Source: Gordius sp. MW1
Lineage: Eukaryota > Nematomorpha > Gordioida > Gordea > Gordiidae
Direction of reading: 5' to 3'
Assembly: GCA_964036665.1 (NCBI GenBank)
Contig: OZ038526.1
Span: forward strand, 930,001 to 994,000
DNA length: 64,000 nt
Below the pieces are notes generated by a model, which was not told the DNA's origin, did no database searches, and saw only the letters and a list, made by a program, of their open reading frames with translations. Made by a program: the position numbers and the translations under genes. Shown here piece after piece: positions 1 to 64,000 of the stretch (positions are counted from its first letter, which is position 1; each line of letters begins with the position of its first letter).

Positions 1-532
1 CAACAACTCTCATGCGCATCGGTCTTGGCGTTACTCTTTTAGAAACACTGGTAGACTGATCTGGACCGAATTTGAAATTAATTCTTTTATGAGCCACGGG
101 TATTGAAAGATTTATCAAATTATTGGATTTTATAGTGGTGGCGTCAAAAACTATTTGCATCGGACTATCTCGATGATTTTCAGTCTTAAAATGTTTCCGA
201 AGTTTGTAAACATATTCACTCGTATCACTATAACTTTGGGTCGAAGTGCTATAAAACCTCTTAGTTAATTTCCCCATGGGTTTAACATCGTTAAACTGAA
301 TTTTTGTGGATTTTCTAAGGGGAAGCTCTTGATCAAAATCCAGAAATCCTTGCCCATTCTCTTTGAGTTCGGAAGATGGCTGTGGGATTTGATCAATGGA
401 ATTAGCGTTGTAATTGATTAATTTATTTTTGTCGACCAGCAGCACGTTATTTGCGGGGTAATGGTGTCGATATTTTTCGTAACCGGCAAATAAGCGTTGA
501 TTTGGGATAATGACGCTCTCCACATATCCTAG
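1..532 (-). CDS. Partial exon of an unrecognised protein, open to the window edge
   Basis: On the minus strand one frame stays open for 177 codons, from just after a TTTAG acceptor-like site at about 533 to base 1, where the window cuts it. In DNA this AT-rich an uninterrupted frame of that length is unlikely by chance, and the base composition is visibly less AT-rich than the sequence beyond 540. The frame starts directly after an in-frame TAG that is part of the putative acceptor, so this looks like an internal exon read leftwards out of the window. A second possible acceptor lies four bases further in. The peptide is polar, rich in Lys, Asn, Ser and Gln, without obvious membrane segments or catalytic motifs; pieces such as GYVESVIIPNQRLFAGYEKY and HRDSPMQIVFDATTIKSNNL can be read. 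I do not recognise the family. No further exon of this gene could be identified to the right. Confidence 0.6.
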
Positions 533-2302
533 CTAAATACATTTACAGACCTTTTAATAAACATGAAGCAGCAAAAATAAATAGCAATTAACTAGAATTT
601 GTCTCAGCCTAGCAATTATCCGTTATATAGGCAAGTTATTAAAAGAAATTTATAAATACGGGTAATTAGTCGGGCACAAAAACATTAATGAAATTTGGGC
701 TCGTTGAGGTCGAAAAAATTAAAGTCAATCAGCGGTCATTAGCTAGTCTATTTGCGAAAGCAAAAAGTCTTTTACAGAAGCATAAGTCAACAATTAAAAG
801 CCTCTACAAGTTTCCACATCAATTAATGAAAGATTACAAGTTGGACAGGACAGACAATCATAAAAGAGCCCATAAATTGCATAGCAATTAAAATTTAAAT
901 GGTAAATTTACCTGTAGATTCAGAATTGCAGCAAACAATGAAATGTATTTCATTTTGGAATATAATAAATATGGACTATATTTATAATATAAAAATTTTG
1001 TGGTTGCTAAAGTGGAATTAAATATTGTATAATTTATGGATTAATTTACTCGGTTGCAAAAAAAATCTGATGAAAATTATGAAAATATATTAAATTTGTG
1101 CCTTTTTAAATGGCGAGGGGAGAGGTTTTCCAGGTACCCAGGGTGAAAGAGAAAGATTTTTTCCTATTAAATGCATGTTGTATATAAAGTGTAAACTACG
1201 ACAGAACACAGGAGGTTACATCAAAATTAAGCATTGTTAAAGAAAGGAAAGGCATACTACATGTATATGTCATTTGTAAACTTCTACATACAAACTTTCA
1301 CCTTTTGCCCCACCCCCACCGCGCACTTTTTGACTCCACCCCCTCAGTCACTATTGTTAAATGTAAATTTTTCACCTGTACGAAAAATGAAAAGAAGTTA
1401 GTAAGAAGATATCTAGCGACATATAATACTAGTATTTGCGTATGTCACAATTTTAAGGCTGGATTTCGTTATGGTTATGTTGAACGAACGCGATCTCAAA
1501 CAATGTGAAATCTTTGATAATAAGAATGATCCCTTTCGAACCTAGTTGATAAAATGAATCCATAATCTGTGATATATAATAAGGTCTCTTTTCCCTATTG
1601 TCCCATCCCATCCATTCCTCTTGGAGAAATAATTATACTAGGTAGAGGTAGTCCCAGTTAGCTATAACAATGTATAATCTGTCCCAAATTTCCCCATTTA
1701 TTCAATAAATTTAATAAAGATTTAAAATAAAACTTTATTTTTTAAAACAGTTTTAAAGTCGTGATTAGTTTTTATGCAGTATTTTCTTATTTTTAGTGTT
1801 ATTCTAAGTTTATTAAAACCTGGCATTATAATTGATCTATCTCAGTTATAAATTAATGCAGAAACTACAGTGTTATTGCTCTCTCTCTTTAACTTTAACC
1901 TCACTATATGCATAGGTGAGAATATTCCGCTACCTTGATAATATTACTGTAATGATCCTTGTGGGGGGCATGAATTACTTTTGTTTAATATAGAAAACAA
2001 TAAATAACACTGTATGTACATGTTAGTATTAGTAGAATAAGGAAATGTTGGTATAAAGCCAATCACCCCCCCCCCCTTCCATTGTAAAGGTGAAAGTTTA
2101 AATGATTCCTATACAAAACACATGGTCGGGTTAAACAATGTCATTTAATTTATTCCCTCCTCTTGTATTTAACTTAGGAATCATATATATGACAAAAAGT
2201 TATACGACGAGAAAATGAAATTATCATTATAAATTTTATATATTACTTTGGTTAATCATAAAAGATTTTAATTAAATTATTTATAAATTGAATATTGTAT
2301 AC
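533..2302. other. Non-coding stretch, nothing recognised
   Basis: AT-rich DNA with only short chance frames. It holds C-rich runs near 1305-1340 but no gene, repeat array or element end that I could support. Confidence 0.5.
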
Positions 2303-2465
2303 CTAAGCGTACGCGGGGGAAGGGGCAGGGAGGCTGCTCCCCTCTAAATCCAAAAATTTGTTGAAATTTATGAAAAATAATGGCTAACATTTAAAAAAAT
2401 GATCATTTTGCCCCTTCCTAAATCATTATTTTTCCTCTCTAATCCCAATGCGGGCTACGCCCATG
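2303..2465. mobile_element. Small hAT-like MITE, CATGGGCGTAGCC family, degraded copy
   Basis: A GC-rich left end with the GGGGCAGGGAGG block, an AT-rich middle with TTTTGCCCC, and a right end CGGGCTACGCCCATG mark a copy of the small family defined best at 42203-42350. The left terminal repeat is eroded and no target duplication can be read. Confidence 0.6.
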
Positions 2466-3234
2466 ATTGTATAGCAGGTGCGAAATATATATATAAAAAG
2501 AATTTTAATAATGTATGATTGTGTATATTTGATAGTTTTCGGGATCTGATTATTTATTACCATTTTTATAATATAAATTAACGTTGCGGTTTATTTTAAT
2601 GTATCCAAAAAGTGACTTCGTTTACCATACAACAGTGTGTAAATATTAATAAAGGTATACAAGATTTTTGAGCAATATATATAAAATTTATTAATTCTGT
2701 CGCCAGCTTATAATTTAACTTTCAAAATTGGTTTTATTTGAGATTCTTAAAGCTCTTACAAAAAATGTACAACTTATTATTTCGATTAAAAAAGGAAAGA
2801 TAATATCCTAAGTTTTTAAATATTACATTTACGAATTTGGCACTTAATTATATTTATAATAATTTTTTTAGGTGTGAAAACGAAGTTTACACTATAATTA
2901 TTATCAAAAAACTTTTGTGTAATATTTATTAACACGTTATAATTAATCCTCTCTATCTCCTGGCTTATAAAATTTATTTTTGAACCCTTTTAAATCTATA
3001 TTTATCTTTAAGTTATCCTTTTATAAATAAAAATTGGTATCCAAATATATAAATACACATTTTGGAATAATGAATCAAATTAATTGCCGTGCTAAGTCTC
3101 ATTGATAGGGAAGTTTTTAATAGCAACCTATCAAAAACGTGAACATTTCAAAAATTCTTGTTTAGCTGTTAAATCTTAGATTTATAGATAGACCAATACA
3201 AAATAAATATTTTTTCTAAAATGATAAAAATATG

Positions 3235-3390
3235 CATGAGGGAGACCAGGGGAAGCAGGGAGGGGCGTCTGCTCCCCAATTTAAATTTAAAAAAATTAAA
3301 TTACTGTTTAAATTATGCCTAGAATTTAAAAATTATTATTTTGCCCTCTTTAAATCATTATTTTAAAATTCACATCCTAACCAGGCTCAT
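3235..3390. mobile_element. Small hAT-like MITE, CATGGGCGTAGCC family, degraded copy
   Basis: It begins CATGAGGGAGACCAGGGG, carries the GCAGGGAGGGGCG block and the central TTTTGCCCTC, and ends AACCAGGCTCATGA. Both ends are diverged from the family consensus. Confidence 0.5.
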
Positions 3391-3703
3391 GAATAAAAAA
3401 CTAGGCTCAAAAGGCTTAAAATATGTGGTACTACGCGACATTTTATATGATGCAGTTATTTGAATTAACCAATTATGTTTTGTAGTTAATATTAATGCAA
3501 TATACACTGCCAATTTACCCAGCTAATATTTTGTAAAAATATTTAATTAAATCGGAAGAATCGCTAAAATTTATAACCTCAACTTTCACTTTTTATCCCC
3601 TTCCTATTCCAATCTTATGCTTTGTTTTACTCACATAGATGATCTTTTGCTGCTAATCCGATCATTAAATTTATATGTCATTGATTTAATGAGAACTATA
3701 AAT

Positions 3704-4122
3704 TAGAGATGCACCGATACCAAGTATCGACATGGTATCGGCGCCGATACCTTGCCAAAAGAATCGGCCCGATACTTTGCTAGTATCGGCAATTACCAAG
3801 CCGATACCTTTTTCAATATGAAACTCAAAAAATAATATTTATAGTATCTCCTACCATTAAAAAAAAGAGGACTTTTTAAATTTTTTGAAAATTGTTTCAT
3901 TTGATTGGCTATAAATATTTCTTTAAAATTGTTTTATCGTCAAAATTCTAATCTACCAAAATTTGGATGTGACTTAATTTATAATATTTAATTTGCATAT
4001 ATTTTTTAGTATAAAATTTTTTTTTATTATAAGTATCGGCATGGTATCGGTATCGGCAAAAAAATCTTAAGTATCGGCTGGTATCGGTATCGGCATAAAA
4101 TAACGGTATCGGTGCATCTCTA
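3704..4122. mobile_element. Non-autonomous hAT element with 18-bp perfect terminal repeats
   Basis: The element starts TAGAGATGCACCGATACC and ends with the exact reverse complement. It is flanked by a perfect 8-bp duplication CTATAAAT at 3696-3703 and 4123-4130. Inside, the motif GTATCGG is repeated many times near both ends in both orientations, the kind of subterminal array that hAT transposases bind. No transposase frame is present. Eight-bp duplications and a TAGAG start are typical of hAT elements. Confidence 0.92.
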
Positions 4123-4439
4123 CTATAAATACAGAATCTCAAAACTGCCCATTTAAAAAAGTAATTAATTCCACTAGGAGAACTCACCATTACTGTAAAG
4201 GTTTAATCATATGCCAACTGAAAAGCTTAATTTAGCTAGTCACTTATTAGCAAAAATGGTCTTGTGGAGATCGAATATTGTATGACAACCCCTATCAGTA
4301 GTCAGTAATAAGACTTTGTTGAGATTATAAATAAAAAGATGTGAGAATTATTAGCCAAAATTTTAAGACGGCGATTTATTTTGATTTTGTATATGATTAT
4401 AATTAAAAAGCACCCAAAAGAAATAGGATTTATTAATGA

Positions 4440-5063
4440 TAGACCGTTCCATAGCTTCTCTCTTCGAACAACCTATATTTGGGAAATCTTAATATAGGGC
4501 GTTTGCCGGGGCTTATAAATGGCTCGAAGCTATACTAAAACCTCGGGTTCCACTTGACGGGCGAGGAACTTCGCATCGCTGTCTTAAGCCTCCTTTGCGA
4601 CATTGTGTCTCCATTTCTTTGCCACCTCTGCAATGCTCTTTACTGCCAAAACTGCAATGGACGGCATTCTCTCCAGACCATAATCAATAAGGGCAATCAT
4701 TCGAAACAGCCTGATTTCCCAGCTCATTGGAATCCATGGGTCCCTAACAAATGGAAAAAGGCCCGATGGCGTTAAAATCATAACATGGGCCCGCGGCCTA
4801 AATGCTTGTTGGAACTTTTCAACCGTGTAAACCTAACAGCCCCCCACCCCCACCTTATCAATACTTCAGTGGAAAGGAAAGCGGATAACTTTAAATCCTC
4901 CAGCAATTTCGTTTTTGTCCCAATCACTACACTAGGATCCGAGATACCCAATTTTTCGAATATAATGTTTATAGCCACAATTTCACATATACAATTTAAA
5001 AGAATTTTTTTAATTAAATGGAAAATTAATGGAACTAGTAATTCCAATCCAAATTCATTCTAA
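4440..5063. other. Island of richer base composition with unresolved overlapping frames
   Basis: This stretch is clearly less AT-rich than its surroundings and carries open frames on both strands. On the minus strand an 89-codon frame (5047-4778) runs almost directly, with a shift of frame, into a 65-codon frame (4781-4584) containing FPFVRDPWIPMSWEIRLFRM. On the plus strand frames of 73 codons (4554) and 92 codons (4785) lie in the same place. The minus-strand peptides look more protein-like, and together they could be a frameshifted gene remnant or two exons, but I recognise no family and no clean splice pair joins them. Confidence 0.3.
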
Positions 5064-5669
5064 GATTGTTCTTTAAGATGATTTGTAAAAACGTGCATAA
5101 AAAAGTGTATATTTTTAATAATTAAGCGGGGTAATATTAAAATTCAACTATAAGTTAAAGTGAGTGCAAGTTTATTATTAATGTAATTAAATAACTAGAA
5201 AACGACAAATGGTAAAGAGGAGAGGGATAAAAACAAGTGTTCAAAAACAAATGAATCGCCTGCGTTTTATAAACACGTGGCCGGAAATGTTTTTAAATGC
5301 GCAATAAATCGCCCCCCCCCCCCTTCTCCCCTGTAAAAAGCTAAATACCACCGAATTAACATATTCCTCAAAAGAATTTTATGTTTTTGCTCGAAAATTG
5401 TTTATATTAAATAAATTTAATGAGTGGTGGGGAATTTCAAATGATCTGATGGCTCGTCAACTTGCCGAAAACCATCTTGCCTAATTGAATGTCCTAAGGT
5501 TAAAAAATGTTCCCCAATTAAAAAATGCCCCCCCCCCCAAAAAAAGCATATTGATAATTCAATTTCAGGTTAAAAAAAAATTTAGGTATTTTTTAAAATA
5601 AAATTGATAATTAACATAAAAGGACTCAATTTAGGGCCTTCTTTATGATAATGGGGAGATGGTCGTTAA

Positions 5670-7000
5670 CAGGGTTTCTTTCAGAAAAAATGCTCCGGGG
5701 GGTATTTTCAACTTCCGGGTGGGGAGCGGGTAATAAAATTTTTAATTGTTAAACCATTTTGCACAATATTTACTGATTTTTATTGGTGATATAAGTGATA
5801 TATTATGTTTTATAGCTTTCCTCTTTCTCCTGTCGCTTTTCTGTAATTTGTAAATGAGCCTTGAACACACCCTTTGTTTTTTGCTGAATAAATAAATCGT
5901 TTTTGTTGTAAAGAGAACAGACAGAGCATAAAGCCCCACCTAAGGCTTCATCAAAAATTAGCCATTTGTATTCAGATGTCCATGAAATCATAAATTTTAT
6001 GATGGTTTAAGTTTTAAACTTATGTTTTTCACTTTCAGAGACTGAGCAATTATTAGAGCTGCCAATACACTCATCTTAATCAATATATTAATAAAATAAA
6101 AACAACTTGCGTAATTTTAAATATCAGCATTTTTATCATAAGAAAAAGAAGAGACAGTTTTCCCCACTCCAGCAGAATTACAATTTTAATCTTGACCTAA
6201 AACATGAAAATATATATAATACTTCTATATTAAAACCAAAATCTTTCTTGCCTCTTTCAGAGTTAATGTGAATTTCACTGCTGGAAGCAGACTAATATCT
6301 GCCTTTAACTTATATATATCTAAAATATTTAATGCTTAAAAACATTTACCATAATTTCCCATAGTAAGGAATAAAACAAGAGTTTTTTTAATTCAGTCTC
6401 ATCTTTACCTATTACAAACAAACATATTCATGTCTTATTTTAAATAAACACAAATACCCATACAGAATTAAAATTATTCCAAATTAAATCATATTTACCA
6501 TCTTTTTTATTTGGCTTTTCCTTTTTACTAAAGTAGTGTAAAAGAGTACTTTTATATTTACCAGACATCTGCAATTCAAAATAAGCATATTATATCAATA
6601 AAAAACAAATAATAGAACCTATTATTAATAACAATTCTCTTTAAGTTTATAAGTAAGATAGTGATTTAATAATTCTAAAAGCATTTATTTATGTATATTT
6701 ACCTACTGATATTTTTTAATTTAAAGATAATTTATAACTTTCAAGATTGTAAATTAGGGTTCACAGATGTTAAAAAATGATGTCTATGAATGATTTACAT
6801 CTGATTTGTAAATAAATTAATTTCGCCAATTTTATATTTTTTTTATTGACAAATTAAAATAATTTATTGAATTTCAATTTTAGCCTATTTATATAATTTA
6901 TGACTTCATGATGGAACTTGAGTTTATGCTTCATTCAATCAAAACTTTCCGGGGGTATTTGATTACCCCCCCCCCGTGCTACCCCTCGAAAGAAACCCTG
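5670..7000. mobile_element. hAT element with 8-bp target duplication
   Basis: The element begins CAGGGTTTCTTTC and ends with its 13-bp reverse complement; the next bases towards the inside are G- and C-rich on both ends. A perfect 8-bp duplication GTCGTTAA lies at 5662-5669 and 7001-7008. The CAGGG start and 8-bp duplication are hAT features. At 1331 bp it is too short for a full transposase, and only a zinc-finger-like fragment survives inside. Its right end is 102 bp upstream of the dUTPase ATG. Confidence 0.9.
5803..5991 (-). pseudogene. Fragment of a TTF-type zinc finger from a hAT transposase
   Basis: The minus-strand frame reads KWLIFDEALGGALCSVCSLY followed by a basic stretch. This resembles the N-terminal TTF-type zinc finger (pattern W-L-x-y-x-x-x-x-G-x-x-C-x-x-C) found at the start of ZMYM1-like hAT transposases; the element at 31587-34756 has the corresponding region WSWLAYSPKKNGAYCKTCVL. 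Only about 60 codons are open and no DDE or dimerisation domain follows, so it cannot encode an active transposase. Its position inside the bounded hAT element supports the call; the short length keeps it uncertain. Confidence 0.5.
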
Positions 7001-7102
7001 GTCGTTAATTTCCCAGGGTGAATTAGGCAAGATGGTTTTCGGCGAGTTGATGTACCCATAAGCTTTACAAATTATCCGTGTCATAAAATTGGCGCCTTTG
7101 TC

Positions 7103-7693
7103 ATGATTTCAAAAGATACATTAAAAGTAGTAAAGCTTAGCTCCAATGCCGAAATACCATTCAAAGGATCTGCAGATGCAGCAGGATTTGATTTGTTTAG
7201 GTAAAAAAATCATTTTACAATTACCAATTTTATTTCAGTGCTTATGATTACGAAATTCCTCCACGTGGAAAAGTAATTGCCCTAACTGATATACAAATTT
7301 CTTTACCTGATGGCTGTTATGGAAGAATAGGTATATTAAGTCAAAAAATGTATTAATACTTTTGATTCAGCTCCACGTTCAGGCCTAGCAGCAAAGCATT
7401 CAATTGATGTGGGAGCAGGTGTTATTGATAAAGATTACAGGGGAAATATAGGTGTTATTTTGTTTAATCACAGTGACATCAAATTTATGAGTAACACAAT
7501 ATTATGTAAACTATAATACTTTTTAAAGTTAATCAAGGTGATCGTATTGCTCAGTTAATTTGTGAACAGATCAAGTATCCTGAAATACAGGAAGTTGAAG
7601 TAGCAATATTAAATTTTAATTAATCTAATTTTAATTTAGAGCCTGGATGTTACCAAGAGGAATGATAAAGGGTTTGGCTCAACTGGATTATAA
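7103..7693 (+). CDS. DUT: dUTP diphosphatase (dUTPase), complete five-exon gene
   Basis: Hydrolyses dUTP to dUMP and pyrophosphate, keeping uracil out of DNA and feeding thymidylate synthesis; the family works as a homotrimer. Exons 7103-7200, 7239-7330, 7371-7490, 7529-7599 and 7640-7693 join in phase with GT-AG introns of 38, 40, 38 and 40 nt, giving 144 residues, the usual length for the trimeric enzyme. All five family motifs are visible in order: [25 protein letters not shown] with the catalytic Asp and the substrate-stacking Tyr, [11 protein letters not shown], and the C-terminal P-loop-like arm [10 protein letters not shown]. The first ATG after the upstream hAT element starts the model, and no targeting peptide is seen. 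Because all motifs are intact and every splice phase fits, this looks functional. Transcription start and any alternative upstream exon (a mitochondrial form, for example) could not be seen. Confidence 0.95.
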
Positions 7694-7841
7694 AAAGTCA
7701 AGTTGCCTTTATTTTATAAAACTATTGTTTGTTTCATATATATACATTGTAATTATTTACTAAACATATTAAAACTATATTTATAGAAATTTCAAAGAGA
7801 TCGGATATTTGTCTATTATATATATAATTTTTCATGATTAT

Positions 7842-7847
7842 AATAAA
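7842..7847 (+). promoter_or_regulatory. Candidate polyadenylation signal of the dUTPase gene
   Basis: AATAAA stands 149 bp after the dUTPase stop codon, followed by T-rich sequence. In DNA this AT-rich the hexamer also occurs by chance. Confidence 0.35.
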
Positions 7848-9772
7848 AAATAAATTTCCATAGTAAATTGAAAGCATTTGTTAAAACCTATTTTATATAT
7901 AAATACAAATCTCTGATTATTTAATTAACTTCTTTTGATTTATTTTGAAAATTACAAATACTATATTTAAATTAGCATTAGAATACTTGAATTAACAATT
8001 TTCCTATTTTCTTTAGGAATAGTGTCCTACTATATAATTATAACAAAATTAGTAGTGTAAAGGTGTTAAATGTACAAAGAAGAAACTGAACATTTTCATA
8101 ACAGAGTAGAATTATATAATATGTCCTTTTTGTAAATTTATAAAATAAAAATTGGATTTTTAGGGAGTTATTATTATTTTCCTTATTGTGCAAGATATTC
8201 TTTTTCATTATTGTTACATATTATATATATGTATTGCCAATTTTATTTGCAAGTATTAACATTATTACTTTTTCACTTTAAATATACTTGCTTTTCCATT
8301 TATTAATATTAATTTGTGTAATTGCTATATTTATTTGCACTTTAATGTGAATACTTTTATTTTTTATAAGACACATTTGCATTATTTGATCATTTAATTA
8401 AACTTTTATGGTCATATATGTTTTATATTAGTAAAATTCACTCCAAATTTATTATTTTTTATTATATCTCTTCTATATTAATTCTTAACCACTTCTGTTT
8501 CAACTTTTTTGTTAAAGCCTCAAACAAATTTTTTACTTTCTTATATTTAACTATTTAAAATACTTGAAAGAATATTAAATTTTGACTTAAAAAAAGAGGT
8601 TGCTAATCAAGTAATTCAATAGTCATGTTTCTATTTAAACTTTAGACATATTATCAGGGGAAAGGAGACTTTTAAAAAACTTGGTGTTACTATGAAAATT
8701 TAAGGCTTGTGTGTAGTTACTATATTTAATACCTTTTTTTATTTATCTTTGATTTAAAGTGAATCTGGGACTTAACTTAGTATGTTTAAATGGCTAATAA
8801 GTGGAATCTATTACTTTGACCCTTCATTATTATTATGGTGATTAAATTATTTTTTTGATTAATTTACCCACTAATTTGCCATTTTTTGCGAAAAATGATT
8901 ATTACAATTAATATATATGGAAGAAATAAATAATAATACAACTATAATTTTTTTTGTTTTTTATATCCTACAGAAATTAGGGCCAATCAGAAAATACAAT
9001 CCTTTATTTATGCTTAGGATTTAAATTAAAAATGCTATTTAAATATTAAAAAAATTAATGATTTTTTTTCTTTTTAATCCACATTTAAATGATAATTTAT
9101 TTACTAACATTTTTTAATTATTTATAAAAATTATTATTTTTGAATTTGATTAATAAATATTTAGTTAATAAACCATTTTAAACATCTGGAAAATATTTAA
9201 AGTTTGCTCAAGTGTAATATTTATCTCTAAATACCATTTATGTTATTTCCTTTATATAATTTCTAATAAATTATTTACTTTTTCATACTGCTATAATAAT
9301 CTCTATCATTAATCATAACAGGGATTGAACGAATAATGTGGAAGCTAAGCGTTGAAGGTAAAATATATTAATTTTAAACTGCGTTAAACTTATTTCAAGT
9401 TTTTTTATAACATATAAACTTCCCTCTTCACATTTATTTAGAATTTTGATACAAAAAGTTCGTCCTCTTTACCTTTCTTATAACAAATATTTTAAAATTT
9501 GATTGATCCAAGTTTAAATAAGTTGACCATACCATAATTATCTAAAATTTTTACTGAGCTTATATATCATCACACCCTAAATCAATCCGCTATTAAGGTA
9601 ATTCAAAATGTATCAAGCAATGTACAAACTGAAAATGCTTTTAGTTCAAAATTTTTTATTTAAAAGTATCTGGAAACGATCTGTATTCAAATTTGAGGCC
9701 ATCCTTCTCTTTTATTCATCTTTATTTTCTAGGCTTCATCATTGGGCTGTTAATCCGTTATATCTACATAAG
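7848..9772. other. Very AT-rich intergenic DNA
   Basis: No reading frame above chance length, no recognisable element ends and no RNA gene were seen; only homopolymer and TA-rich runs. Confidence 0.6.
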
Positions 9773-9897
9773 CATGGGCGTAGAAAGCATTGGAATTAGA
9801 GGGGGGCAATAACCATAATTTTAATAAATTAAATTTTTGGGTTTAGAGGGGGGCAGCCGCCCTTTTCTGCCCCCCCCCCCCCCTGGCTACGCCGATG
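9773..9897. mobile_element. Small hAT-like MITE, CATGGGCGTAGCC family
   Basis: Starts CATGGGCGTAGAAAGC and ends CTGGCTACGCCGATG around a G/C-run core. The flanking octamers TACATAAG and TAAATAAG agree at seven of eight positions, supporting an 8-bp target duplication. Confidence 0.8.
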
Positions 9898-10901
9898 TAA
9901 ATAAGCATTTAATATATATTAAAGCTAGAAAAGGATTAGATTTTATTTTATTAGTGTACCGCGTGAAGATATGACGTCATATGATTTTAAGCGTAAATAT
10001 GAAAAAACGAAGGGGGGGAAATATGGGTGAGAATTTTTGACGCGCAGATATAAAAACGAAGAGGAAAATATTTGGGGAATATAAAACAAATAAGGGAGAA
10101 TTTTTATGTTTTTTAAGACGAAAATTAAATTATGTCTGCTGAATCGCCCCCTCCTTTCTTTTATACTCAAGTAGAGGGAGGGGTGGGGGCAGGTCAAGAA
10201 TTCAGAATTGACATATCGCAGCCTCATTAATTCGTAGAAGACCTCGTTGTTAAACTCCACCAGGATAAAAATTGTCTGCTTTGTCTTGATTAGGTAGGTC
10301 ATGGCCCCCATTTATAAAATCGTCTGCTTTGTCTTGTTGATTGGCAGGTCATTAACCCCATTTCACTCGGAGAAACTACATGATTGAGGAGGACCTTTCC
10401 TTAAATTAGGGCTAGTTATAAAATCGTCTGCTTATTTACTTTGTCACCTCATTGATCATTAATAAGGAGCGAGGACAATCTTGTTGTTGAACTCTAGTAT
10501 AAAAATCGTCTGCTTTTTTAACACCTTGTCCATAGCATTAAAATCAATTAATAAATAAATTTTTAAAAAAAGATTAATTTTTATCTTGAAATGGCAAAGA
10601 ATAAGGAAAGTAACCTGTTTTCTAGTATAATTCTCAGTGGCGTAGCTAGCATTAGCTAGCATTTTTCCCTCGAAAAAGAAGAGGGGGCAATCCTAAATTT
10701 CACACAAGTGGGGAGAGGTCAACGGTGATTAAAAAAATGTTGCTGTAGTCATTTAGCAAACTTAATCATCAGATATTTCTTTGTCAAATTTCTCCTTAAA
10801 AATTCGCTTGAACTTGTACCCTTTAAAGTTCATATCAATAATATGCTCCCGAATTAAGATCTTGACTCTTCTGTTTACCATCATTCACTTACAGATAAGT
10901 A
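9898..10901. other. Intergenic stretch with a loosely repeated motif
   Basis: The motif AAAATCGTCTGCTT recurs imperfectly about four times between 10270 and 10520, two copies followed by TGTCTTG and similar bases. A partial element end resembling GTGGCGTAGCTAGC lies near 10636. Nothing coding was found; a 122-codon minus-strand frame at 10311-9943 has no protein-like features. Confidence 0.4.
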
Positions 10902-10909
10902 AGCGAAAT

Positions 10910-12267
10910 TAGAGACCTGCAACGGGCTTTTTTGAGTCAATCAGCCCGCTGCGCTGGTTGCAAACATATCAAAGATAGTTTGGCCCATTAAAATCAATTT
11001 TTACCGAGAATGAGCGCGTGCCCTTTTTCAAAATTGTTAGTTTGATTCTTTTTATGTTGCATTTTAAATTTATTATTAAAAATATTGAACAATAAATCTA
11101 ATATATATGAAATTTAATCATGACAAAAATTAAACTTATATAAATATTGAGTTAGCCTACTCGAATGTTTATCCCTCCAATGTACTTATGGGGTCTAAGA
11201 AACCCCACGAAAGTTATAATTTAACACCACTCAAAGAGTTTTAGATTTAGAGATTTGGTTTTTTTAGTGTTTTTAAAATTATGCAAAAGCTATTCCTGAA
11301 AATTTCATAGAATTTACCTCAATACTTTTGGAGATATAAGCGTTTGGGGTCCTATAAACCCCATATACTCAATTCAGAAAGTTTTTTATATTTTTAAATC
11401 AAATTTTTTTTTTACATAAAAATAGTAATTTAAGCATGTGTATAACATTTGGATCAATATCGCTAGTTATATTTGTTTATAGAAAACAAGATTTTCGTGC
11501 AATAGGTGTCAAAACCCTGTCTGTGTTGATCACGCTATAATATTTTGCGAAAATTGCAGCGAAAAATGCATAAAAAATGACCATTTTTTAGAGCCTTCTA
11601 TTTTTTTACTGTATTCATTTTATCATGAATGCATGTTTTTTATATTATTCAAACCTTCTTTTAATAAAAAACATTTGCTTTTTATATTTCTACTAACTGT
11701 TTGGTCTCCATTACAAAAATAAAGCATGTCATTTTTATTTTTATTCATTTTCTTTGTGTTTGGTAAATTGCATATAATTTTAGAATTACTATTTATAATT
11801 AAATTATTTTTTTTACAAACCTATAAGAGGCTTTAATAAACTTATATTTAAATTTTGAGAAGTGTTACTCTATTGGTTTTAAAATTATTATCATTTTAAG
11901 AATGGGTTTTATAAACCCCAGAAGTCAGGGTTGGGATTTCTATAAGTACATTGGAGGGTTAATTTTTATAGGGTATGATTGGAGTTGACCACATCTATTT
12001 TTAATTGACACTTATCACTTTAAAAGGCGCTGTGATGAAAGAATGTGTATTGAATGAAATGTGTTTTTAATTTATTCTTAATTTAATAAACATTAGATAA
12101 TTATGCGTTTAAAATATTATAGAAATACACAGTTTTTCATACTTTCTAATACACGAAAAAAACAAAATTATTTTGTAACTGGGCCTTACTTATATCTCGG
12201 CCCGAGTTCGCTAGGTTGGACCTTTTTAGGCCCCTCCGCTGCATAGGCTAGGCCGTGTAGGTCTCTA
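10910..12267. mobile_element. Non-autonomous hAT element (TAGAGACCTGCA family)
   Basis: Starts TAGAGACCTGCAACGGGC and ends GGCCGTGTAGGTCTCTA, with GC-rich subterminal blocks. The perfect 8-bp duplication AGCGAAAT sits at 10902-10909 and 12268-12275. The ends match those of the transposase-bearing hAT at 43656-45335, so that element, or an intact relative, probably supplied the transposase. A piggyBac-like element is nested inside. Confidence 0.92.
11173..11958. mobile_element. piggyBac-like non-autonomous element nested in the hAT element
   Basis: It starts CCCTCCAATGTACTTAT and ends with the matching inverted sequence. The right flank is TTAA and the left flank TTAT, one base off the TTAA target that piggyBac elements duplicate. 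Inside are several blocks of the type GGGGTC followed by a short spacer and AAACCCC. No transposase frame is present. Confidence 0.7.
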
Positions 12268-12275
12268 AGCGAAAT

Positions 12276-14513
12276 TATTAGCGATAAAACAGAACTTTCT
12301 TTATAATGAATAGCATATAGTTAAATAACAGCTAAACTAAGTTACCAAAAGGACTATGTTAAGGCTATAATAAATTATATGGCATATTATGATTTTCTGC
12401 AAATAAATTTTAAAAGCCCAAATGGAAAATGAATTTTAAAAGCCCAAATGGAACCGGTATATTAAGAATTTTTATTTTTTGTAAAATGATACCGACAGTA
12501 AAACTATATAACGACTGTTTTCAAATCAATTTGGTATTGCCCTAATCTGAAATAATATTTCACACATATCTAAGTTAAGCTAATGTTTGGAGCTAAGGTC
12601 TTTAAAGTTACGTTTTAGTTGCTTGCTTACGTGTTAATAAATAAGAGAACATTTTATATAAATAAGTGACTTAGCTCAATTAAAACATTCATTTAAAAAT
12701 TAATAAATATATTTATTATAATATTGTTTTTAAAAAAAATTGCTTATAGGTCTCAAAGCCATGATTTTTCACTTAGGGGGGGGGGCCGAAGGGGCTAAGA
12801 TTTTGCTCTTGGGGATGCCTTGGTCCCCCCTTTAGCTACGCTTCTGATAATTTCGTATATAGAATTGTGCATCCTTGTTAAAATTATTAATATTTCAGAA
12901 TGCTCAACGAAAAAGAATTATGAAATTAAAGTATGTATCACTCTTAACGTACTCAAAACCAACAAATCCTATAATTTGGAAATTAATATTTATATAGTCC
13001 CAAAGATTGCGCCATAAGAGGAAAAGTGAGAGCGATCTCTAATGCGTAGGGACGGCCTGTTTTATTAATTAAACAAACCTTCACCTTTGGATATGGCGGC
13101 TTGATAATTTATTGTATTACGCAAATAAGTAAATATTAGTGTATGATAAAATTTTAATCAATAGGACAACTCCTTAAGAATGTACCATAAAAAGCTTGAA
13201 AATATCGTACCATTTAATATTTAGCCTAGAGCAAAAAACAACGGAAAACCCTGAGCTCATAGAATTGTCTAACACTAGTACATTTGGCAGACTGTTTAAA
13301 AAGTTAGTTGAGAGACTGTAATTAAAACTATATCACTTTATTTCAGCATCCAACTGCGCAAATCTCCTAAGGAGTAGTGTATAGAAAATTAGTGTCTAAA
13401 ATTTGGATTACAATTGTCCGATATTACCAGTGATAAATTTTTCCCCTAATATTCTGTCAAACAAAGAATTATTTGTTTTGAATTCTAATAGATATTTTGA
13501 ATAGCACTGGTAAAAAAATTAACCTAGGAACAGTTAGCAGATTTTTATAGTATATTTTTTGGTCTGTGCACGCATCACATATTTTTTTCGATGTCAGGTC
13601 TTTGAGGTAATTGGGTTCTAAATTGCGAAAATAAGTATTTTGCCTGATTTTAAGGATGCATGAAATTACACATAAAACATCTAGGCTTTAGAACAAACTT
13701 GGGGTTCAAACATAAAGATTTTGTTTTGCTTTACTTTAATTTATAATTTATAATAAAATTTTACCTATTCCTATATTCTATATTGCACACTTTACAGAGA
13801 CTTTAGTACTCCCTCCTTTCTCTACTTCATTGGCCCTTCTTAAAAAACTATGCTTAAACTAACTTTATGTGGTGTAGGTTGGTGTGTTGTATAATCAAAA
13901 CTATTACTATAGGCACCCTCTCTATCCCCTCTAGATTCTAAGCACACTATGCCTCCCAATCTTCCCTCTTTCTTTCAATGCAATTGCGTAAGGCTTTGTT
14001 CTGTAGTCAAACATTTTAACTATTGAAGCAGGAGAAAATAATGTTATTTAAAAAATAAACTTGCTCCCCCCCTCCAACTAAAAATTTCATACAGTATTAA
14101 ATATTTTTTTATTTAAAATAGATTAAGAAATATAGGCATACTATAGTCTAGTGCGATTTTGCAGTATTAATATAAGGAGGAAGTTAATTTTTAACCTAAT
14201 TTAAAAGTGAATGTTGGCAGAGCAAAAAAAATTTAAGTAACGATGGATTTATTTCGTAGATATATATTTAAAAAGGGGCAAAAATTCTTTTTCAATTGAG
14301 AACTTATTTATTTGAAAAACGTGATCTAATAGTAATTGTATTTAAGTCAAAAAACTATATCGAAATTTGTTTACCTTTGTTGTTTGCACTAAATCATTAT
14401 TTGTCGTCAATTATGTATGAACTCAATAATTTACACTATTTTTAAAGTAATCCCTCCTCTAAAAAATACTTTGATTTGCTATAATAATTGGCTCCTTATA
14501 TGATAAGTTAATG
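12276..14513. other. Intergenic DNA with small repeats
   Basis: Two copies of a 21-bp unit containing TTTTAAAAGCCCAAATGG stand in tandem at 12406-12452. At 12767-12845 a G-run and the end TTAGCTACGCTTCTG look like half of a CATGGGCGTAGCC-type element. No gene was found. Confidence 0.45.
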
Positions 14514-14517
14514 GATT

Positions 14518-14805
14518 TGTGGCGTTTTAGACATTGGCGAGATGAAGTAACGACCTGACATTCACTTACTTTTGACTTTTGATAATTCAATTCAATCATC
14601 CATCCCACAACAATTCTTCCGGACCAAAAAAACAACACATCGCTATCGCTATTCATATATTATTTTTTTATACCAAATTTCGCTCATATCTTATTTCATT
14701 GTTAATTGATACTTATCCTTATTGTGTGTGTGGAAATAAATACCTTACAATCCTAACATTTATCCTTATTGTGTGTGTAAAAATAAATACCTTACAATCA
14801 TAAGA
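14518..14805 (+). repeat. 5' LTR
   Basis: Begins TGTGGCGTTTTAGACATTGG and is followed after two bases by the primer-binding site. It is very similar to the 3' copy, with a handful of substitutions and small indels, so insertion was fairly recent relative to the other remnants. Confidence 0.9.
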
Positions 14806-14819
14806 TTGGTGACCCCGAC

Positions 14820-15668
14820 GTGATGGAAACAAACTCAACAATCCCAGACTCTAACGAACCAAGAGAAAGCGCAGTTCATGTGAGAATTCCTGAATTCCAT
14901 CCTAAAAATATTCGCATATGGTTGTCACAGGTAGAAGCCGTGTTTCACACACGCAACATATCCTCGCAGAAGACTAAGTATTCCTACCTAGTCGAATCAC
15001 TACCCCCAGAAGTCGCGGAAGAGGTGGCAGACCTCATATTCACGGTTCCTGAAATTACCCCTTACGACAAACTGAAGGAAGCAATCGTGAAAAGACTAGG
15101 AGACAGTGACGAAAAAAGGATAAGAAATTTATTCTCTTCGATATTCCTTGAGACCGCACCCCATCCCAGTTGGTAAGATACTTAAAATCTCGTTTAATGT
15201 GATGGACGAAAAGATTTTAAAAAGCCTCTGGATGGATAAGCTACCCCAACATGTGGTAAGCATCTTGGCTAATATGGGAGATGACCTATCACTGGATCGT
15301 ATAGCAGAAGTTGCTGATAGGATTCACGAAACGTTCAGAGTCAGCAGCTTAGCATCAGTAGCTACTCCCTATAACCTCACTCCAAATAACCCTACAATAT
15401 TCTGATTCCCAATATTCGTATTCCCAATACTCAAACAAACGAGATCCAGGAACTGATCAAAGCTGTGTCACAATTAGAACTCAGAGTAAATCAATTAACA
15501 GGCAATCCCAACGACAGTAGGACGACATGGAGAAGGTCAAGCAGATCTAGGTCATCATCCAGACAACGCCCAACTGACACATGTTGGTACCATTATAAAT
15601 TTGGAAAGGAAGCCAAGAAGTGCATGCAGCCATGCAATTTTAACACCAACCCCCAACAAAAAAACTGA
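14820..15668 (+). pseudogene. gag of the LTR element, frameshifted
   Basis: The first frame (14820-15176) carries the N-terminal Gag region beginning MMETNSTIPDSNEPRESAVH and containing IRIWLSQVEAVF. It is continued in a second frame (to 15405) with ILKSLWMDKLPQHVVSILA and LDRIAEVADRIHE, typical of gypsy Gag capsid C-terminal helices. A third frame (15465-15668) ends in an Arg/Ser-rich stretch and CWYHYKFGKEAKKCMQPC, the degenerate finger found at the end of such Gags. A frameshift near 15150-15180 and a break before 15465 show that it is broken. Confidence 0.85.
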
Positions 15669-15691
15669 CGGGCCGTCCCATATGGGCGACA

Positions 15692-16490
15692 ATGGGAAAT
15701 GGCCGTACTTTCAGCCGCCTATTCTATTTATTCGACCGGTCCACCCAACAAAAATATCTCGTCGACACAGGCGCTGAAGTTAGCGTAATCCCACCCCCTC
15801 CCAAACATCCATTGATCCCGCATGGCCCAACTCTACAAGCGGCTAACCAAACCAACATCCACAAATACGGACAAGTCGATTGAGTTTAGACCTTGGTTTG
15901 CGACGGGAATTCAAATGGGTATTTTTAGTCGCCGACGTACACACCCCCATGATTGGAGCTGACTTATTACATCACTATAAGTTGGTTGTGGACATCAACA
16001 ATAAACGACTCATAGATAGTACTACCCAGCAATCATCCAAGGGCACAACTTCACCACATCAGACATTCGGTATCCGTGTAGCACTCAGCAATCACAGCAC
16101 AAAATTCGACGCAATTCTGCACGAATTTCCATTACTCATATCCCCTCTAAACTTCAACCGACAGATTCCACCTCATGATGTGCTCCACCACATATTAACG
16201 AAAGGACCAGCTCTGGCGCAGTTCGCAGGTCACTCACCTCACCGTACGACGGACCGTTCAAAGTGTTAAAACGAGAACCAAAATACTTCCTCATTGAAAA
16301 AAAAGGTAAAAGAGATTCAGTCTCAATAGACAGATTAAAACCCTGCCATCTAAGTAGAGAGGAGCCATCCTTTCAGACCGCCTACGAAACTCAAGCCGAA
16401 CCGACACAAGAAGCGGAAGAACCAGTCAAAGTAACGCGAAAAGGCAGAAAAGTCCATTGGCCTAAAAATCTTCGGGAATACATCACATAA
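15692..16490 (+). pseudogene. Protease joined to integrase C-terminus of the LTR element (pol remnant)
   Basis: The frame from 15692 contains the aspartic protease active site YLVDTGAEVSVIP. After an in-frame stop at 15881-15883 it continues with VFLVADVHTPMIGADLLHHY, the second half of the retropepsin fold. The start of the linker to reverse transcriptase follows (LTKGPALA). At about 16240 it switches to PYDGPFKVLKREPKYFLIEK and SIDRLKPCHL, the chromo-like C-terminal part of a gypsy integrase. The catalytic cores of reverse transcriptase, RNase H and integrase are therefore deleted. Confidence 0.85.
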
Positions 16491-16549
16491 TTTTTAGCCA
16501 ATTCTTATCGACATATTTAAAACTTTAAATATATCTGGAAGGGTAGTAT

Positions 16550-16834
16550 TGTGGCGTTTTAGACATTGGCGAGATGAAGTAACGAACTGACATTTTACTT
16601 TTGACTTTTGATAATTCAATTTAATCATCCATCCCACAACAACTCTTCCGGACCAAAAAAACAACACATCTATCGCAATTCATATATTATTTTTTCATAC
16701 CAAATTTCGCTCATATCTTATTTCATTGTTGATTGATACTTATCCGTATTGTGTGTGTGGAAATAAATACCTTACAATCCTAACATTTATCCTTATTGTG
16801 TGTGTAAAAATAAATACCTTACAATCATAACAGA
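16550..16834 (+). repeat. 3' LTR
   Basis: Direct copy of the 5' LTR, preceded by the purine-rich tract GGAAGGGTAG and followed by the target duplication GATT. Confidence 0.9.
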
Positions 16835-16901
16835 TTCGAGAATCATTGCAAAGGCGAGATTTTTTAATTTTTATAAGCGCTATCATTTAGAAGGTATCGT
16901 T

Positions 16902-17136
16902 TCAAAATGTCACAGTCCAAAATGTAACAAAGCCACATCGTGAGATTCGCGAATCTCACGATCGTGAGATTCGCAATTACTCATTGCGCAAGCGCATAAT
17001 TTCCATTGGGTAGTGTTTTAGGTCAGCGTTTTAGGCTAAGGGTTGGGTTAGGATTAGATGTACATCAAATTCCCTCCCCATTTGAGATTTAATTTTTCGT
17101 GATATTCGTGTGACATTTTGGACTGTGACATTTTGA
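16902..17136. mobile_element. MITE with 24-bp terminal inverted repeats
   Basis: The left end TCAAAATGTCACAGTCCAAA continues for 24 bp and is repeated perfectly in inverted orientation at 17113-17136. Inside are palindromic blocks with GTGAGATTCGCGAATCTCAC and a G/T-rich segment with TTTTAGG and GGGTTAGG motifs that also appears inside the unrelated-ended element at 51216-51462. No clear target duplication was found. Confidence 0.8.
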
Positions 17137-17490
17137 ACCCAAGTTAGAATGCCCTCAAACACATGTTTTTGCAAACACATGTTTTTGAATTAGAAATTAC
17201 CGTATCGAGTCAAAATATAAGGGTCCATTACATAGCAATCTTACGATCGTTAATTTTTATAAGTATTCGTTAGGGTTAGGGTTAGTATTAATAACCTAAT
17301 TGTACCAATACAATAAATATTTCATATAACGAAGTGCATATATGACACATATGTTTTAAAACATCAACTTATATGTATTTAAAATTACGATCGTAATATT
17401 TAAAATTACGATCGTAATTTTCGCTGCATGCTTGCATAGTCATTATATTTTGTCTCATTAAATTTTGACACCGAGTCGAAATTACTAAAT
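17137..17490. other. Region upstream of the myotubularin gene
   Basis: It contains two copies of the palindrome ATTACGATCGTAAT (near 17385-17420), a related TTACGATCGTTAA near 17242, a repeated AAACACATGTTTTT, and GGGTTAGGGTTAG at 17270. No TATA box or coding exon was recognised. If the first coding exon is right, promoter and 5' UTR lie here. Confidence 0.4.
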
Positions 17491-20400
17491 ATGGTTTCCA
17501 AAACGACAAAGACAAACATTGAAAATGTGATCGTAAAGTTTGCAAAAGCAGACAACATAAAAGCTACATTAAACATCTCTAATTATTCAATTATTCTTAC
17601 ATTACAAGAGCTCAAAATTCCTTCGATCATTGTATACCATTGCTTTTATTGGTTAATTTATGTGATTATAGGTACTGATAAAGTTGATTGACCGCTGTGA
17701 CAAGATTTTTGACTTAAATTCTAACATCTTAATTTTGTATTTAAAAACAATAAATGTGATACAACTAGAATTCAATAACCTTGATGTATTATTAGAAATA
17801 AGTGCAGCTATCGAGAACCAAAAGAACTACTTAGGTTGATTAGATAACTTATTCTATTTATTAAAAAATTTAGATAGCAATGAAATTTATTATGCAGAAA
17901 TTTATAGAAGCAATTTTCTAAATAGCAATTCTCAAGATTTTGGGTGGGGAATTAGTATTGAAAAAGAGTATGAGCAATTGTTGCATGGCTTTGAAGATCA
18001 ATGGGTTATTTCAAACATTAACAAAAATTTTCAAGTACTTAACTTGTATTATATAAAATCAATTCCCTCAGATTAGTCCATCATACCCCCCACTTCTTCT
18101 TGTGCCTAAAAAAGCAATATCTGAACAACTAATTTATAAGTGTGCTAATTTTAGAAAAAACAAAAGATTTCCAGTGTTGAGCTACATATACCCAGAATCT
18201 GGGGTATGCCACCATTAATCATAAACTTGTATTTATATTTTTTTCTCATAATATTTAATAATCTTTATCTTTTTAAGTTTTAATGTTTAACAATGATTTT
18301 TAAATTTAAAGTTAAAATAGCTCTGGTTCACCTGCATAATCATTTTATTTATCTTAATTAAATCTTTAGCTAACATTAGTATTTGGTAAATCTTATAAAG
18401 CTCTGTTATAATTATTTTGAATATTTAGGGATTATGCTGAAAACATTTGAATTACTGTTTATATATTTGATTGTATTTTTTTATCATAAATAAATTTATT
18501 TTACGTGTTATAGGGTTACATTTTAAGATGTTCTCAACCTTTAGTTGGTCCTGGGAATAACAGGTGTAAAGCTGATGAAGATTATTTAACCACTTGTTTG
18601 AGAACTGGTAAAAGGGGCTACATAGTAGATACCAGATCATCAGTCAACATTCAATTAGCCAAAAATATAGGTTTTACCTTGATTAGAAATAAACAAAATA
18701 ATTTAAAATTAATTTAACATAAGTTTAATCCTAACAATTAGAATTGCACGGGAGGTAGACACGAGAAAATCACCCAATACACAACTAATGTTTATGACAA
18801 AAAACTTGAAATTTTTTAAAACCTTTTCACAAAATATCTTTAATACTAAGTTAAATGGTGTGTATATAATTCTTTGTTTTAAATAAATATAAAACAAAAT
18901 ATTTCTCATAGATTAGAGTAGAGTAATTAAGTTTTTTTGTTTAAATTTTAAGAATGCTTACCTACATTGTGTATCATGAAAATATTAACTTTATACATTT
19001 TTCTTGTCAAGTTATTTGATAAAATTGTTTTTAGGTAAAATTAATATTTATGTTATATGTAAGGTGGAGGAACAGAACACGAAAGTCGATATCCCCAATG
19101 GAAGAGAATTTATGTACCTCTTGATACAACCACATTCCAAGAATCCTATCGCAAATTAGTTGCAGGTCTGTTTGATGTATATACACATTTTTACATTTTG
19201 TAACAAGTGAATATAATTCTGATTTATTTTATTATACCATTTTTAAGTTTGTTTCCCATTCACCATTAGCAACTAAAATTTAATTTTACTCAAAATTTTT
19301 GTCATAATTTGGGCTGAACACATTAACTTAAATTAGACATTTTAGGATAGAACTTTACCAGATAGAGTCATTATTCAGAGAGATGTGTAAATAATACTAG
19401 TTTTAATTGTAAATTTACCTTATTTGCACATTTTAAAAGTTGAGGGAATTTTAAAAAATATAGTGTTCTCCTCAGAAAGTAGACTTTTTAACATTGATAA
19501 GGGTGTCCTTGTTATAGCTTACTAAAATACCATAATAATAAGTTTGGCAAATCTTAGCTGTCTGAGTATGCATAAAACTGCATATGATGCCCCCTCAATT
19601 ACTATAATCATGAGCTTAGCCAGCATTGGGGTTATAGAGTAGAGGGCAATAATGAATTTAGGAATGGGCAAAATGAGCATTTTTTGAAATTTTAGCCATA
19701 ATTTTAATAAATTTTTGGATAATATGAGTATCACACGTTTAACCATATAGCTTGCCTAGATGCATGCGTGTTGGATAAATGGCTATCTACCCTGGATGCC
19801 TGCAATTGGTTAAGTCACGTGCATTGCCTCCTGGGCGGGGCCCGCCTTCTGGCCGACACCCTGAGGGGCACAGGTTGATTTTATAAATTATTTTTAATCA
19901 TTTACTTTTTTTTGTTTGGAAATTATCTGAAATAATCAATTATTTTAAAAATAAACATTGTTTTTGCCAATGCAAAATTTATGCTAAACACTGTTGTACA
20001 AATCCAAGGTTCTCCAATCCTAATACACGGTGGCAATGGCTGTGATTCATCTGCTCAACTAAGTTCCCTCATTCAAATCTTGTTAAATCCAAAATGCAGA
20101 ACTTATTCTGGGTATATTCTTACTACACTATTTTCTTTATTCTTTTATTTATTTGCTTAAGCAATACTTTGTTGATGCTCTATAAACTATGTTTCAATTA
20201 CTCAATTAAATTCCATTAATATCTATCTATTTTATATTTAAAAATTAAAATATAATCGAGCTTTGTTTTTTAGTATTATGCATGAAAACAATTTGTGGTT
20301 TAGCAAATAAGGCTTAAATAATTGTGATAAAATTTTGCTATTATCCACAAAAACGGTCTAATATTTAGGAACAAAACCGCACATCGAGGCTAAACTAAGT

Positions 20401-23400
20401 CTAAATATGAGTCGTATGCAATTAATCAGCAACTATTAATACGTCTTCTAATAATTAGAATCGGATATAAAAGTATTTTTTATGTTTTTTGTTCATGCTT
20501 TGAAAAAAGGCCAAGATTACATTTGATGTTAAAGTTTGTTTAGATTCCTTAGGAACTAATTGCATGTTTTTGTCTAAAAATTCAAAATCTCGAAAATTCT
20601 AATCCTTAAATGAGAAACACCGTAAATGATAATTGATTTATCGTCAATTTCATAAAAAAGATGGGAATTCCTTAATTTCCACAAATGTATGCTATATTTT
20701 TGGTATCTAAGTTTGAATTATGAAATTATATTTTCATATGCAATGTATGATAGTTAATATTTTTTCGTCAGATTTCAAAGTTTGATCCAGAGGGAATGGA
20801 TTTGGATGGGACATCCCTTTAGAGATAGATGTGGGGGTGTAGGCCCATTTGCAGAGAGCACTTCGCCCTTGCTCCTGAGCATGTTGTTACAGAAGTGCGC
20901 CTTAGAATCTCGAAACGATAACGAAACCTTTCAAACATTCGTAACTGCAAACACTTTAGCTGCCCCACAAATTAATATTCCCTCTTCAACAGCTGATGGT
21001 ATGTCACAATATAAATTGCTATGTGCAATCCATGAGCTCGCTTTGAGTTGTCTTTATTCTTAAGGGCAGAAACTTATGCCTGAATATATGGAAATTTCTA
21101 GAAAATTTATCCCCACAACCAATAACTTCTTGACTTAAAGTCCTTTTTTACAAAACTTTTTAATCACATCCATCCTACTTTTAAATAATCCGAATCGAAT
21201 CAGTTTTAAGTCATTGGTGCAGATTGACTAGTGCTAAGGACAGTTTTAAAATATTTTAATACCTTTTCAAATTTTGTAAGCTTAATATTATAACTTTTGT
21301 ATCATTCTGTATCATCAACTCCCCAACTCTAAAATAAAGTGGTTAAAATTCTAGTACAAAATTATTGCTTAATTGATGCCCTATTAAACTTTTACACAAA
21401 TCATCTTGGCATTAAGAGTGAATATGATTCCAGGCAAAAAATTAATTGGGCCGAAAAAGGGGATTTTGTTAGGCTCTGATAGTGTTGTAAAAAGGCTAGG
21501 AGGTTTTGTTTGATCGAACTTTGGTTTTAGTCGACAGAACTTGAAGAGACAAAATGTTTAAAGATTTTACCTAAAAGCCTTTGCTCTATTTGTGCGACCA
21601 AGGAAAACAGAGACAAAAAATCGTTAGGTTTAGACGACTAAAACCAAAGGTGTCTGTCTACCAAACAAAACCCAGCCCTTTTTACAACACTACCAGAGCC
21701 TTGCAAAGTAAAATCGCTAATTCTTATTCATTCTTATAACCTCATGCAGAATGTCTCCCAGGAAATTTGTCCGCCTTAAGTCTCGACGACGTCCTTCTTC
21801 TTCCCAAGGACGACTCGGGAATACAATACAATATGGCCCCCATATCAACCGCCCCCAGTTTCACTCGTAAAAAAGCATCCCTCCGTCCTTGCACTCCTCT
21901 AGCCACTTCTACGAACCCGGGAGGGGGCCAAGGCAGCAAGCAAAATTTGTTGGATCGAGCCAAATCTTTTTTGAATAGCGGTAACACGAACGTGAGACGT
22001 CTCAATAACACCTTCAAATCCATGACCACCTCTGCCATCCAAGAATTTGCAGGTACTTTGATATTTCACAACAAATTGTTTTCCAAGTGTTTTTAGCGAC
22101 ATTGCTAATTATTTAATTCGCTTGCTAAGTTTTTAATAAAAATAAAAAACTTAGCATTTCCTTGTAAATACTTAGCATTTAGATTCAAATACTTAGCATT
22201 TTTTAATAAAATACTTGGCAGTTAAATAAAATCCCTTGATTTTGATTTGGTTCATTAAGGATCTTAGCAAAATAAAACTTTTTGTATGAAATAATTCTAC
22301 TATCCCGTAATTTTGACCTAGTACAAAATTAAGTTTGATTTTAGTTATGAATTTTGATAGATTTGGAGAGCGAGGGGGCCAATATCCCTTCTGAAACTTC
22401 TGGTAGCGTGTCCGATGCCCCGATGGACAATAACCGTGCAGTCGGTTTGATGAGCACTGTGAATAGACAAGGAGCCTGCCCCACTTTTGTCATCTTCTTA
22501 GACTGCGTGCTACAGGTACTTACTTACTTTGCTGCACCAACCACCCCAAGCACAACTTTTTTGGGCAATGGCTCTCTCTCTCTCCGTGAGATAGACAACA
22601 TAATCCTTGATTTACTATTGCCATGGGGGTGGGTCTTAAAACAAATCTTGAATCAATATTGGCGTTGCGCTCAAATATAATTGATATATTAAATAAATTG
22701 AATGCTGGTTATGTTGCTTGAAATGTTTGGTAAGGTCTCATAAAGGTGGATTTTGTTACTTTACTTCTCCTTTAAATTTGGTAGTAAAAACCTTTAGCGC
22801 CTTATCGAATAAATATAGAAAATGAATTTCTATAATTGCAAACTTTTAATATAAACTCCTTTTTTGGTGGGGATGTTTTACAGATGATGCGACAATTTCC
22901 AATTCGATTTCAATTCAATGCCGCCTTTGTCAGGGAGCTTTTCAAGCACGCATACGCCTCACAATTTGGTAAAAACACGGCTTTTGTAACCACACACTTG
23001 TATTTTGGCTATTTCTTTGATTTGTTATGTTAAGGTAAATGAAATTCTTAAGTGCCATTCAAATTTTCGTTTTTGATCATCACCTCGAATACTGTCCATA
23101 CGGTAGTAGTGTTATAAAAATTGGCTGGGTTTTGTTTGGTCGGCACCTTTGGTTTCATTAAAACTTACGGTCGCTTCGGGTCTGTTTTTGGAATTTCGAC
23201 TAAGCCTCCTAGAGGTCGACTAAGACGAGCTGACCAAAAGGTTTAAATTCAAAAAATCTTCAAAATTTTGTATATAAACCCCGCCCCCCCCCCCTTAAAT
23301 CTAATCCTGGCAACGCCCATTCCCCTAAAATATACCCGGTGCCAATTCATATTTATTCACACATAGAAGGGGATAGGTTTTAGCTAATTTAAACAAAAAT

Positions 23401-24984
23401 CAGAAATCATCAGTACACCACTCATGAATGAAAATTAAATTAATTATTATTATTGTTCGTGTGATGTTTGAGATTTTGGGGGTTAATTGATCTTTTTTCT
23501 TATTAATTACAATTCGATAACATTAATTTTTCCCTTTTTAAGGAACATTCCTATACAACAATTGTCACGAAAGGGAGGTACACGAGGTGCGGGCAAAAAG
23601 TGTTTGTCTATGGTAAGCAAGTCCACATTTATTTGCTCTAAGCTCCCAGGGCTCACACCCAACCCTTTGGACAAGACTAGTTGATATTTATCGATTCCCC
23701 CATGTAGTACATTAGGTATTAAGACGCGAGTCGAAAATGAATGAATCAGTTGTTGCGTAAAATACTAGTTAGTACTTTTGATTTAGTCAGTTTGCCCATC
23801 ACACATTAGATATAGTAGGCTTTGAATCGATTGCGATATGGATCCGTTCCTAATCCAAAAACACATATTGGTTGATCTCAGGGTGAGACTCGTGCACAAT
23901 TTCAGTTAATGTGCCAAACATATTAAAGCAGCTCTGAGAGGCTCCTTCCTTGTATCACTCGTGCTTTAGGCAAGCAAATTACAATTTAGTTTAATGCTTG
24001 GGGGGGGGGGAGATGTTTCAAATTTTTCGTACATATTACTAGTAAACAAAACTTTATTGTGATTTCCATAACATTCGGTAAATCTTTTGTAACTTTTTGT
24101 CAACCCTCCCCTTCCCTACGCCACTAATTTTAGCTCATTATTAACAAAAGAAATCCTTAAATCATAAGTATTTTTCGTTTTATGATTTACCTAATATTTT
24201 TTAAGAGACAGACTCCTTCGAAATCGCTTTTTTGATACCAGACCCAATTACCTTTTATTTAATCACTTTAACGGATAATTCATATCTAAACTCTTGAAAT
24301 TAATTTTTACACATACCATACGATTTAGGTACCACCTTAATTTGCCCGAAATGAAAGAATGTTTTACCAACAAATTTTACGATGAATCTTCCCTTAGCGA
24401 TCCACACAAGGCATACCTGGCATTGGATACAAATCCTCAAAATTTGGTATAAATCTTTATTAAGCAAAATGTGCATTATATATATGTTAGCAGGCTATGT
24501 AATTTCTAAAACTTTTCCAAATGAGCAAATTTCTCTGCTCCTATATATAACGATTTGATGCTAATTATTTGATGCTAAATAGCAATAAATGTCGGTTTTA
24601 AGCTTTAGCACTTATGCCAAATGTGCCCTAAAAATGTTTACTGTGGGGTTTATATAACTTAATTTGTTGAAATACTAAAATAGGTGCTATAATTTTTAAA
24701 TTTTAGTCTCCAAAATGCCTTTAAAAATTGGATTTAAAAGATCCATCTACATACTCGCTTAATTTATCGTTCATGTAAAAGTATTTTTTAATTAGGAACT
24801 TTCGCCCGAATTATTTTCCCTGTGGAACATTTATAATCTATACCAATCAGCTGATTCCGCTAAGGATTTAAATTGTCCTAACGTGCAAAATGAGACATCC
24901 GCGCTGGAATCCCTTTACCAACAGCTGATTGGAGAAGAGAACAGCGTGGTAGCCAAAATAAAGCTGCTCCAAAAATGTTTCTAG
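17491..24984 (+). CDS. MTMR10: Myotubularin-related pseudophosphatase, MTMR10/11/12 type, 15 exons
   Basis: Exons: 17491-17631, 17672-17834, 17874-18034, 18072-18203, 18514-18670, 19064-19165, 19751-19873, 20009-20111, 20772-20998, 21750-22052, 22361-22515, 22884-22968, 23543-23612, 24329-24446, 24796-24984. All phases match, giving 742 residues, close to vertebrate MTMR10. A GRAM/PH-like domain (about 10-110) is followed by the myotubularin fold: FPVLSYIYPESG, LRCSQPLVGP, GGGTEHESRYPQWKR, then QGSPILIHGGNGCDSSAQ-like loop at about 327-345, REWIWMGHPFRDRC, and [14 protein letters not shown], the last typical of the MTMR10/11/12 group. In active myotubularins the loop is HCSDGWDR; here the Cys is Gly and the Arg is Ser, so no lipid phosphatase activity is expected. 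Such proteins act as partners of active myotubularins on phosphoinositide membranes. An unusual linker of roughly 150 residues (exons 9-11) splits the conserved GHPF and FLDC blocks. The start ATG is the first in the open exon; an additional 5' exon cannot be excluded. Confidence 0.93.
19604..19735. mobile_element. Half copy of the CATGGGCGTAGCC MITE in myotubularin intron 6
   Basis: It begins CATGAGCTTAGCCAGCATTGG and runs through the AAAATGAGCATTTTTTG and TTTTAGCCATAATTTT blocks shared with the copy at 59674, then stops before the right terminal repeat. Confidence 0.6.
21480..21692. mobile_element. Palindromic hAT-like MITE (TAGTGTTGTAAAA family) in intron 9 of the myotubularin gene
   Basis: The left arm TAGTGTTGTAAAAAGGCT and beyond is mirrored by CCCTTTTTACAACACTA at the right. 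The palindrome continues inwards through blocks related to GTTTTGTTTG and TTTTAGTCG, and a few bases outwards. The same ends occur at 48635, 49407 and on the 3-kb foldback element at 36025. Confidence 0.75.
22104..22240. repeat. Short array of ACTTAGCATTT repeats in intron 10 of the myotubularin gene
   Basis: Several copies of TACTTAGCATTT end in ACTTGGCAGTTAAATAA. The large inverted array at 57680-58811 has the same unit and the same right-hand ending, so both probably derive from one element family. Confidence 0.7.
23104..23322. mobile_element. Degraded MITE remnants in intron 12 of the myotubularin gene
   Basis: From 23104 a TAGTGTTATAAAAATTGGCTGGG end and GTTTTGTTTGGTCGG mark the left part of a TAGTGTTGTAAAA-family element. 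It passes into a CCCCGCCCC run and TCCTGGCAACGCCCATTCCCC, the right end of the CATGGGCGTAGCC family. Counterparts of both are found in the duplicate at 48635-49042, so they predate the duplication. Confidence 0.6.
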
Positions 24985-25852
24985 GATTATTTTATCACCC
25001 CAAAATATCTAATTTATTTATATAGTTTTCAATATAGTACGCTCAAAGTTGTGACCTCACCACGTTAAATTTTGCATTAGGCATTATAAGGGATCTTGAA
25101 TCTTTCGCAGGGGAGGTGGCCTTATCTTTCGCAGGGGAGGTGGCCTTACAATTGTTAAAATATTTTTAATTTTTTCGCACCATTTCATCCCTACTTTTTT
25201 ATCCTACTTTTCGCAAATTATCAACATCGACGATCATAATAGTTATCATTGAGTACCTAATTTTTGACATTATAAATAATTATATTCACGTACAGTACAA
25301 ACCTAACATCTATGGGTGGCTAGTAGAGAACTGCAGTCACTTTTTTTCAACCCGAACCCGAAAGTATTTTTAACCCGGACCCGGCCGAAAGACATTTCAA
25401 AAATTTTAACCCGGACCCGGCCGAAAGACATTTCAAAAATTTTAACCCGAACGGGTCGCGAGTAGCTAGGTTGTCTAAGTTTATTATTGTTAATTCTAAT
25501 TATAGGCATTCATATATTGCATAGTAATTAATAACTTAATGCCACCATAAAACAATTATAATAATAAATTAATGAAAAAACAAAATTTTAACAATCACAT
25601 TTATATGGTTTTAGCAGATATTATAAATGTAAGTGTTGAATTTTAAGCCAAAGTACAGCCCTATTTTCACTCTTTTTAAACAATCGAAAACAAATTGATT
25701 TTATTCGATACAATTGAAACGCTTGTGTCCACTTTTTATTAAATAAATGTGCCATCTTGTGTAAAACATAAAAAAATTACGCTGAAACAAACAATGAATA
25801 AGCTAGCTTTTAAAAAAAAGCTTTAAAATAAATATTGATTACCACAATGGCG
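24985..25852. other. Intergenic DNA with two short tandem repeats
   Basis: A perfect 24-bp unit containing TCTTTCGCAGGGGAGGTGG stands twice at 25101-25148. A 36-bp unit containing ACCCGGACCCGGCCGAAAG stands twice at 25372-25443 and resembles the GC-rich subterminal repeats of the hAT at 43656. No gene was found. Confidence 0.6.
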
Positions 25853-26750
25853 TGTAGGGGAGACCTTAGGTAGTCGTAGCCCGGGGCTACATTATCTTTG
25901 TAATTATTTTTTAAAATAATAATGATATACAATTAAAATTTAAACCATATGTGTATTTTTCCATAAGGTATAAGTAAAAAACTTTTTGTTTAGAAAAAAT
26001 AATATTTAAAATTTTATAGAGGAAAAACGATTTTTCGGAGCTGTTAGGAGCCTTGACAAAATTTTGTATTTTGCGCATAAAATTTTTTTACCTGCATATT
26101 TTGGACTAATTTGAGTTTTATCTTATAAAGGGATATTTACTCTATAAATATTGCCTAATTTTAAATTTTTTATTAGCAATATAATATGATAAATTATAAT
26201 TTGTATATTAGGGGTCGGGGCTAGTCGGTGAGGGGCCAGTAGTAGCCATTTTCCATTGCGTAGACAAATGTCAAGATTTAAAAAACAATAGTTTTGTTCA
26301 ATAAAATATGTTAGTGTTATTTGGAATATTAATACTATTTAAAGATTTTTTCCATTGCAGAATTTGTCTCTTATGGGTACCTAAATCATATTGTCTTCAT
26401 GACCCTTTTTTATTTGTCTTATGTAAAATATAACCATATTCATTTGCATTCTCTATGATTTTTTTGTAATAAAACAATCCTTTTATTGATTTGAGTTAGC
26501 ATACACCAAGAGAAAGTGAAATCGTAAGGGATAATCTATCCCACGAAAGGGGCTATAACTTGCCCCGGGCATTTTTTAAATTTTTAGGATCTTTGTTTTT
26601 TTTAAATCTATTAATTTTTTCAATCCGAATTTATTTCCTATAGTAAAAAATAGACCTTAAAATTACGTTCCAACAAAAAAATTGAAAAAATAATCATTAG
26701 TTTTTTTAAAGTGGTTTTTTATGGCTATTTAGGCCCCGGTCTCCCCTACA
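25853..26750. mobile_element. DNA-transposon-like element with TGTAGGGGAGACC ends
   Basis: Thirteen bases TGTAGGGGAGACC at the left recur inverted as the right end GGTCTCCCCTACA. GC-rich blocks with GTAGCCCGGGGCTAC and GGGGTCGGGGCTAGTC lie inside an otherwise AT-rich body. There is no transposase frame, and no target duplication could be read, so the superfamily is open. Confidence 0.65.
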
Positions 26751-26944
26751 TAAAAACACAACAAATAAACAAAATTTAAGCTAGAAAACAAAGGGCTAAA
26801 ATTTTCATTGATTAATGCTGCAATGCCGCCTTTAGGTTTTGAACAATTTTATCGATAAGACTGGTTTCCATAGAGTCAGTCATCTGGGCGTATCACTCTA
26901 AAATGAAAAAAACATGTTAATTTGACATATATAGATATTAGATA

Positions 26945-27870
26945 GTGACAACAATTTCTTCACAAGCAAAAATCTGTTTCCCACCCATACGCCGGAAGAT
27001 TGTTCAAAGTCACTGCTGCAACGGTCAGGAGTATAATAGAACCCTGTTAGAATTGCCAATTAATGCCCTGTCCTCTAAGTTGATAATAAGTATGATAAGG
27101 GAGCAGTGGATATTGACGAAATACTTAAGTGTTGGCATTTTAGAAAAATATGCTTCGAAAAGTGGCCGCCATATGGCAAACGGAGGAATAAAAAAGAATG
27201 GTCCGGCGGGAAAACTTAACAGTTTAAGAAAACCGCTCTTGATTTAGTCCCCGTTTTCTAAAACTTATCTTTTGATTCTTTAAATGACAACGTTCTGACA
27301 TTTTTTACATCGAGTTTCTCTTTAATTTTGCATGTCTAAATTTTTTCTGCACACTACTTGGAGAGAAATTAGCTGATTAACAATCATAGGCTTTAAAAAG
27401 ATCATTTTCTTTCGCCCAACTTCCACCTTTCTCCTCTCCTTTCCGCAAAATTTGGTATCGCAACCTTTGCAATTTACTCCGCACCTTTAATAATTCTATA
27501 TTTTTTGTCGAACATTGTTGTTTTTTGCTAAGAATTATATACAGAGACTATTAGAAATAATCGTAAAACTCTTAGAAAATTAGCAATAAAATTTAGTATC
27601 CAAGAACCGCGAGTAACGGGGCCATTAGGAAAGTGAATGCATTGAAAATTAAAAATTATATAAGTATGAGCTGCTGTATGAGGAAGGGTGAACTACTTTT
27701 TTATAAAATTTTAAACGGAGCTTATAACAGCTTAAATTTAAATTTCTAATTGAGTTATTTAAAGAATTAGCCACACATATCTTTAGGAATCAAGGCTTGT
27801 ATTTACCCCGGTATGGCCCTTTTTAAAATGCTATAGAAGAGGTTTTTAGTAAATTAAAATTACAAGGAGA
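26945..27870 (+). pseudogene. Broken IS630/Tc1-like (DDE_3) transposase, copy 1
   Basis: The 100-codon frame at 26945 starts with a helix-turn-helix-like region (IRRKIVQSHCCNGQEY). At 27690-27740 MRKGELLFYKILNGAYNS can be read, and after stops LYLPRYGPF and NAIEEVFSKLK (to 27870), equivalent to the YLPxYSPxLNPIE segment that carries the third catalytic acid of DDE_3 transposases. The middle with the first Asp is missing, and frameshifts and stops separate the parts. Confidence 0.6.
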
Positions 27871-28864
27871 GATGACGTGCAAAATGATAGCTGGTGGATT
27901 TGTTGTCACTAGTAGAAAATTTATATATAAGTATAGTAGATATGTTCAAGATATTTTGAACGTGTATAGCAATACATTGATCCACTATGTTTGAATTATT
28001 GATTTTGTATTTTTTGTTTTACAAGCAAATTTAGATGATTTAATTTTACATATATACATTGCAAAATTTGGAAAAAATTAGAATGAATTATTATTTAAAA
28101 GGCTATTTTATGATTTAGAGATATTAACGAAACAAACATAAAATGCTTTTTTATTGTTAGTATTCGAATTTGTTGATACAAATCCTATTCTGATAAAATA
28201 TTTAGCAAAAAATCAATAAATGTAGACAAAACCTACCAAATCATCAAAAAGTGCGGTGTCAATTCAGACTAGTTAAAACACATTGTCAGTAAAACATTAC
28301 ATTGATCATATAATAATTTTGCGGTTCACTGTTCCTTACGAACAATTTCAATTTCCTCATCCCCTTTTCTATAGGAGTTAGAAAAGGGGAATTACGGGGG
28401 TAGGTAAAGATAAAATTTTATACCAACAACTGACTGAAGTGTTTTTCACAACATTTGTCAATTGAAATTATCGAACATTGTCCATTCCAGCCAATATTAT
28501 AATTCTGGACGATTTTTCCGAGACTAATTGTTCAGAAAACGCCCAATCTAAAAGTCATTTTATTTCAACTATTGACAGTTTCGTTGTTGAAAATATTTTA
28601 AAAAGTACACCATCCTTGTTCACACCGCCACTCATGGTGCTTTAATTTTACCTTTCAATCTTTTCAACTTCATGATAGCCCTTCCTTTCGTTTTGTACAT
28701 TTTTTTGCTTTATATACATTTCATCTATATATTGAATCCAGTTTGGTCAATGATCTAATTTGAAGATCAAGGGCCAAAAAACACAAAACTCCTGCAGCAC
28801 GTAAAGGCATCATCTTTCATTTATCGTCATTCATTCATCATGGAAAGTTTTATTTGTCCGGCAA

Positions 28865-29255
28865 TTGCACCCATATAAACTCAACTTTTGTATTTCCTCA
28901 TTAAAGGTTTGCTTCCATTACACCTTTAAACGTAGCAACAATTCAGAAAAGCGGAATGATGCTGGTGTCATCATTAAAAGAAGACGTAATTATATGTGCA
29001 GGATTTTTGCCCCTTTTTTTGCCGCCCATGATTTGAAAATTTTATTCATGGACGAAACGGGATTTAACATATCTTCTTGTATATATACGGAAGAGCCATA
29101 GGTATTAGGTATCGTGAGGGCAATTAAAAAAGTGATTGCATTAAAAAGTTAAAAAAATATTAACATGTGCGGCTGCATGAGCAAGGATGGACGACTTTTT
29201 TATTAAATTTTAAACGGAGCTTATAACAGCTCAAAATTTAATGAATAATTGAGTT
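28865..29255 (+). pseudogene. Broken IS630/Tc1-like (DDE_3) transposase, copy 2
   Basis: The frame reads KRRRNYMCRIFAPFF then LKILFMDETGFNIS, the segment with the first catalytic Asp of DDE_3 transposases. After a stop at 29099 a stretch homologous to copy 1 follows (ILNGAYNSS, about 29205-29235) and then decays. Confidence 0.65.
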
Positions 29256-29839
29256 ATTCGAAAAAATATTCATAATTATATAGATGTTGTAGTAAATAAT
29301 GTGCTGGCAATCCAAATATTCACAAATCGTTTATCAGCATTTGGTCAAAACCTTATAATTACTACCTAATACTATTCCCCTCAATTCTAAATGTTTTTAG
29401 TAGTAAAGTGAAATTTATCGTAAGAAAGGGTGAAATGCCGAATAAAATTGATTTATTGTGAATAATTGAAAATTTTAAATCCGCCCTAATTTCACATATA
29501 ATAATAATGCAATATATTTTTATTTTGTTTGTAATGAAGATTGTCAAAATTATTTTAACCATGTTTAACAATAGATTCTTGATCCCTGTTTAAATAATGA
29601 AAATATCAATTATTATTTTCCAAGAGTGTGTATTATTCATGTTAAAAGTTTACAATAATTTCTTTTTAAAATAAAAGCATACATTCGAAAATTAGTGAAT
29701 GATGAATTGAGGTTATTTTTCTAAATATACATATGTTGATGCCTAATCAAAAAACAGCTAAAAAAGATACAATCCAGATTAAAAACAAAAAATTATAAAA
29801 AAGTGCAGCAAATGCAAGGGTGGCGAAAAGATATACACA

Positions 29840-30575
29840 GTAATGGAAGGAGTTAGTTGAATGGGAAGTAGGCAGAGGGAAAGAGCATTCTCTTTCAAAA
29901 GCAATGATTCATCACCCTTTTTCTATTCCTTCACAGTAATGTTGAGCCCATCGCTGGATGACCATGTAATCTACCCAGAAGTAAACAGTTTTACATACCT
30001 CAGCTCGATGCTACATCAAGAGGGAGGTGGCGCAACGGTAGTCAATGCCCGAATCCAAAAAGGATGGCTTAAATGGCGATGTATATTCGTTGTAATGTGC
30101 GACAAGAAAATGCCAATATGGTTGAAGAGCAAAGCTTACAAATCCATCGTATGCCCGGTGTTACTATATGGAAGTGAAACATGGGCATTAAACACCACGG
30201 AAGGAAAGCTATTACAAGCCACAGAGATGAGAATGATACGGTAGAGCTTGGGGTATACTAAGCTGGACCATATGACGAATGACTTTCTCACAAAAATAGG
30301 TATTTAACCTATGGCGGACATGATAAACGAAAATCGGCTAAGGTGGTATGGGCATATATTAAGAAGGGACACGAATGACGTAAACCAAAAAGTACTGGAC
30401 ATGCAGATACCGGGGAAGAGAGGAAGAGGACGACCTCGTGTGACGTGAAAAAGGCAAGTCGATAACGTTATATCAAAAGCTATTAGTCAAGACATGGCAT
30501 TCATCCGGTCAAGATGGAAGAAACTTATTAAAACAAACCCCACGAATGTGGGACCAAATAACTGATAACGAAGAA
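29840..30575 (+). pseudogene. 3' end of a LINE reverse transcriptase ORF
   Basis: The frame at 29861-30243 contains VNSFTYLSSMLHQEGGG, IQKGWLKWRC, LLYGSETWAL and the motif EMRMIR. Further on, RLRWYGHILRRD-like and GKRGRGRP-like residues can be read in broken frames, followed by a GAAGAAGAAG tail at 30570. These are the conserved C-terminal motifs of non-LTR elements related to the one at 53933-57475. Everything upstream (endonuclease, RT core) is absent, as expected of a 5'-truncated copy. Confidence 0.8.
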
Positions 30576-31578
30576 GAAGATTTGGATATAAAGCGAAATC
30601 TTACAATTAAGGGAGGTATTGACAAATGAAGATGCAGTTATCAAATCAAAGGTAGGGGGCTCTGGGCCTAGGACACTTGATACACCACCTACATACATGA
30701 ATTAAAAAGAATTATATTTGAAATGCTTTGTTTCTAAATTTACATCTAAGGGAGGTATTGACAAATGAGACATTACTTATAAACATGAATTAAAAAGATA
30801 TTTATATATACAAATAATATTAGTATAGTAATTTATACTTTATATTTAATATTAATGATGAAGATTAACAATTTAATATACTAAAAAATCCTTAATTATT
30901 GAAGTTTTAATACTAATTATAAAGTAACTTAATTACTACTTTCATTTTAATCTACAACAAATTAAATTTGATACCATATGTAGAATATGTAGATTTTGCG
31001 ATATTCTTGAATACAACTTTATATATGACGTATTTCTTTTCAAAGAGTCAACACTTCCTTATGTTTAGACAATTCTATTTTTTTGTTATTATGCTGTTTC
31101 CAGCCATATTTTCTAGATTTAAAGTTCCAACCTTATTTTATATGTTTAATTTATCAACCATACAATAAAAAGTTATTTTAGGTATGAGTCAAATCAGTCA
31201 CATAGGGGAGAATATTTGGGGTTGAACCAATTGTGGATATATAGGATATAAATATATATAATATTCAAAATAAATTTTATTTATATGTCAGAAAATAAAT
31301 CATGGGCTAGTAAATACATATATATAAAGAGACTTAGAATTTGTAGGAGGAACTGAATTGGCATCTATAAAAATGATAGAATGCATATATATAATTGTAA
31401 CGAAGTGGCCGGGGGTATAACACCCAACCCCGTATACTAAACTCCCCTATAACACTAAACTCCGATTCTAAACTAAGAGATTAAATCAAATGACAAAGAC
31501 TGTTTTATTAGGTGGATAAGGCTTTATATACACATAGCGAAGGACATATATAAAAGTAGTAATCAAATAAGAGATAAA
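30576..31578. other. AT-rich intergenic DNA
   Basis: A 21-bp sequence containing AAGGGAGGTATTGACAAATG occurs at about 30608 and again at 30747. A segment around 31330-31390 resembles part of the palindrome at 34895-35441. No gene was found. Confidence 0.45.
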
Positions 31579-31586
31579 GTACGGTG

Positions 31587-34500
31587 CAGGGGCGTAGCCA
31601 GGATTTTCTCAAGGGGGTATAAAATTTCCAATTTTTTAAAAACATTTTTATAATAATATAAATATAAAAGCGGTGTATGAAAATAGTCGCTATAAAACAA
31701 TGTTTAATTTTCTTTTGCGAAAAGATAAGACATCAAGAAGGTCATCCGGAGTTGGGGCTAACTCCCGGTGAATTGTTAAATGCGCCAAACCATTTAATCT
31801 ATTGTTTGACATGGTATTTCGTAAGTAGGTCTTGAGTCTTCTCAAAGTTGAGAAACTTCTCTCATTTGTGCATGTAGTAATTGGGAGGCAAGCTAATAGA
31901 TAAAACAAAGTTCAAAGGTTCGATAAGCATTCTAATTTGGTTTTGTGATTTAGCAAAGCATCCAAAGAATTCTTGGGACGCAATTCTTCTGGTATCTGAG
32001 ACAACGACATATACCAGATATCAAATTCTGTTTTAACGCCAACATTTGTACCATTCAAGTCATTAAGGTAAAAATCCAGTAAGTGATTTATTTTTATCTG
32101 AGCTGTAGGCGAAACTTTTGAATCTTGAGGAAACAAAACTTGAAAATTTGCAATAATTTCCTTCTTGTCTAAAAATCTTTCATTGAGTTGAACAATAAAA
32201 GAATCAAGTAATGGAATAAAAATTGTGATTTTATAATAGTCCTCAACAGAGTCTTCGAATATTACTTCGGAACGTTTGTTTTCTATCCCATCTGGGTTTT
32301 ACAAGATCAAACTGGTATAAGTTTGCCTTAGCTTCGGCCATTAAAAAAATTTGATGGAATTCTTGATCAACATTAGTTCTCAACAATTTCATCTGATCAA
32401 CAATGTTTTGGGCCAACTCGGTGAACAGCTGTAGGTCTAAACTTTTTTTTGCAATTGACTGCAAAGAATTGATGCATAACTGAAAAGTTTATGAAGACAT
32501 AATAGCAATATTATGTAGTCCGATTGCCGCAAAGAAGACAGCAAAGATGCCGTCTCTGTAGCGGCATCGCGATCATACCAGGTAGAAATTTTTTTCTAAA
32601 ACAGGATAAATCACATCTTGAAGTTGAACAGCTTCGAGCCGTGATGAGCAACGGGTCACACATACTTGCTTTAATTTTTCCATTAATGGTTTATTGTCCA
32701 TTTTTGACAAGACTTCTAATAAAACATCTTGCCGTTTGGAGTATTTAAACATATCATAAACTTTAGAAACAATACCTATTTAAAAAAATTATCACAATAT
32801 TATGTTATCTTTAATTTATACCCATGCAATTTCTTATGGTAGGAAGGGTCGATGTATCTGAAAGGGCCAAGTTTAATGAATGGGAGGCACAGTGGACATA
32901 CAACGCCGTTGGGTATGCTTTCATAATAATGGACTGGACACCATTTAATTTTCCGCACATATTGCGAGCTCCATCATAGCCTTGACCTCTTAACAAATTC
33001 AGATTAATATTTAGCTTTTTTACTATTAATAATAACATCCGCTAATCCTTTTCCGGTTGTGTCATGAACCGGCACAAATTGAAGAAAATCTTCTTTGATT
33101 GTCACGATGACAGTATCTAGATACCGTGCACACAAAGACATTTGTTGCACTCCGGCTATATCAGTCGATTCGTCACAAACAGTTAAAAATGGGGATTTGT
33201 TAATATTGGTGACTATTTTTTGCAAAATGAGTTCATTGCAAATTGTAATTATTTCATTTTGGATGAGGGCTTAGATAGAGAGCATTTTTGGAAGAATTTT
33301 GTAAAAAATCGGAAAGTGTCTGATCACCAGTAGAACGGTATCTTAGAAGAGCCTGAAAATTACCTTCATTGTTATCTTGAACATCCAAGTCGATACGCCC
33401 ACAATTTTTATGGCCTCTTAATGATAAACCTTGGATGCCTAAGGTTAATATTGTATCTATAATCGGAGCAAATTCGATTATCGTGGGCTTCGATTTTTCT
33501 TTGGGTGTCTAGTTGACTGCTGATGCAGAGTTTTTTGCCCTCTCTAATTTTTTTTAATGACAAAATTGTATCAAGTGAATTAATAGGGTATATTTTTTTT
33601 TGATGGGACTTAAATTTGTAGAAGCATCCTTCCATCTTTGAAATGGTTCAGAAACTAAAGCCTTTAACTTCTGCTGTCCCTTTCCAGCAAATTTAGGACC
33701 AAAAAGCACACATGTTTTACAATAAGCTCCATTTTTCTTAGGGGAATATGCAAGCCAGCTCCATTTCTGGAACCAAGAGTGACGGAACTTACATTTTTTG
33801 TTTGTCATCACGGGGAAAATTAAATGAAAGGGGAGGTTGATAAATTTTATCAAGCTCTGATAGCTTATCTTCTATATCTTTGTCCACATATGTAGATATG
33901 TCATAAGGATAAGGGAATATATCACCATCACTTGTTGAATCTAAAATTAAATTATTTTATTTGAAAATATTTTAATTAAAAAGTCAACTCTTAATAATCT
34001 TAAAGAATATGTACAAATAAAAGTTACCATTTATTTGTGTCAATCTTTCTTTTGGTAAATCTTGGCTATCTTCTATAAAATATATGTTAAATTATAAATA
34101 CATTTACTAATGCCTAAAGATAATAGAATAGATTAAACTTAAATGTTTCATTTTTATAATTATTATTTAACTATAATAAGAATTATATAATTCTGTTTAG
34201 GCATCTTATCTTTCACTTTCATTTACTACTTATCACTACCTTTACTTAATAAAAACTAGCCAATTTTGCAGATATTCTTTCTAGAATAAATTTTGTTAAG
34301 CTACTTAAATATATTTAAAGATTTAATAAGCTTGCAACTATCAGTAGAAAATGAAAAGCATTATACAGTATTAATAATGTCAGATCAGTGAATAGAAAAT
34401 AAATAAATCATAGCTATTTCTTATCAATAGATCAAGTCAAGAAATTACTAGGATCAGAATCGGATGATTTTAACAAAGGAAAATAATGTTCCAAATTTCT

Positions 34501-34756
34501 TTTTTTCATTGTAATGCACGTGAATAAACGATATCGGAAAAAGAGAATAATGGTTACTTGGCTTTTTGTCGAAATTCAATTCAAAAATAAAAAAGTATAT
34601 ATCGGTATTTATTTATAAATGTCATTTTGAGTCAGTTACTCAGCTATAAAATAAAAACTTTCAATCTATAAATATGTTATTTTTTAATAAAAAAAATTAT
34701 TAATTTTTGGCCAAGGGGGTAAACTATCCGTTTCTACCCCCTTGTCTACGCCCCTG
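31587..34756 (-). mobile_element. Near full-length hAT element (ZMYM1/TTF type), inactive
   Basis: The 11-bp ends CAGGGGCGTAG and CTACGCCCCTG are inverted repeats, followed on both sides by an AAGGGGGTA block. The flanking octamers GTACGGTG (31579-31586) and ATACGGTG (34757-34764) match at seven of eight positions. The 3.2-kb length and the minus-strand coding remnants fit an autonomous hAT that has decayed. Its ends resemble those of the small CATGGGCGTAGCC family. Confidence 0.9.
31690..33853 (-). pseudogene. hAT transposase with TTF zinc finger, frameshifted
   Basis: Read from 33853 leftwards, the parts come in family order: a TTF-type finger (WSWLAYSPKKNGAYCKTCVL); the DUF4371-like core with FLTVCDESTDIAGVQQMSLC, carrying the first catalytic Asp; RGQGYDGARNMCGKLNGVQ and YVHCASHSLNLALSD; a helical region at 32464-31912; and the hAT dimerisation domain LPITTCTNERSFSTLRRLKTY at 31908-31690. 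At least five frame changes or stops interrupt it, so it is dead. A DNA transposase of this kind would cut and paste the element and any non-autonomous relatives with the same ends. Confidence 0.88.
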
Positions 34757-34894
34757 ATACGGTGTAAACTAAGGTGTATTCAAACGGCTACGCATATATT
34801 CAAATATCTGTCGCGCTCAAGTATAGGAAAAACGCGTGTATTCAATAGGCAACCTTGAATGATGCTACACTACAATAATCACTTACAAATAAGG

Positions 34895-35441
34895 GATGTT
34901 AGTATAATAAAAGGTGAGGCTGGAGTTGGGAGAGACTTAGGCTTTGTAGGGGGGAACAGTGTTTTATAAGTGCATCTAGAATATGTTAATGATCTAATTT
35001 ATATTTAATTATTAACTTACTAGCAACGTTGTTCATATCCAATGTTTGCAGAGGCCCAGCAATGCGCCCATAATTTGGATAAGCTATATAATATATGAGT
35101 GCTAATAGTAATTATAAAAGTTACTTTTATGTGATATGCATGCTCATGTGATATTATAAAATTTTCACATTATTCAAATTTTTTGTTGAAATATTTTTAA
35201 AATGCCACATAAAAGTAACTTTTATAATTATCACACCTTATATATCGTATATCTTATCCAAATTATGGGCGAATTGCTGGGCCTCTGCAAACATTGGATA
35301 TGAACGATAGTACAAATATGTGAATAATTATTAATTTAAATGACCTCATTAACAAATTCTAGATGCAATTAGGAAAGCTGTTCATCCTACAAATCCTAAC
35401 TTTCTCCCAGCTCCAGCCTCACCTTTTACTATTCCAACATC
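34895..35441. repeat. Palindrome of about 545 bp, arms about 240 bp
   Basis: The left arm from GATGTTAGTATAATAAAAGG through GCAGAGGCCCAGCAATG to AAAAGTTACTTTTATGTG is repeated inverted on the right, from CACATAAAAGTAACTTTT to CTATTCCAACATC. The spacer is short (about 60 bp) and AT-rich. It lies 130 bp beyond the hAT element at 31587-34756. No target duplication was clear. Confidence 0.8.
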
Positions 35442-36503
35442 TGCGGTTTTTTATAAACATTTTATGATAGATGGTGTATCAGTTCATATATATATATATG
35501 TACAATCCCATGAATTTCTTTATGACATTAAATTATTTTAAATTTTATAGATGGATTTAGATTACACAGTAAGTTTTAAGTAGAGCTGTTAAGTAACAGG
35601 TTACTGGAACTATTTTCTTTTTTAAAAGAAATAGCTTCAATTGAAGTTTAACTGTAAACGCGCACGAGATTATTATATAACTCTTGCTTAAAGTTTTTTA
35701 CTAATTCAATTAAATTAAAATTATTTTCGAACTACAATAACTTATAAAGATCGATTATTAGAAGCCTAGAAAACTAATTTCTTTGGTGTAAAATTATGTT
35801 TTCTTGTAAAAACAATAATTATTTTGTGGAAAATTGATTAAATCTCTGATAAAATATATTTTTTCAACTTAAAAGTAGTCACGTTTATATTAAATTCATA
35901 AAACTAAATTTTAGATAGCGCTTTAGACCTCAAAAAGTGGTTGTCATAGAAGAAATAATTAAAATAATTAATTTTAAATGATCAAATAAACCTTGGGCAA
36001 TGCTGTCAGACTGAACATATCCCTTAGTGTTGTAAAAACGGCTGGCTGGTTTTTCCCAGCGTATTGCTAAGCTTAGTTGTTGACGTTTATTTTCACCCAG
36101 TCTTATCAGTGTTAGGTGAATTTCCTTGGGAGAGCTTTGGCGTTTGGCGTTTTTGTAAAAAAGACCTAAAGCGTTCTGGGTGAATGTTTCGGGGTGACCT
36201 TTGGCGTTTAGGTTAGGGTGTATTAAACACCTAAAGGGTGTGGGTGGATAATATTTTTAACCTTTTGGTTTGGTTTTGGCCGTTTGGGGTGGGGCATGCA
36301 AATATATCAATTTTAAGTAATAAAGTTTTAATTTAAGAAAATAAAAATAGTTATATCATGACGTCACTAGTTAAAACTTTTCCCATTGTGACGTCATAAT
36401 GAAAAGTATTATAATTTATAATCTAATCTCTAGTAAATTACAGTTAATTATTATGCTTTGCTTATGCTGCATTATAGAAGTAATGTTTTATTTATGAAAA
36501 AAA

Positions 36504-36930
36504 GATGGCTAAAATCTGTTTAATGATTTCAAAAATTATTTTTTAGACATGCCAAAAATTTTATAAAAATCTATAAAAGGTGGGAAATTTCGCTTTATAG
36601 AATAATCTATAAAGATGGCTAAAATCTGTTTAATGATTTCAAAATTTATTTTTTAGACATGCCAAAAATTTTATAAAAATTTATAAAAGGTGGGAAATTT
36701 CGCTTTGTAGAATCTTCTATATAGATGGCTAAAATCTGTTTAATGATTTCAAAATTTATTTTTTAGACATGCCAAAAATTTTATAAAAATTTATAAAAGG
36801 TGGGAAGAATCTTCTATATAGATGGCTAAAATCTGTTTAATGATTTCAAAATTTATTTTTTATACATGCCAAAAATTTTATGAAAATTTATTTAAATATA
36901 TATTTTTGAATTTTCTGCCTCAGCCAGGTG
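36504..36930 (+). repeat. Left inner arm: four tandem 110-bp repeats
   Basis: Units start GATGGCTAAAATCTG at 36504, 36614, 36724 and 36821 (the third is shortened to 97 bp) and include GACATGCCAAAAATTTT and GTGGGAAATTTCGC. Confidence 0.93.
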
Positions 36931-37569
36931 GTAACAATTTTTTTGAACATTTTAATATGGTTTAACTTTATAATTTACACATTTGCTAAGCAGATTAATT
37001 GCGATTAATCACAAAATTTAATTTCAAATATATTTTGAATTCCTCGGCTCTTGTAAAAGATAAAGACTTATTAGTTATATAATGTCCCTTTTATTTTATA
37101 TTTGTAGTAGTGTTGTAAAAACGGCTGGCTGGTTTTTCCCAGCGTATTGCTAAGCTTAGTTGTAAAGTTGTAAACAAGCTAATTAATATTCCTTAATCTC
37201 AGCATTTTACCCCTCTTTATGACAGAGCTTATGCGTCCGAGCACATATGGTAGCTATATATTTTTTATGATCCTTATAAGCATTGTAAACGCGAGGTCTA
37301 AGTCAACTCAACAGAATAGCATGATATGCTTTTTGGAAATGCCTTATTTATTTTCTTAACACTTGAGAGGTTGGGTCAAAAATGCTAACAAGGATGGTAT
37401 TTGGGGTAATAATTAGAATTACCCCAAACTTTAAATAGCTATAACTTAGATATTTTATAATATAAATTTGTCAAAATTTGCAAGGATAATATTTCAACTC
37501 TTATACGTTCATTAATATATTAATTTGCCTATTTGATCAAGTGGTTTAAATTTTATGCCTATAATTAGA

Positions 37570-38558
37570 GCAAACCTGAGGCAGAAAATTCCAAAATATA
37601 TATTTAAATAAATTTTCATAAAATTTTTGGCATGTCTAAAAAATAAATTTTGAAATCATTAAACAGATTTTAGCCATCTATATAGAAGATACTACAAAGC
37701 GAAATTTCCCACCTTTTATAAATTTTTATAAAATTTTTGGCATGTCTAAAAAATAAATTTTGAAATCATTAAACAGATTTTAGCCATCTTTATAGAATAT
37801 TCTATAAAGCGAAATTTCCCACCTTTTATAAATTTTTATAAAATTTTTGGCATGTCTAAAAAATAAATTTTGAAATCATTAAACAAATTTTAGCCATCTT
37901 TATAGAATATTCTATAAAGCGAAATTTCCCACCTTATATAGATTTTTATAAAATTTTTGGCATGTCTAAAAAATAAATTTTGAATTCATTAAACAGATTT
38001 TAGCCATCTATATAGAAGATTCTACAAAGCGAAATTTCCCACCTTTTATAAATTTTTATAAAATTTTTGGCATGTCTAAAAATAAATTTTGAAATCATTA
38101 AACAGATTTTAGCCATCTTTATAGAATATTCTATAAAGCGAAATTTCCCACCTTTTATAAATTTTTATAAAATTTTTGGCATGTCTAAAAAATAAATTTT
38201 GAAATCATTAAACAAATTTTAGCCATCTTTATAGAATATTATATAAAGCGAAATTTCCCACCTTTTATAGATTTTTATAAAATTTTTGGCATGTCTAAAA
38301 AATAAATTTTGAATTCATTAAACAGATTTTAGCCATCTATATAGAAGATTCTACAAAGCGAAATTTCCCACCTTTTATAAAATTTTATAAAATTTTTTGG
38401 CATGTCTAAAAAATAATTTTTGAAATTATTAAACAGATTTTAGCCATCTATATAGAAGATTCTACAAAGCGAAATTTCCCACCTTTTATAAATTGTTATA
38501 AGATTTTTGGCATGTCTAAAAAATAATTTTTGAAATCATTAAACGGATTTTAGCCATC
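37570..38558 (-). repeat. Right inner arm: nine inverted 110-bp repeats
   Basis: The same unit in opposite orientation; the block AGCCATC recurs at 37672, 37782, 37892, 38002, 38111, 38221, 38331, 38442 and 38552. Adjacent units differ by few bases and alternate between TATAGAAGATTCTA and TATAGAATATTCTA variants, pointing to amplification of larger multi-unit blocks. Confidence 0.93.
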
Positions 38559-39231
38559 TTTTTTTCATAAATAAAACATTACTTCTATAATGCAGCATAA
38601 GCAAAGCATAATAATTAACTATAAATTACTAGAGATTAGATTATAAATTATAATACTTTTCATTATGACGTCACAATGGGAAAAGTTTAAACTCAGTGAC
38701 GTCATGATATAACTATTTTTATTTTCTTAAATTAAAAGTTTATTACCTAAAATTGATATATTTGCATGCCCCACCCCAAACGACCAAAACCAAACCAAAA
38801 GGTTAATAATATTATCCACCCACACCCTTTAGGTGTTTAATACACCCAAACCTCAACGCCAAAGGTCACCCCGAAACATTCACCCAAAACCCTTTAGGTC
38901 TTCGTTACAAAAACACCAAACGCCAAAGCCCTCCCAAGGAAATTCACCTAACACTGATAAGACTGGGTGAAAATAAACGTCACCGCTTGCAGGCGACCAA
39001 TAGAAACCCTTGGTTTTTTATAACACTAATATCCATCATAGTTTTTGCAGGCCCACACAAATCCCCCCTCTGATTTCATGACATAGACTACCATGTCATC
39101 TATCAAGCGATGTTCATATAGCAAACCTTGCATCAAAAACTTTTTCTTGTAATCGCTTTTATTTAAGTGAATAATTCAATTAAAATAAACATAATAAAAT
39201 TTTGACACAAGAGTTATGAGATAAAAGTACG

Positions 39232-39346
39232 CATGGGCATAGCCAGGGTTAAATTTAGAGGGGGGGGGAGGCAAAATAAGAATTTTAGACATAAGATTAA
39301 ATTTTGAATTTAGAGGGGGCAGCCACCCCTCCCTGTTACGCCTATT
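39232..39346. mobile_element. Small hAT-like MITE, CATGGGCGTAGCC family
   Basis: Starts CATGGGCATAGCCAGGG, ends CCCTGTTACGCCTATTG and lies in the 242-nt intron of the isocitrate dehydrogenase pseudogene. The flanks are too diverged to show a target duplication. Confidence 0.7.
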
Positions 39347-39721
39347 GGCTAGGTATAAAATAAATTATTGTAAGCAAATGTGTTTTGACTAAATTACTTA
39401 TTATAAACATCTTCAAACATGTCTTTAAATCTGCCATCATACTGTTTCAAAATAGTGTTTTTAGTACTTGGTATAAAGGCATTTTTCTGCAACGCAAATT
39501 CTAAGGAACTTTTGGCAAAATCTTGAATTGACTATTATAACAATATATACAAATACATGTAAACAACAATAGTAAAATACCTCATTTGTATTAAACATAG
39601 CCAATGCAACACCACCTCCATCACTGAAACTTAAATTAGACTCATTTGGATTGATTAATGGCTTAAAACAATGGACTTAATATCGGTTCCCATTTTATAG
39701 AAAGTTTTCCAGGACCAGGTA

Positions 39722-40025
39722 GACCAATGTTACACGATCCATTGTACTGTATAAGCGATCTCATATTCCATTTTCTTATTGGATCCAAATAATAACGAAG
39801 CGCCGATTTGTGTTTTTCGCATTCGGAAAAACACAAATCGTAAGAAATAAACAAAAATTTTACTCACGTTTTCATATTGTGATCGGTCTCGCAAAGGCAG
39901 GTTTTGTAGGGTTAGGGTTAGGTCATTTTAGGTTCAAGATAAATTACTTTCTTTGGATCGAATAAGAAAATGGAATGTCAGATCGCTTATACAGTACAAG
40001 AATTTGGATCGTGTAACATTGGCCG
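39722..40025. mobile_element. 304-bp MITE inserted in an isocitrate dehydrogenase exon
   Basis: Inverted arms of about 70 bp (GACCAATGTTACACGATCC at the left, its inverse at the right, with CTGTATAAGCGATC inside both) are flanked by a perfect 8-bp duplication ACCAGGTA at 39714-39721 and 40026-40033. Removing the element and one duplication restores an open frame across PGPG. The loop holds a hairpin around CGATTTGTGTTTTTC and a GGGTTAGGGTTAGG stretch. Confidence 0.92.
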
Positions 40026-40091
40026 ACCAGGTATCACAAAATCAGTTGCCTTATACTGTTAAAAAAGAAATCAGTTCAAGCTAGTTTAAAA

Positions 40092-40280
40092 ATGGCATCT
40101 TTTCCGCTCTCTCTCGAACCATATGAGGGGCGTTACCTTGGACAATGTAGAGAACTTAAAAACTGGCTCAACAACTTCTTCGATACCAGATCGGTCAATT
40201 TTTGGCGTAATGGCATCGAAAAATTGGTCAAAAGGTGGGAGGAGGTCGTAAACAGCAACGGCGAATATATCATTGAATAA
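40092..40280 (+). pseudogene. C-terminal fragment of a mariner-type transposase
   Basis: The frame contains WLNNFFDTRSVNFWRNGIEK, LVKRWEEVV and NSNGEYI followed by a stop. This is the conserved C-terminus of mariner transposases (FFxxGIxKLxxRWxxVVxxNGEY). The catalytic D,D34D region is not found upstream, where the isocitrate dehydrogenase remnant starts. Confidence 0.75.
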
Positions 40281-40699
40281 GTTATTGTTATAACAATAAA
40301 TAATCGTTAAATAAAAGACGTTGATGACAACTCTACGAACTTTTTCCTCAACCTAGATGGGGGATATGTTATTAGGGAGAGATTGTCTAACATATGTCCT
40401 AGCAGACATAAAGATAAAGACACAAATACTCTGCCCATTATTGAGTCCCCAAGAAATTCGTAAAATTAGCAAAACATTTAGCAGTAAATAGGCTCGATGA
40501 ACAAATTATTATGGAAGCTATAAATAAATATTAAAGGCACTTATTATGGTTTAGCCAAAAAAATGATTCAGCCCCGCTAGCACTTGATACTATTTTTTCC
40601 TGATGCGGCTGAGCCATGACCATAATAAATTTATTACTAGTTTCTAACAGCTCATTTGGAAAAATCAATTCTTCAGCTTCTTTGTCATTAGGAAATACA

Positions 40700-41040
40700 C
40701 GGATAGGGGAGGAAGAAAAGGTAATTATTAAAGCGGATTTCAACGCCCACTTAAAGAAAGATCGCCTCGGGTATGTACAAATTCATGGAGGCTATGGGCA
40801 TGTGAAGGACATAAAAGGAAAAAAACTTCTCCAAGTATCCCAAGCATATGACATGGCAAGTAAGATATATTTTCAAAAAAAGAATATTATATTGTGACTT
40901 AGAGAAGTCGGAGGCATTTTAATTTAAATTGACTATCTGCTCATACGGCAAAAGGAATTATGAAGTATCAAGGATTCAAAAAATGCCAGAAGAAGATATC
41001 GCTAGGCAACGTCAATTGTGATAGATCTTAATAAAAAAGT
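40700..41040 (+). pseudogene. Endonuclease fragment of a LINE
   Basis: VIIKADFNAHLKKDRLGYVQ, HGGYGHVKD, LLQVSQAYDMA and, after a shift, IDYLLIRQKEL can be read. They correspond to the GDFNAHxG, HGxxGxG and IDYxLxR motifs of the AP-endonuclease domain found intact in the LINE at 53933-57475. Here the GD is changed to AD and frames are broken. No reverse transcriptase region follows. Confidence 0.72.
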
Positions 41041-41293
41041 ATTTCTCGAAAGAATCTGGGTTTTTGAACCTCAAATAAGGCTAAAGGATATGTCGATGAA
41101 CCATCAAAAAGCCTTTTCACCCTTGGGTACATAAAAATTGCAAATGGATGTAGACGACGGTTGGGAGACGCTAATTAAGGACATAAAGGAAAAAGCGATT
41201 CGCGTTCTATGACAGACCAAAGGAGGCAAAGCTATGAATAGAGAACTATGGTTGTGGGATCAATCGGTTAGGGATATAAACGGTGGTATAAAT

Positions 41294-42066
41294 CAAAAAT
41301 AAATTTAAGGGCTAAATGAACCATAAAAATATTCTGTCAAAATTAATTGAATAAAATTTTTATTTAGTAATTTTAGATGAAATTAGAGATGTGATGCACA
41401 GAACAACATAGCGTTTGTGTTTATTTTGTTGAATCCAATGACACACCAAAAGGATTTTTTTAGGATTTATATCCCTTAAAAGTTTTGATGCGTTAACAAT
41501 TGTCTATAAAATTCAATTTGTTATTATTATTAATTCATCAAACTTATGATGGGATATCACTAATAAAGGGGAAAAAATGGTGTACAAACTATTTTTTGGA
41601 AAATCATTAGCATTATGGTAGGCAAAAACTTACTTTGAATAATGCAACTCGAACATCGATTACTTAACTTACCATTCGAGCATTCACAAAACTCACTATT
41701 AATATATCTTAACCTTATTATTTGACCACTCATTATAATGTAAATAACCTTGATAGATGTGTGTATAAACAAGACGTTTTAAGTAAAATTGATTTTGAAT
41801 CACTTTCCTTTTGGGTTATAAATATAACTAAAGTAGAGAACATATTTCTCTACAGCATTATATGTGCATGTGGTACATTAAAAAAATACAAGATATGTTA
41901 AACAATAAGCATGTGAGATGGACAATTAAATTGAAACCAGGATGGAGTTTACGTAAATCATTTAAATAGGTGTAACTTAAAAGTTACATTGGTACCTGTT
42001 GGGTTAATAATATTGATAATATAACTTTTTGACCATGTCGATCGGATTGATCCGTGCACACCTCTA
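41294..42066. repeat. Unit E1: 3' part of a TAGAGGTGTGCACG element in a tandem array
   Basis: Homologous to 45422-45947 and ending GATCCGTGCACACCTCTA. The left end is missing: homology starts abruptly at 41294, beside the LINE fragment. It carries about 240 bp (41618-41858) absent from the second copy, bordered by the octamer AGCATTAT on both sides. Confidence 0.8.
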
Positions 42067-43141
42067 GTATAGACACACATTAACTCTATAATAACTCCTT
42101 AAGCAAAACGATGAAATTTAGATATTAGCTATATTTAATTCTGAAAGTAAAATTAGCAAAATGAGGGCTTAATTAAGACATAAAGCAAAATACTTATTCA
42201 TTCATGGGCGTAGCCAGGCCCCCCAAATGGCAAAAAAAATTGAATGCAAAAACCCTTAAAAATCAAAAAAAAATATGTTTTGCCCGCCCCCCTAATTGAA
42301 CTTTTAAACGTTTCGTCCCCCCCCCCATTCATAACCTGGCTACGCTCATGTATTCATTGGCTTAGATTCAATGTTTTAGATGAACATATTATATTAATTA
42401 AATTCTAATTAAGTTAATCGTTAATTATTAAATATAACTTTACAATTTTCAATATTCGAATCAAATTAAAAACTTACATTATGCGAATTTAAAAGCCTTA
42501 TTAAAAATTGCTTTGCATTTTTTTATATCGGCGATTTACTGATTGGTTAGTTTGCAATGGTACAACTTGTGCAATTTCAAATAACACACAATTACTTTTA
42601 AAACTTAAATAAAATATACTATAGATGGCGCAAATATTACGTTTAACCATAGCATGTTACATCCTCAAAAGGTGAATGTGGTATACGCTTTTAACTCTTT
42701 ACAAGAAGTTCCAAATATTTTACTTATCATGAGGTTTTTCTTTGCTAAAGGCTTTTGTTATGTGATGTTAGCCTAATATAAACACAATAATATATTTAGT
42801 AAATAGAAAAGCGTTTATTATGATAAAGATCAAATGTAAAATTAAACTGATTATTAAAAAGTTAAAGAGTGAATAATTTTGCATTAATAAGAGTCACCAT
42901 TTATACTGTAATTTTTGCATAATACAACTTTTCTAAACTTCAAAAAAGGTATTATTAATTGCTATGCAATTTATGGGCTCACTTTCCATTTGTTTATGTC
43001 ACGCACCGAATGTCTTGTCACGCTTTTCGTCGTGTTTACCATTGAGACCGCTTGGAATTCGAATAAGCCATTCTCAGTAAAACATAGCAATTAATACCTG
43101 TGCTCCACCCTACAAAGGTCTATGCCTCTACTGATGTGGGT
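42067..43141. repeat. Unit F1: 1.07-kb flank repeated with the element
   Basis: A near-identical copy lies at 45948-47018. It contains a MITE at 42203-42350, whose target duplication is also present in both copies, showing that the MITE was there before the duplication. No coding content. Confidence 0.85.
42203..42350. mobile_element. Small hAT-like MITE, CATGGGCGTAGCC family, reference copy
   Basis: Starts CATGGGCGTAGCCAGG and ends CCTGGCTACGCTCATG, flanked by a perfect 8-bp duplication TATTCATT (42195-42202 and 42351-42358). The core is two C-rich and G/A-rich runs around an AAAATATG block. The 8-bp duplication places the family with hAT elements. Confidence 0.9.
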
Positions 43142-43655
43142 TAGAGGTGTGCACGGATCAATCCGATCCGTCCGAACTCGGATCGGATCGGATCAACATT
43201 TTATTTTAGTCGGATCGGATTTTCAAATTTAAAATAAACAATAATAAGTTCTAAGGGCACAAAGTGGAACGGGGATATTGACAAGAAATCTATGACATTT
43301 TAAAAAATAATACAAATAGTAAAAAAACTATACAACAAAGTTTTTATAGAAATATTTTATTGCCACAACCGCAAAAAATCTTGGCCATATATATAAAATA
43401 TAACAAATTTTTAATTTTACATATGCAATATTGATAGCGTTTTCAGGCAGCTATTATATCATAAAAACAATGAGACCTTTTTAAAACCCGTTTTAAGGTT
43501 AGATCCCCAAAAGGCGTAATTATAACATAAAATATAAAAAAAATAATTAAAATTCGTACGAGATCAATTGCTAATGTGAAGGATTTTATAAAATTAGATA
43601 ATGTGAAGGATTTTATAAAATTAGATACAAAATGTTTTAGGTATACTGATGATAT

Positions 43656-45335
43656 TAGAGACCTGCAACGGGCCTGTTTAGGTCAGCCGCCTCGCCCGTT
43701 ATTAAAATTAAAAAGCCCGGGCCCAGGCCGGACCCATAAAAAAAAAAGGTGATAGGCCCGGCCCGCTAATTAATTGCAAAGCCCGAGCCCGGCCCGGGCC
43801 CGTATACAAAATTTTTAGTTTGCTAATTTTTGTTGGATTTTCATTTTTTTTATTAAAATATTTAATCAATATATCTATATGTTATAAATATTAATAATAA
43901 TCATGTAGAAATATTAAATCATCAATTATTTCCGGTCTCAAGCGAGTTCTTATTTCTTCAATCAATCGACCTGCAGTAAATGCCCCTTTAATGATATTAT
44001 TTATCTGGTTAGGCTTGCAATCCAGTCGTCTATAATTTTGTAGAGCTTTTATGATATTGGCCCCTTGATCTGAAACAAATGTAATTTTAAAAATAACATT
44101 CGAAGATAATCCAAATGATGTTAATTTATTTAGGATTTCATTTTTAATATTTTCTGCATTTTTTTTCATGTGGGAATTGTGCTGTGAACTATATCCTTTT
44201 AACAAGTTTATCATTAATGTAGTTTATATTTAATGTTATATAAGAATTCTTGGTATAGTCAACTGTCCACATGTCTGTGGTTGTCGAACACAATCCCCTT
44301 TCCACATATGATATTACTTCTGATAATATTAGCTTTCTTACAGCAATGGCAGACTGATTGACATGCCTGGCTACAGTGGTTATGTCCTCATCTTTACTTG
44401 TCCAACTATTGAACAATATCCATCAGAAATTGGCAAAAATTTTAAATCCTTCTTTGGCTAAAGCTTCAAAGGGTTTTAAATCTTTGGCACAAAATGCCTC
44501 ATCTATTATTTTGGTTTTTAGGAGTTTTGTTTTTTTTGTATCCATCACCGTAACAAATTAATCCATCGTTTCAGACTTTGATTCATTGCTAGCACATTTA
44601 TGTCTTTTAAGATGGGATGTTCCATCAGATGGTTTGTAGGATAAATACTTTTTGCAAGTTTTGCAGATGCAAATACTAGCTTGGTTGTCATTTTCATCGA
44701 GTATTATATTAAACTTCTTCCACACTTCACTCTTTAAGTTATGGTTTAATTTTATTTTCAGATTATTATAAGTTCTTTTGTCAGCCATTATTAATTCTTC
44801 AGACATGCTATGATGTTATGTACTATTTTTAAAACAATTATTTTAGTATAATTAAAATTTTGTTATAGAGTGAAAATCTCAAATAGTTATATAACAAAGT
44901 TTTATAATGAGAATATTCAAAATATTAATCTTGCAATTTTATTAACTTACTCTTAAGTTTGTGACTAGAAGGATAATGTAGTTTGTTCCTCTATATAGTA
45001 GCCAATAAAAACTTATCTATTTGAAATATTAATTGCGCGGTATTTTTGTAAATAAATGAATAAAGAAGGAAATTCAAATGTATTTTCATTGTCAATTAGA
45101 CAAAAATCAATTAAAAATTAATAAAAAAAGTTTAGCACATCTTTGTTTTTACTTTATATTTCTAGTATAATAAAAACCTAAACTATTTTGCAACGGGCTT
45201 TTAGCGGGCCTCAGTTTAATCTAGGCCCGGCCCGAGCCCGTTAGGAAATTGAACGACCCATCCAGGCCCGGCCCGTTTATTTTTTTAAACCTTAAGCCCG
45301 GGGCCGCGGGCCGGGCCGGGCCGTGCAGATCTCTA
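43656..45335 (-). mobile_element. hAT element with BED-finger transposase remnant and GGCCCGG subterminal repeats
   Basis: Ends TAGAGACCTGCAACGGGC and GTGCAGATCTCTA, with a perfect 8-bp duplication GATGATAT at 43648-43655 and 45336-45343. The first and last 150 bp are packed with GGCCCGG/CCGGGCC motifs, in sharp contrast to the AT-rich centre. It shares its ends with the non-autonomous element at 10910-12267. Confidence 0.94.
43891..44806 (-). pseudogene. hAT transposase, N-terminal and middle parts only
   Basis: Read leftwards from 44806: a BED-type zinc finger (SICICKTCKKYLSYKP, HLKRHKC), then after a frame change HVNQSAIAVRKLILSEVISY and STTTDMWTVDYTKNSYITLN, which carries the first catalytic Asp, then FVSDQGANIIKALQNYRRLD with the second. 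The helical insertion domain is short, and the C-terminal part with the third acid and the dimerisation domain is missing. Two frame changes break what is left. Confidence 0.85.
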
Positions 45336-45947
45336 GATGATATTATAGATATATTTGCACAACCCCCCCCACCCCCCCCCCCCCCCTTCCCTTTTACACC
45401 ACCTAAAAATTAAAATGAACTAATAAATTTAAGGGCTAAATAAACCTTAAAAATATTCTGTCAAGATTAATTGAATCAAATTTTTATTTAATAATTTTAG
45501 ACGAAATTAGAGATGTGAGATGCACAGAACAACTTAGCCTTTGTGTATATTTTGTTCAATCCAATGACACACCAAAAGAATTTTATTAGGATTTTTATCC
45601 CTTAAAAGTTTTGATGCGTTAACAATTGTCTACAAAATTCAGGAATTTGTTATTATTATTAATTTATCAAACTTATAATGGGATATCACTAATAAAGGGG
45701 AAAAAATGGTGTACAAACTATTTTTTGGAAAATCATTAGCATTATATGTGCATGTGGTACATCAAAATGCAAGATAGGTTAAACAATAAGCATGTGAGAT
45801 GGACAATTAAATTGAATTCAGGATGGAATTTACGTAAATCATTTAAATAGGTGTAACTTAAAAGTTACATTGGTACCTGTAGGGTTATAATATTGATAAT
45901 GTAACTTTTTGACCATGTCGGATCGGATTGATCCGTGCACACCTCTA

Positions 45948-47018
45948 GTATAGACACACATTAACTCTATAATAACTCCTTAAGCAAAACGATGAAATTA
46001 AGATATTAGCTATATTTAATTCTGAAAGTAAAATTAGCAAAATGAGGGCTTAATTAAGACATAAAGCAAAATACTTATTCATTCATGGGCGTAGACAGGC
46101 CCTTCAAATGGCAAAAAAAATTTAATGTAAAAACCCTTAAAAATCAAAAAAAAATATGGTTTGCCCCCCCCTAATTGAAATTTTAAACGTTTCGCCCCCC
46201 CCCCCCCAATTCATAACCTGTCTACGCTCATGTATTCATTGGCTTAGATTCAATGTTTTTGATGAACATATTATAAATTAAATTCTAATTAAGTTCGTTA
46301 ATTATAAAATATAACTTTACAATTTTCAATATTCGAATCAAATTAAAAACTTACATTATGCAAATTTAAAAGCCTTATTAAAAATTGCTTTGCATTTTTT
46401 TATATTGGCGATTTACTGATTGGTTAGTTTGCAATGGTACAACTTGTGCAATTTCAAATAACATACAATTACTTTTAAAACTTAAATAAAATATACTATA
46501 GATGGCGCAAATATTACGTTTAATCAGCATGTTACATCCTCAAAAGGTGAATGTTGTATACGCTTTTAACTCTTTACAATAAAGTTCCAAATATTTTGCT
46601 TATCATGAGGTTTTTCTTTGCTAAAGGCTTTTGTTATGTGATGTTAGCCTAATATAAACACAATAATATATTTAGTAAATAGAAAAGCGTTTATTATGAT
46701 AATAAATAATAAGCAGAGTATTACAAAGCTTCAAAATCCAATTTATAGTTTATTCAAATATATCATTGTAATTAATACACCAATCACCATTTATACTGTA
46801 ATTTTTGTATAATACAACTTTTCTAAACTTCAATAAAGGTATTATTAATTGCTATGCAATTTATGGGCTCACTTTCCATTTGTTTATGTCACGCACCGAA
46901 TGTCTTGTCACGCTTTTCGTCGTGTTTACCATTGAAACCGCTTGGAATTCGAATAAGCCATCCTCAGTACAATACCTGTGCTCCACCCTACAAAGGCCTA
47001 TGCCTCTACTGTGTGGGT
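45948..47018. repeat. Unit F2: second copy of the 1.07-kb flank
   Basis: Homologous to 42067-43141 over its full length with small indels. A 109-codon frame at 46805-47134 crosses into E3 and is disrupted in F1, so it is not taken as a gene. Confidence 0.85.
46084..46232. mobile_element. Small hAT-like MITE, CATGGGCGTAGCC family, duplicated copy
   Basis: Same insertion as 42203-42350, with the same TATTCATT flanks, carried along in the tandem duplication. Confidence 0.88.
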
Positions 47019-47696
47019 TAGAGGTGTGCACGGATCAATCCGATCCGTCCGAACTCGGACGGATCAACATATTAATTTTGGAAGTCGGATTGGATCAACA
47101 TTTCTATTTTAGTCGGATCGATTTTCAAATTTAAAATAAACAATAATAAGTTCTAATTAATTAAATTAATAATTTTTAGTGTACCTTTTCATAATTATCT
47201 TTGAAATGAAGATTGCAAATATGATTCAAAAAAAGATTTGCTGAAATGGTGGGTGTCATATCAAACAGTCTTGCCAAGGCTTTATAAGCTGGCAAATAAA
47301 GTTTTAGCTATATACCTGCTACCTCTAACACTTCGGAAAGAAATTTCTCGGTGGCTGGAAGAACATTAGAAGAAAGAAGAACGCGAATGAACCAGAAAAT
47401 TTAGATTCTTTATTATTTTTATATGATAATATGGAATTAGTTAAATAAAATTTTATATTTATTTTAGGTCTATTAAAATTGCCATACCTTATTTTTACAT
47501 ATTTTGAATTTAATCATCAATAAAAAGTTCTGTTCGTAAAATTTTAATTTCAAAATTTCGGATCGGATTTAGATTTTAAAAAACTTGGATAGGATCGGAT
47601 TTAGATTTTCAAAATATCGGATCGGATCGGATGGATATAAAATTTTTTAAAAACCCCTCGGACGAATCATAAAAATTTGATCCGTGCACACCTCTA
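47019..47696. mobile_element. Unit E3: shorter hAT-like element with TAGAGGTGTGCACG ends
   Basis: Starts TAGAGGTGTGCACGGATCAA and ends GATCCGTGCACACCTCTA with GGATCGGAT motifs near both ends. At 678 bp it is a different deletion form from E2. No reading frame of interest. Confidence 0.82.
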
Positions 47697-47705
47697 ATCT
47701 TCCAT

Positions 47706-47875
47706 CATGGGTGTAGCCAAGGGGGTGGGATAAGGAGGGGCGGCTGCCCCCCTCTAAATCCAAAACTTTGTTGAAATTTACTAAAATTGTGGCTAGAATT
47801 TGAGAAAATTTCATATTTTTCCCCTCCCTATATCATTATTGCCCCCGTCTAATTCCAATCCTGGCTACGCCCATG
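47706..47875. mobile_element. Small hAT-like MITE, CATGGGCGTAGCC family
   Basis: Starts CATGGGTGTAGCCAAGG and ends CCTGGCTACGCCCATG. The same insertion with the same flanks is at 60886-61032 in the ORP gene, so it belongs to the duplicated ORP segment. Confidence 0.85.
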
Positions 47876-48485
47876 TCTCTCTCTATGAGTGTTTACATCA
47901 ATGCTTAAATCTTTATTTTCTTATGCAAAATCATTGAATAAACTAAAAAATCATAACCTCTACTCACTTGTGATTAAGAATGAAACCGTCCACTCTGTTA
48001 AGTTCTTTGCCAAACATACCGGTGGGCCGAAATTTCGCCACATGTGCATTTTGCCAGTTGTGCAGGAGCTTAATAGATGAATGAATGTTACTTTGGAAGT
48101 TGTAAAGGTATGACACCCACAGGTAGAAAATTTGATGATTGTGCGTGAAAAGCGTTAATGGGTGGATGATGACTAGTTTGTCTAAAAACTATTCTAATCC
48201 CCGATCTGGCCTAAAAATACATAATTTAAATTTATTCAAATAAATTGATTAAACTTACAAATTATTCAATGTAAAATTAATTTTTTTATAAGTATTGAGC
48301 GATAAACAACACTCTAAAGTCTTTATTTTCACGATTTTTACATAAAAATAAAAAGGTCTTTCATCGATTTGTGTGAGTATAATAAAGTAGTACATGTCTA
48401 GTTCATATGTTTCCCCCAACAAAGGATTAAAAGGCTTTCCCAATCGATCCCAATTAGTGGCACAACCGGAAACTGCAAACGCGGC
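47876..48485 (-). pseudogene. Duplicated ORP fragment (parts of exons 3, 4 and 6)
   Basis: Homologous to 61033-62522 of the ORP gene but lacking about 660 bp that hold exon 5 there. Read leftwards, [20 protein letters not shown] and ETYELDM (exon 3) are intact up to the breakpoint at about 48485, where the sequence switches to the myotubularin gene. The exon 4 copy lost about 65 bp after its SHHPP region, and the exon 6 copy keeps only [12 protein letters not shown] with its donor site. It cannot encode a lipid-binding domain. Confidence 0.88.
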
Positions 48486-48634
48486 TAAAGCACGCATACG
48501 CCTCACAATTCGGTAAAAACACTGCTTTTATAACCACACTTATAAGATTAATTTTGGCTATCCCTTTATTTCATTGAGTTAAGATAAATGAAGTTCTTAA
48601 GTTGCATTTAAATTTTAGTTTTTGATCATACGGT

Positions 48635-48842
48635 AGGTTAATAAAAACAGCTGGGTATTGTTTGGTCGATCTTCTGGCTTTACTAAGACTTAAGGTAGCT
48701 TCTGGTCTGTTTTTCATATTTCAATCCAGCTTAGAGGTCGACTCAAGATAAGCAGATTGAAAATCTTTGGTCTGTTTATCTTGAGTCGACTAAAACCTAA
48801 GGTCGACTAAACAAAACCCAGCCATTTATAATACAACATTAC
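48635..48842. mobile_element. Palindromic MITE, TAGTGTTGTAAAA family, in the duplicate
   Basis: Arms with AAAAACAGCTGGGTATTG and ACAAAACCCAGCC are inverted, with GTCGACT blocks inside. It corresponds to the truncated element at 23104 in intron 12 of the parent gene and is better preserved here. Confidence 0.65.
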
Positions 48843-48899
48843 CATAAGGCAGTCTAAACAAGGCACTCACTTACAATTACAACAATGTAGTCCCCTAAA

Positions 48900-49042
48900 C
48901 ATGGGCGTAGTCAGGGTGTGGCGAATCCAAAATCTTCAAAATTTAATATAACTATGGCTAAAATTACTAAAGCCTCATTTTGCTTGCCCCTCCCTAAAAC
49001 ATCATTGCCCCCCCCTCTAAATTTAACCTGGCTATGCCCATT
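48900..49042. mobile_element. Small hAT-like MITE, CATGGGCGTAGCC family
   Basis: Starts CATGGGCGTAGTCAGGG and ends AACCTGGCTATGCCCAT. The 8-bp flanks CCCCTAAA match perfectly. The parent intron 12 keeps only the right half, with TCCCCTAAAATATAC after it. Confidence 0.85.
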
Positions 49043-49406
49043 CCCCTAAAATATACTAGGTGACAATTCACCTTTTCTTATTAAAGGGGATAGGTTTTAA
49101 CTAATTTAAACAAAAATCTGAGATCGTCAGTACAACACCCATGAATGAAAAGTGGAATAATTTATCATTGTTCATGTGATATTTGAGATTTTGGGGGCTA
49201 ATTAGCCTTTTTCCAATTAATTCCAATTTATTATTACCATAAAATGAAGCTTGATAGCATTATCTTTTGCCTTCTTTAGGAACGTTCCTCTACAGCAATT
49301 GGCACGAAAGGGAGGTACACGAGGTCCAAAACTGTTTGTCTATGGTAAGCAAGCGCTCCCACATTCATTTCCTTTAAGCTCCCAAAGCTCTTTTCAAAGG
49401 TCATAT

Positions 49407-49568
49407 TAGTGCTCTAAAAACGGCTGGGGGGTTGGTCGACCTTTGGTTTTAATCGACTAAACTTAAACAGCATACTAAAGGTTTGATTAATAAATTTTTA
49501 GTTTGATTATGCGACTAAGAACCTAAGGTCAATCAAACAAAACCCCTCAGCCGTTTTTACAACATTGG
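49407..49568. mobile_element. Palindromic MITE, TAGTGTTGTAAAA family
   Basis: The left end TAGTGCTCTAAAAACGGCTG is mirrored by CAGCCGTTTTTACAACATTG. The octamers GGTCATAT and GTTGATAT agree at six of eight positions. The parent copy of this intron (after 23640) lacks it, so it was inserted after the duplication. Confidence 0.75.
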
Positions 49569-51215
49569 TTGATATTCACCTTTTCCCCTCATTCACAATA
49601 AATATTAAGACGCGAGTGGAAAATGAATTAATTTGTTACCTAAATCACTATTTCCTTTGATTTTTTTAGTTTGCCCATTACACATTACATATAAGCTTTA
49701 AATCGATTGCAATATGGATCCGATCCTAATCCAAACACACGTATCTCTTGAGTTTAGGGTGAGACTTGTTCACAATTTTAGTTAGTTTAGTATACTAAAA
49801 ATACTAATTCTTCAAGAGGCTCCCTAATAACTTGTATTCATAGACTAGATAGACTGCTTATCAACGCACAAAATGTGAACCCTTTTTTCCGCCATCTTGA
49901 CTTGCACTTTGTATAGTGGCGAACATATAGAAATTCGTAATTTTCGCAAATTAAATAATTAAAAGGGTAAATAAAAAATATTGAATTGGGTAGATATCAA
50001 AAACAGCCTTTTAAAATAAATATCATTTAAAAAATACATAAAAATTAAAAATGTAAAAAATGCTATTAAAGTTTGTTTAATAATATAGCGCCATCAATTT
50101 TAATTGCTATTTTGTATAATATTAATTTATTTACGTTCGTTTTAATTTATAAACTAGTGAGGAAGGTAAATTCACTGTTATAGGGCAAAATTACATGGTT
50201 AAAATACACCAATTGTGCAAGTAGTAATGGCGGATTTTTGGTCACACAATTTACCATATGGAACATATGGTGTGAGCAGTCTATGTAGTCTATGCTTGTA
50301 TTTTAAAAAAGCAAATTAAAATTTAAGTTACATGCTTAAAAGATGTTTCAAATTTTTTGATACATATCACTATTAAACAAAACTTTATTGTGATTTCCAT
50401 AATATTCGGTAAATTTTTTGTAACATTTTGTCAATCCTCCTTCCCTACGCCACTAATTTTTAGTTAGGTCATTAATAACAAAAAAACTTTAAGTACCTAA
50501 TACTTATAAGTGGCAGAGTTTTTCCAAGTCGCGCTTTTAATACTTGACCTTGAATTACCTTTTTCTAATGACTTTACCCATATCGGATAATTCATACCTA
50601 AAATCTTATAATTTATTTTATAACTTATACATTACGATTTAGGTACTACCTTAATTTGCCCTAAATGAAAGAATGTTTTACCAACAAATTTTACGATGAA
50701 TCCTCCCTTTGCGATCCACACAAGGCATATCTGGCATTGGATACAAATTCCCAAAATTTGGTATAAATCATTATTAAGTAATTTCTATTAAAACTTTTTC
50801 AAATTCAGCACAAGGATTTTAATCAGTTGAGCACATTTCTCTGGCCCTATATAATGATTTCATACTATTTATTATTTTATCAATAATTATCTTCAAGCTT
50901 AGCACTTATCCAAATGTGGCTTAATAATATTTACATTACTTTTTGTGGGGTTTACATAACTTAAAGGAGCTTTATCAATCTCTATCATACATCCCTAAAA
51001 TAGGTGCTATAATTTTTAATTTTCAATAAAAAAGCTTTAATTTTGCTTTTAAAAAAGGGATTATTTGCTTAATTGATCGTTCATAAAAAAGTATTTTTCA
51101 ATTTGGGTGCGGAATTGATATGAACTTTCGCCAGAATTTTCCATGTAGAGCATTGATAATCCATCAATCAGCTGATCCCACGAAGGATTTAAATTGTCTT
51201 AACATGCAAAATGAG

Positions 51216-51462
51216 CGTATCGGTGCATTCGACCAAAGTTTAACTGACCAAATATCTATGAATGTCTACGAATGTCTATGAATATTTAACGAAAATGCTC
51301 CTTGAGAGGGGTTTACAGAGACGAAAACGTTAGGGTTAGTGTTTTAGGTCGGGGTTTTAGGTTAGGGTTTGGATTATGATTAGATGCACACATTTTAATC
51401 GACAAATGCATTTTCGTAGACATTTATTTGTTATGTGCACTTTGGTCAATTGCAACTGAATC
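51216..51462. mobile_element. 247-bp MULE-like MITE in the exon 15 duplicate
   Basis: A perfect 9-bp duplication CAAAATGAG lies at 51207-51215 and 51463-51471. The parent exon 15 has a single CAAAATGAG at the same place. The imperfect terminal repeats centre on TTGACCAAAGTGCA. Nine-bp duplications are typical of Mutator-like elements. The core contains TTTTAGG and GTTAGGGTTTGGATTATG, shared with 16902-17136. Confidence 0.88.
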
Positions 51463-51526
51463 CAAAATGAGGCATTGCGCTGGAATCCCTTTAACAACAG
51501 GTGATTGGAGAAGAGCACAGCGTGGT

Positions 51527-52120
51527 AGCCAAAATAAAGCTGCTCCAAAAATGTTTCTAAAATTATTTCACGCCAAAATATCTTATTTATTTATATCGTT
51601 TTTAATATAGTACGCTTAATGTTTTGTTCCAAATCTTGCTTAATTTAAATAAAAATTGTTTAAATGTGTATTAATATTATATAAGAGCGGGTATATTAGA
51701 CTAAATATACCATAGATTGGTAAACAACTGATTATAACAATCTAAAAAGTAACCCTAGCCTCCATTTCAGGTGTACTGCTTTATCTTATATATAAAAATG
51801 AAACTATGTATGTTTGTATGTTTAGCCAAAATAAAGCTGCTCCAAAAATGTTTCTAAAATTATTTCACGCCAAAATATCTTATTTATTTATATCGTTTTT
51901 AATATAGTACGCTTAATGTTTTGTTCCAAATCTTGCTTAATTTAAATAAAAATTGTTTAAATGTGTATTAATATTATATAAGAGCGGGTATATTAGACTA
52001 AATATACCATAGATTGGTAAACAACTGATTATAACAATCTAAAAAGTAACCCTAGCCTCCATTTCAGGTGTACTGCTTTATCTTATATATAAAAATGAAA
52101 CTATGTATGTTTGTATGTTT
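51527..52120 (+). repeat. Two tandem 297-bp copies, apparently identical
   Basis: 51527-51823 and 51824-52120 match base for base as far as I could follow. Each holds the end of the exon 15 duplicate (AAGCTGCTCC), its downstream sequence, and the first 40 bases of the Helitron that starts at 52081. Confidence 0.9.
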
Positions 52121-52924
52121 GTGTGTATGTTTGTGCGTATGTATGTGGATAAGGACTAAATTCTTAAACTACCGGCCCGATTCGCGCGAAAATTTAGCCA
52201 TAGATGCCCAGGGCGGCCAGGGGTAAAATAGCTTTTTCAGAATCCTAAAATTCCTTTTGGTTTTAAAAATATCGGACGTTTCGTTTTAAAAAAGGGCTAA
52301 ACTCTGAAACTACCGGCCCGATTCGCGCAAAAATTTAGCCGTAGATGCCCAAGGCGGCCAAGGTTAAAATAGCTTTTTCAGATTCCTAAAATACCTTTTC
52401 GTTTTAAAAATATCGGACATTTCCCGGCCAGTTTCATTTATAGCATCCTATACAATAATGACTTCATACATACAAGGTTGATGTTTTCTCGAATTAGATA
52501 TTTAAAAGTTTAATAAAAATGTTACAGTATACAGTCAAAATTATTTTAAATTAAATAAATAAAATTTATATTATGCAATTTTTGCCATTATTATCACGTG
52601 GTCGATCTTTCAGATTCCTAAAATACCTTTTCGTTTTAAAAATATCGGACATTTCGTTTTAAAAAAGGGCTAAACTCTGAAACTACCAGCCCGATTCGCG
52701 CGAGAATTTAGCCGTAGATGCCCAGGGCGGCCAGGGGTAAAATAGCTTTTTCAGATTCCTAAAATAACTTTTCGTTTTAAAAATATCGGACATTTCCCGG
52801 CCAGTTTCATTTATAGCATCATATACAATAATGCGCCATACATACAAGGCTGAAGTTTTCTCGAATTTTATTATATTAAAGAAAATTGTATTATTAGCAA
52901 AACAACGTTTGCCGGGTCAGCTAG
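52081..52924 (+). mobile_element. Non-autonomous Helitron
   Basis: Begins TCTTATATATAAAAATGAAA after an A and ends GCCGGGTCAGCTAG before a T, as expected for insertion between A and T without a target duplication. A short hairpin GCAAA/TTTGC sits just before the CTAG end. A unit of roughly 125 bp with CCGGCCCGATTCGCGC and GATGCCCAGGGCGGCCAG is repeated about three times, and a block with CCCGGCCAGTTTCATTTAT occurs twice. No Rep/helicase is encoded. The ends are my basis for the call. Confidence 0.85.
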
Positions 52925-53224
52925 TAATGTATAGAAATAAAATTTTTTCTCTAATTAGCGCCATCTATAGGCAATTTTAATTAGAAACTAATTTGAACCA
53001 TATATATCTCTATCTTTTTTAGCATGTGACTCGAAAATGATAACAAACATATAACGTTTTTGCTCTAATATAATTTAGGTATTTGTTTTGATGTATAAAT
53101 TATAATCATATATATTATAAATTTGTTATTTTTTGCTGATTAAAGTAAATGCTCGCCCCCAATTGAACCATGATTATTATATGACAACTTTGACTAAATT
53201 TATTTGTAATGTAGGGAGATTATA

Positions 53225-53230
53225 TTTATT
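53225..53230 (-). promoter_or_regulatory. Candidate polyadenylation signal of the ORP gene
   Basis: AATAAA on the minus strand 59 bp after the ORP stop codon, a normal distance for a short 3' UTR. Confidence 0.4.
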
Positions 53231-53288
53231 CATAAGAGTTCGATAACGGGGTTGTCTAGTCTAAAACCGAATAAATGAGATAAGATGT

Positions 53289-56200
53289 TCATTGTGGTAA
53301 CGCAGATGTCAGATCAAATATTTTGGGACAGGTTGAGTAGTCTCGTTTCCAATATTCTTCTCTAAAACACCAATCATCTTCCCCTTTCACATATGGATTT
53401 TTAATCAATTGGAACCACATGGGATCGTTCCTGGTGGATTTAATGCTTTTAGCAAATTTAGCCATTGCTCTCTGTTTTTCTTCCAAAGCCGTCTTGAGTT
53501 TACTTGCAATTTCTATTCTTCCCATCTCGTACTCCCTCAAGTCGGGTCTGTATCTAGAATCCGTTGGGGGCAAAATGGCGTCGGGCGGAGGGGGTTCGTT
53601 CAGTATCATACTGAACAGAGAAAAATTGTAAATCTGTCGTGTGAATAAAGTTAAATGCATATGGAAAATTGCTTTAATTGCTAAAAACAATTGCAGTGAC
53701 TTATTTATTATTGTTAGGCTAATATGTTTTCTAGCAACTACCATCAAGCATGACCTATGCTACTGCATGTCCATGAGCAGTGTTTGATGAAAATGCTTGA
53801 GGGTGGACTATGGGTTAGAGCAGCTAGGCTTAAAACATACTAAGTAGCACCCATTATTAATATAGAGTGCAAATTGCAGTGATTATAAAAGAGTTAAATT
53901 ATATTTATAACTTTTATTAAATGTTATAACTTAAATCCGCTCTCCAACGTCCTCGTCGTGCAGGGGGGACAACAGATTCTAATATCTGGCTAAAGGAGAA
54001 ACAGTCCGTGTTACTTAGAAAGACTGCTGAAAATGTTAAAGTTCCACGGCCCCAGACCTTTCCATACTTGGATTCGTTTATATGAAAAGGTTTCAAAAGG
54101 ATGGTCCGTTAAAACTCATCCTCTGAAGGAAAACGACTCAAACCCCTGTGATCTGGGGTCAGAATAGGATCTCCGCTCCTCGCGAGTCGTACAAAGACGA
54201 AGAGGTTGGCGCCAGGAAGGGCATCCGGCTGTAAAGACTGCTCCAACCCCCTATGAATACAAAGGCAAATGGGCGGGGTACAGCCCTAATCCCGTGGGTT
54301 AACTCATCGACCTACGTCAAAAAAAAAGATGAGGATCCAGGCAAAATCGTTTTGGGACTCCTCATGATGGTCATCGACTTGAAAATATTCGAGGAGGCCG
54401 GCCTAAAGGCGACACGCTAAGGGTTGCAACCTGGAACATAGGGAGCATGACGGGAAGTGCGGGCGAGGGAAGCACATATTCGGAGAAGGATAGATATATG
54501 CTGCATACAGAAGATAAGGGGGAAAGGAGAGAGTGCTAGGATGATGGGAGCCATTAGTGCGCGGTGTAAATTCTACTGGCAAGGGCACAAGGATGGAAAA
54601 GTTGGTTTAGGGATACTTGTCGCTGAGAAATGGGTGGACAAAGTTATCGATGTCAGGCGATTTAACGACAGGATCATAGATATTAAGATGGCGATGGGAG
54701 AAAGGCTATACAACGTTATTTCGGCCTACGCTCCTCAAGTAGGAAGAAGTGATGAAGAGAAAGACATTTTCTGGGATCGCCTGATGGAAATTAATTCCCA
54801 CCTTCACCCTAGAGAATCTATTATATTAGGCGGGGATCTAAATGGACATGTTGGCGCGAATATCGATGGTTATGAAGGGGTTCATGGTGGTCACAGCTAT
54901 GGAACCAGGAATACGGAGGGAGAACGCATTTTGGATTCTGGGGACGCTACTCAGATGGTTATATGCAATACTTTCTTCAAGAAAGAAGACAGGAAGCTTA
55001 TAACCTATAAATCGGGTACCCTCAAAAGTACTGTCGACTATATGATGGTCAAAAAATCGGACAGATGTATGGTTAAAAACGTCAAGGTTGTCCCTGGGGA
55101 AGAATGCGTGACACAACACCGTCTTATTGTTGGGGATCTCGTAATGAAGGAGCTTATAAATCCAAAGAAACGCTATATCCCGAGCTCAAGGTGTGGTGCT
55201 TGAAAGATGGTACTCAAAAGAGGGATTTTGCCGAAGCACTTGATAAAAACTCAGTTGCGATGGCGAAGAACGTAAACGACAAATGGACGGCTATGAAGAA
55301 TGCTTAGCTTGACACAGCGCGCGTTTGTGGTTGGACAAAGGGGCCCCCAAGACATAAGGAAACTTGGTGGTGGAACTCTGAGGCGGCGAAAGCTATTGAA
55401 GATAAAAGGCGTTGCTATAAAGTTTTGCATGAATCCCAACAAAGGTGCGATAAGGTTATCTATCAAGACGCTAAAAGAATTGCAAGAAGGACCGTCGCCA
55501 GAATAAAGGAAACAAAAAGATGCGAGTTTGCTGGAAGCCTTGACTCAGAGGAAGGGAAGAAAAACATGTTTCGCGTAGCCAAACAAATGGCGAAAGAAAG
55601 ACTTGATGTTGTGGCGGTTAAATGCGCTAAAACTCTTGCGGGTAACATCATCTCCCATGGCGATGGAATCAAAAAGGTTTGGAAAGACTACATGAAACGA
55701 CTCTTAAATGAAAAGAATACCTGGGACAATGACGTCGATTGCGATAAAGTGGAGGGACCCTGCTGTTGGATTGGGACTGACGAAATTCAGCATGCCATAA
55801 AGAAAATGAAACTAGGTAAAGCGGCAGGCCCAACTGGAATAGTGGCGGAAATGGTAAAAGCTTCTGGACATTTGGGAGTCGTTTGGCTTACACAGCTGTG
55901 TAATGCCATAATCCAGGAAGGGGCTATACCTAGCGATTGGAAAAAGAGTGTTCTTTTACCAATATACAAAGGAAAAGATGACTCACTTGACGGCGGATCA
56001 TATCGGGCTATTAAGCTCCTTGACCAAACCATGAAAGTTATCGAGAGGGTGCTCGAGAAAAGAATCCGGGAACAAACGAACATCGACGCAATGCAGTTCG
56101 GATTTAAACCAGGGAAAGGGACCACCGATGCCATCTTTATAGTACGACAGATGCAAGAAAAACATCAAGCAAAAGGTAAAAGACTATACTATGCCTTCGT

Positions 56201-59200
56201 AGACCTAGAGAAAGCGTTTGACCGTGTGCCGCGGGAAGTTGTAAAATGGGCTCTTAGAAAAATAGGTGTAAAAGAATGGTTTGTTACGGCTGTGATGCTT
56301 ATGTATGACTAATCTCAAACGGCAGTGAGGACCTATGATGGCGATAGCGAAAGCTTTGAAGTGAAGGTTGGGCTACACCAAGGTTCCGTTTTAAGCCCTC
56401 TACTTTTCATACTCGTAATGGAAGTGGTGACAGAACAACTGCGAGAATGACTCCCATGGGAACTTTTATACGCCGATGATCTCTTGATAATGGCTGAGAG
56501 TGAGGCTGATCTCTCTACAAAGATACTAAAATGGAAAAACGGAATGGAGGAAAAGGGCTTAAAAGATAACATGGGAAAAACAAAGGTGTTGTTTGGCGGG
56601 AAAAGTATGAAGAGCGCCGAGGCAACTTGCGCCTGGCCCTGTAGCGTATGTTACAAAGGAGTGGCTAGCAACTCTTTACAATGCACAAAATGCCTATGAT
56701 GGGTCGACAAAAAAATGTAGCGTGTGAAAGGTAGTCTCTTATTGGCAAGTCGTACGTTTAGCTACAAGCCTTGCGTGACAGGACCTCTACCGGATAATGC
56801 CATAACCGACTTTAACATCGGTAATGGGGAGACGCTAGGAAAAGTTAACACCTTTACCTACCTCGGGGACTCTTTAAGTGCAGATGGGAATGTTGACTCG
56901 GCAGTTACAGCAAGGATACGACAAGCCTGGAAGAAGTTTAGAGAGATGGCCCCTCTTTTGACCGGAAAAGGTGTTTTACTCACTTTAAAGGGTAAAGTCT
57001 ACGCGGCATGTATTAGAAGTTGTCTTGAATATGGAAGTGAAACGTGGCCATTAATGTCGATACATAAAGTCAAATTGAAAGCACAGAAATGCGTATGATA
57101 GATGGATGTCAAACGTGTCGCTACGGGAAAGAATAACAAGCAATAAACTCAGAGAAAGAATCGGGATCGAGCCAATCAACGAGGTCATCCGGAAAAACAG
57201 GCTAAGATGATTTGGACATGTGGAGCGGAAGAATGATGACGACTGGGTGAAGAGATGTACTTCCTTGGAGGTATCTGGAAAGAAACCGCGCGGGAGGCCG
57301 AAATCAACATGGGCGTCTGTTCTCGCTAACGACTGGGAAAAAATGAATCTGACAAAACACGATTCTCATGATCGGATAAAATGGAGGAAATAGATTAAAG
57401 GAAAACAGGCCAAGCCAGGAGATCCTGAAAAACGGCCTTAAAACGACGAAGAAGAAAAAAAAGCAGAAAGATTATATGTTATAACTTTTGGTGTTTTATT
57501 ATTGTTAGTTCCTTTCACAATAATAGGTATGATTGATTAAAATTTTATTATAAATACAATTAATAAATCTTTAATATGTGTGACAATTGCCATTTCAAGT
57601 TAGGTACAGTGTTTCGTAAAAAACGACTTGTTTGTTTGCCTTTGAAAATAAACAATTATATTATCACAACAAATTATTTGCTAAGTATTTTATTCAAATT
57701 GCTAAGTATTTTATTCATTTGATAAGTATTTAATTCGTTTGCTAAGATTTAAATTAATGCTAAGTATTAAATTTAAATGCTAAGTATTTTATTCATTTGC
57801 TAAGTATTTAAATAAATTTTGCTAAGTATTTTATTGTTTTGCTAAGTAATTTATTTATTTGCTAAGTATTTTATTTGTTTGCTAAGTATTTTAATGTTTT
57901 GCTAAGTATTTAAATTATATGCTAAGTATTTAAATATATTATGTTAAGTATTTAAATTATTGCTAAGTATTTAAATATATTATGCTAAGTATTTAAATTA
58001 TTGCTAAGTATTTAAATATATTATGCTAAGTATTTAAATTATTGCTAAGAATTTAAATAAATTGTGCCAAGTATTTAAATTATTTGCTAAGTATTTAAAT
58101 ATATTATGCTAAGTATTCATATTCAAATCTAAAATAAATTATTTTTTATATTGTAACAATATAAAATTGAAATATTCGATTTTTCAACTATGAATTTTGG
58201 TAATTCATTAAAATAATTCACATTAAAACTTAACTTCAAATTTCAACACTTTTTTGTGTCATAAATAAAACTTTGAATTAAAAAACTTTAATAACTTAGC
58301 ACTTCAAAATAGAAAACCTAGCATTTTTAAAAATTAAACATTTTATTTGAAATTATTACCATTAAAACTTTGTCCTTTTTAGCTTTAAAACCCTATTATC
58401 TTATATTTTTTTAATACTCAGCATTTTGATTAAAACTCATAATTTAGATTTTTTTAATAAAATACTTAGCATTTTAATAAAAAAAACTTAGTATATCAAA
58501 ATAAAAACTCTGCAATTTAATAATAAAAACTTAGCATTTAAAAATAAAAAACTTAGCATTTAAAAATAAAATACTTAGCATTTCCTTTAAAATACTTAGC
58601 ATTTAAAATAAAATACTTAGCATTTCCTTTAAAATACTTAGCATTTAATAATAAAATAATTAGCATTTAGATTAAAATACTTAGCATTTAGATTAAAATA
58701 CTAAGCATAAAATACTTAGCGTTTTTTAATAAAATACTTAGCACTTTAATTAAAATACTTAGCATAAATTACTTAGCAATTTGTAAGTATTTACTTAGCA
58801 GTTAAATAACACCCTTATATTATATTTAAAGTGACATCGTCATAATGTCTCATTAACCTAATCTAATATGGGGAAAAGGACAATCCCGCTATTACAAATT
58901 AAATTTTTGGGTTAATTAAAATTATGTGACACGTTTCTTTGACATTTTTAGTAAAAAGAATTTATATATATGCACATAAAATGATAATTTTGCGATTGTT
59001 GATATAAATTTTACAAAGGTTAATAAATTGCAAAACATAAATAAGTCAAGGGAGCTATATTTTATATTTATATTATTAAATTGAGCTAAATTTATTATTT
59101 TTGCATTCTTTATTTGTAAAATTAGTGTCTTGCATGTGTATGGTGGGGTGGTGCTTTCTATGCTTCAAGCAATGCTGCTAATGACGACAACTTTCAAGTA

Positions 59201-62200
59201 TTAAATTAAATTACTATAGTTTCACCCGGCCTCTGATCAGTAAATTTTTTTAAAGAACTCAATAAACGCTCGCCCCCTTCTAAAATATCGAATAGTTTAC
59301 TAAGACAATCAATTGCCATTGCGATTGCTAAATCAAATTTTTTTTCCTTGATGGATTCAATGCCCATTCCTAAAGAAGATGAAGAAACGGATAATGTGTT
59401 TTAATCATTTTTTATATGTTTCACTTTATGTTTAATACTTTTTTTTAATAAAGCATGTCATTCAAAAAAAAATATATTCAGAAATGCGCGCAAATAGCAG
59501 ATTAGAGCATATAACAATAACATAACCACTAAGACTCACCAAAAAATATTTGTTGAATACTTATAAGATTATAAAAAGCCCTGTATCGTCAGCTTTAATA
59601 ATTTGCTGCATTTTAATTTAAATTAATAATCTGGACAGAAGTGTAACTAAAAATACATTACTAGCTGAGCAAACATGGGTGTAGCCAGCATTGGGATTAG
59701 AGGGGTGCAATATTGGGCAATACTGATTTAGGGAGGGGCAAAATGATCATTTTTTAAAATTTTAGCCATAATATTAACAAATTTCAACAAATACTTGGAT
59801 TTAGAGGGGGCAGCCGCCCCTCCCTGCCCCCCCTGGCTACGCCCATGTGAGTAAATACTAACAAGTTACATATGCATTCTGCTTATAAATCAGGAAACTA
59901 AAATGAAGGTAAATTCTTTTGCGCCGATAAACCTGAGGTGAATTGGATGGTTTGGGGGAATGTTTCCACAAAAGCTGAGATTTGGGTAGATTTAGTACGT
60001 AATTTGCGTATTTGAGTTGGTCTGTTGACACGGATAGTCCTTCCATTGAATTCACTAAATTAGTGCCATCCTCATCTTTACCTTGCCCACTATTTAGTTT
60101 TTTAGAGTTTTTTTGATTGGCCAACGTCTAAGAAGGATGTTTAAACAAGTTGCGTTAAAACGATTAATAATGTTTTAATTACTTGTAATGAAAAGGTCCT
60201 TTTGGATAGCTAAACATAATATAGTTGTTATCAGAAACACGCAAGATAGTATACATTAGTTAATAAGTTAGCATTTTGTATGCATACTCACGAAACAACT
60301 TATATAACATCAAGAACAAAGACTGTTGAGATAATAGCATGACTAGAATGCTTATGACAAACATTACGAACGACACTTAACAAAAACGTTTCTCACAGAT
60401 TTAGCGTTCATTGTGAATTTATTATAGCAATTGGACACTGCAGATTGAGATGATTCCTTTATATTGTGAGATAAGATGCTAGGTTCCGTAGCAAAAAGAC
60501 AAGTTGTCCAATTGCCATATAAAGCTCGTCTCTCAACTTTCCTATTTAAATTAACGTATGTATATGTCTTATACACTTACTTAACAACATATTACAACCT
60601 ATGTCTGACACCTTATGATGCATAAAAGCCACTCACGCTCAAACTTGTTTAGTAGATGTTAATGTTTTAATGTTCAGTTCATAGAGAATGTTAAATATCG
60701 CTTACGCTACTACTTCGCCTCCTACTCATTTTATCATCGACATTTTTGCTCAGATATTCGTCATATATTTTAGGCAAGGTAGAATAAAGAGCAAGATTCC
60801 AATGTCCATATAGGGCACGCACTTTAACATCCCTAACATCAATCAACATACACAAAGACAAATTATTATTTCAAAATTATTCCATCATGGGCGTAGCCAA
60901 GTGGGAGCAGGGAGGGGCAGCTGCCCCCTCTAAATCCAGAATGTCTTAAAATTCCAAAAATGGGTTCATTTTGCCCCTTCCTAAATCATCATTGCCCCCC
61001 CCCCCATAATTCCAATCCTGGCTGCGCCCATGTCTCTCTCTTTATGATGAGTACAATGTTCTTAAATCTTTGTTTTCTTATAGAAAATTATTGAATTAGT
61101 AAACAATTATAACTTACACTACTCACTTGTGATCAAAAATGAAACCGTCCACTCTGTTGAGTTCTTTGCCAAACATACCGGCAGGCCGAAAGTTTAACGA
61201 GCATCGATAATTGTTTGTGTGATTGATTATCTCTAAAGGTCCCGACTATAAATAATAATTAAAATAAAGATTTACAATAGATTTTAAAATGTTTATTCAT
61301 TTAAATAACTTAAAAAAATATTAATCCTTTTCACACTTATGAATACAAATGAATATAACATTTGTATTGTATTACGTGTTCAATCCATAATTTTCCGATA
61401 ATTATGTTGTGAATGCTACAATTTGGATTGGACCAAGTGTATACATCGTTGTGGCTAAATAAATAAATAAACATGAATGAATGAATGAACATGAACGCTC
61501 CAGCACAACTGGCGAATTGCACATGTGGCGCAATTTAATAATATTCTTAGGCAAATATTTAACAAATGTGTCAATTAATGCGTCATATAATTTAAAGTTA
61601 AGCAATATATAATATTATTATCGCTAAATCCTTGCTTTTTTAATGTGATATTATTCTTGCACAATTAAGACCAGCAATCATTAGGTCGGTATTTGTTTGC
61701 CATTCTTGAACAATTATTACAGACAATATCCTTCAGCTTCTTATATGATAATATTGATGAATGGCAACCCATTTATATATTATTTATTTTAATTTATTCT
61801 TAAACTTTTAAGTAAGGATTATAAATGATGTTGACTTTTCTCCAGTTGTGCATTTCGCCAGTTGTGCTGGATTCATGAGCATGTATGAATGAATGTTACT
61901 TTGGAAGTTGTAAAGTGATGATTCCCACCGGTTGAACGTCTAAAGCTTTGCCCCAAAATTTACTTTTGGGCTGAATTGAACCGTGAAACATAAAATTTGA
62001 AGATTGGGCATGAAAAGCGCTAATTGGTGGATGATGACTAGTTTGTTCACAAACCATTTTAAATCCCCGATCTGGCCTAAAAACATTATTTTAATTTATT
62101 TAAAAAAATAGAGTAAAGTTACAAATATTTAATATAAAATAGATTTTTTCTACGTTTTGAAGGATAAACAACTCTCTTAAAGTCTTAATTTTCATTTCAC

Positions 62201-63100
62201 GATTTTGTGTGAAAATGTTGTTTAGTGTTCTAATCAAAATAATTTAAAAAAATAGAATAAACAAATATTTAAATATAAAAATTAATTTTTTCTATGTTTT
62301 GAGTGATAAATAACATGCTTACAACTTAATTTTCACGATTTTTTATGAAAATGTAGCGTAGTGTGATTAATCAAGAAATAAAGTGGTTTTCATCGATTTT
62401 ATTATTGGTAGTATAATAAAGAAATACATGTCTAGTTCGTATGTTTCTCCCAACAAAGGATTAAAAGGCTTTCCCAATCGATCCCAATTAGTGGCACACC
62501 CCGAAACTGCAAACGCGGCTACCATCTTTAAAATAAATCAAGGATAAAATTCATAATTCATTTTTCATATAAATTTAGTAAATAAAAACTTTTGTAAAAT
62601 TAAATGTTATTTAACTAAAAATTTGTCTTTCAATAAGACAAGCTTTTATTTTTTTATAAATAATTAAAAAAAAATATATATATAACTTGGCATTTTTAAT
62701 AAAAGAAACTTGGCAAATAATTCCCTAAAATTTAAGAATATAATAGGAAACTTTTAGATTGGTTTTCTCTAAATAATATTAAAAAATATATAAACTTGGC
62801 ATTGTTATAAAAAAACTTGGCAAATAATTACTTCCATTCTTTCAACAGGGTTGTCCAGAGAGTTTGCTTTATCTAACAGGTAAGAATATTCCATATACTC
62901 AGCAAGTCTTTGCAAAAAAGACAGGGGCTCGTTTAGTACTATGGGCATCGTTATTTTAGATAAATCCTATTTATCCCAAAAAACACAAAAAAATTTAATT
63001 CGATTGATAAAAATAAATATTTAATACCTTTCCAATGCATTGTTTCAAAATTCCCCAAATGCTGATTTCAGCACGGGGCATGGGTGCAGGAAGAGATTTT
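53289..63100 (-). CDS. OSBPL: Oxysterol-binding-protein-related protein (ORP1/ORP2-like), lipid-binding domain, 9 exons, 5' end not found
   Basis: Exons (minus): 63100-63028, 62966-62832, 62525-62428, 62076-61900, 61454-61376, 61245-61127, 60541-60397, 60127-59933, 53633-53289. Phases agree throughout and give 454 residues to a TGA. Order of motifs: [67 protein letters not shown], the family signature [12 protein letters not shown] (usually EQVSHHPP), [105 protein letters not shown] and the C-terminal EEYWKRDY. The domain binds sterol or phosphoinositide and moves them between membranes at contact sites. The match is closest to the ORP1/ORP2 group. Any ankyrin or PH regions would lie beyond the window. 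Introns range from 61 nt to 6.3 kb; the last one hosts a LINE, a satellite array and a MITE. Confidence 0.95.
53933..57475 (+). mobile_element. LINE (non-LTR retrotransposon), full-length insertion, RTE-like
   Basis: A 12-bp direct repeat ATGTTATAACTT flanks it (53921-53932 and 57476-57487). The 5' part has GGTTGGCGCCAGGAAGGGCA, common in the 5' region of such elements. One long coding region with endonuclease and reverse transcriptase follows, ending in a short GAAGAAG/A-rich tail. Length and organisation fit RTE-like LINEs. It sits in the last ORP intron, antisense to that gene. Confidence 0.92.
54412..57390 (+). pseudogene. LINE polyprotein: AP endonuclease + reverse transcriptase, with breaks
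   Basis: Begins [15 protein letters not shown], then after a frame change continues to 55203 with the APE-type endonuclease motifs [28 protein letters not shown] and KSTVDYMM, ending near QHRLIVGD. The RT domain (55425-56312) contains [46 protein letters not shown] and [15 protein letters not shown]. After a stop at 56310-56312 come [20 protein letters not shown], a second stop in the segment before [12 protein letters not shown] (the catalytic YADD), and SKTKVLFGG-like residues. A Cys cluster [18 protein letters not shown] lies between the thumb and the C-terminal [12 protein letters not shown] and YGSETWPL motifs. The frame ends DRIKWRK. At least two frameshifts and three stops make it inactive. 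Confidence 0.9.
57680..58811. repeat. Inverted satellite array of GCTAAGTATTTAAAT units
   Basis: 57680-58120 holds about 22 units of roughly 20 bp, each starting GCTAAGTATTT. After a 150-bp AT-rich spacer the same unit runs in the opposite orientation (ACTTAGCATTT) from about 58281 to 58811. Unit length varies between 18 and 22 bp. The right edge AGCAGTTAAATAAC resembles the edge of the small array at 22104-22240. It lies within the last ORP intron. Confidence 0.93.
58812..59673. other. Non-coding part of the last ORP intron
   Basis: AT-rich, with no frame or element end that I could support; a plus-strand stretch near 59240-59400 has slightly richer composition but no recognisable exon. Confidence 0.45.
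59674..59847. mobile_element. Small hAT-like MITE, CATGGGCGTAGCC family, long form
   Basis: Starts CATGGGTGTAGCCAGC and ends CCTGGCTACGCCCATG, with a TTTTAGCCATAATATT core. Flanks TGAGCAAA and TGAGTAAA match at seven of eight positions. It lies 86 bp downstream of ORP exon 8. Confidence 0.9.
60886..61032. mobile_element. Small hAT-like MITE, CATGGGCGTAGCC family
   Basis: Starts CATGGGCGTAGCCAAG and ends CCTGGCTGCGCCCATG, in the intron between ORP exons 6 and 7. The same insertion is at 47706-47875 in the duplicate. Confidence 0.88.
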
Positions 63101-64000
63101 CTAAATTAAAATACAAAATTTAATTTTTATAAGCTAGTTATAAATTATAATAAGCTAGTTGTAAATCGTTTTATTAAAACCACTTTATCACACACATTTG
63201 TTGGAAAACACTTGAAAATAAAAATATTGATTTTTAGTAATTTAATCGACGTTTAGTGTTGGCTACTTTGATTCTTTTATCATTAGATTCAATTTTTTAA
63301 TCAAATAAAGCGGAAAAGTTACTTTTGAACAGGGTAGTTTGTTAATCTAAAGGCTACGGCACAAAAGTGGCGATTGAACTTAACTTATTCCTAGCAAAAA
63401 AAAGTGAGAAACTAATAAAAGTTCGATTTTGTAGGAAAAAGAATCAATAAAGCTGTACACTACTCTCCTAACAATAAAATATTGGCAATATTGTACTATT
63501 GCTATATATTACAATTGTCAAGCTGTTATGAAAGGGGAGAATTAATAGTTAATTATGTTTTATACCCCGATACGCATTAAGTCTGTATTATTTTTAGAGT
63601 AAATAAATTGGCAAAAACCCTTATTAGATTTATTAACTAAAAAAGTTATAATAAACATTAAATTTTTGGAATGTTACTATAGAATATTTTTATTTATCTA
63701 AAAATCTTAATTTTTCCATATAGCTTAAGCCATAAAAATATAATTGCTTCCAATTTAAAGCTCTAATTAAACGCACTCTTTTCACCTGAAATATATTGTG
63801 AAAGAAAGAGGGAGTTTCGCAATTATATAATATTAGGCTATTAAGTTAAATAAGTATTTAAAAATTAATTTCGAATAACAAATACAAATTTATTACCTTG
63901 TAAAAACAATTTTTTAAATTGTAATTGTATGCAGAAGATTAAGTCAAATTATTTAGTTGATCGACAATAGGTATATATTTAATGCTTTTGAGGAAAAAAG
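63101..64000. other. Upstream side of the recognised ORP exons
   Basis: The first recognised exon starts with an acceptor (TTTAG) and a split codon, so at least one more exon must lie upstream. None could be identified with confidence here; a short minus-strand stretch at 63835-63785 ends in CAG|GTGAAA and could be one, but its peptide is too short to judge. Confidence 0.4.

Follow-up and report, generated by a model that had tools for sequence, protein, structure and literature searches.

Tandem duplications that break within genes are a familiar phenomenon, and the duplicated (non-processed) pseudogene is a recognised kind of gene relic. In published work, tandem duplications with both breakpoints within genes join parts of neighbouring genes at the duplication junction, and in the case given in the Fig 2 legend the joining of a 5' end to a 3' end yields a chimeric gene. 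Within a window of 64,000 nucleotides of Gordius sp. MW1 DNA (contig OZ038526.1; positions count from the start of the window), we examined a locus in which pieces of an oxysterol-binding-protein (ORP) gene and of a myotubularin (MTM) gene adjoin. The copy is most likely the fossil of an ordinary DNA accident, rather than a new fused gene. The features at and around the locus are as follows:

22944..25053, plus strand: 3' part of the parental myotubularin gene, which extends further left (blastn, tblastn)
47019..47698, no strand: terminal-inverted-repeat element, 680 bp, TA-flanked (ends read from the sequence)
47699..48487, minus strand: ORP pseudogene piece (blastn, alignment, tblastn with exon peptides, exon alignments)
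47704..47879, no strand: MITE in the ORP piece (parent counterpart 60884-61033, same site)
47967-48032, 48091-48209 and 48393-48487, minus strand: three exon relics of the ORP piece, following the intron with the MITE
48487..48488, no strand: blunt junction from ORP exon to MTM exon (parent bases 62521 and 22944)
48488..51626, plus strand: myotubularin 3'-part pseudogene with premature stop and indels (blastn, alignment, tblastn)
51208..51471, no strand: insertion in the last MTM exon of the copy, both target-site duplication copies included (alignment)
53292..53636, minus strand: last coding exon of the parental ORP gene, right of the copy (Pfam PF01237 profile, tblastn)
60880..62521, minus strand: parental ORP segment from which the ORP piece derives (blastn, tblastn)

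Self-BLAST and alignment identified 47699..48487 as a diverged, intron-bearing copy of part of the ORP gene (parent 60880-62521) and 48488..51626 as derived from the 3' part of the MTM gene (parent 22944-25053), bearing out the first-pass annotation for both halves. Matches to the parents had E values of 2e-65, 3e-52, 9e-52 and 5e-17 for the ORP piece and of 2e-156, 1e-81, 1e-56, 3e-45 and 2e-42 for the MTM piece, while the best E values in reversed-sequence controls were 0.001 (ORP) and 0.23 (MTM). A cross-control of the MTM piece with ORP gave E 1e-10 over 61 bp, which we read as a MITE family occurring in both. The ORP gene had been placed at 60880-62522, a range that is the copied part alone; parental ORP exons were observed on the minus strand from 62.91 kb, the traced 5' limit, down to 53.29-53.64 kb, and its end thus lies 1.7 kb beyond the copy on the right. 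The last exon matched PF01237 (Oxysterol_BP) at the end of the domain, covering profile positions 269-367 of 368 (E 4.8e-24). A PDB search ranked ORP1 and ORP2 nearest to this ORP, rather than an ORP9 type. The myotubularin may be MTMR9; MTMR1, 2, 6 and 8 were among the matches listed.

The two pieces meet at 48487/48488 with no microhomology, no overlapping base and no filler. The switch, previously placed at 48485, is indeed sharp but lies 2 bp further right. Both breakpoints fall within exons, as claimed and as our reading of the splice sites supports, with the ORP break cutting 4 bp off its exon and the MTM break sparing 25 bp of its exon. Each piece also keeps the strand of its parent, again as claimed, although the coding strands of the two genes oppose each other (ORP minus, MTM plus). 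The copied pieces therefore stand back to back, with the ORP half read to the left, the MTM half to the right, and both 5' parts absent from the copy. On this point the earlier description, a chimeric duplicate that fuses two genes, misleads: since the halves read apart and neither has a 5' end, the arrangement does not imply a fused transcript or protein, and a chimeric (fusion) gene appears, from the sequence, to be ruled out by the opposite coding strands and the missing 5' parts.

The copy was damaged by a premature stop, frameshifting gaps, one lost exon and insertions. Parent positions 61195-61836, which include exon 61376-61453, were missing from the ORP piece; a loss of ~660 bp including an exon had been noted, of which the exon loss stands but the size is about 640 bp. 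The insertion in the last MTM exon, absent from the parent, measured 256 bp with a target-site duplication of 8 bp or slightly longer (AAAATGAG). Alignment showed introns retained in both halves, as previously stated, with broken reading frames, which is the pattern of a duplicated (non-processed) pseudogene; the introns rule out a processed pseudogene or retrocopy. The proposal of a DNA-level event, not retroposition, is supported both by these introns and by the MITE, which was found, as reported earlier, at the same site in the copy and the ORP parent, with flanks common to both on either side (about 7 bp on the left). The MITE therefore predates the duplication. Its repeat depth was up to 12 in 20 sampled loci. 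On the left, ORP homology stopped at the element at 47019-47698, which recurs, in pieces, in sampled loci.

Divergence was determined as the proportion of differing sites, using BLAST blocks and piecewise alignments on the ORP side. The halves were about equally diverged from their parents, at about 20% in introns and 7-9% in exons (0.090, 25/278, for ORP; 0.072, 26/362, for MTM), which is the outcome that had been proposed as a check for a joint event. The MTM introns had a divergence of 0.203 (288/1421, with 66 of these sites being 3' UTR), and on the ORP side the shared MITE gave 0.205 (30/146), the intron beside it 0.209 (18/86) and the best-aligned intron block 0.165 (21/127). One ORP intron gave 0.33 in the initial alignment, and realignment split it into three blocks, two of which were at 0.29 and 0.27; the parent carries an internal repeat in this poorly aligned intron, which dominates the pooled ORP intron value of 0.293 (79/270).

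The order along the window was MTM (plus) with exons to 24.98 kb, the ORP part (minus) and MTM part (plus) at 47.70-51.63 kb, and ORP (minus) at 53.29-62.91 kb, that is, parent A, part B with part A, and parent B, all in parental orientation. Because ORP reaches 53.29 kb, the parents are convergent neighbours, in the layout that a tandem duplication leaves. A tandem duplication yields one of the 24 possible layouts (2 orders, 4 orientations, 3 places relative to the parents), and this was the one observed. The earlier interpretation as a DNA-level, non-retroposed, joint event is supported by these results, but its fusion reading is not, and it missed the extension of ORP to 53.29 kb. The duplicated block would have consisted of the facing 3' parts of MTM (plus) and ORP (minus), from a late MTM exon into an ORP exon, with its ends joined bluntly in the manner of end joining. 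Such a blunt joining would place a 5'-truncated ORP copy directly before a 5'-truncated MTM copy, with the full MTM gene persisting on the left and the full ORP gene on the right, and both halves would then have decayed together.

This model implies that 25.05-47.70 kb and 51.63-60.88 kb were once alike. A sensitive comparison of the two recovered the known MTM end and otherwise weak, AT-rich or repetitive-looking matches that were not collinear as a set (e.g. 34564-34685 with 53015-53134, 63%, E 0.005; 41325-41374 with 52537-52582, 76%, E 0.002). No relic of the ORP exons of 60.82-53.29 kb was observed in 25.05-47.70 kb by tblastn with exon peptides, and the 30 kb flanking the window at each end likewise showed no trace of the last ORP exons. 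The block is not duplicated throughout between its breakpoints, and just its two ends are present twice today. With no relic of the ORP 3' exons or intergenic DNA to the left, the model needs a further deletion, in which the left copy would have lost its final ORP exons and the former intergenic stretch, perhaps when DNA between two copies of the element that today occupies 47019-47698 was deleted, with transposons filling the gap. We infer that both parental genes are complete, that the pieces meet where the duplication joined them, by end joining, and that the deletion came later by some such route. As the assignment is based on layout and age and assumes this later loss, we give a probability of about 0.65 that the copy is the dead relic of a single partial tandem duplication over the convergent MTM and ORP genes.

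The identical order, strands and equal divergence are also predicted by a tandem duplication of the whole block (MTM-ORP-MTM-ORP, all complete) with one later deletion of the adjoining inner 5' halves, in which case the deletion would have made the junction and the copies may have been functional for some time. The copy exons lend this some support: at codon positions 1+2, 26/427 sites were changed against about 47 expected by half the intron distance (P 0.0004), and one ORP exon piece encoded 31/31 parental residues with 4 synonymous changes. However, third positions were slow too (25/213 changed against about 40 expected by the intron yardstick), and with these as the yardstick about 29 changes are expected at positions 1+2, a number from which the observed 26 does not differ significantly (P 0.29), so a lower exon rate suffices. 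Whole-block duplication also requires one event more than a single partial tandem duplication, and we consider it unlikely. Selection on the copy was rejected on the same third-position yardstick. Preservation of the back-to-back pieces by selection for some time, whether in the form of complete second copies that preceded a deletion or of a non-coding locus with matches to both parents, would, if true, account for exon change below the half-intron-distance expectation, and is quite improbable.

Replication-based template switching, by which the two pieces would have been copied and placed together between the genes with no tandem duplication involved, would fit the missing left relic of the ORP 3' exons and intergenic stretch, and also pieces that end near the MTM gene end and, on the other side, at the MITE and another element. 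The left edge is, however, confounded by a transposon, the junction has neither microhomology nor filler, and it would have to be by chance that the pieces have this order, both these orientations and a place between their parents, making this explanation improbable. Capture of gene fragments by a transposon (a Pack-type element or Helitron) is suggested by two adjoining intron-bearing gene pieces with a terminal-inverted-repeat element at the left edge, but both inverted ends of that element (47019, 47698) sit left of the pieces, which come from the genes directly on either side, and we regard such capture as highly improbable. An assembly artefact or misplaced second haplotype is scarcely credible given the intron divergence of about 20%, the private insertion with a target-site duplication in the copy and the contig of 37.4 Mb.

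As a single partial tandem duplication, our preferred reading, the locus provides a compact example of how such an event over convergent genes can yield a dead, back-to-back double pseudogene, which an annotator or a reader of the raw sequence could mistake for a fusion gene; views on gene origin are unchanged by this case. It resembles the published tandem duplications described above in that parts of two neighbouring genes meet at the junction. Unlike the chimeric-gene example given there, MTM and ORP are convergent, so that their 3' parts abut back to back without forming a gene, and whereas the duplications described there segregate in populations, the present one is old and decayed. With the duplicated (non-processed) pseudogene the copy shares retained introns, a local position and decay by a stop, frameshifts and insertions, but it differs in consisting of partial pseudogenes of two genes joined at a single base position.

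The window lies in a 37.4-Mb contig of a 211.8-Mb genome, and BLAST of the window against itself resolved the copy into two adjoining pieces that keep the strand of their sources: 47.70-48.49 kb matches 60.88-62.52 kb of the oxysterol-binding-protein gene (ORP), and 48.49-51.63 kb matches 22.94-25.05 kb of the myotubularin gene (MTM). The best E-value of these matches was 2e-156, and reversed-sequence controls for the pieces reached 0.001 and 0.23 at best. The ORP match runs through 48487 (parent 62521) and the MTM match starts at 48488 (parent 22944), with neither overlap nor filler; the abrupt switch described in the first-pass annotation was confirmed, but it had been placed 2 bp too far to the left. 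When bases 48000-49000 were searched against the whole genome, the out-of-window matches listed all fell at query positions of at least 619 (about 48.62-49.0 kb), a stretch rich in repeats; this search scored only its top candidates, and further copies of the gene parts may exist elsewhere.

MTM reads to the right on the plus strand and ORP to the left on the minus strand, making them convergent neighbors; the copy sits in the interval that separates them, at 1.7 kb from the stop codon of ORP. For MTM, phosphatase-domain matches were observed at 20.76 kb (E 8e-6) and 22.35 kb (E 0.005), along with a weak match at 17.84 kb (E 0.03, profile positions 5-57); joining the exons at 22.36-23.61 kb gave E 5e-22, and more exons follow up to a stop near 24.98 kb. 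To the left of the MTM exons, 14517-16830 holds two direct repeats (about 285 bp each, 95.8% identical) with open frames between them, including a match to DUF7041, which we take to be retroelement-type. Minus-strand exon peptides from 60.7-62.5 kb matched Pfam Oxysterol_BP (E 8e-54), the nearest solved structures being ORP1 and ORP2. The interval previously annotated as the ORP gene covers only part of it, with exons found beyond on both sides; the exons given for each parent are a partial set, short of the 5′ ends.

ORP exons and neighboring elements
62.83-62.91 kb, minus strand, ORP exon beyond the previously annotated interval
60.70-60.82, 60.43-60.53 and 59.93-60.12 kb, minus strand, downstream ORP exons
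54.45-56.31 kb, element in the last ORP intron (reverse transcriptase, E 2e-13; endonuclease-like, E 5e-4, under the Pfam cut-off)
53.29-53.64 kb, minus strand, last coding exon of ORP (profile positions 269-367 of 368, E 4.8e-24)
47019-47698, TA-flanked element of 680 bp at the left edge of the ORP homology

The neighboring minus-strand ORP exons 60430-60534 and 60697-60822 both carry an ALYGxW motif stretch and share 45% protein identity over the matched part; the two may be alternatives used in a mutually exclusive way.

Equal divergence of the two halves had been set beforehand as the test of a joint event, and with reservations the halves agreed (ORP 0.165-0.209; MTM 0.203). On the ORP side, the fraction of sites that differ was 0.205 (30/146) in the MITE common to copy and parent, 0.209 (18/86) in the adjoining intron and 0.165 (21/127) in the block of the next intron that aligned best, and the MTM value came from introns plus 66 sites of 3′ UTR (288/1421). 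Exons gave 0.090 (25/278) for ORP and 0.072 (26/362) for MTM. Contrary to equality, two other alignments of that next ORP intron gave 0.29 (30/102) and 0.27 (15/55), both being poor alignments where the parent holds an internal repeat.

We favor reading the copy as the relic of one partial tandem duplication, in which the DNA bounded by the MTM and ORP breakpoints would have been duplicated as one block to give the order MTM, ORP part plus MTM part, ORP. All parts of the copy are in parental orientation, and by our own count this layout is the 1 of 24 possible that fits tandem duplication. The blunt junction would be a product of end joining, which it suits; the junction is old, so bases could have been lost or changed there. 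Today the interior of the block is single, a fact that tandem duplication by itself leaves unexplained. No convincing relic of the MTM-ORP intergenic stretch was found between 25.05 and 47.70 kb, nor was any convincing relic of the ORP exons at 60.82-53.29 kb found in that interval; the 30 kb flanking the window on each side likewise showed no relic of these exons. On the left, the ORP homology stops at most about 12 bp from where the shared MITE ends on its outer side, right at the 680-bp element, and a deletion between two copies of this element would explain both the missing inner block and the left edge. Repeats were sampled in 20 stretches of 10 kb, six of them adjoining the window. Blocks 41298-43254 and 45422-47156 are 91-94% alike and both hold the start of the 680-bp element at the same site, therefore the block was probably copied after the element inserted. 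At 36501-38561 lies a satellite-like array that repeats about every 110 bp and includes inverted copies.

Duplication of the whole block followed by deletion would allow the copy a functional phase. If the copy were neutral from birth, codon positions 1 and 2 would differ by about half of the intron distance, and we observed 26 differences in 427 such positions against about 47 expected from introns (binomial P 0.0004). Third positions were likewise low (25/213, about 40 expected), and with these as the yardstick about 29 differences are expected at positions 1 and 2, a non-significant shortfall (P 0.29). The sequence is compatible with a copy dead at or near birth, though the copy may have had a functional phase.

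The minus strand of the copy holds relics of three ORP exons, one lacking its initial 4 bp with 31/31 compared residues still encoded, one with 57 bp lost and a 1-bp gap, and one with 86% identity over 22 residues. The parental exon 61376-61453 is absent, along with about 640 bp around it. The parent has an inverted repeat at 61497-61872 (CAGCACAACTGGCGAA...), of which the copy has one arm-like stretch where the exon-holding piece is absent. Of MTM, the plus strand retains the final 25 bp of one exon and three more exons. This half has a premature stop, three gaps (5, 3 and 2 bp) and an insertion of 256 bp with a target-site duplication of 8 bp. Matching places in the MTM parent intron (23104-23320) and the copy (48642-49041) are occupied by two more repeat insertions, one of them MITE-like and shortened in the parent; both are therefore probably older than the duplication. 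A direct tandem repeat of 298 bp (51526-51823 and 51823-52120, 100% identical), beginning within the last exon of the MTM pseudogene, is very recent or homogenized. Each piece is missing its 5′ end, and the two abut on their 5′ sides, so a joint reading frame of the fusion-gene type is impossible and a fusion gene was rejected.

It is known that tandem duplications breaking inside genes can join parts of genes at the junction. The layout of the copy is nothing mechanistically new, and in the portions of the literature reached by a small search we found no name for back-to-back 3′ halves. A study of Drosophila yakuba describes a tandem duplication that joins one gene's 5′ end to the 3′ end of a second gene, reports 76 chimeric genes from tandem duplication in 15 lines, and classes gene fragments together with chimeric genes as partial gene changes (PMC5460883); products listed in a second paper include chimeric genes and recruited non-coding sequence (PMC4503668). 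The process here looks the same, but the genes are convergent, and two 3′ halves meet without making a gene.
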